DNA of 56,845 nucleotides from a virus. The position numbers and the translations under genes are program-made. The DNA is taken from IMG/VR virus record IMGVR_UViG_3300036985_002500, positions 1 through 56,845 of that record. One strand, written 5' to 3'. A model generated the notes under the pieces. It was not told where the DNA came from, ran no database searches, and worked only from the letters and a program-made list of their open reading frames with translations. How positions within the stretch are numbered: the stretch's first letter is position 1; the number at the start of each line of letters is the position of its first letter. Shown piece after piece: positions 1-56,845 of this stretch.

Positions 1-23
1 ATCAACAATTTTTATAAAAACTA

Positions 24-53
24 TTGTTTGTATTTAAATTATGTGTATATTTG
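24..53 (+). promoter_or_regulatory. Bacteroidota-type promoter
   Basis: TTG at 24-26, a 19-base spacer, then TATATTTG at 46-53, an exact match to the -33 TTG / -7 TAnnTTTG promoter known for Bacteroidota housekeeping sigma factor. A start near 60 would give a short RNA ending at the terminator at 110-142. Confidence 0.7.
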
Positions 54-59
54 TACAGA

Positions 60-142
60 TCATGAGAAGATGATTCAAAGATTTTAGTTGGTTCATGGTA
101 GAACTCCAACCCCTGATAGCTTCTCATGTCAGGGGTTTTTTT
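60..142 (+). ncRNA. Short structured RNA between promoter and terminator
   Basis: A transcript of about 80 nt is bounded by the promoter at 24-53 and the terminator at 110-142 and has no convincing ORF. CATGAGAAG (61-69) is perfectly complementary to CTTCTCATG (120-128), which forms most of the terminator loop. A second hairpin pairs 87-94 with 101-110 (GTTGG with CCAAC, plus TTC with GAA) around the loop at 95-100. The RNA could be an independent small RNA or a leader whose 5' end pairs with the terminator loop. I do not recognise a known family. Confidence 0.5.
110..142 (+). terminator. Rho-independent terminator
   Basis: CCCCTGA (110-116) pairs perfectly with TCAGGGG (129-135) around a 12-nt loop, followed by TTTTTTT (136-142). 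The T-tract is only on the + strand side, so termination acts on rightward transcription. Confidence 0.85.
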
Positions 143-447
143 ATTCCCAAAACATAAGGTGTTGTATACCATTGAACATCATTACCAAAAACAATGTCTC
201 ACAATGAATGCTTATTCGATGAAATAAAAATCCCGCAATGTCTGAATGCTTGACAACGGGTACTGCATACCGAAAGGTTAATAGAATAAGTAAGCCAAAT
301 AGCCCATCACTTAGGTGAGAAGATAATAAGAAAGGGTAGCAGAGGGAAGTGTCATTGGTTGGGAGAATCTCTATAAAAAAGAGGTTAAGTAGTGCATGGG
401 ATATATGCAGTATAATAGCATAGCTATAAACAATTAAAAGAAACATT
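143..447. other. 305-base stretch without a supported gene
   Basis: The stretch lies between the terminator and the first + strand gene. The only long frame is on the minus strand (446 down to 141, 101 aa, very hydrophobic), with no clear promoter or family resemblance; I regard it as unproven. A 19-codon + strand frame at 194-253 (starting MSHNECLFDE) is also weak. Short inverted repeats occur, such as CCCG (232-235) with CGGG (257-260). Nothing firm can be assigned. Confidence 0.4.
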
Positions 448-666
448 ATGAATAGTCAATCAGTTAGAATAGAACTAGAAGGAGTTGATTTAGAAATCGA
501 ATATTATTTTGATACACCATTCGATATAGATGAGCAACAATTAGAAACATTACGCATTGAATCAATCACTACATTACATAATGATGATATTACGGAGTTA
601 ATGTGGCATCATAAAGAAAGTATAGCGTTTGCTGTATATGAGAAGTTAGACCTAATGAATTATTAA
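448..666 (+). CDS. Small acidic hypothetical protein (72 aa)
   Basis: I do not recognise this gene. It encodes a short, acidic, probably cytoplasmic protein with no signal peptide or membrane segment. It opens the left early gene cluster; the next gene starts one base after its stop, so the two are likely co-translated. The start follows an A-rich stretch with no Shine-Dalgarno sequence, as usual in Bacteroidota. No internal promoter is obvious in the preceding 300 bases, so its own start of transcription is unclear. Confidence 0.65.
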   Translation: MNSQSVRIELEGVDLEIEYYFDTPFDIDEQQLETLRIESITTLHNDDITELMWHHKESIAFAVYEKLDLMNY

Positions 667-667
667 C

Positions 668-1261
668 ATGGAAGCAAAACTAATTAAAAAAGTAGATTAT
701 TATAATAATAAAGATATATATTACTCACTTATTATTAAAGACGAATGTATTGGTACTACTCATAATTTATTTAATAGGCAAATGAATGACAATAATGGAA
801 ATGCATTTTTAAATAAACTATCCCTCGAAAACTGCCAAAAAATTGAGAATGGATATGATTTGGATGAGTTAGCTGATGAATACTTTAGAAGTGTTGACAG
901 TGTTACTGTTCTATGGAGACGTATAGATTTTAAAAAAGGCTTCCAAAAAGCACTTGAAATTCTTGGTGATAAGAAGTTTACTGAGAAGGATTTAAAGAAA
1001 GCTTACCAGTATGGTAGAACCCCTGATGCAATGTTTTATTTAGAAGATGGAACTAAGGAAATCGTAACAACAAATATTGAAAATTTTATCCAATCACTAC
1101 AACAAACTGAATGGGATGTTATTATCCTTGAAGAGCCTATTGATTTAGCTTTTTATGAGAATGGCAATAGATTTCCTATTGATGCTAATCTGCCTGATAG
1201 ATTTAAATACAAACCTCTCCTTGATGAAGATGGATGCATTATATTAAAACGTAAGATATGA
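668..1261 (+). CDS. Hypothetical early phage protein (197 aa)
   Basis: No function is recognised. It is a mixed charged soluble protein with no Cys motif or membrane segment. The central part (about 95-125: DFKKGFQKALEILGDKKFTE followed by DLKKAY) reads like a small helical module of the kind common in Bacteroidota phage early proteins, and the C-terminus ends in a basic KRKI. Its stop overlaps the next start (ATGA at 1258-1261), showing translational coupling inside the early cluster. Confidence 0.7.
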   Translation: MEAKLIKKVDYYNNKDIYYSLIIKDECIGTTHNLFNRQMNDNNGNAFLNKLSLENCQKIENGYDLDELADEYFRSVDSVTVLWRRIDFKKGFQKALEILGDKKFTEKDLKKAYQYGRTPDAMFYLEDGTKEIVTTNIENFIQSLQQTEWDVIILEEPIDLAFYENGNRFPIDANLPDRFKYKPLLDEDGCIILKRKI

Positions 1262-1503
1262 AAGAAGAAACAGTAGGAGATGCTGCTGCAGAATATGCTA
1301 ATAAAAAGTATGCAACTGACAAAGGTTATCCTGAAGAAGATTGGTATATATCTTGGTTAAGTTTTAGAGAAGGAGCTAAATGGCAAGAAGCTAAAATGTA
1401 TAGTGAGGAAGATATGATTGAGTTTGCTAAATTTTCTCAAACAGATGAGCATGAATTAAGATCAGTAAATGTAGGATTGTTAAATGAATTTAAGAAGCAA
1501 TAG
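1258..1503 (+). CDS. Small hypothetical early protein (81 aa)
   Basis: The start ATG overlaps the preceding TGA. The sequence (AAAEYANKKY, then WYISWLSFREGAKWQEAKM) matches a pattern I associate with small phage and prophage proteins in Flavobacteriia: an N-terminal helix, a short spacer, and a F-x-x-G-A-x-W-Q segment. No enzymatic motif is visible. It is likely a host-interacting or regulatory small protein, which is inference only. Confidence 0.7.
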   Translation: MKEETVGDAAAEYANKKYATDKGYPEEDWYISWLSFREGAKWQEAKMYSEEDMIEFAKFSQTDEHELRSVNVGLLNEFKKQ

Positions 1504-1504
1504 T

Positions 1505-1714
1505 ATGAAATATTCACATGCAAGTTTACTTATATTTATTGTATATTTATTTTTATGGTTTATTTTATTAATAATAGTATCTGTTAATAAGAAAGATGAT
1601 AAACCTAAGTATAAGACTAAAAAAGAATATGCTTTTGTAGAGCCAACTGATTGGGCTAGTGATTTAACAATGAATGATACTAAGAAAGAGTTTCTGGAGT
1701 ATTTAAATAAATGA
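1505..1714 (+). CDS. Small single-pass membrane protein (69 aa)
   Basis: I chose the ATG at 1505, right after the previous stop, over an upstream in-frame ATG at 1484 that would overlap the preceding gene. The protein starts MKYSHASLL and has one hydrophobic helix at about residues 7-27, followed by a basic stretch (KKDDKPKYKTKK) and a soluble tail, suggesting N-out/C-in membrane insertion. Function is unknown; small membrane proteins in early clusters are often exclusion or host-takeover factors. Confidence 0.6.
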   Translation: MKYSHASLLIFIVYLFLWFILLIIVSVNKKDDKPKYKTKKEYAFVEPTDWASDLTMNDTKKEFLEYLNK

Positions 1715-1782
1715 AACCCATGCAGTTTCTATTCGTCAATAGTCTTACATGGGGATTTACCATAGGTTATATGATTGAGTAA
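1711..1782 (+). CDS. Tiny coupled membrane peptide (23 aa)
   Basis: The start overlaps the previous stop as ATGA (1711-1714). It would encode MKPMQFLFVN followed by a short hydrophobic run ending in GYMIE. The overlap is the same coupling used by the neighbouring genes, which is the main support. It could be a membrane micropeptide acting with the preceding membrane protein. Confidence 0.4.
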   Translation: MKPMQFLFVNSLTWGFTIGYMIE

Positions 1783-1986
1783 GTGTGCTAATTCTAGCAG
1801 ATATTACAGCAATTCAATTTCCCTTACGCAGAAAAAGACCTAAGCGGGTGCGCTCTGCAAGAACTCCTACACATTATAAGCGTCTCAGGTACTGTTGATA
1901 CAAAGATATGAAAAAAGCTAATATGTTAACCAAAACCATCATAAATAGTAATAAATAGCTAATATGATGGCTAAAACAAACAAATT
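1783..1986. other. Gap with a possible basic peptide
   Basis: A 37-codon frame from GTG at 1785 to TGA at 1896-1898 would encode a very basic peptide (core RRKRPKRVRSART) using codons such as CGG, GTG and CGC that neighbours avoid. A further 16-codon frame begins at 1908. GCTAATATG occurs at 1917 and again at about 1963. The spacing is unusual for this otherwise packed region, so an RNA or tiny gene is possible. Confidence 0.25.
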
Positions 1987-2346
1987 ATGATTACAATAGT
2001 TAAAGGAAGCTATCTTCTTTTGTTAAGTTACAATCCGTGTGATGTGTTTACTTATTTCAATGTAAATGAAATGCATGGTTTATCTTTAGAAGAGTGTCAA
2101 GCGTACAACAATACTACAGATGATGCTTACATAGCAGGATGGAGTAACTTTATCCCTTGGAACATGGAATTAAGATATGTATTTATCAATCTATCTAGAT
2201 GCGGTACAGACATTGAAACATTTGGTTTGATAATGCATGAGTTAATGCACCAGTCTTTTCACATGCATAAAGATGAAGAAGATATAATAACATGGGCTGA
2301 GTTAGAATCCTATGAAGTATTTAAACTTGTAAAAGAAAACTTATGA
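1987..2346 (+). CDS. Putative small HExxH metalloprotease-like protein (119 aa)
   Basis: The motif HELMH at residues 84-88 matches the zinc-binding HExxH signature of metallopeptidases, and it is followed by further His and acidic residues (SFHMHKDEED, then WAELESYEV) that could supply a third ligand. At 119 aa it is minimal for a protease; the N-terminal half may provide the remaining fold. It overlaps the next gene by four bases (ATGA). A regulatory or host-directed protease role is inference; it could also be a zinc-binding protein without protease activity. Confidence 0.5.
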   Translation: MITIVKGSYLLLLSYNPCDVFTYFNVNEMHGLSLEECQAYNNTTDDAYIAGWSNFIPWNMELRYVFINLSRCGTDIETFGLIMHELMHQSFHMHKDEEDIITWAELESYEVFKLVKENL

Positions 2347-2558
2347 CGGCAGTAGAATGGTTAGTTGAGCAAATTAAACAGAATGTACATAATTCATTTG
2401 AAGAATTTGAATTGTTAATTGAACAAGCCAAAGAAATGGAAAAGAAACAGATAATTGATGCAAGAATGACTGCACCACTATTGCCAAGCATTGAGAAATC
2501 AATATACTTAAATGAAGCAGAACAATATTACAACGAAACATTTAATAAAGAATTATGA
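2343..2558 (+). CDS. MTAVEW-type small phage protein, copy 1 (71 aa)
   Basis: First of three paralogues (also 2659-2850 and 3048-3251) sharing an N-terminal MTAVEW, a central EQAKEMEKKQIIDA-like helix and a C-terminal A-E-Q-Y-Y-N-E-T-F. This family is common in Bacteroidota phages and prophages and has no known function. Overlaps with neighbours on both sides (2343-2346 and 2555-2558) indicate tight coupling. Confidence 0.75.
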   Translation: MTAVEWLVEQIKQNVHNSFEEFELLIEQAKEMEKKQIIDARMTAPLLPSIEKSIYLNEAEQYYNETFNKEL

Positions 2559-2647
2559 AACAAATAAAAATAGGTAGTTATTGGCTAAGCGTAAGTGATA
2601 TTACTTTTCGTCAATCCAATTATCCCAAAAGAATTATTAACCTTTAA
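2555..2647 (+). CDS. Tiny coupled peptide (30 aa)
   Basis: ATGA overlap with the preceding gene. Encodes MKQIKIGSYWLSVSDITFRQ and a short basic end. No family is recognised. The coupled start and placement inside an operon of small genes support translation. Confidence 0.4.
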   Translation: MKQIKIGSYWLSVSDITFRQSNYPKRIINL

Positions 2648-2658
2648 ATCAAAATAAC

Positions 2659-2850
2659 ATGACAGCAGTAGATTTTATAATCCAAAGATTAGCGAAAAAT
2701 GGAATTTTGCATAGTTCTGATATAGCAGAAGCTAATGAGTTGTTTAAGAAACAAATAATAAAAGCGGTATATGATTCTATGGGAACAAACTTTGATCCTA
2801 ATATGGGTAGAGCAGAATTGTATTATAATGAAACATATAAATCAGAATAA
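2659..2850 (+). CDS. MTAVEW-type small phage protein, copy 2 (63 aa)
   Basis: Second paralogue: starts MTAVDFIIQRL and ends in AELYYNETYKSE, with the central ELFKKQIIKA helix. It is the most diverged and shortest of the three, lacking the usual E-Q-A-K-E block. The intergene sequence CTTTAAATCA precedes this copy (2642) and copy 3 (3031), consistent with tandem duplication. Confidence 0.7.
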   Translation: MTAVDFIIQRLAKNGILHSSDIAEANELFKKQIIKAVYDSMGTNFDPNMGRAELYYNETYKSE

Positions 2851-2851
2851 G

Positions 2852-3028
2852 ATGGACAAAAGACAGATTGAAAAATACTTAGAAAGAAAGGGAATGAACC
2901 CAAAAGATAGACTTAAAAAGAATGGTGGTGGTCAGTATTTAGATAATTTTTTAATTGAGTTTGCTCAAGATATTAAAGAAAAAACTATCAATGATGCTGT
3001 AACTGAATTAAAAAGAATGAGATATTAA
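2852..3028 (+). CDS. Small charged hypothetical protein (58 aa)
   Basis: The start at 2852 (MDKRQIEKYLERKGM) follows the previous stop by one base; an upstream in-frame ATG at 2771 lies inside the preceding gene and was rejected. The protein is highly charged and probably all-helical. It interrupts the run of MTAVEW paralogues. No function is recognised. Confidence 0.6.
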   Translation: MDKRQIEKYLERKGMNPKDRLKKNGGGQYLDNFLIEFAQDIKEKTINDAVTELKRMRY

Positions 3029-3047
3029 TACTTTAAATCAGAATAAG

Positions 3048-3251
3048 ATGACAGCAGTTGAGTGGATAGAAGAAACTATTGATAAAAAGCACATGGGTGC
3101 ATTTTTAAAATCAATAATCGAACAAGCTAAAGAATTAGAGAAGCAACAGATAATTGATTCTTTTAATAAAGGATTTATAACCGACCAATGGGATAAAAGC
3201 AAAGAAAATAAAGCAGAACAATACTACAACGAAACCTTTAAATCAGAATAG
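3048..3251 (+). CDS. MTAVEW-type small phage protein, copy 3 (67 aa)
   Basis: Third paralogue: MTAVEWIEETI at the start, IIEQAKELEKQQIIDSF in the middle, AEQYYNETFKSE at the end. It is closest to copy 1 in the central helix. One base separates its stop from the next ATG. Confidence 0.75.
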   Translation: MTAVEWIEETIDKKHMGAFLKSIIEQAKELEKQQIIDSFNKGFITDQWDKSKENKAEQYYNETFKSE

Positions 3252-3252
3252 T

Positions 3253-3432
3253 ATGCCAGATATAGCAATGTGTGAGGGTAAAGGTTGCAATGTGAAAGAA
3301 TCGTGTTATCGGTTCACAGCAACTCCTTCAGATTATTGGCAGTCATACGTGATGCCTGAAGTAAAAGATGGTAAGTGTGACTTATATTGGCCAACTGAAT
3401 CTAGTGAAAAACTTGACAAAAGAAAAGAATAA
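3253..3432 (+). CDS. Four-cysteine small phage protein (59 aa)
   Basis: Encodes MPDIAMCEGKGCNVKESCYR followed by FTATPSDYWQSY and a last Cys in KCDLYW. The four Cys (C7, C12, C18, C42) suggest a small zinc- or disulfide-stabilised fold. I recognise this pattern (M-C-x4-C-x5-C-Y-R-F-T-A) as a common small protein of Bacteroidota phages with no assigned function. It closes the left early cluster, ahead of the promoter at 3490-3519. Confidence 0.7.
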   Translation: MPDIAMCEGKGCNVKESCYRFTATPSDYWQSYVMPEVKDGKCDLYWPTESSEKLDKRKE

Positions 3433-3489
3433 CACAAAGTGTGTTATACAAAATGTGTATCAATATCAACAAATAAATTAATTTTTTTT

Positions 3490-3519
3490 TTGATTTATTA
3501 AATTTTAATTATATCTTTA
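3490..3519 (+). promoter_or_regulatory. Promoter for the regulator/replication operon
   Basis: TTG (3490-3492), 19-base spacer, TATCTTTA (3512-3519), one mismatch from TAnnTTTG. It lies about 20 bases upstream of the HTH gene at 3540 and probably drives the replication operon. The T-run just upstream (3482-3491) may help promoter strength. Confidence 0.6.
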
Positions 3520-3539
3520 CGATGTAAACAAATAACAAA

Positions 3540-3836
3540 ATGAATAAAGTTAAAGGTATAAAAGACTTAATGTCTAATGGTAGATATAAACCATTACATT
3601 TAAGCGATGCGTTAAAAGCAAATGGTGTCCCTGGAAATTGGGATTGTTATCAGAATGTTTATAATTTAATCAATGGACATATAGTCCCAAAAGATGCTTA
3701 TGTTTTAATAGTGATAGCAGAATTATTAAACTTAGATTTAAAATCAATAATCTATAGATACTCAAATAAATCTGAAGACTCTATTCAAATAGAACAAACA
3801 AGCAAGCCAATAGTTCTTTCTGAATTAAATTGGTAA
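3540..3836 (+). CDS. HTH-like transcriptional regulator (98 aa)
   Basis: First gene after a promoter and first of the replication operon. Residues about 20-75 (HLSDALKANGV, then a turn, then VYNLINGHIVPKDAYVLIVI) have the shape of a lambda-repressor-type HTH: N-terminal helix, recognition segment, and the L-I-N-G-x-x-x-P region. The C-terminal 25 residues are polar. Likely role: autoregulating or early-gene regulator. Fold assignment is from pattern only. Confidence 0.45.
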   Translation: MNKVKGIKDLMSNGRYKPLHLSDALKANGVPGNWDCYQNVYNLINGHIVPKDAYVLIVIAELLNLDLKSIIYRYSNKSEDSIQIEQTSKPIVLSELNW

Positions 3837-3866
3837 TAAGTAAGTAGTAACAATTAATTTTTTTTT

Positions 3867-4880
3867 ATGAATTTAAAAGATTTATCAAGACCATTGGATA
3901 TTTCCGATGTAGATTTTCGTGTACAATCCATAAACAATGGTGGATATGCAACAATCCTAGCGTACAAGGATGCTAGAGTAGATATGAATAGGCTAGATGA
4001 GGTATGCGGAATTGGATACTGGAAGAAAGACTATCGCTCAATAGACGGAAGACTATATTGTGGGGTAGCAATTTACAATGATGTTATCTCTGAGTGGATA
4101 TGGAAATGGGATGTTGGTACAGAATCAATGACCGAGAAGGAGAAAGGTATGGCATCCGATGCATTTAAGCGTGCTTGTTTCAATATTGGAATTGGTCGTG
4201 AACTTTATGACTACCCAATCATTAGCGTAAAACTAAATGATAACGAGTATACTAAGGATGGTGGTAGACCTAAGCAAACATTCAATCTAAAGATAAGAGA
4301 TTGGAGATGGTATTCAGAATTTACAGATGGAAGACTATCGTTTATTGCTGCTAAAGATGAATCAGGTAAGCTTAGATTTAAGTGGGGTGAAATGAAACCT
4401 AAAGTTGAAGAGCCAACATTTAAGCAGGCTGCAGCATCTCCAGTAACAGAAGTTGAAGTAATATCCGTAGAGCCAATAGCTGTAGCGACTGAAAGCGAAG
4501 AGGCTGATGTGTCAGGATTCTTAAAGAAACCAATAGATGCAGATCCGAATAGAGAGATTTTATCTATGGAGTATAAGGCTATATATGGAAAACTTCCTCA
4601 TGGAAAGATGTCTTCAGAAAGAATATCAGAAGAGATTAAGAAATCAATTAATCTTATAGAAGATGAAGAGAAGAATGTTCCAGAAGCCGAAATGGAGGCT
4701 AATGGTAATGCTTATTCTTTGTTAGTAGAAGAGGCAAGAACTTATAAGAGTCCTGGTGATTTTGTTGGATGGGCTAAGGGTATAGCTGCAGAACTAATAG
4801 AAAATAATGAAGATACTGCTCTTATAGATAGCTTCAAGGCATTTTGTAATACTTACTACGCTGAATTAACTGAGAAGTAA
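3867..4880 (+). CDS. Rad52-like single-strand annealing protein (337 aa)
   Basis: Residues about 84-115 (GTESMTEKEKGMASDAFKRA, then CFNIGIGRELYDYP) match the signature of the Rad52/Rad22/Sak family: conserved Gly/Glu, the ASDA-x-KRA helix and the G-x-GR-x-LY turn. The family forms rings on ssDNA and anneals complementary strands. The N-terminal 190 residues are the core; the rest is an acidic linker and helical C-terminus. Likely partners are the SSB at 11315 and the RecB-like nuclease at 49579. The stop overlaps the next start by one base. Confidence 0.8.
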   Translation: MNLKDLSRPLDISDVDFRVQSINNGGYATILAYKDARVDMNRLDEVCGIGYWKKDYRSIDGRLYCGVAIYNDVISEWIWKWDVGTESMTEKEKGMASDAFKRACFNIGIGRELYDYPIISVKLNDNEYTKDGGRPKQTFNLKIRDWRWYSEFTDGRLSFIAAKDESGKLRFKWGEMKPKVEEPTFKQAAASPVTEVEVISVEPIAVATESEEADVSGFLKKPIDADPNREILSMEYKAIYGKLPHGKMSSERISEEIKKSINLIEDEEKNVPEAEMEANGNAYSLLVEEARTYKSPGDFVGWAKGIAAELIENNEDTALIDSFKAFCNTYYAELTEK

Positions 4881-5362
4881 TGGATATATTTAAGAAAGAA
4901 GAAACACAATCAAAAGTATTAGTCTTGGAGAATATCTCTAAGGCTAATCTTAAGTCAATGGCAGATTCTATAATTGACAATGTTATGGAAGGTAATTCAG
5001 ATGCTCTAAAGGAATACATAAAGGCAAAAGGAATTATAGAAATAGCAAATACAATAGTAGATGGTCTAAAGGAAATGGCTATCAGGGAAGCTGACAACTA
5101 TGGAGGTGGCGAGAAAGTATTAGGATGTGAGATACAAACTAAATCCACAGCTACAACTTATTCATTCGACCACGATGAAGAGTGGAGTGTTCGTAATAAT
5201 ACGATAGAACAATTAAAAGAACAGCAAAAGCTTAGAGAGAAACAAATGCTTGATGCTATTAATTATTCTCAAGTAGTAAATGATGATGGAGAGGTAATAC
5301 ACCCTGCCATAGTAAAGAAACAAGGATCAACAACAATCGCAATACTAATACCAAAGAAATAA
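4880..5362 (+). CDS. Recombination-operon hypothetical protein (160 aa)
   Basis: No known domain is recognised. The N-terminal 70 residues are helical and acidic. A region with GGGEKVLGCEIQTKSTATTY and FDHDEEW is followed by a long helix (EQLKEQQKLREKQMLDAI) and a short beta-like end. Proteins of this size and pattern often follow annealing-protein genes in Bacteroidota phages. Starts (TAATG) and stops overlap both neighbours, so it is coupled to the annealing protein and may act with it. Confidence 0.6.
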   Translation: MDIFKKEETQSKVLVLENISKANLKSMADSIIDNVMEGNSDALKEYIKAKGIIEIANTIVDGLKEMAIREADNYGGGEKVLGCEIQTKSTATTYSFDHDEEWSVRNNTIEQLKEQQKLREKQMLDAINYSQVVNDDGEVIHPAIVKKQGSTTIAILIPKK

Positions 5363-5886
5363 TGGAAGAGAATAAAGATATAAGAGTAGATACTATCTGC
5401 TTACTAAGGGCTGTAATGAAAATATCATCTGCATTAAATGACATAGATGCTATTGCTTTGAATAAGAAGTACTATAAGTATAAATTTAAGAAGCTATCAA
5501 GCGAATGGGTTGACTCAATTATGACTCACACCTCAGAGTTAATGAAGTCATTAGCTGATGATGATTCAGATATGCTTATGGAAATATATAAATCAATGGA
5601 GGAAAGTTGTTCAAAGATTCATATAGAAAATGATGATAAAACTTCTATAATTTTATTCTATGTAAAGTTAAAGAGTTCTTTATGGGATATAGAACAGATG
5701 AAAGAGATGAGAAATACTTTCTATCCTATGTTTTTACATCAAATATCTGGAGAGGTAATCGAACAATTAAGAAAGCAGTACAATAGTATATTACTAATGA
5801 CTGATGATGAGGGTAAAGGAGTTGATTATTTAGTTGATTATTATAACGACTTCGGTCAAAAAATTATGTTCTATGCGGAAGATTAG
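5362..5886 (+). CDS. Hypothetical helical protein (174 aa)
   Basis: Start overlaps the previous stop (TAATGG). An all-helical, acidic, soluble protein; no motif recognised. Last gene before a 78-base gap holding a strong hairpin, so it may end a transcription subunit. Confidence 0.6.
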   Translation: MEENKDIRVDTICLLRAVMKISSALNDIDAIALNKKYYKYKFKKLSSEWVDSIMTHTSELMKSLADDDSDMLMEIYKSMEESCSKIHIENDDKTSIILFYVKLKSSLWDIEQMKEMRNTFYPMFLHQISGEVIEQLRKQYNSILLMTDDEGKGVDYLVDYYNDFGQKIMFYAED

Positions 5887-5904
5887 AGAGTATATATATG
5901 TCAT

Positions 5905-5929
5905 GCTGTTGTATTTAATATACAATGGC
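5905..5929 (+). promoter_or_regulatory. 10-bp intercistronic hairpin
   Basis: GCTGTTGTAT (5905-5914) pairs with ATACAATGGC (5920-5929), 10 pairs including two G-U, around loop TTAAT. There is no T-tract, so it is more likely an RNA processing or stability element, or a weak terminator, than an intrinsic terminator. Confidence 0.5.
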
Positions 5930-5964
5930 TCTGACTAATTAGTGTTAACAAATAAATTTATACC

Positions 5965-6387
5965 ATGAATAGACACAGAAATTTAACAAATGAAATAGAC
6001 AGAATGTTTGGAGTCTTTGGGGACAATAAGATAAAAATAAAGCTATTAGAAGCTGCTGAGAAAGATTTATGTGCGTTGTTCCCAAGTCAAGAAGGAGAGT
6101 TGTCTCAGATTCTAATTATGTTCAATAGAATATTCAAGAAGAAGTCTAGATTAATGTCTAAGAATGTAATATCAAAATACAAACAGCTCTTAAAGTATTA
6201 TGATTTAAATGATTTAGAATTGTCTATGAATAACGCATTGGTAGATGAGTTCCATTTAGAAAATGGATATAAATATTGTACGCTAGAATATTTTTCTAGA
6301 TTAGATCAGATTGACAAGTGGGTTAACGTAAAGAAAGCAGAAAGCAAAGATTCATTTGTTCTTCCAACATTTAATATAAAAGAGTAG
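5965..6387 (+). CDS. Hypothetical protein before the helicase (140 aa)
   Basis: Starts at 5965 after an A-rich leader. Predicted helical, basic, soluble. It ends two bases before the DnaB-type helicase. In other phages this position is often taken by a helicase loader or a primase-helicase accessory protein; a loader role is guessed from position alone, and no AAA+ or loader motif is seen. Confidence 0.6.
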   Translation: MNRHRNLTNEIDRMFGVFGDNKIKIKLLEAAEKDLCALFPSQEGELSQILIMFNRIFKKKSRLMSKNVISKYKQLLKYYDLNDLELSMNNALVDEFHLENGYKYCTLEYFSRLDQIDKWVNVKKAESKDSFVLPTFNIKE

Positions 6388-6389
6388 TT

Positions 6390-7790
6390 ATGAGTGACAT
6401 TAAGATGCGTTCTGAACAGCTAGTAATAAACGCAATACTCACAGATCCATCTTGTATACATAACATAATGTCGAAGGTATCCTATGATATGTTCCATGTT
6501 CCTGTTCATAAATTGATGTTTGAAACAATAACTAACATCTATCTAAAGCAAGAGCCTATAAATCTTATTACAGTATTTACTTCTTTAAATAAAAGCAGTT
6601 CAATTAATAAATCAGAATCATTAAATGAGCTAACTCGCATACAATCAATGTTTAACTTCACCGATAAACTTGAGGTTGGTGATGCTATGAATTTATTAAT
6701 ATCGGAATCTATAAGGCATGAACATATAGATTTTGCTACTAAGGTTGGTAAGATATCTAATTCAGATAGCTATGATCCATCTACGGTGATAGATTTAATG
6801 CAGTCTCATATACTAGATAATAAACTAAAATCAATTCTAAACAAAAAAGATTTTACGAATGAAGATTTATTAGATGAGTTAGATAAGAAGATGCTTGAGG
6901 CCTCTGAGAACAAGGGTATAAGCGGAATAAAGACTGGATATGAAAGATATGACAAGGTAACAAGTGGCATGCAGCCAACTAACTTTATAATTATAGCTGC
7001 AAGGCCTGCGATGGGTAAGACTCAATATGCTCTTGGAATAATGAGAAACGCTAGCGTGAATGATAATAAGAAAGGTTTATTTATATCGTGTGAAATGGAT
7101 GAGGTTCAAGTAATGAAAAGAATCATAGCGGTAGATAGCGGAATACCTGGATATTCATTTAAGCGTGGTAATTTAACACCAAGCGAGAGGCATAGATACG
7201 AATACTCTAGGAAAAGAATAATTGATTCTAAGCTAAAGATTGTTGCTGGCTCATTTACTATTTCAGATGTATTATCATTGGTTTATAAAATGAAGAACTC
7301 AGAAGGACTTGACTATGTTGTTATAGACTACATACAAAAGATAACATCTCCTGGCACTCAGAATAGAACGAATGAAGTAGGTGATGTATCTAGGAAGCTT
7401 AAGGACATGGCAAATGATTTAAAGATTCCCGTCATAGCATTGGCACAATTATCAAGGGCGGTAGAACATCGTGTCGATAAAAAGCCTATGCTTAGTGACT
7501 TGAGAGAGTCAGGTGATATTGAACAAGACGCAGACATAGTTATGTTCCTCTACAGATCTGGCTATTACATGACTCCTGAAGAGAAGATGAGCAATCCACT
7601 AGCTGAAGATGGTTATGCTATAATAGCTAAACATCGTGATGGAGATTTAGAAGACATACAACTGAAGTTTGATTCAAATATCCCAGCATGGAAGAATCCA
7701 TTTCAGAAAGATGATTACATAAAAGAGTACGTACAAACTAAGATTGAGCCAAATACTGATTTTGATTATCAGGGATCTCAACCATTTTAA
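6390..7790 (+). CDS. dnaB: DnaB-type replicative DNA helicase (466 aa)
   Basis: Hexameric helicase that unwinds the fork 5'-3'. The N-terminal domain (about 1-150) is DnaB-like. The RecA core has Walker A AARPAMGKT (about 203-211), Walker B YVVIDYIQK (about 309-317), the sensor stretch ALAQLSRAVEHR (about 350-361) and SDLRESGDIEQDADIVMFLY. Length matches cellular DnaB. No inteins or truncation. With no phage polymerase or primase recognised, it must work with host replication enzymes. Confidence 0.93.
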   Translation: MSDIKMRSEQLVINAILTDPSCIHNIMSKVSYDMFHVPVHKLMFETITNIYLKQEPINLITVFTSLNKSSSINKSESLNELTRIQSMFNFTDKLEVGDAMNLLISESIRHEHIDFATKVGKISNSDSYDPSTVIDLMQSHILDNKLKSILNKKDFTNEDLLDELDKKMLEASENKGISGIKTGYERYDKVTSGMQPTNFIIIAARPAMGKTQYALGIMRNASVNDNKKGLFISCEMDEVQVMKRIIAVDSGIPGYSFKRGNLTPSERHRYEYSRKRIIDSKLKIVAGSFTISDVLSLVYKMKNSEGLDYVVIDYIQKITSPGTQNRTNEVGDVSRKLKDMANDLKIPVIALAQLSRAVEHRVDKKPMLSDLRESGDIEQDADIVMFLYRSGYYMTPEEKMSNPLAEDGYAIIAKHRDGDLEDIQLKFDSNIPAWKNPFQKDDYIKEYVQTKIEPNTDFDYQGSQPF

Positions 7791-7799
7791 AAATTGATT

Positions 7800-8843
7800 A
7801 TGAATGTATTAAGTTTATTCGATGGAATATCTGCAGGGCAAGTAGCTTTACAAAGAGCAGGAATCGCAGTAGAGAATTATTATGCAAGTGAGATAGATAA
7901 ATATGCCGTTCAGATAACTCAAAAAAATCATCCCAATACAATTCAGTTAGGAGACATAACTAAATGGAGAGAATGGGACATTGATTGGAGTAGTATTGAT
8001 ATGGTAATTGGAGGTAGTCCTTGTCAGGGATTTAGCTTTGCTGGTAAACAATTAAACTTTGAAGATCCACGAAGCAAATTGTTTTTTGATTACTTAGATA
8101 TTTGTAATCATGTAGCAGACCACAATCCAAAAATGAAATTCTTACTTGAGAATGTTAGAATGAAACAAGAATATCAAGATGTTATATCCGAATTTCTTGG
8201 AATATCTCCTATGTTCATGAATTCATCCCTAGTATCTGCTCAAAATAGACCAAGATTATATTGGACTAATATAAATGATGTAAGCGTACCTGAAAATAAA
8301 GATATAATGTTAATAGATATTATAGAAGGTAATAAAGTTGATGATAAATATATGTTGTCAAAGGAGGCTATAGATTACATGAGCAGATTAAGAAATGGAA
8401 AACCAAGATGGGAATACCACAAGAATCCATTAAACGGAAAGGCAGCTTGTCTAACTGCTAATATGTATAAAGGAGTTCCTTACGGTGTGATTACTATAGC
8501 TAATGACATAAATCTATTAATAGTTAATGAGGCTACTAAAAAAGGCTTTATAAATGTATTTCCTGGTGATGGAGTTGATTTAACATTCCCAAGTTCAAAG
8601 ACAAGAAGAGGTAGGTTAATGGAAGATAAAAGCAATTGCCTTACAGCTACAACTTATGATTATTGTTTTTGGGATGGACACGTTATTAGAAAGCTAACAC
8701 CTATAGAATGCGAAAGATTACAAACATTTCCTGATAATTATACCGAAGGAATTAGCAATTCTCAGAGATATAAATCTTTAGGAAATGGATGGACTGTAGA
8801 TATGATTGCTCATATTTTTTCACATATTAATAATAAAAAATAA
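7800..8843 (+). CDS. C5-cytosine DNA methyltransferase (347 aa)
   Basis: Transfers methyl from S-adenosylmethionine to cytosine C5. Motif I is LSLFDGISAG near the N-terminus, motif IV GGSPCQGFSFAG with the catalytic Cys at about residue 74, motif VI FLLENVR at about 117, motif VIII QNRPRLYW at about 150, and motifs IX/X (LTPIECERLQTFPDNY, SLGNGWTVDMIAHI) at the end. The spacing resembles the Dnmt3-like phage and orphan enzymes. I start at ATG 7800 rather than TTG 7794. No restriction endonuclease is adjacent, so protection from host restriction is the likely job. Confidence 0.92.
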   Translation: MNVLSLFDGISAGQVALQRAGIAVENYYASEIDKYAVQITQKNHPNTIQLGDITKWREWDIDWSSIDMVIGGSPCQGFSFAGKQLNFEDPRSKLFFDYLDICNHVADHNPKMKFLLENVRMKQEYQDVISEFLGISPMFMNSSLVSAQNRPRLYWTNINDVSVPENKDIMLIDIIEGNKVDDKYMLSKEAIDYMSRLRNGKPRWEYHKNPLNGKAACLTANMYKGVPYGVITIANDINLLIVNEATKKGFINVFPGDGVDLTFPSSKTRRGRLMEDKSNCLTATTYDYCFWDGHVIRKLTPIECERLQTFPDNYTEGISNSQRYKSLGNGWTVDMIAHIFSHINNKK

Positions 8844-8848
8844 ATTAT

Positions 8849-9154
8849 ATGTTTGAACAAATGAAGAAGTCAAAGGATAAAGTTTCTTATCTATTAAGAA
8901 ATCATCCTAAATTAAGAGATAGCGACTATAAATTAATTGCTACCTATTGGCACAAAGAAATAGGAGAAGACATCTCATCTATGTCTGCATTTGATTTACT
9001 TAAAAAAATAGCAGAAGGAAAGCTAACTAGTTCAGAATCAATAAGAAGGGTAAGACAAAAGATTCAAGAAGATAATCCTGAATTGCGTGGAGAAGTATGG
9101 CTGAATAAGCAATTAAAAAGCGAAGAGGTTAGAGAAAACATAAAGCATTTATAA
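8849..9154 (+). CDS. Conserved hypothetical phage protein (101 aa)
   Basis: A helical, basic protein with the pattern LRDSDYKLIATYWHKEIG, then SSESIRRVRQKIQEDNPELR and a final helix. I recall similar small proteins (D-S-D-x-K-L-I, R-R-x-Q-x-x-P-x-L-R-G) in many phages, without a function. A DNA-binding or regulatory role is possible. The stop shares one base with the next start. Confidence 0.65.
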   Translation: MFEQMKKSKDKVSYLLRNHPKLRDSDYKLIATYWHKEIGEDISSMSAFDLLKKIAEGKLTSSESIRRVRQKIQEDNPELRGEVWLNKQLKSEEVRENIKHL

Positions 9155-9366
9155 TGATAGGAGTATTAATAGACAAAGGATCTTGGTTTGTTAGGTATGT
9201 AGACTCAAAACAAAATATAAATGACATACCATTATACCATGAGCAGGCAATGATACTAGATAAATCAAAAGAAAACACATTCGTTTCATTTGAAAAGATA
9301 TGGGTTAAGAATAAGCTTTGGGTTGCCTTAATAAAATTTATTGACGAAGAAAAAATGAACGAATGA
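9154..9366 (+). CDS. Small hypothetical protein (70 aa)
   Basis: Begins MIGVLIDKGSWFVRYVDSKQ and reads like a small beta-barrel or SH3-type fold (alternating short strands, few helices). Coupled on both sides (one-base overlap upstream, four-base overlap downstream). No function recognised. Confidence 0.6.
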   Translation: MIGVLIDKGSWFVRYVDSKQNINDIPLYHEQAMILDKSKENTFVSFEKIWVKNKLWVALIKFIDEEKMNE

Positions 9367-10007
9367 ATATAAATTATAACGAAAGAATAGAATTATTAAA
9401 AGATAAGCTTCACGTATTAGAACAATGTAATAGATTGTACAATTATTTTTATCCAATTAAAAAATCTAAAAATAGCTATGTCGTTGAGATGAGAAGATTA
9501 GTTGGTCAGCAATTATATGACATAGGAATGTCAAAAGTAGATATATCAGGAATATTTGGGAAAGACCATTCTACAGTAGTTCATTTGCTAGGCATAGAAA
9601 GTAGTATAGATGTTCAAAAAGAAGTGGCTGATAAATATAAACTATGGATTGAGTTAGGTTTATATCCAGATTCTATATTTGTTTTAGAAGTTTCTGATAT
9701 ACATTTTAATGGACATAAGCATACTTTAGATTATATTTTAACTGACGAACTAACTTATGACAAAAACAGTAAAGAAAAGTATATGTCTAGATCTATAAGT
9801 AAATACTTTAAGGATAGAATGATGAATTTAATTTCATCAGAAGATTATACCTCATCTAGAGCTTCTCTTAATGATGCGTTTATTAATAAGGTTAAGTTTT
9901 CTCATCCTGATAACTATAAGTTAATAGAAGAGAAAGAAAGTGCATACAAAGAAAATATGCTGATTATAAATAGTAAAAATATTATTAATTATGATAGACA
10001 TATTTGA
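9363..10007 (+). CDS. Protein with a DnaA domain IV-like segment (214 aa)
   Basis: Residues about 36-75 (VVEMRRLVGQQLYDIGMSKV, then DISGIFGKDHSTVVHLL) follow the DnaA C-terminal signature: an initial V-x-x-R-x-x-x helix, S/K-x-x-x-I-x-x-x-F-G, and the DHSTV-x-H box-binding helix. No AAA+ ATPase is present, and the C-terminal 130 residues are unrelated. It probably binds DnaA-box-like sites in phage or host DNA, acting either in initiation or as a competitor of host DnaA. Its gene overlaps the next by 17 bases. Confidence 0.65.
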   Translation: MNINYNERIELLKDKLHVLEQCNRLYNYFYPIKKSKNSYVVEMRRLVGQQLYDIGMSKVDISGIFGKDHSTVVHLLGIESSIDVQKEVADKYKLWIELGLYPDSIFVLEVSDIHFNGHKHTLDYILTDELTYDKNSKEKYMSRSISKYFKDRMMNLISSEDYTSSRASLNDAFINKVKFSHPDNYKLIEEKESAYKENMLIINSKNIINYDRHI

Positions 10008-10305
10008 TGAAAAACCTCAACCTAGATTATACATAGCTGATTTATATATAAAAGCTATAACAAGAAAGAAAACTAAGAAGCAAGTTCTAACAAGTACTAG
10101 GGATTTAGTCATCCCAAATACATCAATAGTATTATTAGATAACAAGTTTCCAACGAAAAAATCAGAAAATATATTCTTCAAAAAGATATTTGATAAGTAT
10201 ATAGATAAGGGAGACATAAACAATGTTTCCTTTAAGATAGAAAGAATGGAAAATATAAAATTATCATCCAATTTATCTTATAAATTTAATTATAACGAAC
10301 ATTAA
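9991..10305 (+). CDS. Hypothetical basic protein (104 aa)
   Basis: Starts inside the end of the preceding gene (17-base overlap). Lysine-rich, no hydrophobic segment; unrecognised. It is the last gene before a short gap with a -7 promoter box, so it probably ends one transcription unit. Confidence 0.55.
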   Translation: MIDIFDEKPQPRLYIADLYIKAITRKKTKKQVLTSTRDLVIPNTSIVLLDNKFPTKKSENIFFKKIFDKYIDKGDINNVSFKIERMENIKLSSNLSYKFNYNEH

Positions 10306-10322
10306 TAGTAACATTTTTTTTG

Positions 10323-10330
10323 TATATTTG
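10323..10330 (+). promoter_or_regulatory. Promoter -7 box (TATATTTG)
   Basis: Exact TAnnTTTG box 22 bases upstream of the gene at 10353; a T-run precedes it but no clear TTG at the usual spacing. Likely drives the MazG-DUF1064-SSB operon. Confidence 0.45.
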
Positions 10331-10352
10331 TTATATTATTTAAATAAACACC

Positions 10353-10949
10353 ATGGAAAAACAATTATTACAAGTCTTAGAGTTTCAAAAGGCATTCAAT
10401 GTAGAAATTCCTACTACTCCTAAGATGTTAAGAAAGACCAGAGCTAAACTTAGACAATCCTTATTGGAAGAAGAAGTTAAAGAGTTGCTTGAGGCAAAGA
10501 ATATTATAGACGTAGCTGATGCTATAGTAGATATTCTTTACATAACTTATGGAACGGCTCATGAGTACGGTATCGCTGATAGATTAATTCTTCTATTCGA
10601 TGAGATTCATAAGTCAAACATGACTAAGGTTGGCCCTGATGGGAAAGCATTATTCAGAAGAGATGGTAAAGTATTAAAGCCAGAGACTTATACAGAGCCA
10701 AACTTAAGACCTATTCTTGAGCGTGACTTTTCAATATACAAGTCAAGTGATTTAGCTAAGGAACTTGCTGAAATAGAATCTAATATTGTAAATGGAATTA
10801 TTCATAATACAATAAAAAAGAATCTATCATTTTTTGACAGAATATTATTCTCTATTTATAATAAGTTAGAATCTATTCTTGAGAAGAAAGTTCAAGTTGA
10901 ATTTCCAAAGGTAATTGTGTACGGAAAAGAACATGTTATCAAAGGGTAG
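10353..10949 (+). CDS. MazG-like NTP pyrophosphohydrolase (198 aa)
   Basis: Residues about 33-70 (LLEEEVKELLEA, then DVADAIVDILYITYGTAHEYG) carry the all-alpha NTP-PPase E-E-x-x-E and D-x-x-D pattern that binds Mg2+ and a (d)NTP. Family members hydrolyse nucleoside triphosphates or related alarmone or metabolite pyrophosphates. Residues 90-120 (SNMTKVGPDGKALFRRDGKV) resemble the extended loop of phage phosphoribosyl-ATP-pyrophosphohydrolase-like proteins. The C-terminal 70 residues are extra. It may clean the nucleotide pool or lower host stress signals. Confidence 0.75.
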   Translation: MEKQLLQVLEFQKAFNVEIPTTPKMLRKTRAKLRQSLLEEEVKELLEAKNIIDVADAIVDILYITYGTAHEYGIADRLILLFDEIHKSNMTKVGPDGKALFRRDGKVLKPETYTEPNLRPILERDFSIYKSSDLAKELAEIESNIVNGIIHNTIKKNLSFFDRILFSIYNKLESILEKKVQVEFPKVIVYGKEHVIKG

Positions 10950-11328
10950 GAAATATGGCAATAAAAAAATAGAGCATGATGGAGTTAAATTTGACTCCAA
11001 GCTTGAGTTCTATTGCTATAATTTATTGAATTCCCTTGAGTTTAAATTTGAATTTCAACAAAAGTTAGTTCTTATTGACAAGTTCAAATACAATACAGAG
11101 TCTATTAGAGCCATAACGATGATAATAGACTTCGTATTATCTCATGGAGATACAATTATATACATTGATACAAAAGGATTCGCTACAGAGGTATCTAAAA
11201 TAAAGTATAAGATGCTAAAGAATCATTTAAAGAATGAAATTAACACAAGAGTTATATGGCTTCACTCACAAAAAGAAGTCAATGAATTTTTAAACAATCT
11301 AAAAAACAATAAAGATGTCAACAATTAA
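10933..11328 (+). CDS. DUF1064-like phage nuclease (131 aa)
   Basis: I start at ATG 10933 (MLSKGRKYGNKKIEHDGVKF), overlapping the preceding gene by 17 bases; a longer TTG start at 10915 is less likely. The pattern KYGNKK-x-x-x-DG-x-x-FDSK-x-E at the start, FEFQQKLVLI, then IIDFVL and YIDTKGF matches the DUF1064 family, a small endonuclease-fold group related to Holliday-junction resolvases. Catalytic acidic residues and the K of DTKG are present. A role in resolving replication or packaging intermediates is probable. Confidence 0.75.
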   Translation: MLSKGRKYGNKKIEHDGVKFDSKLEFYCYNLLNSLEFKFEFQQKLVLIDKFKYNTESIRAITMIIDFVLSHGDTIIYIDTKGFATEVSKIKYKMLKNHLKNEINTRVIWLHSQKEVNEFLNNLKNNKDVNN

Positions 11329-11710
11329 CAAAGTAATTCTATTAGGTAACGTAGGTTCAGTAGATGTAAAAGAATTTGATGGTGGTAAAAAGCTAGTTCA
11401 AGTATCATTAGCAACTTCTGAAAGTTATAAAAAAGGAGATGAGTACGTAAACAAGACAGAGTGGCATAGATGTATATTCGCTATACCTAATTTGGCTGAT
11501 AGAGCTGTAAATATTAAGAAGGGTGATAAGATATATGTAGAAGGAAGTGTATCAACAAACTCTTGGACTTCAAAAGAAGGAGAAAAGAAAGAGAATAAAG
11601 AGATTTCTTGCATTATGTTTAAGACTTTTCAGAAAGCTGATTCATCAAAAGAAGATTTGTCTAATGCATCTATTCCTCAAGGATCTTTAGTAGATGATAT
11701 TATATTTTAA
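11315..11710 (+). CDS. ssb: Single-stranded DNA-binding protein (131 aa)
   Basis: OB-fold SSB: starts MSTINKVILLGNVGSVDVKE, with LVQVSLATSE, TEWHRCIF, and GDKIYVEGSV at the positions usual for bacterial SSB. The disordered linker is very short, and the C-terminus ends in the acidic tip DDIIF, the peptide that recruits replication and recombination partners. Its gene overlaps the preceding nuclease gene by 14 bases. Confidence 0.92.
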   Translation: MSTINKVILLGNVGSVDVKEFDGGKKLVQVSLATSESYKKGDEYVNKTEWHRCIFAIPNLADRAVNIKKGDKIYVEGSVSTNSWTSKEGEKKENKEISCIMFKTFQKADSSKEDLSNASIPQGSLVDDIIF

Positions 11711-11770
11711 AATAAGTTACACTAAGCAGGTTACTGTAAACAAAACTACGGCTGCATTGAGTTGTGGCTG

Positions 11771-11778
11771 TATATTTG
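11771..11778 (+). promoter_or_regulatory. Promoter -7 box before the lipoprotein gene
   Basis: TATATTTG, an exact TAnnTTTG box, about 100 bases upstream of the lipoprotein start. No good TTG is at the usual distance. The gene would therefore have its own expression signal and a long untranslated leader. Confidence 0.4.
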
Positions 11779-11875
11779 TCCAGTTTTTTTTATAATAAAC
11801 GGGACATAACATTTTGTAGATAAGCGAAGGCAAAGATTTATAAACAAAAATTTTAACTTAAAAACAAATATAATT

Positions 11876-12145
11876 ATGAAAACGAAAACATCAATTTACC
11901 ACCGCACCTTTGCTTTTGCTTATGCGCTGTTAGTAGCTGTTATTTTTTGCGGTTGTGAGCCGATAAATAATGAGCAACAAAAGAAAGTAGAAGCAACAGA
12001 ATTAAACGATTATTCTGTAAGCAATGAAGGTGTACAAATATTAACTATTGATAGTTGCGAATATGTTTGGTGTAAAAATGGTCATGGTGCAGGATTAACA
12101 CATAAGGGGAACTGTAAATTTTGTGCAGAACGTAGCAAGAAATAA
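11876..12145 (+). CDS. Small lipoprotein, probable accessory gene (89 aa)
   Basis: N-terminal basic region, hydrophobic h-region (about 12-24) and lipobox F-C-G-C with the acylated Cys at residue 27: a type II signal peptide, so it is placed in the host inner or outer membrane. The mature protein ends in CKNGHGAGLTHKGNCKFC, a Cys/His-rich tail. It is monocistronic, has its own promoter box, and its 5' codons (CAC CGC ACC) look less AT-biased than neighbours. It is followed by an attC-like repeat. A superinfection-exclusion or host-fitness role is an inference. Confidence 0.7.
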   Translation: MKTKTSIYHRTFAFAYALLVAVIFCGCEPINNEQQKKVEATELNDYSVSNEGVQILTIDSCEYVWCKNGHGAGLTHKGNCKFCAERSKK

Positions 12146-12152
12146 TTGCTAC

Positions 12153-12198
12153 TAACATCCGTATAGGCGCACGTTTCAATGGCGTTTATACCTTGTTA
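12153..12198. repeat. attC-like imperfect inverted repeat
   Basis: TAACA (12153-12157), GTATA (12161-12165) and CGC (12168-12170) pair with GCG (12182-12184), TATAC (12187-12191) and TGTTA (12194-12198), with unequal spacers of 3 and 2 bases. Terminal TAACA/TGTTA with inner boxes and unpaired bases is the form of integron attC recombination sites. No integron integrase lies in the window. Confidence 0.4.
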
Positions 12199-12213
12199 TG
12201 AAAATTATAATCC

Positions 12214-12244
12214 GCCAAAATCATAATTATTTTATAATTTTGGC
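12214..12244. promoter_or_regulatory. AT-rich hairpin after the lipoprotein gene
   Basis: GCCAAAAT (12214-12221) pairs perfectly with ATTTTGGC (12237-12244), and ATAA (12223-12226) can extend with TTAT (12232-12235). No T-tract follows. It may terminate lipoprotein transcription or protect the RNA end upstream of the tRNA-like genes. Confidence 0.4.
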
Positions 12245-12255
12245 ACAGTATAAAA

Positions 12256-12330
12256 TAGTGAGGTGGCGTAATGAGGCGAGGTTGCCAAGTCCTATATGGT
12301 TGCTTTACGGTTCGAGTCCGCCCTCACTAC
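12256..12330 (+). tRNA. tRNA-like gene, possibly degenerate
   Basis: The ends pair as an acceptor stem (TAGTGAG with CTCACTA, or AGTGAGG with CCTCACT) and the T-loop is canonical (TTCGAGT at 12311-12317). Total length of 75 nt is normal. The middle folds poorly: the best anticodon arm I find is GCCAA/ATGGT with one mismatch and anticodon CCT, that is Arg, and the D and T stems each contain mismatches. So it is either a decayed tRNA or an unusual one; the anticodon call is weak. CCA is not encoded. Confidence 0.5.
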
Positions 12331-12346
12331 TAATTATTAATAATAA

Positions 12347-12453
12347 GACTAAGTAGCGTAAGTGGGAATGAATACCACCTTGGGTAACGTGTTTGCTAGA
12401 ATAGTATTCTTTAAATAGGCAGATAGATGAGAGTTCGAATCTCTCCTTAGTCA
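12347..12453 (+). tRNA. Large tRNA-like gene with perfect acceptor and T arms (107 nt)
   Basis: GACTAAG (12347-12353) pairs with CTTAGTC (12446-12452), discriminator A at 12453, and the T-arm GAGAG-TTCGAAT-CTCTC (12429-12445) is perfect. At 107 nt it is longer than a class I tRNA (about 75) or class II tRNA (85-95). An internal hairpin AGAAT-AGT-ATTCT lies inside a further stem pairing TTTGCT with GGCAGA, which could be a giant variable arm or an insertion. I cannot assign the anticodon. Confidence 0.55.
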
Positions 12454-12467
12454 CTAAATTTAAAATT

Positions 12468-12701
12468 ATGAATGAATACACATTGCAATTATCCGCAGAG
12501 GATATAGGAGAAATTATAACTATAATTAGAGTTCAACATCTTAAGATGCACGCTGAACCTTTCGCTAGAAAGATAGGTATAAAAGAAAAGTTGTTATTAA
12601 CTGTTGAAGAAGGAAGAGGCCCACATGGATTGCTAGTCCTTAAAAAGATTGATAGCGCATTTCATAACATAAAAGTATCTGTTAATATAGGTATATTATG
12701 A
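12468..12701 (+). CDS. Small HTH-like protein (77 aa)
   Basis: Starts MNEYTLQLSAEDIGEIITII. Residues about 31-60 (PFARKIGIKEKLLLTVEEGR followed by GPHGLLVL) resemble an XRE-type helix-turn-helix: F-A-x-x-I-G-I, turn, L-x-x-x-E-E-G. A small phage regulator or DNA-binding protein is plausible. It sits just after the tRNA-like genes and may be read through from them. Its stop overlaps the next start (ATGA). Confidence 0.5.
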   Translation: MNEYTLQLSAEDIGEIITIIRVQHLKMHAEPFARKIGIKEKLLLTVEEGRGPHGLLVLKKIDSAFHNIKVSVNIGIL

Positions 12702-12811
12702 GATCAATAATAATGAAGAGACACGTATCCTTATTTAGAATGATTATAAATAAGAGATATATCCGAAGAAATAATTTAAGTAAGAGAATAAATAATGAAG
12801 AAGGAGATTAA
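12698..12811 (+). CDS. Tiny basic coupled peptide (37 aa)
   Basis: ATGA overlap with the preceding HTH-like gene. It is Arg/Lys-rich (core INKRYIRRNNLSKR). The last rightward gene before the convergent late block, whose end is 6 bases away. AGATTAATCT followed by TTTTATTT at its end is a weak candidate terminator. Unrecognised. Confidence 0.4.
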   Translation: MRSIIMKRHVSLFRMIINKRYIRRNNLSKRINNEEGD

Positions 12812-12816
12812 TCTTT

Positions 12817-13101
12817 TTATTTAAAAAATTGATGCTTCTTATCTGCTCTATTCTTTGATTGAGATTGGCTTTTTGTATTTGTGCTGCTAGTATGAGCCAC
12901 ATCCATACCATCCTTATTGCCATGAGTTCCATTCTTTCTATTTATAGCTTGTAATATAGCACGATACTTTCTTCTCGCTGGAGTTGAGTGATACCTTTTA
13001 TTGTATACGTCTCTCTTCTTTGCTGCTTTAGGATTCTCGTGATAGTATTTAGCTGTCTTGCTTTGACCTTTCTGAGTTCCTGCTAGTGTATTTCTTGCCA
13101 T
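12817..13101 (-). CDS. Conserved basic virion-associated hypothetical (94 aa)
   Basis: A strongly basic, low-hydrophobicity protein: MARNTLAGTQKGQSKTAKYY at the start, RRKYRAILQAINRKNGTHGN, then DGMDVAH and a C-terminal SKNRADKKHQFFK. I recognise this pattern (R-A-x-L-x-x-x-N-R-x-x-G-x-x-G-x-x-D-G-x-D-x-x-H) as a small conserved protein of many marine and Bacteroidota phages, of unknown function. It is the last gene of the late transcript, next to the endolysin, and is probably nucleic-acid binding. Confidence 0.65.
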   Translation of the reverse strand: MARNTLAGTQKGQSKTAKYYHENPKAAKKRDVYNKRYHSTPARRKYRAILQAINRKNGTHGNKDGMDVAHTSSTNTKSQSQSKNRADKKHQFFK

Positions 13102-13102
13102 A

Positions 13103-13678
13103 TTACTTAGTTGGTCTAAATGTTTTTCTATAGTCCTCTAATCTATTCAACCATCCTTTAAGAAATTTAGAATTCTTAGTTCCAGGTCTTCCTATATATT
13201 TAAAGAATCTTTCTCTCTCCGCAAGTAATGCATCGAATAATACTTGTGCGTTTATAAGATTAGCTGCTGCAATAGTTTTGTTTCCTAACGCTCCGTCTTT
13301 ATCAATATCAACTCCACAATTAATAATCGCTTGTTGTAAGGAAGTTACAGCTTGTTTCTTGCCTGATCCCCATGCCATTCCTGTCGTAAATATAGCAACA
13401 TTTTGCGACAAAAATTCATCTGCTCTTACTGAGTTCCAGTATAAAGTTTTGAATACATTGAACCAATCTTCGTTAGACATGTTAAAGAATCTAGCATCTT
13501 TATCTTTACCGTAGAATTCCTTCCATACAGCATAAGTTATTCCAATGTTAGTATGGTATCCACCTAAACCTTTAAATGGCGTAGGACAAGGAAATTTAGA
13601 TGCTGAGTCAGCCTTATCTCTAGAGAGTCCACCTTCCCATTTCTTCGTAAATGTAATATACTTATCTATCAATTCCAT
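13103..13678 (-). CDS. Endolysin, GH108-type N-acetylmuramidase (191 aa)
   Basis: Cleaves peptidoglycan glycan strands for lysis. The N-terminus has the GH108 motif F-x-K-x-EGG (KKWEGGLSRDKAD, catalytic Glu15), then GYHTNIGITYAVW and DWFNVFKTLYWNSVRAD. The C-terminal third (AVTSLQQAIINCGVDIDKDG, then FKYIGRPGTKNSKFLKGW) matches the PG_binding_3 domain that normally accompanies GH108. Length is typical. No signal peptide, so release depends on the adjacent holin. Confidence 0.88.
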   Translation of the reverse strand: MELIDKYITFTKKWEGGLSRDKADSASKFPCPTPFKGLGGYHTNIGITYAVWKEFYGKDKDARFFNMSNEDWFNVFKTLYWNSVRADEFLSQNVAIFTTGMAWGSGKKQAVTSLQQAIINCGVDIDKDGALGNKTIAAANLINAQVLFDALLAERERFFKYIGRPGTKNSKFLKGWLNRLEDYRKTFRPTK

Positions 13679-13681
13679 ATC

Positions 13682-14179
13682 TTAGTTTTTAATGTCTTTG
13701 TAAGTGTCTGATACTTTAGTTATTGTTGTTCTAATCTTTCTAACAATACTAAATGTACTTTTTAAAATGTTATTACCACTAATATCGAACCAATTTTCAT
13801 TGATACTAGATAATTCCATAAGACCAAATATACACAATAACATATTAGTAAACAAAGCTGGTGTAGGTATTACAAAAGAATAACCTAATGCGCTTAGTAG
13901 GCTAGAACTAAATGGGGTTAATGCATAGAAGTCTAATGGAAATAAAGCTCCTGCAAGTATATAATATCCTGCTGCTTTAAAAATATATCCTCGTCTAAGC
14001 ATTTTAGATTTAAATACATCTCTGAATTTTTTATCTTCTACACACGCTATCTTTTTTAAAGCTATTAACTTCACGATTGTATCTAGGAATATAATACTCA
14101 TTAAAATAATTGTACAAAGCTCTATCGGAGCAAAAAATGAGAATATTGACAAAGCTATAAGTATTAAATTCGTTTTCAT
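13682..14179 (-). CDS. Phage holin (165 aa)
   Basis: Inner-membrane pore former that times lysis. Hydrophobic segments are seen at about residues 5-40 (two), 72-90 and 105-125, with the sequence ELCTIILMSIIFLDTIVKLI typical of the phage_holin_4 family (F-x-D-x-x-x-K/G-x-x-x-A). A basic cytoplasmic loop (KKIACVEDKKFRDVFKSKML) separates the helices, and the C-terminal tail is charged. Lies between endolysin and spanin-like genes, four bases from the endolysin. Confidence 0.75.
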   Translation of the reverse strand: MKTNLILIALSIFSFFAPIELCTIILMSIIFLDTIVKLIALKKIACVEDKKFRDVFKSKMLRRGYIFKAAGYYILAGALFPLDFYALTPFSSSLLSALGYSFVIPTPALFTNMLLCIFGLMELSSINENWFDISGNNILKSTFSIVRKIRTTITKVSDTYKDIKN

Positions 14180-14188
14180 ATTAATTAA

Positions 14189-14704
14189 TTATCTAAATGG
14201 TTTTGGTATCAATAATTTAACTCCATTAATAAATAAAAATAGAGCACCAACTACAGATAGAAATATCATCCACCAAGGATAATTTCTGTTTTCTTCTTTT
14301 ATTTGAGTTCTATTTGTTTTTCCTTCTTCTTTAGAATCTATTTTATTATTCTTTACAACTGCTTTTAAGGAGTCAGAATACATTCCTGCCATTATCTTTA
14401 AAGAGTCTTTGAATCTTCTATTATCAAACCTTGTCATCCACCTTGTTTCTACAGTAGCTTTAGGACAATTACAAGGTATATTTTTGACAACATATATAAG
14501 GGAGTCTTTTCCGTCAACTCCCTTAGTATGTATAGTGTCTATTTTTGGTACATAGATTGTATCACACGTAATAACTCCACCTTTAGTATAGAACTTATCT
14601 AAATGATATTTGGCATCGTGACAGCCAGATAGCATGTATAGCATTACTATGCTAATAATAGTAGCAAAGAATAAAGTTATTATATGTCTTACATCTATGT
14701 TCAT
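14189..14704 (-). CDS. Probable unimolecular spanin (171 aa)
   Basis: N-terminal hydrophobic segment (8-25) ends in a lipobox L-S-G-C with Cys28, so the N-terminus should be lipid-anchored in the outer membrane. A second hydrophobic helix lies at about 146-165 (WWMIFLSVVGALFLFINGVK), which would anchor the C-terminus in the inner membrane. The linking region is periplasmic. This two-anchor topology is that of u-spanins such as T1 gp11, which fuse inner and outer membranes at lysis. Location upstream of holin and endolysin fits. Alternative: a non-lytic lipoprotein with a C-terminal TM. Confidence 0.7.
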   Translation of the reverse strand: MNIDVRHIITLFFATIISIVMLYMLSGCHDAKYHLDKFYTKGGVITCDTIYVPKIDTIHTKGVDGKDSLIYVVKNIPCNCPKATVETRWMTRFDNRRFKDSLKIMAGMYSDSLKAVVKNNKIDSKEEGKTNRTQIKEENRNYPWWMIFLSVVGALFLFINGVKLLIPKPFR

Positions 14705-14706
14705 AA

Positions 14707-16062
14707 TTATAAGAATATATTACCTTGACTATCTTCTACAGCAGTAATTGCTTGAGTAAGATTTGCATTATATGCACCACCACCTAAATAAGTATTTCCT
14801 CTTAGTCTAATTGCTTGAGCAACAGCATCATTAAAGAAATATGGAGCAGTTGCATTAGCCAAAATAAAAGTGCAATTTAAAATAGTATTAGGAAAAAATC
14901 CTCCATTACCACGCATACCATATCCAGCAGCATTATTCCACTCATTTATTGCAATTACATTATAAAGTTGAGGGTTTCCGTTTGTATTCCACATAGCAAT
15001 TCCACTTGTAGTTTGGGCAGTTGAATTATAAGTTATACCATAACCCATTCTTATTCCATAAGAAGATGAACTAATTCCAACACAATTTGACATAGCTGAG
15101 TAATTCTGTATACCAGCACCACTTACTGAAATACCACTACAATTTGTCCCTCTCCCATATCCTTGTTGTGTAAAACCAGTTCCAGTATTTGATCTTCCAG
15201 TTGAGTTAGTTGTATTTCCATAACTATTAATTCCATCTCCAGTATTTGATACACCAGTACAATTACTTATAGTTGCATAATACCCCCCATATACACCAAT
15301 TCCAGAATCAGAATACCCATAAGAATTATTAATAATTCCAGCAGCGTGTACTCTTATAGCATATCCAGATGTACTATATGCAGTAATATTTGTACCTAAA
15401 CTACCAGTTCCATAACATCCAAAAGATCCGTATGCCGTATCTGCTATACAAGTTGCATTTATAAATTCAAGCCCAGAAGTTGTTGTTATTGCACAACCAA
15501 AAGTAGAACTATTTTTAAATGTTGATCCAGAACAATCAAGTATACCATTTCCAGAAACAGAAGCTATAAAAGCATTATCAGATACTTGTCCAGTGCTTCC
15601 AGATCTTACTCCGTATAAATTTAAAATACTAATTCTTATTCCAGTAGTAGTTGGAGTTACAAATGCATTTAATAAACCACTGTTATTAAGTGTATAAGTA
15701 TATCCATTTCCATTGATGTTTACTCCATCTTTTAAAGTTATACTTACCGCACCTGTTTCTGTGTAATTAGCAAACATCTCAATCACCTGACCACTAGTAG
15801 CAGCTGTCATAGCTAAAGTAAGAGTTGTGTAGTAAGTATATACTCCACTTGTATTTGATATACCAAAGATACCTGCTGCGCTACCTCCTGCTGCAAATAT
15901 TTCTAATACTGTACCTGAAGCATTCTTAAAATGTACAAGTTTGTCAGCCTTATCATAAAAATAAGTTGAGTTAGCAACAGAAGGCCAATCAGCACTTGTA
16001 TCTGTGGTAAATGTATAATTTATTGCGCCTGCTGGTGCGCCTAATACTGCTGTAACTGCCAT
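14707..16062 (-). CDS. Beta-helix tail spike/fibre protein, copy A (451 aa)
   Basis: N-terminal virion-attachment-like part (residues 1-75: MAVTAVLGAPAGAINYTFTT to about FEIF) shared with copy B, then a region shared by all three copies (GVYTYYTTLTLAM, ETGAVSITLKDGVNINGNG), then Gly/Asn/Ser/Thr-rich beta-helix rungs rich in G-I-G and N-C-x-G-x-S, and a conserved C-terminus (EDSQGNIFL). No catalytic motif identified. Likely binds or degrades host surface polysaccharide. Confidence 0.75.
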   Translation of the reverse strand: MAVTAVLGAPAGAINYTFTTDTSADWPSVANSTYFYDKADKLVHFKNASGTVLEIFAAGGSAAGIFGISNTSGVYTYYTTLTLAMTAATSGQVIEMFANYTETGAVSITLKDGVNINGNGYTYTLNNSGLLNAFVTPTTTGIRISILNLYGVRSGSTGQVSDNAFIASVSGNGILDCSGSTFKNSSTFGCAITTTSGLEFINATCIADTAYGSFGCYGTGSLGTNITAYSTSGYAIRVHAAGIINNSYGYSDSGIGVYGGYYATISNCTGVSNTGDGINSYGNTTNSTGRSNTGTGFTQQGYGRGTNCSGISVSGAGIQNYSAMSNCVGISSSSYGIRMGYGITYNSTAQTTSGIAMWNTNGNPQLYNVIAINEWNNAAGYGMRGNGGFFPNTILNCTFILANATAPYFFNDAVAQAIRLRGNTYLGGGAYNANLTQAITAVEDSQGNIFL

Positions 16063-16063
16063 T

Positions 16064-16360
16064 TTATTTTAATTTAATAAGTTCTACAAATGCATCAAAA
16101 TCTGCTTTCTGTTCTACAGTCATATCTACATAGTCAAGTTCTGTAAATGATTTAGGAATACTATTTTCAATTCCATAAAACTTCATGATTCTTGGAATAG
16201 GATTGTAGATATTCACAGACAACAACTCTTGTGTATCTGAAAATGCTTCCATAAAGAAGTCATACTCTGGTGTCAAAGGATAAATTTCTTTAGTGTTTGT
16301 TAATTCATCATAAGCATAGATCTCTAAGCCCATAATGTCAATCTTTGTAACTGATTCCAT
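16064..16360 (-). CDS. Small protein between spike genes (98 aa)
   Basis: Acidic soluble protein with no family match by eye: starts MESVTKIDIMGLEIYAYDEL and ends in a helix with EQKADFDAFVELIKLK. It sits between two spike paralogues, and short acidic proteins in such positions are often tail-fibre assembly chaperones. The assignment is from position only. Confidence 0.45.
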   Translation of the reverse strand: MESVTKIDIMGLEIYAYDELTNTKEIYPLTPEYDFFMEAFSDTQELLSVNIYNPIPRIMKFYGIENSIPKSFTELDYVDMTVEQKADFDAFVELIKLK

Positions 16361-16378
16361 TTTTGTTTATTTTATTTA

Positions 16379-17734
16379 TTATAAGTAAATATTTCCTTGG
16401 TTGTCTTCTGTTGTTGTAAGTGCTTGAGTAATATTAGTACCAAATGCTGCTCCTCCTCTATATGTGTTACCTCTCATTGAAACTGGATTAGCACCACTAT
16501 TCGCTAAATAAGGTGCAGAAGCATTTACTAAAACAAATGTACAATTACTAATTACACTTGGAAAGTTTCCAGCACCATTTCCAATTAATCCCGTACCAGA
16601 AGCATTATTCCACTCACTAATTATAGTTGAATTATAAAGTTGTGTAGTTCCATTTGTATTAAAAACAGAATAATTACTTGATGATTTTGCTGTTTGATTA
16701 TAGTATGTAGCATATTGAATTCTACATCCATTACCCGAAGAACTAATTCCAGTACAATTTATACCACCAGATGATAGTTCAAGACCAGTTCCACTTACTG
16801 ATATACCCGTGCAGTTTGTAAAATTATTAACATAGCCTCCATAAAATCCATGTCCAGAAGTAGATCTTCCTATACAATTAGTAGCTGAAACATAAGCAGT
16901 AAATCCAGCACTACTTACTGATGTACCAATACAATTATTTTGATGCCCCGCTAATCCAACAATACCCACTCCAGTATTTGCATTACCAATACAATTTTGA
17001 AGTTTTCCTCCATTTTGACATTGGATTGCAGTACCAGCACCAGTAGCATAAGCAGTACAATTATTAAATGTTGCATTAGATTCTATCATTATTGTAGATC
17101 TATCACTTGATGCGTATGCAATTAAATTATTTATTTCAACTGTACCTGCTGTATATACAGCGCATCCAGTTCCTAAATTAGTAAATACAGATCCAGTAAA
17201 GTTTATTGTTCCAGTTGAACTTCCTCCAAAAAGAAAAACTAAACCTTCTACCGCTGAAGTAGAAGTATTACCTTTTCTTATTACAAATAAATTAATTATA
17301 TTACAAGAAGTATTGACAGATCCTGTAGTAACAAATGTATTTGTTGTTCCTGTATTATTTAAAGTATAGGTATGCCCATTTCCATTAATATTTACACCAT
17401 CTTTTAAAGTAATAGTTACCGCACCAGTCTCAATTACATCTGTAAACATTTCAATAGTATTACCACTTACTGCAGCAGCTAATGCCAATGTTAATGTTGC
17501 ATAGTAGGTATAAACACCAGAAGTGTTTGCAATTCCAAAGACTCCACTTGCTCCACCACTTGCAGAGAAAATCTCTAATACTGCTCCAGTAGAATCCTTA
17601 AATCTTACTAACTTGTCTGCCTTATTATAGAAGTATGTACTATTAGCAACAGAAGCAAAATCTGCACTGGTGTCAGTAATGAATGTGTAATTTATTGCTC
17701 CAGCCATGCTGGTTGTAACTGCTGTAACCGCCAT
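16379..17734 (-). CDS. Beta-helix tail spike/fibre protein, copy B (451 aa)
   Basis: Same length and layout as copy A: closely similar first 130 residues (for example TFITDTSADFASVANSTYFY), diverged rung region and matching C-terminus (TEDNQGNIYL). The rungs keep the N-C-x-G-x-S pattern but differ in sequence, consistent with diversification of receptor specificity between copies sharing one attachment domain. Secreted-enzyme motifs were not seen. Confidence 0.75.
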   Translation of the reverse strand: MAVTAVTTSMAGAINYTFITDTSADFASVANSTYFYNKADKLVRFKDSTGAVLEIFSASGGASGVFGIANTSGVYTYYATLTLALAAAVSGNTIEMFTDVIETGAVTITLKDGVNINGNGHTYTLNNTGTTNTFVTTGSVNTSCNIINLFVIRKGNTSTSAVEGLVFLFGGSSTGTINFTGSVFTNLGTGCAVYTAGTVEINNLIAYASSDRSTIMIESNATFNNCTAYATGAGTAIQCQNGGKLQNCIGNANTGVGIVGLAGHQNNCIGTSVSSAGFTAYVSATNCIGRSTSGHGFYGGYVNNFTNCTGISVSGTGLELSSGGINCTGISSSGNGCRIQYATYYNQTAKSSSNYSVFNTNGTTQLYNSTIISEWNNASGTGLIGNGAGNFPSVISNCTFVLVNASAPYLANSGANPVSMRGNTYRGGAAFGTNITQALTTTEDNQGNIYL

Positions 17735-17745
17735 ATTATTTTATT

Positions 17746-18957
17746 TTATAGTTTTATGTTTCCTTGATTATCTTCTGTATTAACCAAAGTCTGAGTTACA
17801 AAAGAACTGATTGGTGTTGTTGCTCCTAAATATGAATTGTGAGAATAGCCTATTGTTGCGGCAACTCCTCCACTATTAATACAGTTTGCAGAAGCATTTG
17901 TAGTTCTTAAGAATACATTATTCAAGACAGATCCACTTCCAGAACTCCATTGAACAAATGCGTGACCAGCAGCATTATCCCACTTTGAATAAGCTACTCC
18001 TCTATATAACTTTAATCCTACATATCCAAAAACTGCAACATTTGATGTTGACTCGTGCGTACAATCATAATGTTCTGCACCAGTACCACCTCCAGCACCA
18101 TAATTAGATGATGAAATAAATCTGCATTGATAAGCTAAATATGCATTTCCATTTATTCCAAATCCAGAAGTAGAAATACCAGTACATTGATTTAATTCTG
18201 CTCCAGAAGCAGTATTTATTGCATTACCACTTATTGATATGCCTATTGAATTAAAGCATTTACTTGAACCTACATTTAATCCAAATCCAGAAGCACTTTT
18301 TCCAAAACAATTATAAATACTTGCAATAGCAAAACTATTAGATATTCCATCTCCAGAAGTACCCGCTATTCCAGTACAATTTGTTGCAGTACCAGAATAT
18401 ACAGTTAAGCCGTATGAGTTTGTACTTTCAAAATAACTATTATATACGTTCCCAGTTGAAAAAATAACCCCTTGAGAACTATTTGTTGCAATAGCAGATG
18501 CCCCATATAAATTTCCCTCATTTCTAATACAACTTCCATTAGTATTTTTAAAAAATACACTGCCGCAATTTATAACAGATGTAGTAGCTGTAATAGAAAG
18601 ACATAAGTTATTAGTATTTGATGGATTTGTGCCAAGTGTTCTGACTATTTTAATGTTATATATTTCACAAGTTACTGCTACTGTATTATCTATTAAAGCA
18701 TTAGATGTACCAGTATTACTTAAAGTATATGTATGACCATTACCATTTATATTTACTCCATTCTTTAAAGTAACTGTTACTGCTCCCGTTTCAGTAACAT
18801 CTGCAAACATTTCTATAACTTGTCCACTTGTTGCTGCTGCCATAGCAAGAGTTAAGGTAGCATAGTATGTGTATACTCCAGCTGCATTAGATATACCGAA
18901 GACTCCTGAAGCAGAAGAACCTCCACCTGATGATTGTATTTGAATTAGTGTACTCAT
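17746..18957 (-). CDS. Beta-helix tail spike/fibre protein, copy C (403 aa)
   Basis: Third paralogue. It starts MSTLIQIQSSGGGSSASG and so lacks the 75-residue N-terminal part of copies A and B, joining directly at GVYTYYATLTLAM. The central rungs differ again, and the C-terminus ends TEDNQGNIKL. The start overlaps the stop of the gene upstream by one base. Lacking the shared first domain, it may attach to the virion through the preceding 186-aa protein. Confidence 0.72.
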   Translation of the reverse strand: MSTLIQIQSSGGGSSASGVFGISNAAGVYTYYATLTLAMAAATSGQVIEMFADVTETGAVTVTLKNGVNINGNGHTYTLSNTGTSNALIDNTVAVTCEIYNIKIVRTLGTNPSNTNNLCLSITATTSVINCGSVFFKNTNGSCIRNEGNLYGASAIATNSSQGVIFSTGNVYNSYFESTNSYGLTVYSGTATNCTGIAGTSGDGISNSFAIASIYNCFGKSASGFGLNVGSSKCFNSIGISISGNAINTASGAELNQCTGISTSGFGINGNAYLAYQCRFISSSNYGAGGGTGAEHYDCTHESTSNVAVFGYVGLKLYRGVAYSKWDNAAGHAFVQWSSGSGSVLNNVFLRTTNASANCINSGGVAATIGYSHNSYLGATTPISSFVTQTLVNTEDNQGNIKL

Positions 18958-19517
18958 TAGAAAGTTTTATTTAAAACAAAGTTTTGTGATTGTATTGAGT
19001 TAGCAATATTTGCTAATCCCCATTGTGCCGTTATTGTAAGCGAATTAGTAATAGTAGTATCAAATGTAGTATTGGATACTAAAGCAAAATTAACACCGTC
19101 AAGTTGGGTATTGGCATTTTGATTATAAGAATATTGACCATTTACAAATAACTCAGCTACTCCTGCTGCACCAATTTTAGTTATCGTAAAATCTGATACT
19201 AACTCAAAGTGTTTATCAGTAGTAATTTTCATTTGAAATACTCCTAAGTCACCTATTACAATTCCATTAGATTTAATCCTAACGTGTATTGTCTCATTGT
19301 TTGCACAAGATAAATGACCGCACATCTTAACAGTAAAGCTGTCTCCAACCTTAAAAGCATTTGCAGGAACACTTAATGTACCTACCCCTGTGCCTATTAA
19401 AGAAGTCTCTACATCAGTATTAGCAATAGGAGTACCTAACGCAGTTTGTGCATATAGTCCATAGGTATAACCATAAGGGTTAATTCCATATCTATCTATA
19501 TGTATCTGCGTAGACAT
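18957..19517 (-). CDS. Tail/fibre-associated beta protein (186 aa)
   Basis: Starts MSTQIHIDRYGINPYGYTYG. Strand-rich, Cys-poor sequence with Thr/Ser/Asn-rich loops and a beta-sandwich-like pattern (SFTVKMCGHLSC, ELVSDFTITKIG). No family assigned. Immediately precedes the spike cluster and shares one base with copy C, so it may be the attachment unit for that spike or a tail-tip subunit. Confidence 0.5.
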   Translation of the reverse strand: MSTQIHIDRYGINPYGYTYGLYAQTALGTPIANTDVETSLIGTGVGTLSVPANAFKVGDSFTVKMCGHLSCANNETIHVRIKSNGIVIGDLGVFQMKITTDKHFELVSDFTITKIGAAGVAELFVNGQYSYNQNANTQLDGVNFALVSNTTFDTTITNSLTITAQWGLANIANSIQSQNFVLNKTF

Positions 19518-19523
19518 TATTTA

Positions 19524-20063
19524 TTATACGTTATAAATGATAACTAATTCAGTTCCAGTGCCGTTATAAGCAATAGTTCCTGCTGCATAGAAGTTGTTTA
19601 AAGCTCCAGCATCAAAGTTTAATGTTTCACCTGGCTTAATTGTACCGCCTAAGAATGTTCCATTTGCAGCACCTACGTTAGATACAGATATGCTATATAC
19701 AACTGGAGCAATAGTTCCTGATGTAGTAACTCTGATTAATACTGGTACTCTAGTGTTAGCATTTATTAATTCAAATGAATTATTAATCCAAGTATGTAAA
19801 TCTTGTACAGCTAGTTTTGCTCCAACTTCAGTATTTGCATATTGAGCAGCACTAGTAGATGATCCAGTATCAAGTAACTTAACCTTTAATGGGTTGTCAC
19901 TATCATCCGTAATAAAATTGATTAGTAAAAAATAATTACCAATTACATCTTTAGTCCATGAAACTGATTTTATAGAACTATATAAATAGTATTCAGGATT
20001 TGTATTAGCTCCTAATTCTCTAGTTAAAGTCAGTTGGTTTCCACCATCGTATATTCTTATCAT
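19524..20063 (-). CDS. Tail protein, beta-rich (179 aa)
   Basis: Beta-rich protein (MIRIYDGGNQLTLTRELGAN at the start, GGTIKPGETLNFDAGALNNF near the end). The C-terminal part resembles a small Ig- or jelly-roll-like virion domain. No specific family. In the same operon between Cys-rich tail proteins and spikes. Confidence 0.5.
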   Translation of the reverse strand: MIRIYDGGNQLTLTRELGANTNPEYYLYSSIKSVSWTKDVIGNYFLLINFITDDSDNPLKVKLLDTGSSTSAAQYANTEVGAKLAVQDLHTWINNSFELINANTRVPVLIRVTTSGTIAPVVYSISVSNVGAANGTFLGGTIKPGETLNFDAGALNNFYAAGTIAYNGTGTELVIIYNV

Positions 20064-20084
20064 AATTTTATTTATTTCAATTTA

Positions 20085-20822
20085 TTAAAAACTTCTAGCC
20101 TCCATTGAGCCACCAAGAACAAGTATGCTATAAGGATTAGGTACTGATGTTTGATTAGCTATCCATAAAGATATTTGATCACCAGTATTAAGTCCGCTAA
20201 CTTGTGCGTTCACACAGAATGATCCGATATTATCAGCAGGAGTTCCACCAACAATTCTAACTACTCTAGTAGAATAAGGAACGACAACTCCATTAACTCT
20301 AAGTTCATAACCAACCCAAGCAGGCCAATCAGTACCACCATCAAGTACAAATTCAGATGTTACTATATAGTTACCAGCGTTAACAACAGTTAAAGTGATA
20401 GGAGTTATTTGTGATGTTACACCATCTGCGATTGTAAATGGAGTCCCAGTATATGGAAAGCCACCTGGCTGATTAATAGACAATTGAATAGGCATTGACT
20501 TAAACAATACGCTATCGTCACTTGCTATTGCACATAAAGTATCAATTATAGCATTCATAACTTGTTGAATACCATAAGTTCCAGCAGGAAGACCTAAGCA
20601 ATTAGTAGATAATAAATCAATATTAAGACTTAAATTATTCACACTATTAAGTACAAACAATTCTAATAATGCTAGAACATCATTCAAGTCAGCTCCAACG
20701 GGAACATTTATAGAGCTTAATACTCCATCAAATAATGTTATATCAGAAGTTTTACTTGGGCAGTTATCAGAACATCCACAACTTGTAAAACTATTATTAT
20801 TACCACAACTACTACAGCTCAT
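20085..20822 (-). CDS. Tail protein with Cys-rich N-terminus (245 aa)
   Basis: The N-terminus (MSCSSCGNNNSFTSCGCSDN) holds seven Cys within 24 residues (C3, C6, C15, C17, C21 among them), a likely metal or disulfide cluster. A helical segment follows, then a C-terminal beta-domain (residues 115-245). Likely trimeric tail or adhesin component: the N-terminus would attach and the C-terminus be exposed. No catalytic motif. Confidence 0.5.
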   Translation of the reverse strand: MSCSSCGNNNSFTSCGCSDNCPSKTSDITLFDGVLSSINVPVGADLNDVLALLELFVLNSVNNLSLNIDLLSTNCLGLPAGTYGIQQVMNAIIDTLCAIASDDSVLFKSMPIQLSINQPGGFPYTGTPFTIADGVTSQITPITLTVVNAGNYIVTSEFVLDGGTDWPAWVGYELRVNGVVVPYSTRVVRIVGGTPADNIGSFCVNAQVSGLNTGDQISLWIANQTSVPNPYSILVLGGSMEARSF

Positions 20823-20825
20823 ATT

Positions 20826-21137
20826 TTAACAATTACAATTATCAGTTAATTGGCCTATCAAGCATCTTTCTTCGTCTTGTGTATACAATCCATAAGGAAG
20901 ACATTCTAGTGCCTCTATAATCAAAGATTTGGCAAATATGGTATCCCAACTAACGTCACAAGAACCAATTCCAAATATTTCAAAGTTTTTTATTGCAGCT
21001 ACTTCTTTAGCTAGAATACTTTTTTGTTTCTTAAGTAAATTTCCGTATTTACATGGAAATACCTCGTCACAAATAGGAATATCTACGACATTATCGCCAG
21101 GTACTCCATCTATAATGTATGAGTTACTACCTTCCAC
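20826..21137 (-). CDS. Small Cys-containing tail protein (103 aa)
   Basis: Overlaps the end of the upstream 507-aa gene by 11 bases. Helical, with Cys in ICDEVFPCKYG, GSCDVSW and the C-terminal LTDNCNC. It shares a Cys-rich character with its two neighbours, suggesting a common metal-binding or disulfide-linked assembly. Unrecognised family. Confidence 0.5.
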   Translation of the reverse strand: MEGSNSYIIDGVPGDNVVDIPICDEVFPCKYGNLLKKQKSILAKEVAAIKNFEIFGIGSCDVSWDTIFAKSLIIEALECLPYGLYTQDEERCLIGQLTDNCNC

Positions 21138-22650
21138 AGCAACAGATTTTTTTCAATGTATCAATATTCTTTTGTACTGAATCCCAATCATTTGCACAAG
21201 TACTAAACTCTAGCGATTGTAAGATAACTTTAAACTTCATTGAGTCAACAAAGTCTTTATTGTCAGCAATAGATTTACAAGGAGAAGCGTCTACTCCGCA
21301 AAATGCTTCTTTAACCATCTTCTTGAAACATTTAAGAAGCGAAATACATAGAACAACAATCCTTTCCGAAGAGCAGTATCTAGTTTTCTCGCAGTCTGTG
21401 TCACAAGTATACTCAGTCCAATAAGGAGCAGAAGAGGTAAGCGAAGGATCAGCCCCAGTACTTGAAGTATTGATTTTATAAAGTTTTCCATTTCTTCTAA
21501 CTATATGTTGTAAAAATGATTCATAAAGAACATCTGATTGCCAATCAGGATATGTACATATTTGAATCTTATAAATTCCATCTACATCATTTGCTGTAAA
21601 AGCATACTGAAATGAGTTGCTTGAATTAAAGTGTGGAGGAATTATTACGTCAGAATCTGTAATATCAGATGTAGCAAGTACGTATGTAGTTCCATCAGGT
21701 CTTGTAATAGTAATTGTTCTGCTAGTAAAGAATTCAGGATTATGTCCTGGCATTCCATTATCGTAAAAAGAATTATCAGAAAAGAATATCTTCTTACAAT
21801 CGCAACTAGTTTCTAAGTTAGAACATCCATCAGTAGCTAATGAAGCATAGAATGGAGGCATTACTGGGCAAGTATTGATTTCTTCTAAGAATCTGTAATC
21901 ATAATCATAAGAGAAGAATGAAAACTCATCGTTAAATTGAGCAATTTGGTTAGGAGATGTATTAGCTTGTAGTACACCATCTATGTATACAGCTACTGTC
22001 TCACCATTAAATACAAATCTTATTACCCTTTCGGATAATAACATATTATCTTCACCATTAAATAATTGTTCAGTAAATGTAAACTCAAAGTCATCATCGT
22101 AATATTTCTCTAAAGAGATATTATCTAGTCTATCAAAACCATCTGATACCCACCAAAAAGCATTAGACTTACTAACATTAACATTTATATCATGAATATT
22201 TACAATGGATTCTACAAATTCATAGAAGTTATTGTAATTATTTCCAGTATCAGTAAGTGAAGCCTCAATATATACTCCATTTGCTACGTTGTTAGTATAT
22301 AAGTACTCATTACCAACTGTATAGTTTGGATATTTAGTATATACTAAGCTAGAATAAGATAAAGACAATACAGCAGGAGCAGAAAGAGCTTCTACACCAT
22401 TCATTTTCATTGAAGTGATAGTATGTACAGAATCTATACCATTAGGATACCCTAAAGCTGGAAACGATGCCATACTAGGATGAACAAATCTCGCTTGTAC
22501 GTTTTTTCTTACCTTATATGATTTCTTATCATCGTTATCAAATCGTACAATCAACCCATTATATGGATATAATACAGATTCATTAACGCTTGGTATAGTA
22601 GGATATAACCTATTACATTTTTCTAAATCATGTGTCTTAACTGTAGTCAT
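21127..22650 (-). CDS. Tail protein with Cys-rich C-terminal half (507 aa)
   Basis: Beta-rich protein, MTTVKTHDLEKCNRLYPTIP at the start. Cys clusters occur in CSNLETSCDCKK (about residue 270-285), CDTDCEKTRYCSSER (about 405-420) and the terminal KKICCCGR. Part of the middle (RTITITRPDGTTYVL) looks like an Ig/FN3-like module. Likely a baseplate, tail-tip or adhesin component; family not recognised. A -7 box lies 17 bases upstream of the start. Confidence 0.55.
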   Translation of the reverse strand: MTTVKTHDLEKCNRLYPTIPSVNESVLYPYNGLIVRFDNDDKKSYKVRKNVQARFVHPSMASFPALGYPNGIDSVHTITSMKMNGVEALSAPAVLSLSYSSLVYTKYPNYTVGNEYLYTNNVANGVYIEASLTDTGNNYNNFYEFVESIVNIHDINVNVSKSNAFWWVSDGFDRLDNISLEKYYDDDFEFTFTEQLFNGEDNMLLSERVIRFVFNGETVAVYIDGVLQANTSPNQIAQFNDEFSFFSYDYDYRFLEEINTCPVMPPFYASLATDGCSNLETSCDCKKIFFSDNSFYDNGMPGHNPEFFTSRTITITRPDGTTYVLATSDITDSDVIIPPHFNSSNSFQYAFTANDVDGIYKIQICTYPDWQSDVLYESFLQHIVRRNGKLYKINTSSTGADPSLTSSAPYWTEYTCDTDCEKTRYCSSERIVVLCISLLKCFKKMVKEAFCGVDASPCKSIADNKDFVDSMKFKVILQSLEFSTCANDWDSVQKNIDTLKKICCCGR

Positions 22651-22666
22651 ACTTTTATACTTGTTA

Positions 22667-22674
22667 CAAATTTA
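22667..22674 (-). promoter_or_regulatory. Late promoter -7 box (TAAATTTG on minus)
   Basis: CAAATTTA on the + strand is an exact TAnnTTTG box on the minus strand, just upstream of the 507-aa tail gene start at 22650. No clear -33 TTG at 18-20 bases. Confidence 0.4.
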
Positions 22675-22697
22675 ATGTTTTATTCAATATAGTTTTT

Positions 22698-25600
22698 TTA
22701 GTTATATGTTTTGTAAACTTTCTGCTTTTCACCAGTTGGATAAGCTTCTATAACTTTCGCAGGCTTAGTAGGAAGTTTAACTTCATTGATTTTGTACCCT
22801 TGTTCTTCATCAATGATATAATCTTCTCCTCCACTAAATATTTTATATAAATAATCTACTTTATTTCTTTCTTTAGACATTTGAAAGTAATCTTCTTCGT
22901 AATTCATCAAAGCATCATTAAGTCCTTTATCTCCTTTGATGTATTGAGTCATATTGCTAATTAAATCATCTATATTTTTAAATCCAATTGCCTTAGAAAT
23001 ATCTCTAGCCTCTGCATCGGTTAGTTTATTCCAAAATATTTGATTATTATATTCTTCAAATAATTTTGCTACAACTTCAGGATCAAATTGATTAATGTAT
23101 TCACCACCAACATTTCCAAATATATCTACCGCCCCAGCCTCTGAAGCAAATTCAAGTTGATCTTCTTTAGATAAATCTTCAAACTTTCTATAGCTAGCAG
23201 CTGGAACTATCGCTGGTAATGTTGCAAGTTTTTGAACAAAATTAACTACTGGAATATTATTTTTCCAAATATCACCTCTCATTGCATTTAATGTCCAGTC
23301 TCCTAAATGACCAATAGCTCCATAGCCTTGTAAATCAGAACCTATTTGATCCCAAACTATATCATGTCTGATTCTTTTATCTTCATCATCATCGCTTGAC
23401 ATCATCGCTCCTACTGCCCCAGATGCAACTACTGAGAATAATACAGATCCAAATGCGGAATAATATACTATATCAGTTATCGCCTGAACTTTTTCACGAG
23501 TAGTCAATGTAGTTCCAGAGTTTAATAATTTAACAGCATTTATAACCTTTTTAGCCATAGAAGCTTGTCCAGTTCTATATGTTCCAGCCATTCTCCATAA
23601 TGGATCTCTTTGTATATTACTTGTTAAATCTACTCTAGTTGATTGTTGTGTTTTTTCCGTTTCTTCTACCCATCTTCTATAAGCATAATCAGCAGCTTCT
23701 TCTTTACTCATACCTTCAGATAGTCTTTGTCTATATGTAGCTAATGCAAAAGCACTACCGCCACCTGGGCCGTATGCAACAGCTAACATATCACCAACTA
23801 TAATTGGAGACATCGCAGCTTGATTAGCTATAATCCATCCCTTTGCTGTCTTTGATTTTAAAGCTGCATCTATTACTTTTTTTGTCTCAACATCAATAGA
23901 TCCACCTCTCATTCTATCTTTTCTATAATCACTATTCCATAATGATTTTACGAAATCCCACTCCTCTTTATTTGTTGGCACAGTTCCTCCCCATATTTGC
24001 CAAGGATCAACTCCATCAGCGATACCAGCTGTCCAATAGTGAGTAAATGAAGTAAACTGTTTAGCAATACTCGCTGGTTTAAATCCAAGAGTAGATAGCA
24101 CACTAAAATTAAGTAATTGGCTGATACCTTTGCTATATGTAGTAGTTCCTGTTTTTGGAGTACTATTGCTAAGGATAACTGCCATGTGTTCTCTTAATTC
24201 ATTGTACTTATCTAAGCCCATATTTGTTATTAAGTATGGTGCATTTGTAGTACTAAATAATTGATTAGTTTTTTTAGCTATTTCAAATAGATTTCTTGAA
24301 TGCTCCATATTCTTTATATAATTAAGATATACGTTATGTGCATTCATATTTAAATCATATTGATCGTTAAATCTAGTTCTTTGCTTTAAGTTATTTGTAA
24401 CCGCACTCATAGCATTTATTGTTCCGTCTTCATTTAATACCGAATCTATATCAATAAAATCTTCATCAAAGTTAGACGCATACTCTGGGTAGTATAACTT
24501 CTCAGGGAATGGCATATTATTAGCAGCTTCGTATATTGGCTCATAATCCACTTTGCTATCCTCATATTTCTGCATTAAGAAATCAGCATAATCCTTAAGG
24601 TCTTGATTTGCATCCATATACTTTTCAAGTGCAAGTACATCTACTCCAGATTTAGCTAATCTTTTTGGCCCATTTTCTACTCTTAATAAATTATAATAAT
24701 TTACCATGTGTGAGTTTGTTATCTGATAAAATTCTCTCAATTTATTATTTACTGGATTATCTTTATCGGATATTGTGTCAGACAATCTACTTATGCCTTT
24801 TCTTTTAGAGCCAAATATTTCATTAAATCCAGCATAATATTCTCTTATCTTAACCGCTTGACCATGCAATATATCGTGCATAGCTTTAATTAATGGCCTT
24901 TCTATATTATCAGTAACATATTTCTTTACGGCATCACTCTTTGCCCAAGTGCCTTTTAATAGTGAATATATATCAGACATAGCATTAAGTGGATTCAATG
25001 CTCTAGCTACTCTTCTAAATACCTTAGCGTCTCTTCTTCTTACTGCTTCTCTAGTAAAAGCAATGTTTTCTGCTTCATATCCTTCAACATTAGAAAAATA
25101 TGAATCAGGCAATCCTACTGTAGATGTGTTTTTATTTTTTGCACTAGGTGGTTTAAATGCTGCCATATCAGCCTTCTTATACAGTCTTCCTTGTATAATT
25201 ACAGCTCCACCATTTTCAAGAAATTCAATTATTTCTTCTCTAGTATTTAAAATAACATCTGGAGTTTTAGCCAAACCTTTAAGTAGTGTTGCGTTTTCTA
25301 CTTTCTTGGTATCTTCTTTTGCGTTATTAAATGTTTTAAAATCTGCTTTTCCAGTATCTATTATGTCCTCTATAATTTTCATTATAGCATCTAACTCTTC
25401 CTGAGTCTTTAATTCTAAATCATCTAAAGCTCCACTATTAATGAACTCCTTAAATTCTCTCTGAGATTCAACTGTAGTTTTACCTTTCCACTTATCGTTT
25501 ACCTTAGTTAAGAATTCTCTTTTATTTTTTATTTTCTTTACAATATTTTTAGCTGTTAAAATTCTTTTAGCTTCAGCTTTATTCTCAATCATTTTATCAA

Positions 25601-28600
25601 TTCTAGTAATAGCTGTATCTAATGCCTTAGCTGTTTCAGCTTTACTTATTGACTTCATTAATAAATCTGTTTGAGCTTTAGAGTAAAGTTCTTTTGGAAG
25701 ATTTTCTTTAGCATAAGCTCTGATTTGCTCTTTCATCCCTTGAATGAATTTAACTGCGTCTTTAGCTCCTGCTTCTTTATTTTTTAACTGCTCTCTTAAT
25801 ACTTGACTATTAGTCATTGATACAGTAGGCTCTTCTTTAGCTGTTCCAGTTGCTTCGTCTACTTTTGCTTTAAACTCTTTAGCTGCATCTCTTTCTGCTT
25901 TGCTAATTCTCTTTTTAGGAAACTTTTCATTCATTCCCTTTTTATAATCTTCAAAAGCTTGAGTTCTCTGTTCTTTACCTAAATCTTTGTACCATTGAGA
26001 TTCTTTAATTTTTTTAAATCCTTCAGTTATAGCCTTTGCAATACTTACTCCTGCGTCTACTGCTGTAGCTACTATTTCTAATGAGCCATTAAACGCTTCT
26101 TTAAATCCAGGTATAGCAGACATTGCCATTCCAGTTCCACTTATTTTACCAGCACGAATCCTATCACCTAAAGATTCAAATTTTTCTTCTATTTTAGATT
26201 CTTCTTTTGACTCTTTAGTAATATTTAACATATCACCAGCATTAGATCTATCTCTCAAGTAAGCATTTAACTCTCTTCTAGAATCAAATAAATCATCTTC
26301 AGATAATAAATTTCCTATATCATTAATAGTAATTTCATCTGCTAAATTATCTAATTCATAAGGTAAATTATTTACTTCTCCTTTTCTAGCTTCAGCAACT
26401 AAGTCAAGTATTTCAGACGCATAACTATCTGGAAATTTATTTCTAATTGAAGTTCTAAATGCATTTAATTCTTCATTAGTCATTGGTCTATCAATCCTAT
26501 CCTGCCATGACTCTGCTTTCTCTTTTGGAGCTGCTTTTTCTGTTGACGATTCTGGTGCTTTAGATAATAAATCTTCTACAGCTTTTACTAGTTCAGGACT
26601 ACTACCATTTGCTTTAGCTTTATGATAGGCTTCTGCTATTGATTTTTTATTATTAAATGATTCAGGCAATTTAGTTATTTCTGTTTCATTTTCTGAAACA
26701 CTCTTTATAATAGAATCATCTATAACAATAAGTTCATTCCTTGATCTACTCGCAAAATCTTCACGTAGCAAAATAGCTTTTACACCTTTATCTTTTAGTA
26801 CTTGCAATTGAGCGTCACTTAAAGTTTCCCCTCTATATGGTAAGTTGTTTTCTTTTAGATAATTTGTAAAATCATCTGTATTATCGAAATAAATTAATCC
26901 ATCATTCTCAATAGAAGTATATATCTTGTCACCAGAATCTCTTCCAAATCTATCCATTGTACTCCAGTCTTCACTACTAAAATAAACACCAGGTATTGGT
27001 GAATCTATTGATGTTTCTTTAGGGTTAAATCCATTTTTCAATATTGATTTTTTATCTTTTGAATTTCTAGATAAATGAACTAAGTTTATTATTTTAGGAA
27101 GAAAAGATATTTTTGATGGTAATTTTACACTTTCTTTTTTATCACTTTGTTTTGCTATTTCTTTTATTTTTAAATCTCCTCCTGTAATTACAAATTTACC
27201 ATCACCTGCATCTTCAAACTTAACTGAATCATAGGTAGCTGATTCCAACGCTTTAGCTGTACTATCTATTTCTTCTTGTGTAGGAGCAGCTACCTCTTCA
27301 GTAACTACTGCTTGTGGATTGTATTCAAATTTATTTTCACCAACTTTTTTAAAGCCATTTTTTTCATAAAAATTACCTAACCTTTCCAAGTTAGTATCAG
27401 AATCCAATTCATTTGTAGTATCTAAAACTATTTTCTTACCCGTTCTATCAGCTTCTGATTTTACTGTTTCAAGTACCTTTGTACCTATACCTTTACCACG
27501 ATTTTCTTTTCCTACATAAACAGCAGTTAAATTTAAATCATCTCCTTTAGGAGTTAATAATACACTTGCATCAGGATTTTCTTCTGCTATCTTATTATTT
27601 ACTTCTTGTGCTGTGGCATAATTTTCTTCTGGAGTTTTAGCTACCGCTTCTGCCATTGGAGCTTCTTCAGTTGCGACCACTGGTTTTACAGCAGCTAATT
27701 CAGCATCATACTTAGCATTGATTTTATCTCTTGCAGCTTTGAAACTTTCAGACTCAACCTCAACTACTCCATAAGCACCAACTACTGGTTCTTTAGATCT
27801 GTCAATTTTATATTTAGCCTCAAGTGCTGTTATCTCGTCTTGTCTTCGTTGTTCAATATCAACTTTCTTAGTGTCTACTTCTGTGGGTTCTTCTTGAACC
27901 ACTCCACTAGGGCTAACCTCTTCTTTGCCTGCCCCAACGATAGGTTCGGTTTTGATAGGTTCTTTCCCTTTTGCGACTTCACCTGATACCCCTGTCTCGT
28001 TTTCTTGATCATTTACTACGGATTTATCTTCTAATTTATCTATTGCTTCTTTCTTTCCTTCTTTAGTCTTAACATATTCTGCGTATTCACTAACTGATCT
28101 CTCAGCAGAAGCTACGTCAGCTCCTATTTGAGCAAGTATTTTATCTAATCTAGCTTTCTTATCATCAGGTAATGCGAAGTATGCATCCTTACTACTGGTT
28201 GGCGATACTATTCCAAATGCAGAACCCATAACAAATGTTGACAATAAGAATTCTTCAACCTTATCAATAGATCCATATTGCTCCTCAATAGCAGACATCA
28301 TTTCTTGAAAGTTATCAGTTTGGCTATATATACTAGCTAACTGAGAGCCAGTTTCGTCACCTATTTCCGCTACCCCTCTTGCTGAAATCTTTCCAGCACT
28401 TTTCATTATATCAATAGCATCGCTAGTCTTATTGCCAAATATTGACTTAACCCATTTATACGCCTCAGTCTTAGGTGCTCCAGCCATTATTCCAGTAAGA
28501 GATTCAGATAGAATACCACCAGCTAATCCATTAAACCAATTTAATTCTCCTTCTGTAGATCCGACTACAGATCCACCAATCTCAAATTTAATACCTTGCT

Positions 28601-31490
28601 CAATACCAGCTTTAGATACTGGCAACAAGAATCTACCTAATTTTGTAGTTGATAAAGTAGCATCATATATATTTTCAGCTTTATTTAGGGTAGTTAATAC
28701 CTTGCTAGTACCTTGAACTCCAACTAATAATTTCTCTAATCCAACTCCTAATTTTAAAATTCCAGGCCCTACCCCTCCAGTAAGCACAAGTGGAGTAATA
28801 ATACCAACTGTAGAACCGCCCATTTTACCAAGATTCTCACGACTCATAAAATCAACAGCAGCTCTTTCCTCCATTCTTTGAATTGTAGCCTTATCAACAT
28901 ATCCATCAGGATCAAATCCTTGATTAGTCAATTCAGAAATCATTGTATTATTCATCTCAGACTTAGCAAAATATCCATCTGCCTTAGCTGTTTTTGGAGT
29001 TAATGTTTGAGCAATACCATTCATAAATGACTCAAAAAATCCAGTTGACTCATTTGTAAACCCAGTATCATTATTATAATACAATGTAGACATTTGATTT
29101 AGAGTACCTACATTTTGAAGGTATGTCTTCTCTACGTCTGATAATTTATAAAATCCATCCCAGTCAAATAAATCTTTAAATCTTCTATTAACAGATTGAA
29201 AATATCCATCGTCTAGATTATTATCTTTTGCTAATTTATTATTATCTGCTTGTAGTTGCTCATAATAAAAATCAAATCTTTGCTTAGGAGTTATATCTGA
29301 AGGTATAGCATTAAATATATTTTCTGCCATTGGAGACATATTAGTAGATACTGCCTGAACCAATTTTTTAGGTTGAGTTAAAAATACAGTAGACTTAGAA
29401 ATTTCTTCATCCTCTATAATTATATCAATGTATTCTAACTTTTTTCTTTCCTTTAATAGTTGTCTATATAAATCCTGATACTCTGGTCTTGATGAATCAC
29501 CTCCAAATACAGCTAATGATTTTTCTAATTTTTCTATATTAAATTGAGTATTTTCTTTATTAGATTTTTGCTGAATTATTCTATCGTTTGTAGCTGAGTA
29601 TCTTTCATTGTTAAATTTATCATAAGCCTCATTCATTGAAGACAATTTAGACTCTATGTAATTTCTTTCTTTTGAATTTAATGATGGAGAGTATATATAT
29701 CCACCATTCTTAGTGTCGGCCCTCATGTTCCCATTCTCAATATTCTCTAGCACAAAGTCAGACATTTTTGATGTTATCTCAAACAACTCTCTTGCATTTA
29801 TCTGAATATTTGAATCATCTTTTAAATCAAAGTGTTCTAAATATGTTTTCTTTTTATTATCTAGAGACATTCTAGCTAAACTCTTTCCTTGCTGAACACC
29901 TTCATTTACTTTTACGTTAAATGCCTTAGATGCATTAAAGAATTCTTCTGCATCTTTCAATGATTCAGCAATTACAGATGCTTTAGCTACATCGTATTTT
30001 CCGTCTCCTATTATTTTCTTTATCTCTTGTTGCTTTTGGATTATACCATCTTTTTGTTCTTGGGATAATTTATCTCCCATTAACATATTTACATCCTTGT
30101 TAATGAACTCATTAGCATCTTCAAATGCTTTATCGTATAAATCAACTTTATTTAATGCATCTGAATTTAAAAGTCTATTAGTCTCATCAACCATGTTAGC
30201 ATATCCAGTGCCGAAAGCTTTTATGTTTAATTTCTGTCCGTCAGTTCTTAATGTAGCTATCTCGCTAACCTTTGGTGTTCTATATGCATACTTTTCTAGC
30301 TTTTCTATTCTTTGATTTACATCTCCTTCAGTTAATGGTTGATATTTACCATTTACAGATCCTGCTTTATACCAATTATTACCTGACTTTTTGAAGCTAG
30401 CATCGCTATCAGGAAGTGAATAAATACCATCAGGTTTCCCTTTATAATCTACTAGATTAGCTACTTCTCTTGGTAAAGACTTTTGTATTTCAGCTTTTTT
30501 CTCATCGTAATTAAAATTTAAAGTTCCATCCTGATTATATCTTTCAGTTTCAGAACCTATATTTTTTCTTATTAATGTATTAAACGCTATATTATCTGCT
30601 ACCATTGGGCTTCCAGATGCAGTTAAAACAGAATTAGCATTAAAGTCAGTTATATTACCAAATCTTTCTGATATATTTTTATCAGTATTAATTGATGCTT
30701 TTGACTTAACATCTTTCCCATCTCCAACTTGTTTAGCATCTCTTTCTAATAATGCTATTCTTCTAGCTGCATCTTTTTCTATAGGAAGGAAATTTCCAGA
30801 ACTATCGTAATCTTTAAGCCACTTATCTTTACCTACTTTTTTATACATAGCATCTGGCTGACCAGCGTATACATAAGTTCCATTAGGTTTTTCTTTATCG
30901 TCTTTGTTTACCTTTCGTACAACTCCATCGCTATCTACCTTAATACCAGAAGCTTTATAAGTTGTATTGATTTTATCTAACTCAACTTTCTTGTCTTGCT
31001 CAGGACTCCCGATAGATAGTCCATCTTCTGTAATGAGAGACATTGGCTCTTCATTAATTACTTCTTCAGTTTTAGTTTCTACTGGTTGAACTATTGGATT
31101 TGGATCTTCACTAATATATAAACCATCCTCTGTGTATGAGCCTTGAGGCTTAATAGCACTTTCTCTAGGTTGGTCAACGAACATTTCTTCATTGAATCCT
31201 TGCAGATTTACTGGTGTTAAATTTAACTCAGAATATAATCTGTCTTCACTTGATTGTTCTGCTTGAATTTCAGGCTGAATAACCTCTTCTTGAATTGGAG
31301 CTGTAGGAATATCTTGTGTAGGAACAATAGCTTCAGGCTGTGCACTTGGTTGTACACTAGCCTGAACTTGTTGTTTTGGAAGTTTTATATTGAATTGTTC
31401 TGCTGTAACTTCTGATTCTGGAGAAGATTGTATAGTTTCGCCAAATCCACCAGTTTGAGTAGACATTAAGTCTTTAGAGCTTGTAGCCAT
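22698..31490 (-). CDS. Giant polyvalent-type ejection protein with GNAT and ART-like domains (2930 aa)
   Basis: Largest gene in the window. N-terminal 150 residues are Pro/Gln/Glu-rich and disordered, then long helical regions. Residues about 1280-1400 show a GNAT fold: VYVGKENRGKGIGTKVLETV (acetyl-CoA loop) and FYEKNGFKKVG. Residues about 1465-1595 resemble an ADP-ribosyltransferase: VHLSRNSKDKKSILKNGF, GVYFSSEDWST, and a late RNELIVIDD. The C-terminal third has helical, partly hydrophobic segments and an FSVLSTLGFKPASIAKQF region like domains found in large phage entry proteins. Being in the virion block next to the 831- and 232-aa proteins, it is probably injected with the genome. Catalytic residues need confirmation. 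Confidence 0.72.
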   Translation of the reverse strand: MATSSKDLMSTQTGGFGETIQSSPESEVTAEQFNIKLPKQQVQASVQPSAQPEAIVPTQDIPTAPIQEEVIQPEIQAEQSSEDRLYSELNLTPVNLQGFNEEMFVDQPRESAIKPQGSYTEDGLYISEDPNPIVQPVETKTEEVINEEPMSLITEDGLSIGSPEQDKKVELDKINTTYKASGIKVDSDGVVRKVNKDDKEKPNGTYVYAGQPDAMYKKVGKDKWLKDYDSSGNFLPIEKDAARRIALLERDAKQVGDGKDVKSKASINTDKNISERFGNITDFNANSVLTASGSPMVADNIAFNTLIRKNIGSETERYNQDGTLNFNYDEKKAEIQKSLPREVANLVDYKGKPDGIYSLPDSDASFKKSGNNWYKAGSVNGKYQPLTEGDVNQRIEKLEKYAYRTPKVSEIATLRTDGQKLNIKAFGTGYANMVDETNRLLNSDALNKVDLYDKAFEDANEFINKDVNMLMGDKLSQEQKDGIIQKQQEIKKIIGDGKYDVAKASVIAESLKDAEEFFNASKAFNVKVNEGVQQGKSLARMSLDNKKKTYLEHFDLKDDSNIQINARELFEITSKMSDFVLENIENGNMRADTKNGGYIYSPSLNSKERNYIESKLSSMNEAYDKFNNERYSATNDRIIQQKSNKENTQFNIEKLEKSLAVFGGDSSRPEYQDLYRQLLKERKKLEYIDIIIEDEEISKSTVFLTQPKKLVQAVSTNMSPMAENIFNAIPSDITPKQRFDFYYEQLQADNNKLAKDNNLDDGYFQSVNRRFKDLFDWDGFYKLSDVEKTYLQNVGTLNQMSTLYYNNDTGFTNESTGFFESFMNGIAQTLTPKTAKADGYFAKSEMNNTMISELTNQGFDPDGYVDKATIQRMEERAAVDFMSRENLGKMGGSTVGIITPLVLTGGVGPGILKLGVGLEKLLVGVQGTSKVLTTLNKAENIYDATLSTTKLGRFLLPVSKAGIEQGIKFEIGGSVVGSTEGELNWFNGLAGGILSESLTGIMAGAPKTEAYKWVKSIFGNKTSDAIDIMKSAGKISARGVAEIGDETGSQLASIYSQTDNFQEMMSAIEEQYGSIDKVEEFLLSTFVMGSAFGIVSPTSSKDAYFALPDDKKARLDKILAQIGADVASAERSVSEYAEYVKTKEGKKEAIDKLEDKSVVNDQENETGVSGEVAKGKEPIKTEPIVGAGKEEVSPSGVVQEEPTEVDTKKVDIEQRRQDEITALEAKYKIDRSKEPVVGAYGVVEVESESFKAARDKINAKYDAELAAVKPVVATEEAPMAEAVAKTPEENYATAQEVNNKIAEENPDASVLLTPKGDDLNLTAVYVGKENRGKGIGTKVLETVKSEADRTGKKIVLDTTNELDSDTNLERLGNFYEKNGFKKVGENKFEYNPQAVVTEEVAAPTQEEIDSTAKALESATYDSVKFEDAGDGKFVITGGDLKIKEIAKQSDKKESVKLPSKISFLPKIINLVHLSRNSKDKKSILKNGFNPKETSIDSPIPGVYFSSEDWSTMDRFGRDSGDKIYTSIENDGLIYFDNTDDFTNYLKENNLPYRGETLSDAQLQVLKDKGVKAILLREDFASRSRNELIVIDDSIIKSVSENETEITKLPESFNNKKSIAEAYHKAKANGSSPELVKAVEDLLSKAPESSTEKAAPKEKAESWQDRIDRPMTNEELNAFRTSIRNKFPDSYASEILDLVAEARKGEVNNLPYELDNLADEITINDIGNLLSEDDLFDSRRELNAYLRDRSNAGDMLNITKESKEESKIEEKFESLGDRIRAGKISGTGMAMSAIPGFKEAFNGSLEIVATAVDAGVSIAKAITEGFKKIKESQWYKDLGKEQRTQAFEDYKKGMNEKFPKKRISKAERDAAKEFKAKVDEATGTAKEEPTVSMTNSQVLREQLKNKEAGAKDAVKFIQGMKEQIRAYAKENLPKELYSKAQTDLLMKSISKAETAKALDTAITRIDKMIENKAEAKRILTAKNIVKKIKNKREFLTKVNDKWKGKTTVESQREFKEFINSGALDDLELKTQEELDAIMKIIEDIIDTGKADFKTFNNAKEDTKKVENATLLKGLAKTPDVILNTREEIIEFLENGGAVIIQGRLYKKADMAAFKPPSAKNKNTSTVGLPDSYFSNVEGYEAENIAFTREAVRRRDAKVFRRVARALNPLNAMSDIYSLLKGTWAKSDAVKKYVTDNIERPLIKAMHDILHGQAVKIREYYAGFNEIFGSKRKGISRLSDTISDKDNPVNNKLREFYQITNSHMVNYYNLLRVENGPKRLAKSGVDVLALEKYMDANQDLKDYADFLMQKYEDSKVDYEPIYEAANNMPFPEKLYYPEYASNFDEDFIDIDSVLNEDGTINAMSAVTNNLKQRTRFNDQYDLNMNAHNVYLNYIKNMEHSRNLFEIAKKTNQLFSTTNAPYLITNMGLDKYNELREHMAVILSNSTPKTGTTTYSKGISQLLNFSVLSTLGFKPASIAKQFTSFTHYWTAGIADGVDPWQIWGGTVPTNKEEWDFVKSLWNSDYRKDRMRGGSIDVETKKVIDAALKSKTAKGWIIANQAAMSPIIVGDMLAVAYGPGGGSAFALATYRQRLSEGMSKEEAADYAYRRWVEETEKTQQSTRVDLTSNIQRDPLWRMAGTYRTGQASMAKKVINAVKLLNSGTTLTTREKVQAITDIVYYSAFGSVLFSVVASGAVGAMMSSDDDEDKRIRHDIVWDQIGSDLQGYGAIGHLGDWTLNAMRGDIWKNNIPVVNFVQKLATLPAIVPAASYRKFEDLSKEDQLEFASEAGAVDIFGNVGGEYINQFDPEVVAKLFEEYNNQIFWNKLTDAEARDISKAIGFKNIDDLISNMTQYIKGDKGLNDALMNYEEDYFQMSKERNKVDYLYKIFSGGEDYIIDEEQGYKINEVKLPTKPAKVIEAYPTGEKQKVYKTYN

Positions 31491-31505
31491 CTTATATCTT
31501 TTTTA

Positions 31506-31513
31506 CAAATATA
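31506..31513 (-). promoter_or_regulatory. Late promoter -7 box before the giant gene
   Basis: CAAATATA on the + strand gives TATATTTG on the minus strand, 16 bases upstream of the ATG at 31490. No TTG at the expected spacing. Confidence 0.4.
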
Positions 31514-31537
31514 AGAATAGTATCTTAATTATAATTA

Positions 31538-34033
31538 TTACTCCTCTGAAGATTCACCACCACCGCTAGAAAATTCAATCGTTGAAGGGCTTCCAAATGT
31601 TTTAGCAGCCTCTTTAGCTTTATATTCCCATTGAATATCTTTATTAGCAGCACTACCAGCATTACTTATGTTTGAAACTTCGCCAATAAGCTCTCCTGGT
31701 AATTCTGATTCTATATAATTAAGTGCAGTTCCATCTATACCTTCTGCTATCGTAACTGAAAAAGCTTTTTCTATATCTCTAGAAATAGTGCATTTATTTT
31801 TACTAGCATTATATTGAGCTAAATTAGATCCATCAGCTTTTAGGTATATTGTAACTCCATTTTTACCTATAAAAGCTGGAAGTAACTCAGTTCTAATTAC
31901 TTTTGTGCTAATAGTTCCTGGAGATACTTTTCCAAAATTAGCTTTATCTGTATCTGAGAATACTTGTGTAGTTCCTGCTGATCTTATCTTTAAACTTGAT
32001 TTAGATATTCTATCTGCTGGAAGATTCATTCCAACCCATTCATATTGTTTGACTCCATCTGTTACTACTTGTTTACCTTTTGAATCTAATACTGGTTTTT
32101 TCACTTCAACTTGAAATTGTCTTATTTGTTTACCATTTCTATCTAAAGTAGGCTTAGTATCTAGCTTGGCATTGAACTTAGGTATATAAGATGATATAGC
32201 TCCAGTTAGCTTGTCTACACCAACATCAGTACCAGGGAAGTATGTTTTAGCTATTTGAGTTATTTTATCTGCTCTTTTAGTAGGACTTAAATTTGGATCA
32301 ATACTAGCTATTTCTTGTTGGAATGATTTTTTAGTTACATCATTTATAGCATCAGTCATTTGACCATCAAAACTTGAAAATAATGAAGCTTCATTTGTTT
32401 TCTTTGTGTATTCAAACTCTGCCTTCTTTTGAGCTAGATTAGCTTGCCATTGATTAGCATTTTTATCAGTCTTATAAGTAAGAAGAGTAGAAGGCTGAAT
32501 CATAGATGCAAATGTTTTTTTCAATTCTTCTGCTTGCTCTTCAGATCCATTATTAGCATCTATCCAAGCATCAATCATATCTTTGTACTTGCCGCCAAAA
32601 TATTTATTTACACCAGTAGCATAAGTAGTAGTATCATAGTTTGGATCTTGAATCTCTTGCAAGAATGCATCTCTTTCATCTATCCATGTTTTAGAATTAT
32701 ATTCTCCTCCAGTCTTTAAGTTTAAAGGAGATTCAGACATATTCTTTGGATCAAGCATCCATTTAGCTTGCTCAGTAACCCAAGGCATACCATTCATGTA
32801 TACTTTAGCGTCATTCAATAATGAAGTCATATTTGATTTACCTTCATATATATCATCAAAATTATCTATTTGTGCAGATAATATTTTTTGAGATAAATCA
32901 AGAATTTCATCAGGTTGATATACATCTTTATCTAAACCTTTTTTTCTAATATCATCAGCCCATGCTACAGCTCCAGTAATTTCTTTTGCTTTAGCTTGTA
33001 TTCTATTTAATTTAGCTACGGAATCTCTATCTCGCATTACTGCTTCTGGATCATAATTATGCTTTTCTAATATGTCAGATATAGTATTTGTAGATAATTC
33101 ATTAAACTTGTCTTTATATTGATAAGATACATCAGGCAAATCTCTTATAGCATCTATCTTAGCTTGTTTAGCTTTAGCTGCTTCAACCAATGCTCTTTTT
33201 CTAGCATCATATAATCCCATAGGAAGTCTAGCTCCAGGGGCTGCAAATATTGGAACTGATCCTATATATCTACCACTAAAAGTACCTACGTTTATATCTT
33301 TATTTATGTTAGGATAATAATCTTGAACACCAAGTCTCTCAACTACAGCTTCGGGAACTTCAGATATTCTAGTTCTTACATCTTTAACTACGTCTTGTTC
33401 TACCTGATCTTTAGTAGCAGTAGCCTCATAAGAAGGTCTGCCATTAGCCGTACCGCCACTAGCTACAACATCTGACACCATTGAACCATCGCCAATTATT
33501 CTATCAGTTTCTTGTGATGCTAGATTGCTTATTTCATCAATTGCTTTATTCGCTAAATCTGTTTCCTCAGCTTTTAATTTAGCTTCTTCTATATCGGCTG
33601 CTTCTTTTAGTATTTTAGCTTGTTCTATTTCTGTAGTTGTAGAATTTTGATCAGTTATAACTTTTTCAAGTATAGTATTTCCAACACTTGGAGTAGTTTC
33701 AGCAGCCTTATTTACTTCATCCTTAGTTACATTAGCAGCTATAACATCTGGAGACGCTTCTATTTGTTTTTCAGGAACTTTTTCAGATACTATGTTTGAA
33801 AGTATAGATGGAGTTGGAGCTTCTGCTGTTACAACCGCTTCTTTCTTAGTGTCTTGTACTGGAGGAACATTAGTAGCTGTTTCATCTTTTACTGGGGACA
33901 CATCAGCGACAACTTCTTCTTTAGGTTTGCCCATTTTTGGCTCTACTGGCCACTCAAGAGATATACCAGTTCGTTTATCTGCTCTTGCTACTTTCTTAGC
34001 TAATCTTGCTTGTTTTCTATCTTCTGCTGGCAT
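31538..34033 (-). CDS. Second ejection-type internal virion protein (831 aa)
   Basis: Starts with a basic segment (MPAEDRKQARLAKKVARADK), followed by about 140 residues of Val/Ala/Glu/Pro-rich disordered sequence and then a long mostly helical body. Ends in SSGGGESSEE. No enzyme motif recognised. Position between the 232- and 2930-aa genes, and the size ratio, match the T7 gp14-gp15-gp16 or crAss-like cargo protein arrangement, so it is probably released into the host envelope at infection. Confidence 0.6.
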   Translation of the reverse strand: MPAEDRKQARLAKKVARADKRTGISLEWPVEPKMGKPKEEVVADVSPVKDETATNVPPVQDTKKEAVVTAEAPTPSILSNIVSEKVPEKQIEASPDVIAANVTKDEVNKAAETTPSVGNTILEKVITDQNSTTTEIEQAKILKEAADIEEAKLKAEETDLANKAIDEISNLASQETDRIIGDGSMVSDVVASGGTANGRPSYEATATKDQVEQDVVKDVRTRISEVPEAVVERLGVQDYYPNINKDINVGTFSGRYIGSVPIFAAPGARLPMGLYDARKRALVEAAKAKQAKIDAIRDLPDVSYQYKDKFNELSTNTISDILEKHNYDPEAVMRDRDSVAKLNRIQAKAKEITGAVAWADDIRKKGLDKDVYQPDEILDLSQKILSAQIDNFDDIYEGKSNMTSLLNDAKVYMNGMPWVTEQAKWMLDPKNMSESPLNLKTGGEYNSKTWIDERDAFLQEIQDPNYDTTTYATGVNKYFGGKYKDMIDAWIDANNGSEEQAEELKKTFASMIQPSTLLTYKTDKNANQWQANLAQKKAEFEYTKKTNEASLFSSFDGQMTDAINDVTKKSFQQEIASIDPNLSPTKRADKITQIAKTYFPGTDVGVDKLTGAISSYIPKFNAKLDTKPTLDRNGKQIRQFQVEVKKPVLDSKGKQVVTDGVKQYEWVGMNLPADRISKSSLKIRSAGTTQVFSDTDKANFGKVSPGTISTKVIRTELLPAFIGKNGVTIYLKADGSNLAQYNASKNKCTISRDIEKAFSVTIAEGIDGTALNYIESELPGELIGEVSNISNAGSAANKDIQWEYKAKEAAKTFGSPSTIEFSSGGGESSEE

Positions 34034-34055
34034 AATAATGTTTTATATAATTTTT

Positions 34056-34754
34056 TTATGCTGCTGTACTTCCGCCTTTTGCAGCCAATGCTTTTGCGGC
34101 TTCTTCTTGTAATTTCTTTTTACCAGTACCCAAACTAGCCAATAGATTATCAGTACCAGCCGATGTATTTGTAGCTCCTTTAGCTGACATTCTAGTTGAT
34201 CTTAATGTATATTTATCTTCTTTAGAACCAACCATTTCTTGAGATTGAGCCGCTGCTTGTTTAGCGTAATCAGAAGCTAATACGGCAGAACCTTCATTTA
34301 TATTTCGAAGAGCTGGATTCAGAACAGATGCTATCAATCCAGGATTCACTGGCCCTCCTGAGTTAAAAGCATTTTGCCCCATAGTCTTTGCTCCTTGAAG
34401 CGCAGCTTTTCCTGCTGTAAAAGAACTAGTTCCAGTAAGTGCTTTAGCTTGTTGTGTTTTTAATCCACTCAATACTTGTCTAGCCATTGGATTTTCATCT
34501 GGACCAAGTAATGCATCTGCTTTTTTAGATTGTATAGCGCCCAATACCATTTGACCAGCGCCAAAAGCCGCACCTAATCCTCCTGGCAAACTTTTCTTTC
34601 CCATATCATCATTTTTTTTATCTTTTTTCTTACCTATTGAACCGCCTATTTTACCACCTAGAAAAGATCCAATCTTTGTTCCTATTCCTGGTAATAATGC
34701 AGTTCCTAATGCTGCTCCTGCTGCAGATCCAACTGCTGCGCCTACTGCACCCAT
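34056..34754 (-). CDS. Glycine-zipper ejection protein (232 aa)
   Basis: The first 45 residues (MGAVGAAVGSAAGAALGTAL, then GSFLGGKIGGSIG) are a Gly/Ala-zipper membrane-inserting segment, followed by a Lys-rich stretch and an Ala/Gln/Ser-rich helical body. Such short Gly-zipper proteins (T7 gp14, P22 gp7 types) form the outer-membrane part of the DNA ejection channel. First of the three ejection genes. Confidence 0.62.
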   Translation of the reverse strand: MGAVGAAVGSAAGAALGTALLPGIGTKIGSFLGGKIGGSIGKKKDKKNDDMGKKSLPGGLGAAFGAGQMVLGAIQSKKADALLGPDENPMARQVLSGLKTQQAKALTGTSSFTAGKAALQGAKTMGQNAFNSGGPVNPGLIASVLNPALRNINEGSAVLASDYAKQAAAQSQEMVGSKEDKYTLRSTRMSAKGATNTSAGTDNLLASLGTGKKKLQEEAAKALAAKGGSTAA

Positions 34755-34779
34755 AATATATTTTCTTTAAAGTTAATAA

Positions 34780-37700
34780 TTATTTTAACATTTTGTATTG
34801 TACCCCAGTATTTGTAACTAAAAATTCCTCATCTGATATACTAACTATTTTGAATATAACTAGTCTTCCTTGTTGTCTATAATAAGGAGATAATAATTTT
34901 CTAGGTATATAACATTCGTATCCAAAGTAATCTTTTATGCTTAATGGATTAAGCACAGAATCTACTACCGAAGAGAATGTATCCGTTTTATAGTCATCGT
35001 ATGAATCATAGAAGTATATCTTCTCTGGTTTACTATTTGAGTTTACTCTTATTCTTATAAATTCTTTATCTGAATATATTTCCTTATCAGAAACTCCAGC
35101 TACATAACATTCAATAGGATCTCCATTCAATTCATTCCCTACACCAAGTTGGTAAGTTTCAGAATCCTTCATTCCATATAGCTTATTTCCTATGTACAAA
35201 TACTTGTCGTACAAGTACGAACTTTGGCATTGAAGAGCAGATTGGTCTATTCCGTATATAAGTGTGCTTACAGCGTCTTTTAATTGGTTGTTTAGTACAC
35301 TCATTATATACTCTTTATTGAGTACATTAAATCCACCACATAATTTTGAACTATAACCTATTCCTAAGTTGGAAATAAATTTAGTATTCAATAAATCAAA
35401 GAATCCAGTTTTAGATATCTCAGTCAATGAATTTCCAGCGAAAGAATATGCAGATGTATTATTAACAAAAAATATAGCGTTTGAGTATTCAGCCCATGAC
35501 CTCCATGTTTCATCACTCATCCCAATACTTCTATCTATCCATAATTGGTTTAATATACCTCCTATATCAGAACCAACAGTAGCTAGTTCATTTGCATTTA
35601 TCTCATGGATAATTCTCTTATCTATAACTAAAAGACATATTCCGCTATCTGTAAATGCATACAAGTTATTTCCCTTATCTTCTGACAATGCACTCCAAGC
35701 AAACTTTATACATCCCGTATCATCAGATATATCATAATAGTTAGGCACTGGGAATGTCTTTACAGTATCCGAATTCTGAACATTCACTGGTCTTTTCTGT
35801 GACCAAACTATTCTAGTACAGAAATCTGTTTGCTCTGTATATCCAATTAATGGTACACTTGTATATGTATCGGTAGTCTGTGACTTTGAATAATCTATAT
35901 TTACTTGAGGTAAGAATCTAAATCCACCAAAAGGCCATAAGCTCCATTCGTATCCATAGTCATTAAAGTAATCAGGTCTTAAATGATTATCTTGTTCAAA
36001 TGTTGTTCTCTCAGATTCATTACCAGTCTTCCACTTGTAAGGTCTTGGTATATAGTTTATTAATGGGAATGTCTGATCTGAAATTGCCTTATCTGGAGAT
36101 TCATTATTAAACTGAAAAGATAAATTACATCTAGTCTCAGCAGTCCACATTAATATAAGTTGTCTTATAAATGCTGACCTACCAAATACACTTGAGAATC
36201 TAAATTTATCTGTTGAGTAGTTGTGTCCACCAAGTATATCTGAGTTTATCCAAACTCTATAGTTATCTGCATATTTATAGCTTCTAAATGGAAATGGTAT
36301 ATTCATTAAGAATTCATTCTCAGTAGATGCAACTTTACCATTACTAGAGTATTGATTATCTTGATGAGACCATACTGAATCATTAATATATGTATCTCCA
36401 CCAAATATTCTTACTGGTATTCTATTATCATATTTTACATATACTTTGTATCCAAGTGGAACAATTGTAAACTGCTCATAACCAGTAACAACACTAAATT
36501 GAAGCGTAAATCCTTCATATAGTTTAGGTGAATTCTGATTACTCTTGTATATACCAAATATTTGATATGTTCCAGATGAGTCAGTAACTGTAGTCGATCC
36601 ATTAATACTAGCATCCATAGCAACTAAAAGAGCAGTTATAACAGCTCCAGATAAAAAGTTAGCATTTAACCAACGATATTCTATTCCGTTCTCATCCTCT
36701 AGATATACAAATCTATATAATGAATTATAACTATTGTATAGTTCTCCAGTTATTTTAGGTATACAATCTTCCCATCTCTCAGAAACTAATTCAACTGTTT
36801 GATAATCAGCACCGCTAGACTCTAATACTAAAGACTTGAATTTTATATAGTTACCAGTATACTTGTACTGAGTAGTAAGTCCTGGATTTATATTTACATC
36901 TTTTACAAGGTTTATAACGTATAATGGTTCTCTCCAATTCATTACGCCATCGTCATAAGCATCTCTATCTCCAGCTGTATACATTTCATTGTATATATCT
37001 TGAGACAATTCAATATCCAAATACTCTTGCAGACCTGTCTTGGTAGCAATTATAGAAGCTGTATTTACATTGAATATATTATTTGTTCCATTATTAGATG
37101 GAAAAGATGGAGTATCACTAGGCGAGAAATTTGTATACTTACCATAAGCCACATATCCAAAACCATCAGGATCTGGAAGACCAGTATTTGTACCTAGACC
37201 TGGATTAATAGTTCCAACTCCAGGGATTCCTATTCTATCTCTTAATACTCTAGCGTATGTAATTATATCAGCTCCCTCATCTCTTGTTCCATCCCCAATA
37301 TCTACTGGGCTATTAATATGAGAATATACTTCTGAGAAATAACCAAGAGGAGATACGCATTGTATCTGATATGTAGATGGATTATTTAAGAAATCTTCAT
37401 AAATATCTGGAGACGTATGCTGTAAGTCAGGGAAATAAGCGTGAAGATGATTTTTAAATTTACCTGAATCATTTCCTAGTCCATCATTAGCAGTAAATAA
37501 AGAATAGAATCCAAGACCTTGAGCTAATACTCTTCTTGCTGGCTCTGTTTGAACAACTGAGAATCCATCAGCAAATTGTGGATAGCTTAGTAATCCTTTG
37601 AATGCTGCCCCTTGTGCGTAATAATCAAGACCAAATGCTTGTGGCTTAGAAGGAATAAAATCATCAAAAGCTGCTGATACTTCATCATTTATTAGAGATG

Positions 37701-39285
37701 GATAATTACTTGTATTATCATTCTGTGATGTAGGATGTAAAGTAGCGTATGGTTGATTATCTTCAAAGCTAATTAATTCATCTTCAGCAGTTTCAGTCTT
37801 AAACTCTGAATCATAATGGTCAAAAACTTCATTTGTTAATGTTATATCTCCAACTGTATTTGCTGCCTTTACAGCTCCCAAGTAAGATGTACCTAATGAT
37901 AATGCTGATACCTCATCTCTTCTGTTTGGAAACTCAAAGTTCTCAGCCCCATCTATTTGTTTAGCATAGCTTGGATTATTGTTATCGTCAAACAATACCA
38001 CAGCAAATCCAGTTCTTTCACCACGCATATTACTTTTATACATCGCTGCATTATATACGTGCTTATGTCCTTCTTTACCAATCTTTTGTATTGTAGAAAA
38101 TATTAAATCTGTATTATCTACAAAAGTAATATCATCATCTAAATTTTTTGATTCATACCCAATATTCATTAAGTATAATCTCTCATTAAAATATCGGATT
38201 GACTTAGCTCTTCTTATTGAAGAATATTTACTCGTCTGCTCTGCTAAATCTAAAACTACTGCACCTTCAAATGTAGCTTCTGCTCTATCAAGAACATCTA
38301 TTACATTCAATCCAGTAAGAACGGGTATACTTGCAATAATCTCAGATACTGGTGGATTACCAAATGGATCTCCAGCGTACCATGAGTCTCTTCTTAATTC
38401 TATAAAAGAAAATTCAGAGTCATTTTCGTATTTTATTTTTATATGATTTCCATAAATAGTTGAACTAGATACATTTGGCTCATCACTAAATGTTCTACTA
38501 TTAGGAAAATATGGATCAAATTGACTGCTATTATTTCTAACTACTGGAATCAATTCAGTAATTGGAGAGAATGGAGTTCTATCACCATCTATTGATACAT
38601 ATCTATATGAGTAAGAATAACTACCAACAGCCAATCCTGATGTTCCAACTACTACATTAAATGATCCAGAAGAACCAGCTACTTGAGCTACAAATGCTGG
38701 CTTATATAAAATACCTTTTGTCTGTATAGTATACTCATCAAGATTAAAATCATCAAAGTATTTTTGATTACATAGGATTCCATCATCTAACATTCCAGAA
38801 TTAGACATTAAGTCTTTTACTGAAAATACCATTGGAGGAGTTGCGTTATTTGTGATGTATATTTCACCGCCTACACAAGCTTCATTCTTATCGTATTGTA
38901 ATGGGTAATTAATATCTATAGGAAAGTACTCACTCATTAATACGATTTGTCCATCTATTCTCATAAATGGAAACTCACCTATCTCTGTAGATGCCCAAAC
39001 CTCAATGATATGCATATTAACTTCTAGCGTTAGCATACATTCGTAATCAGCACTTAATGTACCTGGTACAAGAAGAAAACATCTATTGTCTGAATTGTCA
39101 AATAATAAATCTTCTCCCTTTATTTTCTTTTTAGCAAGATTGTCACCATCCATTGACATACTACGCATATTAAGAGCGTCAACATGAAGGCCAGTATCAT
39201 CAGGGCCTAACATCTCTTTGTTAGAATCTGAATTTATACCTTTTTCGTATGTCTTTATATCAATAGGAGAATGCTGTTGTTTCAT
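34780..39285 (-). CDS. Very large tail/stabilisation protein (1501 aa)
   Basis: Starts MKQQHSPIDIKTYEKGINSD, an opening typical of phage tail-stabilisation or tail-hub proteins (P22 gp10-like and crAss-like relatives), with beta-propeller or strand repeats through the length. An FN3-like segment (SYSYRYVSIDGDRTPFSPIT) lies at about residue 220-240. Followed by repeated Tyr/Asp/Asn-rich strands and a C-terminal beta region. Probably forms the hub or nozzle below the connectors. Starts in ATGA overlap with the preceding 62-aa gene. Confidence 0.6.
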   Translation of the reverse strand: MKQQHSPIDIKTYEKGINSDSNKEMLGPDDTGLHVDALNMRSMSMDGDNLAKKKIKGEDLLFDNSDNRCFLLVPGTLSADYECMLTLEVNMHIIEVWASTEIGEFPFMRIDGQIVLMSEYFPIDINYPLQYDKNEACVGGEIYITNNATPPMVFSVKDLMSNSGMLDDGILCNQKYFDDFNLDEYTIQTKGILYKPAFVAQVAGSSGSFNVVVGTSGLAVGSYSYSYRYVSIDGDRTPFSPITELIPVVRNNSSQFDPYFPNSRTFSDEPNVSSSTIYGNHIKIKYENDSEFSFIELRRDSWYAGDPFGNPPVSEIIASIPVLTGLNVIDVLDRAEATFEGAVVLDLAEQTSKYSSIRRAKSIRYFNERLYLMNIGYESKNLDDDITFVDNTDLIFSTIQKIGKEGHKHVYNAAMYKSNMRGERTGFAVVLFDDNNNPSYAKQIDGAENFEFPNRRDEVSALSLGTSYLGAVKAANTVGDITLTNEVFDHYDSEFKTETAEDELISFEDNQPYATLHPTSQNDNTSNYPSLINDEVSAAFDDFIPSKPQAFGLDYYAQGAAFKGLLSYPQFADGFSVVQTEPARRVLAQGLGFYSLFTANDGLGNDSGKFKNHLHAYFPDLQHTSPDIYEDFLNNPSTYQIQCVSPLGYFSEVYSHINSPVDIGDGTRDEGADIITYARVLRDRIGIPGVGTINPGLGTNTGLPDPDGFGYVAYGKYTNFSPSDTPSFPSNNGTNNIFNVNTASIIATKTGLQEYLDIELSQDIYNEMYTAGDRDAYDDGVMNWREPLYVINLVKDVNINPGLTTQYKYTGNYIKFKSLVLESSGADYQTVELVSERWEDCIPKITGELYNSYNSLYRFVYLEDENGIEYRWLNANFLSGAVITALLVAMDASINGSTTVTDSSGTYQIFGIYKSNQNSPKLYEGFTLQFSVVTGYEQFTIVPLGYKVYVKYDNRIPVRIFGGDTYINDSVWSHQDNQYSSNGKVASTENEFLMNIPFPFRSYKYADNYRVWINSDILGGHNYSTDKFRFSSVFGRSAFIRQLILMWTAETRCNLSFQFNNESPDKAISDQTFPLINYIPRPYKWKTGNESERTTFEQDNHLRPDYFNDYGYEWSLWPFGGFRFLPQVNIDYSKSQTTDTYTSVPLIGYTEQTDFCTRIVWSQKRPVNVQNSDTVKTFPVPNYYDISDDTGCIKFAWSALSEDKGNNLYAFTDSGICLLVIDKRIIHEINANELATVGSDIGGILNQLWIDRSIGMSDETWRSWAEYSNAIFFVNNTSAYSFAGNSLTEISKTGFFDLLNTKFISNLGIGYSSKLCGGFNVLNKEYIMSVLNNQLKDAVSTLIYGIDQSALQCQSSYLYDKYLYIGNKLYGMKDSETYQLGVGNELNGDPIECYVAGVSDKEIYSDKEFIRIRVNSNSKPEKIYFYDSYDDYKTDTFSSVVDSVLNPLSIKDYFGYECYIPRKLLSPYYRQQGRLVIFKIVSISDEEFLVTNTGVQYKMLK

Positions 39286-39470
39286 TTTGCTCTTCTTTTA
39301 AATGGCAATAATTCATTTGCTTTCTGTTGCCTCGCAGCACATCCGCAATCTTCGTTACCAGTTGCTTTAGCTACAAATTTAGCAATTTTATCAATACCAG
39401 TTGTCCTAGTGATGGCAGCTATTAAATCGCCAGCACCAGTCATCTTTGGTCTATTGGCTTTATGTATCAT
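39282..39470 (-). CDS. Small basic Cys-containing virion-block protein (62 aa)
   Basis: I use the ATG at 39470 (MIHKANRPKMTGAGDLIAAI), just after the stop of the gene before it; a longer start inside that gene was rejected. The pattern G-A-G-D-x-I-A-x-I-T-x-x-T-G-I and C-G-C-A-A-R-Q, then L-L-P-F, is one I recognise in many Bacteroidota phages between connector and tail genes. Unknown function. Confidence 0.65.
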   Translation of the reverse strand: MIHKANRPKMTGAGDLIAAITRTTGIDKIAKFVAKATGNEDCGCAARQQKANELLPFKRRAK

Positions 39471-39471
39471 A

Positions 39472-39744
39472 TTACCATTTAACTTTATCAGCCCAGTAAG
39501 CAGCACTCATCTTGCCTTTAGCTATATTCTTAGCGTGCCTTGTTTTGAATCTTTTTCTTCTACTAGCATAAGCTGCTGATTCACCTTCTTTTTTAGGTGA
39601 TCCTTTAACTCCTTGCTGTCCGAAACGAATTATCTTTTCAACACCATTTTGACAAGCCTTTACAACGTGTGATTTAGTTCTATGGCTAGGAGTTGATTTT
39701 GGAGAATTGCATTTCAGCATCTCCTTTCTTAACATCTCTGGCAT
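39472..39744 (-). CDS. Conserved basic phage protein, KIIRFGQQGV type (90 aa)
   Basis: Strongly basic: KSHVVKACQNGVEKIIRFGQ, QGVKGSP, then SRRKRFKTRHAKNIAKGKMS and SAAYWADKVKW. This motif combination (K-x-IIRFGQQG, R-x-x-F-x-x-RH-x-x-N-I, SAAYWA-x-x-x-KW) is shared by small proteins of very diverse podo- and myophages, function unknown. Location in the virion block suggests a minor structural or DNA-binding role. Confidence 0.7.
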   Translation of the reverse strand: MPEMLRKEMLKCNSPKSTPSHRTKSHVVKACQNGVEKIIRFGQQGVKGSPKKEGESAAYASRRKRFKTRHAKNIAKGKMSAAYWADKVKW

Positions 39745-39749
39745 AACAA

Positions 39750-40520
39750 TTATTTATGGTACATAGATGAGATGTATTCTTCCATAGATTCTTTCTCTTT
39801 GGTATCCATCCCTTTTACTCTTTTCTTTGCTTTGTTCCAACTTCCATTAACTAAGTCAGTTAGCTTTGTATATGCATCAGTCCATAAAGGTCTGTATGTA
39901 CGTACATCTCTAGATTTCATAGCGTTATAGAATCTTTCTTCAACATAATCAACAACTGCTCTTTCAAAGAAACGTGGAACATTAGGTATATCACCATTAG
40001 ATACTCCCATTCCGTTGTATATGATTCTTATGTATGGATATGCTGTGCATTCTCTGCTCAACATAATTAAACCATTCTGAACATTGTAATAGAATTTAGG
40101 CCCGTGATAACCTTGAAGATTCATTGAGTTATAGCTTTGGTTTGGTTGATAGATGTCATTTGAGTTACTTCCGTCATCTTTTACCTTAGCAGTATATCCA
40201 GTTCCGTCTTGTGTATTGTTAAAAAGCCTCTTCCAATAAACTACCTGACTCTTTTGTGGATTACAGATAGTTCCAGTATATAAATAAATCTCACGAATAT
40301 TAAATACGTTTTCAGGCATTTTAATTTGACAATTCGTAGGCATATTTAAATCATCCTGAACCTTAAGCCAAAATGTATCAAATGAAAGCTCCTGAATAGC
40401 ATCTTGTATTCTAGATATATACCATCCCTTTGGGAATCCTTTTTTAAAATCAGAATCATTAACAGTAGATGTTATCTCTGCTAGTAAGTGATCTATTGAT
40501 ACAAAATCGTTAGCTGTCAT
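39750..40520 (-). CDS. Head-tail connector/ring protein candidate 3 (256 aa)
   Basis: Helical N-terminal (HLLAEITSTVNDSDFKKGFP, WYISRIQDAIQELSFDTFWL), beta middle, and a C-terminal helix RFFERAVVDYVEERFYNAMK. Size and position in a set of three 238-256-aa proteins after the capsid fit ring/adaptor proteins of crAss-like podoviruses or P22 gp4-like adaptors. No strong family motif seen. Confidence 0.5.
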   Translation of the reverse strand: MTANDFVSIDHLLAEITSTVNDSDFKKGFPKGWYISRIQDAIQELSFDTFWLKVQDDLNMPTNCQIKMPENVFNIREIYLYTGTICNPQKSQVVYWKRLFNNTQDGTGYTAKVKDDGSNSNDIYQPNQSYNSMNLQGYHGPKFYYNVQNGLIMLSRECTAYPYIRIIYNGMGVSNGDIPNVPRFFERAVVDYVEERFYNAMKSRDVRTYRPLWTDAYTKLTDLVNGSWNKAKKRVKGMDTKEKESMEEYISSMYHK

Positions 40521-40535
40521 TTCTTATTGTATTTA

Positions 40536-41252
40536 TTAACCTTGAGCTGATGCTTCTGGTAATTGATTATATCTTGTATCTGCTGCGTTTTCAATTACAG
40601 CACCATCTTGTCCATCATTAACAATCTCATCAGGAACTAACATCACGTATCTACCTAATTGTAGAACTTGCATCATCAATTCTTGAAGTAACTCGTCTGG
40701 AATAGAAATATGGTCATCTAAGTTACAAACCAACTTTGGATCTAAACTAGACTTTATAGCTATCTCAACATCAAGTATCTCAGCGCACTCAATTCCAAGT
40801 AAGTATAGTCTATTAACTCCAACTCCATCAATCTGATGTCCAATTCTATAGTAGTAAGGACTATCTAGTGAGGGCTTAGTGTATTCATCAAGATACAAAT
40901 GCTGTACAGATCCAAGATTCACACCTTGAAACCATCGTTGAGCAAACATCGGCCCATCACATTTACAACTTTCAATATTATATGTTATGTAGATTATAGC
41001 TCCATTATTCTGAAGATCCATTATCTGAGTTGGCAAATCAATATACTTCTTTCCATTTGCATCTGTTAATACTGGAACGCTACTAAATGTGGAAGTAAAT
41101 AAATCAGAATTAGTTATTGCATTTTGCTGTACACGTATTCTATTCGCTACAGTTAATACCCAGTATAGAATTTGATTAAAAGTGAAGTCAGCATCATCAA
41201 ATGATGCGCTAAAGCTTTTCTGTAAGTCATAAACTACATATCTATACGTCAT
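40536..41252 (-). CDS. Head-tail connector/ring protein candidate 2 (238 aa)
   Basis: Starts MTYRYVVYDLQKSFSASFDD; helices at both ends and strands between (YIDLPTQIMDLQNNGAIIYI). Same general build as its neighbours. A virion connector role is inferred from order between the capsid and the large tail protein. Confidence 0.5.
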   Translation of the reverse strand: MTYRYVVYDLQKSFSASFDDADFTFNQILYWVLTVANRIRVQQNAITNSDLFTSTFSSVPVLTDANGKKYIDLPTQIMDLQNNGAIIYITYNIESCKCDGPMFAQRWFQGVNLGSVQHLYLDEYTKPSLDSPYYYRIGHQIDGVGVNRLYLLGIECAEILDVEIAIKSSLDPKLVCNLDDHISIPDELLQELMMQVLQLGRYVMLVPDEIVNDGQDGAVIENAADTRYNQLPEASAQG

Positions 41253-41253
41253 A

Positions 41254-42012
41254 TTATAATAATGTTAGTAATTGTTGTATATCTTGGGTTGAAACTGAAT
41301 TCAAAGTTGTTTGGTCTCCTTGTTTGTAAGAGATATAATTTAATGCTTTATCAAATAGCAATTGGAATACACTATTTGGAAAGTTTATAACATCATTTAT
41401 TGTAAGAATCTCATCTGGTTTCTTAACCCAAAATATTGTTACCTTCTCATTTATAAGTCTAGGTCTAATCTCTATCTCCTGAGAGAATGAATCGTTATAT
41501 GAATCTCTGTAGTTTATGGTAGATAAATATGCATATCTTTTTAAAGAGTCACATATTTGAGTTCCTTCGTATCCGTTCTCAAATGGATTTTCTCTTGATG
41601 TAGCCCATTCTTCAACAGATAGTCTCTTACAGCTATTAGATGATGCAATATGAATTAGATTATCTAAGTAGTAGCTTCTGTTTGTATCTGGAGTTACTGG
41701 TACTGGAACTAATGTATTTACTTGAAAGTCTATCTTCACATATACTGACAATATTGTCCATAGTTCTTCAGGAAAAACATTCAGGGATACTCTGGAGTTA
41801 TTGTTCGTTAAGAACACCCCAGAGTATGCCAATTCCCTAAAAATTTCCTCGCCTATTTTATTTTGACCATACGCAGAATTAATAACAGAAGTCAACCATT
41901 TTACAGAAGCATTTATTGCAGGGATATAATCTAAACTGTCTAAGTAATGATCAGATCCTTCCGCATCTAATGCGAATGCTAATTGATTTCGTAATTCTAA
42001 CGCAGTAATCAT
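41254..42012 (-). CDS. Head-tail connector/ring protein candidate 1 (252 aa)
   Basis: Starts MITALELRNQLAFALDAEGS with a helical N-terminal part (DYIPAINASVKWLTSVINSA), a beta middle, and helical C-terminus (VFQLLFDKALNYISYKQGDQ). The N-terminal layout resembles phage connector subunits that bind below the portal. Gene packed tightly between neighbours. Confidence 0.5.
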   Translation of the reverse strand: MITALELRNQLAFALDAEGSDHYLDSLDYIPAINASVKWLTSVINSAYGQNKIGEEIFRELAYSGVFLTNNNSRVSLNVFPEELWTILSVYVKIDFQVNTLVPVPVTPDTNRSYYLDNLIHIASSNSCKRLSVEEWATSRENPFENGYEGTQICDSLKRYAYLSTINYRDSYNDSFSQEIEIRPRLINEKVTIFWVKKPDEILTINDVINFPNSVFQLLFDKALNYISYKQGDQTTLNSVSTQDIQQLLTLL

Positions 42013-42017
42013 AATAA

Positions 42018-42806
42018 TTAAGCTATTGTTTTTTCTACTATACTTCTTCCTCTTTGATCTACGACAGAGTTTTTAATTCCACCATAAAGCATCTTCTCTT
42101 GTTGAGCGATTGATCTCTTAGCAATAGTCTCTACAAGTTGCTTACGCATCATCTCAGGGCTCTGACTAACAGAAATTCCTTCTTGTTTTGCTCTAGCGAT
42201 AATCTGCATATCAGATAATCTTGCAATAGACTGCTGTGCCTCAATCATTTTCTGCGCCCATGTAGCATCAACATTCATTGCTGACTCCATATTTTCATAG
42301 AACGCAATTCCAAATTGACTATGATTTCTCAAGTAATCAACTACTTCTCTTGACTGAACCTTTACAGAAGATACGGATACAACTTGAATGTTTCCTTTTA
42401 CTCCTCTTTTCTTTGTTCTAATCAATGGTTGGAATCTAAGTGCGCCATGTGGTGGTACATCTTCAGCTCCTCTTTTCTTATCTCCATGAATAGAGAAGTT
42501 AAATGAGAACGCAAAGAATACTACTGGTGCATCTAACCAATCATCTTCAAGGTCTTTAACATAATCTAAATCATCATCTAGTTCTTTTTGAGCAGATAAT
42601 AGATTTAATTTATTTAATTTTAAGTTGAATGTATTGGTTAATTTCTCTTCCATTTCACGCATTAACTTTTCTACAAAAGATAAAGGCATTAATGGTTCTT
42701 TTTCCTCAACTACATTCTCCTCAACTGTTTCTTCAATGTGCAATTCCTGAGCTACTGTTTCTTCAGTTTCGAGAACTACATCTTTTTGTTTTTTTTCTAC
42801 TGCCAT
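42018..42806 (-). CDS. Virion-block protein after the capsid (262 aa)
   Basis: An acidic, disordered N-terminus (residues 1-40, rich in Glu/Val) precedes a coiled-coil segment (LMREMEEKLTNTFNLKLNKL), then a folded domain (WLDAPVVFFAFSFNFSI) and a helical C-terminus. Follows the capsid gene and a hairpin. Possibly a capsid-associated or auxiliary head protein; family not recognised. Confidence 0.5.
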   Translation of the reverse strand: MAVEKKQKDVVLETEETVAQELHIEETVEENVVEEKEPLMPLSFVEKLMREMEEKLTNTFNLKLNKLNLLSAQKELDDDLDYVKDLEDDWLDAPVVFFAFSFNFSIHGDKKRGAEDVPPHGALRFQPLIRTKKRGVKGNIQVVSVSSVKVQSREVVDYLRNHSQFGIAFYENMESAMNVDATWAQKMIEAQQSIARLSDMQIIARAKQEGISVSQSPEMMRKQLVETIAKRSIAQQEKMLYGGIKNSVVDQRGRSIVEKTIA

Positions 42807-42825
42807 AATATTTTATTTAAAATAT

Positions 42826-42850
42826 GAGGGAGAAGATTTTCCCCTCCCTC
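42826..42850 (-). terminator. Hairpin attenuator after the capsid gene
   Basis: GAGGGAG (42826-42832) and CTCCCTC (42844-42850) are perfect 7-bp complements around an 11-base loop. On the minus strand the hairpin follows the capsid stop and is followed by CATATTTTAAAT. It could partially terminate late transcription, keeping capsid mRNA above downstream messages. Confidence 0.55.
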
Positions 42851-42871
42851 AATTTCATTAATGATTATTTC

Positions 42872-44107
42872 TTATTGTACATCCAACCAAGCGCAAGCAA
42901 GTGGGTTATGGAATTTAACTCCCATGTTACAATCAACCCAAACATCACCATAACGCTTAGGAACTCCATCCTCTAATTTAAGAGTATCTCCAGAACGCTC
43001 ACCCCATAATTGTGTACGCTTAATATTTTTCATATCAAGAATAACAATACGGTTAGCAAAAGAAGCAGGGAAAGATGCAGCATCTTCAAATCGCTTGTAA
43101 GGTACAAGAACGATACGAGAAGAACCAAGGTTAACCTCTTTCAAGTTCAACAATGCGATATCATCATTTGGTGCATAACGAGTCAATTCTTCTTTGTAAG
43201 CCAAAGATAACATACGATGCATACGTGGTGTCATAAACGCCATACGTGCTTGTCCGTAATCTCCGTACTCAGAAGACAAAACGATATCTTCAAATGCATC
43301 AACCAAAGTAGCTGTAGTAGCAAGTGCGTTAGGAGAACCAGCCTCTAACATTGAACTAAATACACCACCAGTAGTTTTAGCTACAGTACCATTTTGTGTA
43401 ACAACTTCACCTTTTTGTCCTGTCCAAAATGCATTAGATAAGTCAATTCGGTGTTGGTTAAACATTGCACTACGCTCCATTTCAAGGAAGTTAGAAGTAG
43501 TACCCATGTTTTTCAACTTGTGCAATTCAACTTCTGAGTAACGGATAGCTTTGTTGAACAATTGTACGTAGTTGTTACGTTCGATTGTAGAAGCACGGAA
43601 GTACTGAGCAAAACCTTCAGAACCATCGTAGTCAACAGTAGATACGTTAGCCAATACATCATCAACTGCAACAGCTGGTAAAGTATCACCATTGTATGGA
43701 GAAACAGTAATCGTTAACAAAGATGTATCAACAAAAGTAACATTACCTTTTTGTCCATTAGGATAAGAGATAATTGTGTTAGTTGAAATGTTCTCTACAG
43801 AAACTACAGAAATAGTTTGAGTAGTTGGGAAAGAAACAGATCCAGAAATAGCAGTAGCTACTAATGGCTCTCTTTGGTAACCCATTTCTTGATAGAAGAA
43901 CTCATCAGAATTGATTTGCTCTGCTTCAACCATATTCAACAACTTCAAATCCATGAATTGTTGTGGTGCAGCATCAAAAATCGCACGATTAGTTAATTTT
44001 TGAATCATTTTAGACACATCATGTCCGTACAATTCTGCATATTCAGAACCAACTGCGTTTAAGTTTTGGTTATTGAATTTTGCACTTAGGTCATTATATA
44101 ATGCCAT
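42872..44107 (-). CDS. Probable major capsid protein (411 aa)
   Basis: Called from position after a scaffold-like gene and portal, from length usual for HK97-fold capsids, and from distinctly more host-optimised codons and GC content than the neighbours (as for abundant proteins). Starts MALYNDLSAKFNNQNLNAVG. Includes a helical spine-like stretch (MERSAMFNQHRIDLSNAFWT) and a C-terminal region with beta strands. Strong hairpin downstream (42826-42850) and a repeated AT leader upstream (44108-44146) suggest individual expression control. No sequence match can be verified by eye. Confidence 0.7.
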   Translation of the reverse strand: MALYNDLSAKFNNQNLNAVGSEYAELYGHDVSKMIQKLTNRAIFDAAPQQFMDLKLLNMVEAEQINSDEFFYQEMGYQREPLVATAISGSVSFPTTQTISVVSVENISTNTIISYPNGQKGNVTFVDTSLLTITVSPYNGDTLPAVAVDDVLANVSTVDYDGSEGFAQYFRASTIERNNYVQLFNKAIRYSEVELHKLKNMGTTSNFLEMERSAMFNQHRIDLSNAFWTGQKGEVVTQNGTVAKTTGGVFSSMLEAGSPNALATTATLVDAFEDIVLSSEYGDYGQARMAFMTPRMHRMLSLAYKEELTRYAPNDDIALLNLKEVNLGSSRIVLVPYKRFEDAASFPASFANRIVILDMKNIKRTQLWGERSGDTLKLEDGVPKRYGDVWVDCNMGVKFHNPLACAWLDVQ

Positions 44108-44146
44108 AATTTACAGTTTAATTTACAATTTATAATTTACAATTTA
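44108..44146. repeat. AATTTACA repeats upstream of the capsid gene
   Basis: Three near-identical AATTTACA(A/G)TTTA units between the scaffold-like gene and the capsid start. On the minus strand they read TAAATTGTAAATT, an A/T-only untranslated leader of about 39 nt. Unstructured AT-rich leaders favour translation in Bacteroidota, so this may raise capsid output. Confidence 0.45.
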
Positions 44147-45313
44147 TCACGAATAAGGATCGCCTTTAAACAATCCACTCAAGTGACCTACTGCCTGAGT
44201 ATTCATCCCCTGGGTTGTACCAGCTGATTTATTTTTTCTCAATGCTTTAGGACTTGAATCAACTATCTTCTGATTAGCCTCACTCTCACCTTTTCTTTTT
44301 GCTGACTTCTTAACAGTTTCCAACATCTTCTTACCATACATCGCATAAGCTACTAATTCAGCAGCGTCTTCATTATATGCTCCGTCTTGTTTCATAAACA
44401 AATTATCTAGTTTCCCCTCAACCAAGATACTCCGAATTTTGCTAATTTCGGACTTACTGAAGTCAGGGTAAGCCTTACCAAGATTCTCAACGGAAAGTAG
44501 CGCACTCTTCTTCATATTCTGAAATTCAGAATTCTGCTTTTGAATGAACTGCTCACGATCAGCCTCTATTGCTTGTTTGTCTTCGCTAAACATTCGTTTT
44601 GTTGTTCTTGCTAAAAGCTTTATTCTATCCTCAAGTTCTTCTTCGTCTATTTTGTCATCCTTAAATGCCTCATATAACTCATCGTACTCGTCTGGAAGAT
44701 AATGCTGGACAAGGTTTTCAATCTCCTGATCTCTAAAATCACCTGAAAAGTCCAGTCTTTCATTACTGCTAAAAGCTTTAGAGTAATCATCACCAGCAGC
44801 CCATAACTGAACCGCCATTCTAATGTCTTGTGGCATAGCTTGAAGATCTGATGATAATGCCTCAAAATCTCTTTTGACATCAGCACCTTCTTGGGCTTGA
44901 TTTCTCCACGTATCTACAGAAGCAAAGAACTTTGAAGCGTCATTCACACCATAATGGGAATTGATAAAATTAATCATTTCCTTTTGCGGTTCGAAATTCA
45001 GCTTTACCTCTTTAGCTTTTTTAGGAGTAGATAAGATTCCAAAAATGTCTTCAACATCATCTTCTTCTTCGTCTTCAGATTCGGAATCATCTTCCTCTTC
45101 TTCTTCCTCTTCTTCTTCATTTGCTTGAGAGCTTGTAGATAAACTAGCCATCAAGTCTTTGTACTCTGCCGAGTTTGCGAAAGATTCATCCATCTGTGCC
45201 AAAGCTTCTATCTGTCGAATCTGTTCACTCATTTCTGGCGTGAACGATTCTTCAGAGTAATTATTAGCTTCAGATGCACGATCAATTTCTTGTTCAAAAA
45301 TGTTCTCGCTCAT
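44147..45313 (-). CDS. Probable capsid scaffold protein (388 aa)
   Basis: Very acidic with a long Glu/Asp tract (about residues 65-90, EEEEEEEEEDDSESEDEEED), a helical body rich in Lys/Glu/Gln, and a basic C-terminal end (RKNKSAGTTQGMNTQAVGHL) that would contact capsid. This is the composition and location (between portal and capsid) of scaffold proteins. A -7 box is upstream at 45332. Confidence 0.65.
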   Translation of the reverse strand: MSENIFEQEIDRASEANNYSEESFTPEMSEQIRQIEALAQMDESFANSAEYKDLMASLSTSSQANEEEEEEEEEDDSESEDEEEDDVEDIFGILSTPKKAKEVKLNFEPQKEMINFINSHYGVNDASKFFASVDTWRNQAQEGADVKRDFEALSSDLQAMPQDIRMAVQLWAAGDDYSKAFSSNERLDFSGDFRDQEIENLVQHYLPDEYDELYEAFKDDKIDEEELEDRIKLLARTTKRMFSEDKQAIEADREQFIQKQNSEFQNMKKSALLSVENLGKAYPDFSKSEISKIRSILVEGKLDNLFMKQDGAYNEDAAELVAYAMYGKKMLETVKKSAKRKGESEANQKIVDSSPKALRKNKSAGTTQGMNTQAVGHLSGLFKGDPYS

Positions 45314-45331
45314 AATTTATTATTTATTTGT

Positions 45332-45339
45332 CAAAAATA
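45332..45339 (-). promoter_or_regulatory. Late promoter -7 box before the scaffold gene
   Basis: CAAAAATA on the + strand is TATTTTTG on the minus strand, 19 bases before the ATG. A -33 box at the usual spacing is missing. It would give the scaffold-capsid pair its own promoter. Confidence 0.4.
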
Positions 45340-45344
45340 GTAAT

Positions 45345-47546
45345 TTATTGCATTCCGTTATTTTTAAGTGCCTCTCTTTGTAGTTTGGCATTTTCTTTTA
45401 TCGCAATCTTTTCTACCTCTTGTCCGTGTTTCATTTGCTCAAATCCTACAGCTTCTTCTTTAGCTGCTTGTTCTTGTGCAACCATTTGTTGTTGTTGGTC
45501 TGCGTTAGCTGCTATGCCTTGAGCGATACCTTCATTAGATGCTTTATCTGTCATTGATTGAGCCTGATTCTTAAGTTTTTGATTTTGTCTTAATGCATCA
45601 GCTATCAATTCTGGACTTGACCTATTAAATAAGTTGATAAATATTGGTTGATCTATCATTCCAGCTTGTAGCAACGTAAATAATAGTTGATTACCACTAT
45701 TGATTCCTTGCTCTGCAGATTCTGCTCTCTTAATGAATATTCTATAATCTTGTAATAAATGGTCTTCTGTTAATGTGATACTCTTAAGTCCAGCGTCACC
45801 AACCATTATAGATAGCTTTCTTGGATTGTCATAGTATATAGATTTACCTATCGTAGCCATGTGTTCGTATGCCTGCTTAAGTATTGATGTCAATGCCCAG
45901 TAGAAAGGCTCTTGAACAAGAGATCCTCTTTGTATTTGAGCTTCAACAACTCCAACTAGCATATCATTTCCTCCCTGAGTACCAGTCATTGCTTCGTTAA
46001 CACCAGTTACATCCTGGATACTTTGCTGAACCGATTCAATAACTTGGAACAATTGTAGCGTTCCACCGCCAATGTTTGTTCCGTATGTACCAATAGCGTT
46101 CTGAACAGAACCAACTCTATCTGTATCTACAAAAATAGGTTTAGAAGCATTAATGTTTCTCATTATATCTGCCTCACCATCTCTGTCGTCTACAGCAGAT
46201 TTAGATATAACAGTACCAGTACCTCTCATGTTTGATAAATGAGATTCTACTACTGATAAAGTTCTATTTAAGAATCTTTGTGGATCAATAACATCATCAA
46301 GTGGAGTAAGTATCTCACCTCTATCGTAAACCCAAGTATAACATTTGTATGGAAACTTAACATTCGCTGGATCATATAGATTCTTCTCTTGGTATGGCAT
46401 GATACCATATTCTAAAACTATATCAGCAATACCAACTTCTTCTTGTGGAATTAAAATGCAGTATCTAAGAACGTCAACATAAATTGTATGTTTCTTCTTA
46501 TCACCCATCTCATCTTTATGCTTCTGAGTAACTGGCTCAATTAAATCTTTATCAGAATATTTTGAGTCAGCGTGATTAATCATTGTGTAGTAAGGATAGC
46601 CATGCTCATCTTTAACCCAACCATAATCTCTTCGCTCAACATCTTTCCAATATACTTCATAGACGGGAACTTTACCTCCTGCTTGAGTATATATTCCATT
46701 CATAATTTTATGAACACCTTTAGATCCATCTTTGCCATAGTTCTCTATAGCATCCATTTCATCTTTACTAAGGTTTTGGAATCTTTCAAATATGCTTGGA
46801 CTATCCATGTAGTACCACTCACCCATGTGTTCTGCATCTGATAAATCAGGTTTTCTAGCAGACATATCCCATAAGTAGAATAATGGATTGATTGATTCAG
46901 CTACATAATTGTCATTATGCTCGTACCCTTTGTAGATTCCTAGACCGCAAAGAGCTAAGTTTCTAGTTATTTGTACTTTTAATTCGTCAATATTTATTTC
47001 AGCAGCAATAAATTCAATAAGATTATTTACATCTTTTTCGTGCTGTAATACAAATGTATTTTGGAAAAGTTCTTCTGTCTCTTGCTCTGTATCCATTATT
47101 GGAGCAGCACCTTTTATAATATCTTTATAGAATGGGAAAGCCTCAGCCATTCCTTGAAGTCCTTTTAATTTCTTTAAGTCTTCTTCTCTTTTGTTTATTA
47201 CGAAATCAGATATGCAGTTTGCTCTAGCGTCATAAGATAAACGAATAGCATTACCAACGTATTGTTGAACCATTGGCTTGATAACATTCTTTGTCCACTT
47301 AAGTCTGTTTCTAACGTCTCCTGATTCATCAAGAAAGAAAGACTCAACATCTTCATCGAATATCCATTGACCATCTTGTCCTTTAAAGAAAGACCAGTTC
47401 ATTAAGCATTTACTTATATATCTTCGATAGACATCATTACTCATTGATGACAAACAGAATTTCGCATATTGACTATGGTAACTCTTATCTTTTTTAGCTT
47501 GAAGCTTGTTTGGCCTTACTGCGCTATTGTTAAATATATAACTCAT
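45345..47546 (-). CDS. Portal protein (733 aa)
   Basis: Twelve-subunit DNA gate at the head vertex. Starts MSYIFNNSAVRPNKLQAKKD. The sequence NPLFYLWDMSARKPDLSDAE and the later GVNEAMTGTQGGNDMLVGVV followed by QIQRGSLVQEPF match the late helical and stem parts of P22/crAss-like portals. A Gln-rich end (about 670-733, ANADQQQQMVAQEQ) forms a helical barrel-like tail as in P22 portals. Length matches crAss-like podoviruses more than classic siphoviruses. Confidence 0.8.
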   Translation of the reverse strand: MSYIFNNSAVRPNKLQAKKDKSYHSQYAKFCLSSMSNDVYRRYISKCLMNWSFFKGQDGQWIFDEDVESFFLDESGDVRNRLKWTKNVIKPMVQQYVGNAIRLSYDARANCISDFVINKREEDLKKLKGLQGMAEAFPFYKDIIKGAAPIMDTEQETEELFQNTFVLQHEKDVNNLIEFIAAEINIDELKVQITRNLALCGLGIYKGYEHNDNYVAESINPLFYLWDMSARKPDLSDAEHMGEWYYMDSPSIFERFQNLSKDEMDAIENYGKDGSKGVHKIMNGIYTQAGGKVPVYEVYWKDVERRDYGWVKDEHGYPYYTMINHADSKYSDKDLIEPVTQKHKDEMGDKKKHTIYVDVLRYCILIPQEEVGIADIVLEYGIMPYQEKNLYDPANVKFPYKCYTWVYDRGEILTPLDDVIDPQRFLNRTLSVVESHLSNMRGTGTVISKSAVDDRDGEADIMRNINASKPIFVDTDRVGSVQNAIGTYGTNIGGGTLQLFQVIESVQQSIQDVTGVNEAMTGTQGGNDMLVGVVEAQIQRGSLVQEPFYWALTSILKQAYEHMATIGKSIYYDNPRKLSIMVGDAGLKSITLTEDHLLQDYRIFIKRAESAEQGINSGNQLLFTLLQAGMIDQPIFINLFNRSSPELIADALRQNQKLKNQAQSMTDKASNEGIAQGIAANADQQQQMVAQEQAAKEEAVGFEQMKHGQEVEKIAIKENAKLQREALKNNGMQ

Positions 47547-47547
47547 A

Positions 47548-48120
47548 CTATCTTAATACATCATTAATACCAACTAATACTTTTTTATTCGTTTTGTTCT
47601 CTACTGTTTTAACTCCGTATGCAGTCTCTAGTCTAGAAACCATATCGGGTAATTCAGAATGAACCTTCACTATCAAATCAGTATATTTCTTTTTTTCATC
47701 AATGTCCATAGCTGCTAATGTTGCAGCATCAAGAATAATCATGTCGTTAAGCATGTCGAACATATATTGGCTCATTAACTTTGCTTTAAGTCTGTACTCA
47801 GGATTGAATGATTCCATTTTTGTAATGGCTATCCTCAACTCTTCTGGCATTTCTCCAGCAATTATATTTTGAAGGTCTTTATGTGAAGTGTAACTTCTAC
47901 CATAGACTATCTCCAAAGCCTTTTGTAACCTATCCCTTTTGCTTAACTTGTAAATAGGAGATGTTCTATTTCCTAATAACCAGCAAAGTCTTACTTCTTT
48001 TACTTTGAGTAATTTAAACTCTTTCATTTCGGATAACTCAGGGTATTCTATTCTTAAATCCCCCTCTGTTTCTATTCCAAAAAGAATTACATTAACATTT
48101 TTTTCTTCCATCTTTATCAA
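47548..48120 (-). CDS. Hypothetical protein upstream of the portal (190 aa)
   Basis: Helical protein (MIKMEEKNVNVILFGIETEG), with a basic segment RDRLQKALEIVYGRSYTSHK and acidic C-terminal helix. In this position phages often carry a head-assembly, adaptor or small terminase protein; no motif decides among them. Starts after a hairpin attenuator. Confidence 0.5.
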   Translation of the reverse strand: MIKMEEKNVNVILFGIETEGDLRIEYPELSEMKEFKLLKVKEVRLCWLLGNRTSPIYKLSKRDRLQKALEIVYGRSYTSHKDLQNIIAGEMPEELRIAITKMESFNPEYRLKAKLMSQYMFDMLNDMIILDAATLAAMDIDEKKKYTDLIVKVHSELPDMVSRLETAYGVKTVENKTNKKVLVGINDVLR

Positions 48121-48124
48121 ATAA

Positions 48125-48150
48125 GGGTACGAGAAGTTAATCCCGTACCC
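48125..48150 (-). terminator. Hairpin attenuator after the first late gene
   Basis: GGGTACG (48125-48131) and CGTACCC (48144-48150) form a perfect 7-bp stem around a 12-base loop. On the minus strand it follows the stop of the 267-aa gene and precedes TTATTTGAT. Same design as the hairpin after the capsid gene. Confidence 0.55.
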
Positions 48151-48168
48151 CGTAAAGATAATCTAAAA

Positions 48169-48972
48169 TTAGATAGTTGGTGTTCCTGTGTATGCAGCAG
48201 CAGTAGCAGTAGTTCCACCTACAGCAGCATCAAGAGCAGCAGCATAAGCAGCATAACCTCCGTTTGTAGCATCAGCGAATACCAATACGTTTGTAATTTT
48301 ATAAACAAAAAGACCAGTAACAGCATTGTGACGAATCAATTTACGAACTCTCAACAAGTACTTAGTGTAGTTAGCAGTAAGAGAAAGTAAAGACAAGTTG
48401 TTAGAAAGATACTGAGAAGCATCAGCGTAAGTTCCAGAAGGAGCAACGTAAGGAACAGAAATAACAACAGCGATATTAAATCCGTTTGTTACTGTCATTT
48501 GTCCGTAGTTAGCAGAAGCAGAAGTCAATGTAAGAACATCAGTTCCAGCATTGTAAGAAGCAACAACACCTGAGAATAGGTCATTATTGATTCGAGTTAC
48601 GAATGCAGCACCAATTTCATCAACTGTAGCTGAAGTATCAGAAGAAACGATGTAAGATTTTTCTACTGATGGAGATCCATTACCATCAACAACATTTGCG
48701 TGTTGGATTGTAATTTTGTACATTGAAGCAGAACCAGCACTTGGTAAAGCGATAGTAGTCAATGTGATTGTGTTTGCTTCAGCAGTTCCAGCTGCATAAG
48801 CAGTCTTTCTCTTACCTACAACATCACGGATAAGTGGCTTAAGAGCTACTGCTCCAGCTTCATCCAACAATGTTAATTCTCCCAATGCCAAGACAGCGTC
48901 TGTTGCCAATGGGGTGTTAACGATAACCACTTGGTCAGCGTCAATTTTGTTTAATTTGTAACTAATTGCCAT
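48169..48972 (-). CDS. Abundant virion structural protein (267 aa)
   Basis: First gene of the late transcript. Codon use is strongly GC-biased for this genome (GCA GCA GCA GTA GCA) and the protein is Ala/Thr/Val-rich and beta-structured (MAISYKLNKIDADQVVIVNT). High expression signals and the attenuator behind it indicate an abundant virion protein, such as a major decoration, head-fibre or tail subunit. The C-terminal Ala/Gly/Thr-rich segment is probably surface exposed. No family recognised. Confidence 0.6.
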   Translation of the reverse strand: MAISYKLNKIDADQVVIVNTPLATDAVLALGELTLLDEAGAVALKPLIRDVVGKRKTAYAAGTAEANTITLTTIALPSAGSASMYKITIQHANVVDGNGSPSVEKSYIVSSDTSATVDEIGAAFVTRINNDLFSGVVASYNAGTDVLTLTSASANYGQMTVTNGFNIAVVISVPYVAPSGTYADASQYLSNNLSLLSLTANYTKYLLRVRKLIRHNAVTGLFVYKITNVLVFADATNGGYAAYAAALDAAVGGTTATAAAYTGTPTI

Positions 48973-49026
48973 AATAATTTTTTTTGTACACCGATTTTTT
49001 TATCTGTGTTGGTTAAATTAATAACC

Positions 49027-49039
49027 ATGCACCGTGCAT
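49027..49039. promoter_or_regulatory. Perfect 13-base palindrome, candidate operator
   Basis: ATGCAC-C-GTGCAT, 6-bp arms around a single C, right after the minus-strand -7 box and thus near the late start site. A dimeric repressor would cover the start of the late transcript. Confidence 0.5.
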
Positions 49040-49047
49040 AGCTTTTG

Positions 49048-49055
49048 CAAATATA
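49048..49055 (-). promoter_or_regulatory. Main late promoter -7 box
   Basis: CAAATATA on the + strand is TATATTTG on the minus strand, upstream of the first virion gene at 48972. CAA at 49067-49069 (minus TTG) is only 11 bases away, so it is not a normal -33 box. The dominant late promoter by position. Confidence 0.5.
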
Positions 49056-49074
49056 ATTAAAATTTTCAATTGTA

Positions 49075-49228
49075 GATTTTTTTCTTGGGGTTTGGGGTTT
49101 TTTTTCTTTCTTCTTTTTTTTCTTTTTGGATATATATATTTATATATATATCTTTTTCTTTTCTTTTTTCTTTGCTTCTTTCTTTTTTCTTTTCTTTCTT
49201 TTTCTTTTTTTTCTTCTTTCTTTTTTTT
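49075..49228. repeat. Polypyrimidine tract with AT inverted repeat
   Basis: About 150 bases almost only of T and C on the + strand. The exceptions are two GGGG runs and the perfect inverted repeat GATATATATAT/ATATATATATC (49129-49139 with 49142-49152). Triplex- or melting-prone DNA. Possible origin, recombination hotspot or transcription insulator. Confidence 0.5.
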
Positions 49229-49249
49229 AAAAAAAAATATCGAAATGTT

Positions 49250-49278
49250 TTGATTTCTAAAAAACATGTTTAACTTTG
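49250..49278 (+). promoter_or_regulatory. Promoter of the second early operon
   Basis: TTG at 49250-49252 (within TTTTG), 18-base spacer, TAACTTTG at 49271-49278: complete two-part Bacteroidota promoter. Start site about 49285, just 11 bases upstream of the ATG at 49296, so the leader is very short. Confidence 0.7.
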
Positions 49279-49295
49279 TGACATAAGAAAACGAT

Positions 49296-49589
49296 ATGGA
49301 AAATTTTAAAGTTATTTGCGTAAACGATAAAGCCAAGCCAAAAGGCTTTATTGGTCAATGGGTTGAGAAGAATAAAATATACACAGTCGTAGATGCTAAG
49401 AATCTAGCCAAACAAAGAATGACAGTCGGTTACAAATTTGCAGAAATAGAAATTCCAGAAGAATCTGAGTACAAATTCTTTTTAGCAAATAGATTCAGAC
49501 CTTGCTCAGAAGATGACGAGCTTGCAGCTACAGCAGTAGAAGAATTAATAGAAGAAACTTTATCAGAATTATCGATTAATGAATTTTGA
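49296..49589 (+). CDS. Small early-operon protein (97 aa)
   Basis: Starts MENFKVICVNDKAKPKGFIG and reads as a short beta-barrel domain (VEKNKIYTVVDAKNL) with a helical acidic C-terminus (AVEELIEETLSELSINEF). The K-V-I-C-x-N-D-x-x-x-P start and G-x-x-Y-T-V pattern recur in small Bacteroidota phage proteins. Unknown function; expressed first from the promoter at 49250. Overlaps the nuclease gene by 11 bases. Confidence 0.65.
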   Translation: MENFKVICVNDKAKPKGFIGQWVEKNKIYTVVDAKNLAKQRMTVGYKFAEIEIPEESEYKFFLANRFRPCSEDDELAATAVEELIEETLSELSINEF

Positions 49590-50313
49590 TTTATTCATAG
49601 AGCTTGATAAGTTCAATCATATTTCTTTCAATGAGGAATTGCATGAGTACAAAATAGATAATCAAAAATGTATCTCTACAACTTCCATCCTAAACAACTA
49701 TAAAAAACCATTTGATACAGAAAATATAGCTTGGCGACACGCTGTAAAGAATCTAAGATCTGTAGAAGAAGTAATCGAAGAGTGGGAAGATAAAAAGAAT
49801 GAGGCAGCATCTAAAGGAACTCATTTACATCGTTACGCTGAACTAAAATTTGCTTGTAAGGAATATGATGTTCCAGAAGAATCTCTTCCACTAGTACTAA
49901 AACAATACATAGATAAGTTTTATAATGATTCTATCGGTAGATTAATACCTATCAAGTCAGAAATGATTATAGGAGATAAAGACTTAAAGCTTTGTGGAAT
50001 GATAGATCAATTATTCTATAATGTAAAAGAGAAAGAAATTCAAATCTGGGACTACAAAACAAACAAAGAGATAAGAACATTCAGCCCATACAAGAATAAG
50101 ATGACAAACGGGCTTAATCACCTTCAGGAATGCGAATACAACACCTACTCACTTCAGTTAGGTATCTATAAAAGAATAATAGAAAGAAATACAAACCTTA
50201 AACTAGGCAAATCATATATTTGTTGGGTAAACGATAAAAATAGTTCTTATAAAGCATTTCAGATGGCTGAGATGGACAAGGAGATAGATTTAATAATTAA
50301 AAACATAAAGTAA
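49579..50313 (+). CDS. PD-(D/E)XK (RecB/Cas4-like) exonuclease (244 aa)
   Basis: PD-(D/E)XK phosphodiesterase: GTHLH at 80-84, GMIDQLF at about 139-145 (first metal Asp), IWDYKTNKEI at about 156-165 with the Asp and Lys of the D-x-K signature, and the conserved Q-x-x-x-Y as QLGIY at about 193-197. All four motifs of the family are present. Its 5'-3' resection would make ssDNA for the Rad52-like annealing protein at 3867. Gene overlaps both neighbours. Confidence 0.85.
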   Translation: MNFDLFIELDKFNHISFNEELHEYKIDNQKCISTTSILNNYKKPFDTENIAWRHAVKNLRSVEEVIEEWEDKKNEAASKGTHLHRYAELKFACKEYDVPEESLPLVLKQYIDKFYNDSIGRLIPIKSEMIIGDKDLKLCGMIDQLFYNVKEKEIQIWDYKTNKEIRTFSPYKNKMTNGLNHLQECEYNTYSLQLGIYKRIIERNTNLKLGKSYICWVNDKNSSYKAFQMAEMDKEIDLIIKNIK

Positions 50314-50486
50314 TGAGTGAAGTAGATAGAAAAAAAGCAGAATCTTTTGAAGCTGTGGCAAGACCAGTAATTAAATGGATGGCTGAGAATTGTCATCCAC
50401 ATACAACTATGATAGTTGACGCTATACATGCTGAATTATTAGAGGCAGATATGGTTATTAATACACATGATTATCTAGTAGATTAA
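50313..50486 (+). CDS. Conserved small phage protein, MSEVDRKKAESFEAVARP type (57 aa)
   Basis: Starts inside the nuclease stop (TAATG). The sequence VIKWMAENCHPHTTMIVDAI and HAELLEADMVINTHDYLVD is a small protein I recognise in many phages of different groups, with the conserved E-N-x-H-P-H and H-A-E-L-L segments. Function unknown. Confidence 0.7.
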   Translation: MSEVDRKKAESFEAVARPVIKWMAENCHPHTTMIVDAIHAELLEADMVINTHDYLVD

Positions 50487-50506
50487 CTAACTAAAAACAT
50501 AAAGTA

Positions 50507-50854
50507 ATGAGTACTTCATCAGCATATTCTAGTAACAAACTAAAACAAGTGCTGAAGAACGGCACTCAACATTTTATTATTAAGTCATTCTTAACAGCAG
50601 CATTTGAGTATGATAAGAAGGTAGTGGAACACCATCTATATTGGATAAATCTAAATAAAGGAATATACGAAGAGTTTCCGCTATATAAATTATTATGCTT
50701 TAAGAAGATGAATGCGAAAGAAATAAAGTTCTTTAAACAAACAGAGGATACCTATGAATTAAGAATATCCTCTGAAGATGGAAAAGTATGGGATCATAAA
50801 GAATTAAAATTTGATAAGGAACAAGTTAAAGTTACTTACAAAGATTTTCTTTAA
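50507..50854 (+). CDS. Early-operon hypothetical protein (115 aa)
   Basis: Mixed alpha/beta sequence, MSTSSAYSSNKLKQVLKNGT at the start and a beta-rich C-terminal half (DTYELRISSEDGKVWDHKEL). No motif recognised. Its stop is two bases from the end of the convergent terminase gene, so the transcripts meet tail to tail. Confidence 0.55.
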   Translation: MSTSSAYSSNKLKQVLKNGTQHFIIKSFLTAAFEYDKKVVEHHLYWINLNKGIYEEFPLYKLLCFKKMNAKEIKFFKQTEDTYELRISSEDGKVWDHKELKFDKEQVKVTYKDFL

Positions 50855-50856
50855 TA

Positions 50857-52923
50857 TTAGTTTAGTATTTTTAGTATCTTGCCAGTGTTCTTATCAACTC
50901 TAGCTAGCTTCATTCTAAAATTAGTTTCTTTACTCTGTACATACTTTGTAATTACTTGACTATCTGCTGAATTTGTTTTTATATTCTGAGGCTCGTATCT
51001 AACGTGAGCCAATGCGTTAATATATGCAAATGTTATAGCAAATATAGCATCATCATAATCATACCTAGTATCCGCAGCCTGATATCTTGTCTGCCTATGT
51101 GAGTTTTGAGACTTTAAATCCTTTTCTACGAAAGTTTTTAACTGCTCCCAAAGCCAAGGCACATCAATATTCTCACTATAAGCATCTAGCATCTCTTCAG
51201 TCTTCGCTATTATCCTAGGGGCTGTATTCGCCTTGTTGGATATACCAAACCATTTACCTCCATGTGTTTGAAAGTATTCTGGAAGCTGTGTATTAGCCGT
51301 GAACTTAGCTTTGAACCCATGTATCTCCTGGAAGTCAACGTGCATATCTCCAATATTGTTTTCTACTAGTTCCTTTACCCCACCACGCATTTGTTGGTCA
51401 TAATAAAGGCTCTGAAGTAGTACTTGTAGGTATGTAAGTTTAAATTTTCTGTCTCTATGGAATACAACTGATGATACGGAGTTAGTCAATGAGTCCCATA
51501 TAGCACTACACATCATAGAGTGTCCAGTTTCAGAGTTTATTGGATCTGTTCCTTGCCAATACCTACTTCTCCATACCTCTCCCTTTGGTGGATGATGAAT
51601 TATCAATGCAGAAGTCATTACATCCTCTCTTGATGAGGTAGGCATCCATTTTGCACCAGTTATTCGATGTGAAGTAAGTAAATCTGGAGTTGGTTGACTA
51701 TAATCAAGTATAGGTTCAAAGTATCCGTACTCAATAGGCACATCCTTGCCGTAAATGTCACTTAATCTCTTATTACAAGTGTGAATAGGTACTAAAGTAC
51801 GTGATTTACGTACAAACATATCATCAATTGTTATTGGGTAGTGCTGATGGAACTGAACCTTTGCAGATTCCCCCTTTTTAGTACCTTCTAAAGCTAAATA
51901 TGCCTTTCTTTCGTTTAATATATGCTTATCATCAACCCCTCTTCGTGCATAAGCATTAAAGAATAGAGGGATTATGCCGTATTCATAGTTTTTCTCATTC
52001 CATTGGCTTAAACACATCTTAAATTCAGACTCAAACACAGATCCACCCTTATCCATTTCACCACCAGTTCCCCAAGCGATAAATTGTTGTTGCATTTCCA
52101 TCTTTCCCGTTTCTGGATTGTACTTAAACAATGCTGGTCTACCCTCACGCATCATCTCACCAAAGATATCGAATAACCCTATCTCATCCACAAACACAGC
52201 TGATGGAGATCCACCATTTATAGAATCGACTTGAGGGCTATCGACTTGAAATCTAGATGCCCCACCATCTTCACGACCTTTTTTATCACCTTTCTTGTCA
52301 AATGACATTACTTGGTCAGTCCAGTTCTTTACTTCCTGAGCGATAAAGTCTGGTATCTTAGTATATGTCCACTTTACCTTATCTCGGAATATCTCTATAC
52401 CCTTATCTTTTGAGTGGGTAACGAACTTAATGAAGTAAGATTTGTTTAAATTTACTCTCTTCATTCCTGCTAAACACATCGTAGTAGTAAAACCAATTTG
52501 ACGTGCTTTACCAATCATCATAGAGTAGTTACAATCAAACAGGAATAATAATACTTTCTGTGCATCCCAAGCCTTATAGGCAAGAGTACCATTCTCAGAT
52601 CTATCCTCCTTTATAAATCCGTACTTATTACAGAAGTATAAAGTATTGTCTTTACATTTTTGTATCTCTACAGTCAACCAATCATATTGATCTTCTTCGT
52701 TGTCAAAATCGGTTATTAGACTTTCATCTTCTCCCCATAATTCTGCTTGTTTGCAATAAAGGTCAAAGGGCTTATACTTCAATTTATTTTGCCATCCACT
52801 ATTTATACTATTTACCCAATCGACAAACTCTTTTGGGTAATCAAATTGTTGATGAGAAGGCTTCCATTCACTTGTTAGTATGCCCAATGAACTAATATTG
52901 TCTTGATTTTCATCAGATCCCAT
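50857..52923 (-). CDS. terL: Terminase large subunit (688 aa)
   Basis: Packaging motor ATPase-nuclease. The ATPase motif is a non-standard Walker A, IGKARQIGFTT, at about residue 136-146; Walker B is AVFVDEIGLF at about 242. The nuclease domain has its metal Asp in YWQGTDPINSETG (about 457) and a C-terminal DYDDAIFAITFAYI (about 621). N-terminal DNA-interacting region precedes. Length is long for TerL and close to crAss-like and other podovirus terminases. The small terminase is not identified with confidence. Confidence 0.9.
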   Translation of the reverse strand: MGSDENQDNISSLGILTSEWKPSHQQFDYPKEFVDWVNSINSGWQNKLKYKPFDLYCKQAELWGEDESLITDFDNEEDQYDWLTVEIQKCKDNTLYFCNKYGFIKEDRSENGTLAYKAWDAQKVLLFLFDCNYSMMIGKARQIGFTTTMCLAGMKRVNLNKSYFIKFVTHSKDKGIEIFRDKVKWTYTKIPDFIAQEVKNWTDQVMSFDKKGDKKGREDGGASRFQVDSPQVDSINGGSPSAVFVDEIGLFDIFGEMMREGRPALFKYNPETGKMEMQQQFIAWGTGGEMDKGGSVFESEFKMCLSQWNEKNYEYGIIPLFFNAYARRGVDDKHILNERKAYLALEGTKKGESAKVQFHQHYPITIDDMFVRKSRTLVPIHTCNKRLSDIYGKDVPIEYGYFEPILDYSQPTPDLLTSHRITGAKWMPTSSREDVMTSALIIHHPPKGEVWRSRYWQGTDPINSETGHSMMCSAIWDSLTNSVSSVVFHRDRKFKLTYLQVLLQSLYYDQQMRGGVKELVENNIGDMHVDFQEIHGFKAKFTANTQLPEYFQTHGGKWFGISNKANTAPRIIAKTEEMLDAYSENIDVPWLWEQLKTFVEKDLKSQNSHRQTRYQAADTRYDYDDAIFAITFAYINALAHVRYEPQNIKTNSADSQVITKYVQSKETNFRMKLARVDKNTGKILKILN

Positions 52924-52937
52924 TAGTTGTTTTTTAA

Positions 52938-53261
52938 TTAATTTCCTATCTTGCCACAGCCTTTAGGCCCACAAGTAGCAGAAGAGTTCTGTGAGGTTTT
53001 CTGACTAGCATTTCTTAAAGTAGCACCGCTAGCCTTTTGGCTTTTTCTTTCTTTAATGTCTCCAATAAAGTTTTTAACTTTTTTAACTACATCTTTCTTA
53101 GTTTTGTGGATAGAATACCTTAACGGCATTTGATATTTTCCGCCACCACGCTGGATAACCTTGTGCTTCCTTACTTGCTCTTTAACGAAATTTCTAATAG
53201 GCCCTGGAGCTGAACTCTCCTGAGATAATGCATTAGATACCGCTTTTCCTAACATTGCCAT
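52938..53261 (-). CDS. Small basic protein upstream of the terminase (107 aa)
   Basis: Basic throughout (KEQVRKHKVIQRGGGKYQMP) with a Cys-rich C-terminal end (ATCGPKGCGKIGN). Fourteen bases before TerL in the same operon, which makes a DNA-binding packaging accessory or small terminase substitute possible. No helix-turn-helix pattern is visible, so the call stays open. Confidence 0.5.
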   Translation of the reverse strand: MAMLGKAVSNALSQESSAPGPIRNFVKEQVRKHKVIQRGGGKYQMPLRYSIHKTKKDVVKKVKNFIGDIKERKSQKASGATLRNASQKTSQNSSATCGPKGCGKIGN

Positions 53262-53263
53262 GA

Positions 53264-53494
53264 CTACTGTTTTTTCTTTTTCATAGACTTAGCCTTAGCC
53301 ATTGCTGCAGCCATCTTAATCTTAACCATGAAAGGAAGCTTATTCTCTTTACTGAATAATTTACTAGATCCTTTTTCTTCGGATTTTTCTTTCTTCTTAC
53401 CTTCTGACTTTTCGTGTTTAGCCATTGCTGACTTAGATGAATACTTCTCCTCAGACTTGCTGCCCTTGTATTCTGTGATATTCTTTTTCATCAT
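53264..53494 (-). CDS. Lys/Glu-rich small protein (76 aa)
   Basis: Almost half of residues are Lys, Glu or Ser (KSEEKYSSKSAMAKHEKSEG), with an Ala/Met/Lys helix at the end (KIKMAAAMAKAKSMKKKKQ). Probably disordered or nucleic-acid binding. First gene after the -7 box at 53508. Confidence 0.5.
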   Translation of the reverse strand: MMKKNITEYKGSKSEEKYSSKSAMAKHEKSEGKKKEKSEEKGSSKLFSKENKLPFMVKIKMAAAMAKAKSMKKKKQ

Positions 53495-53507
53495 AATATT
53501 TTTTTAT

Positions 53508-53515
53508 CAAAGATA
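53508..53515 (-). promoter_or_regulatory. -7 box for the terminase operon
   Basis: CAAAGATA on the + strand is TATCTTTG on the minus strand, 14 bases from the ATG at 53494. The nearest minus-strand TTG (CAA at 53525) is only 9 bases upstream of it, too close for a normal -33 box. Confidence 0.4.
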
Positions 53516-53536
53516 TATATAAATCAAACACATTAT

Positions 53537-54547
53537 TTATCGAACCTTGCCCTCAACGATACGTAAGTTTCTAAATTCATAGTCACCAGTAGTATCTGTC
53601 TCTATGGTCGCAAAGCCATGATTCCATTTATTAAATGGCGCATACTCAGGACTTAATCCACATAAAGCACCAATTGAATATGTTGTTACAACTTCCCCAT
53701 TCAAATCTTTTTCCGAATGCTCAGATGTCTGATGATGATGCCCTACCGCACAAGAAGTCTTTGCTCTAGTGTATAATCCTCTAGCAGCATTTACTGGCGA
53801 GAATACAGAATGTCCGAACTCATGACCATGCAGTAAGCTGAAGTTTCCAATCTTAGTCAACTGTTTTCCTTTAACCTCTTGAACACCAAGCTCTCCGAAT
53901 CGTAAAATGTTCTTTAATTCAAAATCTCCAATACCCAATAACTCAGGAGCTACAAGTCGCATATAATTTTCCCATCTTTCCTCGTGATTACCGAGCTTAA
54001 AATATACTGGACAATCAAATGCACCTCTCAGCTCTTTTAAGAACTCTCGTGTCATCTCTAGCTCTCCTGCGATGTCTCTTAGTCTTCTATCTTTTATGAA
54101 TCTACTAGCTTGATACATATCAATCGTATCGCCATTAAGATAAACGAAGTTTGGTTTGAACTGAAGACCATAGTTCATTGCGGTCTCTAAGGCTTGATTG
54201 TCTTGGTATGGAATATGAATATCATTCATTATTAGCCCACGATTATTCCCAGTTGGAATTACGAATTCAGAGATCGGTGAATAATCCGATTCTGGAAGAT
54301 TAAAACTTGCCATTGCTTCTTTTTTTTCTTGATTAGTTCTTATTACTGCTGATGTTCCTGATTTTGGTTTTCTGTGATGTTCTCCTCTTCTAAATCTAAC
54401 TTGGGATCTAGCTTGTCCAAAGTTTGTAAAGTCTAGTGGGTGCTTCTCCATTGCCATTCTTGCCAGGGCATAGGTAGATGCGTGAGGGAATTCATCTATT
54501 AGATTGATTATAATATCCCCTCTGTAGCTTAGTTCTTTATTGCTCAT
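53537..54547 (-). CDS. Calcineurin-like metallophosphoesterase (336 aa)
   Basis: Two-metal phosphoesterase signature: MNDIHIPYQ (D-x-H), YLNGDTIDMY (G-D-x-x-D), KLGNHEERW (G-N-H-E), LLHGHEFG and VGHHHQT (G-H and G-H-x-H). N-terminal 110 residues are helical, HTH-like and basic (RSQVRFRRGEHHRKPKS), possibly DNA-binding. The substrate is unknown; in phages such enzymes act as nucleases (SbcD-like) or phosphatases on DNA ends or nucleotides. Between the RepL-like and terminase genes, suggesting use in DNA processing or packaging. Confidence 0.85.
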   Translation of the reverse strand: MSNKELSYRGDIIINLIDEFPHASTYALARMAMEKHPLDFTNFGQARSQVRFRRGEHHRKPKSGTSAVIRTNQEKKEAMASFNLPESDYSPISEFVIPTGNNRGLIMNDIHIPYQDNQALETAMNYGLQFKPNFVYLNGDTIDMYQASRFIKDRRLRDIAGELEMTREFLKELRGAFDCPVYFKLGNHEERWENYMRLVAPELLGIGDFELKNILRFGELGVQEVKGKQLTKIGNFSLLHGHEFGHSVFSPVNAARGLYTRAKTSCAVGHHHQTSEHSEKDLNGEVVTTYSIGALCGLSPEYAPFNKWNHGFATIETDTTGDYEFRNLRIVEGKVR

Positions 54548-54548
54548 A

Positions 54549-55103
54549 TTAATATTCTTCAGGTGTATACTCTTCTTCTAGCTCTTCGTTATACTTTGGT
54601 CTTCTATCGTATTCCTTGATGGTATAAAATATCTTTTTCATAGAGCCTTTGTAGAAGTACATAGGGTTTACCATATACAATCTCCTACCCTTCTCCATAG
54701 TAAACCTCACTATATCCATTTGGCATAGTTGCTTAACTGCCCCAATTAAATATGCCATGTTGATACCCGTAGCATTCCTGATATCCCTTAGCCCATAATT
54801 TTTCAGTAAGTTTCCATACCCCATGTTCTTACAGAAGAACCTAAGTAATTTATGTGACGATGGCTTAAGGCTATCCTGCATGTCAATAGTCTCCACGAAG
54901 CTTATCATGTAGCGCATCTTTTTACGCTTAAGCATTTGCTGAACTATCTCATCTGCCGTTTCATCGTATGCCTCGGTAAGCTGAACCATAGCTCCATTTA
55001 TATCTTTGTAGTATAAATCAAGGTTCTTCTTCCGATGGGCCATTATTCTGTCAGCCTCCAATAATATCAAATCAAAGACTATATTGTTTTCATTCTCTAC
55101 CAT
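54549..55103 (-). CDS. RepL-like winged-helix replication initiator candidate (184 aa)
   Basis: Residues about 95-155 (LRDIRNATGINMAYLIGAVK, QLCQMDIVRF, EKGRRLYMVNPMYFYKG) follow the winged-helix pattern of RepL plasmid replication proteins, where I-x-x-x-T-G-I is the recognition helix and Y-x-V-N-P-x-x-F-x-x-G the wing end. N-terminal half is helical and probably dimerises. Its gene lies 1 kb from a repeat-rich region that could hold its binding sites. Initiation role is inferred; a regulator is the alternative. Confidence 0.6.
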   Translation of the reverse strand: MVENENNIVFDLILLEADRIMAHRKKNLDLYYKDINGAMVQLTEAYDETADEIVQQMLKRKKMRYMISFVETIDMQDSLKPSSHKLLRFFCKNMGYGNLLKNYGLRDIRNATGINMAYLIGAVKQLCQMDIVRFTMEKGRRLYMVNPMYFYKGSMKKIFYTIKEYDRRPKYNEELEEEYTPEEY

Positions 55104-55291
55104 ACTTCATAAGTTCTTTCTATTTCAACTTCGATATTAAGTAAATCCAGCACAAGAAGTATATCGCATATACTATTGCTAACCTGAATCCCCTCCTCAC
55201 TTCCATCAACGTATAGTATAGTTCCATACTCAAGAAGGCAAGAATCATCACTATGAGAATACTCAAGGATCTCAATTTTTACTCTTTTCAT
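55097..55291 (-). CDS. Small hypothetical protein (64 aa)
   Basis: I prefer the ATG at 55291 (MKRVKIEILEYSHSDDSCLL) to the one at 55318, which would overlap the HNH gene by 47 bases. Beta-rich, acidic; unknown. Overlaps the RepL-like gene by 7 bases. Confidence 0.5.
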   Translation of the reverse strand: MKRVKIEILEYSHSDDSCLLEYGTILYVDGSEEGIQVSNSICDILLVLDLLNIEVEIERTYEVW

Positions 55292-55592
55292 TTCTATCAG
55301 AGATAATAGAATCGACATTCAGCTTCATCTTCTTTAAATGCGCAATCTTTTCACGATGGTTATTCTGCTCATAGAAGATAATGCCACTTAAGGCTCTACC
55401 GAACTCAACGATGTTCATGTTGGTTTTCATTTTGTTACAAGATCCACATGATGGGACTTTGTTTGAATTACTTAACTTACCGCCACGACTCTTAGGATAT
55501 AGATGGTCTACCGTTCTTGAGTAGTCATCCAACGTGGTCTTACAATAGGCGCAAACATTTAGGTTCACCCCGTTCTTACTTACTATATGCAT
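55272..55592 (-). CDS. HNH endonuclease (106 aa)
   Basis: Two zinc-binding Cys pairs (CAYC at about 16-19 and CGSC at about 49-52) flank the HNH core TVDHLYPKSRGGKLSNSNKV, with the catalytic His in DH. Length of about 106 aa is typical for small phage HNH proteins. In tailed phages they often sit close to terminase genes and assist packaging cleavage; a mobile homing nuclease is the alternative. First gene of the minus operon after the -7 box at 55615. Confidence 0.85.
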   Translation of the reverse strand: MHIVSKNGVNLNVCAYCKTTLDDYSRTVDHLYPKSRGGKLSNSNKVPSCGSCNKMKTNMNIVEFGRALSGIIFYEQNNHREKIAHLKKMKLNVDSIISDRNEKSKN

Positions 55593-55614
55593 ATTTCAAT
55601 TTTATTGTTCGGTA

Positions 55615-55622
55615 CAAATATA
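55615..55622 (-). promoter_or_regulatory. -7 box for the HNH-RepL-terminase side operon
   Basis: CAAATATA on the + strand is TATATTTG on the minus strand, 23 bases from the HNH start at 55592. No TTG at 18-20 bases upstream. Confidence 0.45.
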
Positions 55623-55650
55623 TAACAAAAAACATAAAATCTATTTAAAG

Positions 55651-55685
55651 TGTTACCACTCTTGCAGGTACAGTCTGTTACCACT
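55651..55685. repeat. TGTTACCACT direct repeat
   Basis: TGTTACCACT at 55651-55660 and 55676-55685, 25 bases apart start to start, with an inverted GTAACA further right at about 55713. It sits 30 bases upstream of the -7 box of the HNH operon, so it may be a regulator site. Confidence 0.55.
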
Positions 55686-55909
55686 AATGTGACACTTAAC
55701 TATTTGGTAATCAGTAACATAAAGAAAAAATCCTTTATTAGTTTATTCCCCACTTGCTTATATGGAAGAAATAAATTAAAAGTAGTCTATATATAAATCA
55801 ATGTAAACGTAGTTTATCTTGGTTATATTGTGACGTACGACAATGCCAGTTATTGTGATTAAATTGTATGCGTAGTCAAGTACCCGTAATTAGTACTACT
55901 ATCCCCTAC

Positions 55910-55955
55910 CCCATTATAATTCCTTATATCTGCCCATTATAATTCCCTATATATG
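55910..55955. repeat. 23-base iteron-like repeat
   Basis: CCCATTATAATTCC at 55910-55923 and 55933-55946, each followed by (T/C)TATAT(C/A)TG, giving a 23-base period (about two helical turns); a third, partial CCCA follows at 55956. Iterons of this spacing bind replication initiators in plasmids and some phages. Confidence 0.55.
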
Positions 55956-56166
55956 CCCACCTTAAATATTCTTTGGTTTCCCATGGTTTTTTTATTCTGT
56001 GTCTACAGAGGACTTACACATGTATATATATCCCCTCCCCATTTCAAAAGGAAAGATCAGTTTAAAATCATTCAACTAAATTCATAGGTAACTATCTTTA
56101 ACTATTCCTTTCGTTCAACTATTCCCGTAGTTATTCCCGTTTTACTTATGGTACATTATACCATAT

Positions 56167-56190
56167 CTTATTTAGATTCATTCTAAATAG
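56167..56190. repeat. CTTATTTAGA element 1 (dyad)
   Basis: TATTTAGA-TTCAT-TCTAAATA is a perfect 8-bp inverted repeat with a 5-base loop. First of three related elements spaced about 87 bases apart; a dimeric protein site is likely. Confidence 0.6.
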
Positions 56191-56207
56191 CTGATTTCCA
56201 GATCTTT

Positions 56208-56242
56208 TTTCCCATTTTGAGAATGTTTCCCAAATTGAGAAT
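56208..56242. repeat. Tandem TTTCCC-TTGAGAAT repeat
   Basis: TTTCCCATTTTGAGAAT (56208-56224) and TTTCCCAAATTGAGAAT (56226-56242): 17-base units with two mismatches and an 18-base period, between dyad elements 1 and 2. Confidence 0.6.
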
Positions 56243-56255
56243 ATCACTCACTTAC

Positions 56256-56279
56256 CTTATTTAGAATCATTCTAGATAA
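56256..56279. repeat. CTTATTTAGA element 2 (dyad)
   Basis: CTTATTTAGAATCATTCTAGATAA: same sequence as element 1 with one arm mismatch, 89 bases downstream. Confidence 0.6.
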
Positions 56280-56341
56280 CGATGGTAACTTTGCTTATAG
56301 TAAAAAAATACCACATTACCTAATTTAACGTAAAAAAAAAC

Positions 56342-56357
56342 CTTATTTAGAATCATT
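56342..56357. repeat. CTTATTTAGA element 3 (half site)
   Basis: CTTATTTAGAATCATT, matching the left arm of element 2 exactly, 86 bases further on. The right arm is lost (TATTGATTATAC follows). About 60 bases upstream of the + strand -7 box. Confidence 0.55.
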
Positions 56358-56419
56358 ATTGATTATACATTTTTTTTAAAATAAGTAAAATTTTATGTTA
56401 TTTATCCAAAGTAGTTTTG

Positions 56420-56427
56420 TATATTTG
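56420..56427 (+). promoter_or_regulatory. Promoter -7 box before the right-end gene
   Basis: TATATTTG, exact TAnnTTTG. A -33 TTG at 19 bases is not seen. Start about 56434, giving a leader of about 170 bases. Confidence 0.5.
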
Positions 56428-56432
56428 TACTC

Positions 56433-56607
56433 GTAGGGCGTAGGTATTTTAAGCCCTTTATACAGAGAATGGTCAAAAATTGACGTGACCAAGTACTGCC
56501 CATTGGTGAATCCTGCCTAGAGAAATTAGATTTTCAATAAATGGTTTTTCAATGGGAAAGGTATGTTTAAAAATGTAATTTAATTAATAACTATAAATAA
56601 TACGATT
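56433..56607 (+). ncRNA. Structured 5' leader
   Basis: Hairpins: AGGGC/GCCCT (56435-56439 with 56453-56457), GGTCA/TGACC (56471-56475 with 56486-56490), and a long-range CCCATTG/CAATGGG (56499-56505 with 56550-56556) enclosing AATC/GATT (56509-56512 with 56529-56532). TTTTCAAT occurs twice (56531 and 56546). A leader of this length and structure may be a regulatory RNA; no known riboswitch class is recognised. Confidence 0.4.
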
Positions 56608-56845
56608 ATGAAAAAAGTAAATTTAAAATTCGAACAAGTACAAAGTACTAAGAAAATTGAAACATTGGTAAGTGCGAATACTCGCCAATTAGAGTACAAA
56701 GAAACAGACGAGGCGATAAAAATTGTTTGTGAAATTGTTACGGCTGTTAATCAATCTATTCAATTCGCAAAGCAAATGAAAGTTAATAACTTTGTTTTGG
56801 GCGGACAAAAATTCTTTATCAACAAAAAATTTAATTTGTACGTTT
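56608..56845 (+). CDS. Start of a small + strand gene, cut by the window end
   Basis: Begins MKKVNLKFEQVQSTKKIETL and continues in frame for 79 codons with no stop before the sequence ends. Mixed basic helical content, no motif recognised. It is preceded by the long structured leader and a -7 box. If the window ends are joined, the frame closes after 5 more codons (84 aa in all). Confidence 0.6.
   Translation, partial: MKKVNLKFEQVQSTKKIETLVSANTRQLEYKETDEAIKIVCEIVTAVNQSIQFAKQMKVNNFVLGGQKFFINKKFNLYV

Follow-up and report, generated by a model that had tools for sequence, protein, structure and literature searches.

How did a single small lipoprotein gene come to lie between ssb and a tRNA gene in a phage, and what is the dyad that follows it? 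The locus belongs to one virus record of 56,845 bases, possibly incomplete, which we analysed as a whole and refer to as the window. We put at roughly 0.87 the probability that the lipoprotein gene is an integron-type cassette, of which a tyrosine recombinase acting in trans would exchange the folded gene strand of a hairpin (11808-11932), at AA^C. The features of the locus are collected in Table 1.

Table 1. Features of the lipoprotein locus, in window coordinates
Feature	Position	Strand	Remarks
ssb	11315-11710		Upstream neighbour of the lipoprotein ORF
DNA from ssb stop to cassette	11711..11807	+	Ends GGGACATAA; not alignable to L071
Mobile cassette	11810..12155	+	C-hairpin with start codon-GTT-lipoprotein body-AA; cut assumed AA^C on gene strand
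attC-like hairpin of cassette	11808..11932	+	Scanner score 13.5; conserved in relatives
Lipoprotein gene	11876-12145	+	89 aa; start codon within hairpin loop; from ORF and translation
Second, short attC-like site	12154..12198	+	CGTTTCAATG loop; the lipoprotein cassette ends at its left AAC
Inverted repeat common to window and L071	12213..12245	.	From local alignment with L071 and repeat scan
tRNA-Arg	12256-12330		Downstream neighbour of the lipoprotein ORF

The lipoprotein ORF is the only one between ssb and tRNA-Arg, as the original prediction of a monocistronic gene had it, and its product, a putative lipoprotein, has a signal peptide and a lipobox-like AVIFCGC motif. The promoter box attributed to the gene is present in so far as a TANNTTTG box is found at 11771-11778, but a promoter is not established, because no TTG lies at the usual distance from it and such boxes are common here by chance. 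The odd codons noticed at the 5' end are real (FAFAYAL), and they are explained as the right arm of the upstream hairpin. Comparison with a close relative (L071) revealed a phage without the insert: the two are 87% identical up to ssb, and the shared phage sequence picks up again at the inverted repeat, at 12213, which is the right limit of the inserted region, with neither the lipoprotein gene nor the hairpin in between. The origin of the DNA that separates the ssb stop codon from the cassette is unsure, and it is possibly a remnant of another cassette. The window encodes a portal protein of the P22 type, which among annotated phages matches fecal phage records alone, and weakly, including one whose name marks it as crAss-like; we infer that the host is likely a member of the Bacteroidota. 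Searches with the DNA of the locus in phage and plasmid collections returned no matches, and an Rfam search returned no relevant one.

The dyad reported downstream of the gene is real and reads TAAC-ATCC-GTATAGGCGCA-[CGTTTCAATG]-GCGTTTATAC-CTT-GTTA. Alone it is borderline, being equalled by 28 of 500 shuffles, yet it falls into a recurring class of short sites whose loop is CGTTTYAATG; this class has 100 occurrences in the fetched loci, some of which overlap one another, as against one in shuffles of 120 of these loci. The upstream hairpin, which the original prediction overlooked, is the stronger site: it is equalled by 1 of 500 shuffles, and it matches model R1, built from 46 sites with the window copy among the training rows, at 93 bits (E 3.5e-18). 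It covers the 5' untranslated region and the first 18 codons. Its left arm, GTAGATAAGCGAAGGCAAAG, pairs with CTTTGCTTTTGCTTATGCGC in the coding sequence, where CTTTGCTTTTGCTTATGCGC encodes the core of the signal peptide, and both the right arm and the GTTA box lie within the coding sequence, G^TT(AG) falling between codons 18 and 19. An arrangement in which the gene would sit inside one large hairpin, with the right arm 3' of the lipoprotein, was discarded, as no such arm is found there. A CALIN is defined by two or more attC sites in the absence of an integrase; the window has one strong site and one short one, and its locus would at most be a candidate.

Loci that encode relatives of the lipoprotein number 69 in viral contigs and 4 in genome contigs. 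Of 13 loci that were aligned, 12 share conserved DNA running from ...TAAC|GTTTTGCAGATAAGCGAAGGC 5' of the gene to TTGCTACTAAC 3' of it, with unrelated sequences outside and a variable hairpin after the gene. Since the conserved DNA runs from the hairpin to TTGCTACTAAC and the following hairpin differs among relatives, the site that travels with the gene is the upstream one. The original prediction had assigned this role to the downstream dyad; instead, the conserved unit has its hairpin upstream, over the start codon, and ends TTGCTACTAA. The same end points are exactly conserved in other phages and in one chromosome, with unrelated DNA beyond them, and within the unit the lipoprotein varies in its middle part but keeps a conserved end, HKGNCKFCAERSKK. 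The chromosome is that of a member of the Flavobacteriales (L076), in which, as in other phages, the cassette is bounded by AAC and lies between unrelated genes. Whether the element adjoins other cassettes had been proposed as a test, and in many phages it does; together with its absence from the 87%-identical relative, this bears out the idea of a captured mobile cassette with attC-like sites. A tyrosine recombinase gene adjoins the lipoprotein cassette or its array in L076 and in a phage contig (L013). The thirteenth locus (L039, 2932-3260) shares this hairpin and N-terminus, but at GTTA they continue in frame into another lipoprotein-like body, which gives the impression of an exchangeable signal peptide. 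A single AA^C exchange does not explain this combination, which counts against our best explanation.

As for the function of the cargo, it was suggested that the lipoprotein might mask a receptor. Small phage lipoproteins act in exclusion in other systems, and this small lipoprotein is carried by many different phages. However, we found no characterised homologue of it, nor a match in the defence library, and a role in superinfection exclusion or as a phage surface factor appears rather unlikely.

It is tempting to propose how the unit might move. The recombinase would bind the folded gene strand of the hairpin and cut it at AA^C, a bond that AAC junctions cannot tell from its neighbours, and the resulting cassette circle would be joined to attI or to another site. 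The mobile unit would be [C-hairpin with start codon-GTT-gene body-AA], so that the gene would enter carrying its start codon inside its own recombination site. We infer that the array-adjacent recombinase described below does the cutting, at this exact bond and on the gene strand. Phage_integrase has no match anywhere in the 56.8-kb window record, which may be incomplete; as the record holds no recombinase, the enzyme would have acted in trans, supplied by a chromosomal system of the host or by a co-infecting phage.

Phages in which such an enzyme accompanies the sites were found by a search with the phage recombinase P0003, which yielded 64 viral loci on contigs of up to 465 kb; a T4-type portal is encoded in 8 of 10 tested contigs longer than 100 kb. 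These loci hold 214 sites on the recombinase strand, 7 on the other and none in shuffles, counts to be read bearing in mind that complementarity was among the criteria by which sites were picked and that IMG/VR contigs include near-duplicates. The sites concentrate on one side of the enzyme gene, with 205 in 234 kb 5' of it as against 9 in 291 kb 3' of it, and at least one 5' site is present in 54 of the 55 usable contigs, i.e. those with at least 700 nt of sequence 5' of the recombinase. Where the last cassette ends, some 50-60 nt ahead of the recombinase start, there is a conserved attI-like sequence, AAC|TATTATATATA; sites like it occur within 110 nt 5' of the phage recombinase at 53 of 62 loci, the place expected of an integron attI. 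Successive array sites are spaced by a median of 380 nt, and the ORFs of the arrays (164 sense, 7 antisense; median 82 aa) are small, the cassette genes being read toward attI. One phage contig, L004, has eight sites in 3.2 kb, between small ORFs. Among 126 array proteins there are few Pfam matches, which include Lar restriction alleviation and a GNAT acetyltransferase, and PADLOC finds no match in this set. The ends of BLAST matches over all arrays were set aside, as they were diluted by matches of recombinase genes.

Several peculiarities of these arrays deserve mention. In L004 (1948-2196 and 2259-2516) and L013 (127-294), the reading frame runs through the right box TGTTAG, which is translated as DVS or GVS, and the cassette genes concerned have unrelated, hairpin-encoded N-terminal parts. 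Very short elements of the form GTTATAAAAT-CGTTTTAATG-TTTTATAAC are present in L155 (~4930), L179 (~286), L154 (~358) and L163 (~2339 and ~2730); they resemble cassette bodies without a gene, and several lie directly at attI. Unlike all other loci, L206 has eight sites (6868-9750) 3' of a partial recombinase match, perhaps a second array.

The sites themselves are imperfect hairpins with AAC/GTT boxes, whose consensus is GTTATAAGC rather than a strict GTTRRRY. Distinct sites cluster in size near 85 and 125 nt, and their spacers are uneven: 4-6 nt separate AAC from the left arm, and 1-3 nt precede GTTA. Boxes taken from opposite ends of a single cassette agree better (6.30/7) than those across one hairpin in an array (3.23/7), which is expected if both ends meet in a circle. 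Changes that affect both members of a pair are common, with a covariation of 0.702 in these sites, which were chosen by complementarity; shuffles give 0.172, and sliding lowers the value to about 0.1. Calculated with DNA parameters, the fold energy favours the gene strand at 144 of the 152 sites, contrary to the classical bottom-strand case. A start codon in the hairpin with an ORF continuing for at least 25 codons past the right box is present in 92 of 214 sites on the gene strand as against 6 of 214 on the other. The loops of 125-nt sites contain loose repeats such as AAGCACAAA..TT.AAT (alignment A1).

The Polaribacter phages Freya, isolated on one host strain and with genomes of 44.0-48.9 kb (PMC8776804), amount to a natural experiment. 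Their authors took the integrase as a sign of temperate life and made no mention of integrons or cassettes (PMC8776804). We compared seven near-identical isolates. In Freya_1 the site that precedes the integrase gene, AAC|ACCCCTATAACAACAATAAG, is empty, and the arrays of Freya_2, 5 and 9 are exact prefixes of that of Freya_10, after which they jump to AAC|ACCCCTATAACAACAATAAG. Freya_6 has a different last stretch of the array, which amounts to one swapped cassette, and Freya_8 misses one internal stretch, exactly from AAC to AAC. All five joins tested have a hairpin, equalled by 0 or 1 of 200 shuffles, and the cassettes have little in common beyond AAC at the joins. Judged from these genomes, in which products rather than events are seen, the differences are cassette gains at attI and precise losses of single cassettes. 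Against our best explanation, the Freya recombinase is only 35% identical to P0003 and forms a long branch in the tree.

Bacteroidota chromosomes harbour similar arrays. Matches to R1 are present in 126 of 247 genomes sampled from the phylum of the L076 genome, Bacteroidota, and are often clustered; recombinases like P0002 adjoin the R1 clusters in many of the genomes tested. The first chromosomal loci inspected near relatives of P0002 had few sites, partly because the flank was only 1.5 kb. On the array side of the recombinase, 69 matches were counted in 14 regions, on one strand per region, and none in six 20-kb control regions on its other side, a contrast of position rather than of frequency since the regions were chosen partly for known hits. 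A candidate attI, ATAAACRAG|TT, follows many chromosomal recombinase genes and is likely the attI of these systems.

By sequence, the recombinase is a sister lineage of IntI that has no IntI-specific insertion. The phage and chromosomal enzymes form one group beside IntI in a midpoint-rooted tree, apart from XerC and XerD of the same genomes, and 36 of 38 examined have intact catalytic motifs, two being truncated. Between two motifs they have 58-65 residues as against 106 in IntI (one IntI could be measured). Their match to the IntI4 structure breaks at the IntI-specific insertion, and those to TIGR02249 (213 bits for P0002 and 159 for P0003, with a cut-off of 265) are split at model positions 181-231; the additional domain specific to IntI is found in neither the phage nor the chromosomal recombinases. 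P0002 passes the cut-off of NF040815, and the closest solved relatives are the XerC-like 4a8e and IntI4, 2a3v. The related integrases of phages Leef and Ingeline form long branches in the tree, and these phages have no array of model R1 sites.

Might canonical IntI move the cassette nevertheless, with the downstream dyad as its own attC and a cut at G^TT? This dyad does look attC-like. In addition, IntI-type integrons and clusters without integrase (CALINs) were described in phages in 2023 (Qi et al., PMC9892861), including Polaribacter phage P12002L, one of whose two tested attC sites recombined with IntI1 in E. coli (PMC9892861); P12002L carries sites of the class described here. True IntI passes its cut-off in 3 of 22 array-bearing genomes, but there were no R1 sites in the DNA examined around the IntI loci, and IntI (TIGR02249) as a partner of the arrays was rejected. 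Moreover, it is the hairpin before the gene that is conserved and the one after it that differs from relative to relative, and the Freya phages join at AAC beside attI. We regard canonical IntI as a very improbable agent.

Slightly less credit still goes to another hairpin-using element, such as a single-strand transposon like IS200/IS605, or to homologous recombination between repeats as the means by which the unit moved. The gene strand folds better, as in such transposons, and L039 may reflect an exchange between similar hairpins; however, the array-adjacent gene encodes a tyrosine recombinase with intact catalytic motifs, gain takes place at one attI beside that gene, and the Freya cassettes share little besides AAC at their joins. 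Lastly, the borderline downstream dyad and the many weak dyads expected from AT-rich DNA might suggest a fortuitous dyad, or a terminator that follows an ordinary phage gene. This reading is refuted by the array, attI and Freya evidence and is barely credible given the score of the upstream hairpin, the recurrence of the class in arrays with attI and recombinase, and the empty locus of L071.

An integron-type cassette moved by the sister recombinase has much in common with known integrons: small genes are arrayed between hairpin sites with AAC/GTT boxes, a tyrosine recombinase has an attI next to it, and cassettes are gained at this attI and lost precisely, one at a time. Unlike in integrons, the recombinase belongs to a sister lineage of IntI that lacks the IntI-specific insertion, the hairpin precedes its gene and in many cases contains the start codon, folding favours the gene strand and the spacers are uneven. 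As the IntI-specific domain is a defining feature of integrons, we call the system integron-like rather than a canonical integron, and we regard it as a novel variation on the integron principle, in phages and Bacteroidota chromosomes. The fold family and catalytic motifs are also those of XerA, XerC and XerD (NF040815, TIGR02224, TIGR02225), whereas the genes described here adjoin cassette arrays and group with IntI in the midpoint-rooted tree. Integrons are treated as bacterial platforms defined by IntI. Among the complete genomes of Bacteroidetes, just one complete integron was recorded in one study (PMC9024848). The phage integrons and CALINs of Qi et al. share attC-like sites and cassettes with ours and have an IntI-type integrase or none, whereas here phages possess an attI and a non-IntI recombinase of their own, and the cassette content varies between isolates. 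In the literature searched, which left aside preprints and most subscription papers, we came across no description of an autonomous phage system based on a non-IntI recombinase, or of its Bacteroidota counterpart.

More broadly, and with less assurance than for the cassette itself, Bacteroidota phages, including jumbo phages, probably carry their own working integrons, with an IntI-sister recombinase devoid of a domain thought necessary and attC sites that fold on the gene strand and supply start codons; small genes would be exchanged with related integrons of host chromosomes, in one shared cassette pool. If so, a sister system with sites in about half of the 247 Bacteroidota genomes and an enzyme borne by many phages would represent a large unseen route of gene exchange, and it may explain the source of many orphan small phage genes. 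It would also raise the questions by what route integron integrases evolved from Xer-like enzymes and whether they truly need the IntI-specific domain. Because the Freya phages are in culture, the movement of cassettes is open to direct tests.

Elsewhere in the window, two very large ORFs are present on the minus strand, at 22698-31490 (2930 aa) and 34780-39285 (1501 aa), the latter without a clear PHROG match. A tRNA-like sequence, GACTAAG ... GAGTTCGAATCTC ... CTTAGTC, is found at 12340-12460. It has a long interruption and is not called by ARAGORN, and L071 has similarly interrupted tRNA-like stretches after ssb; they are possibly intron-bearing or split phage tRNAs.
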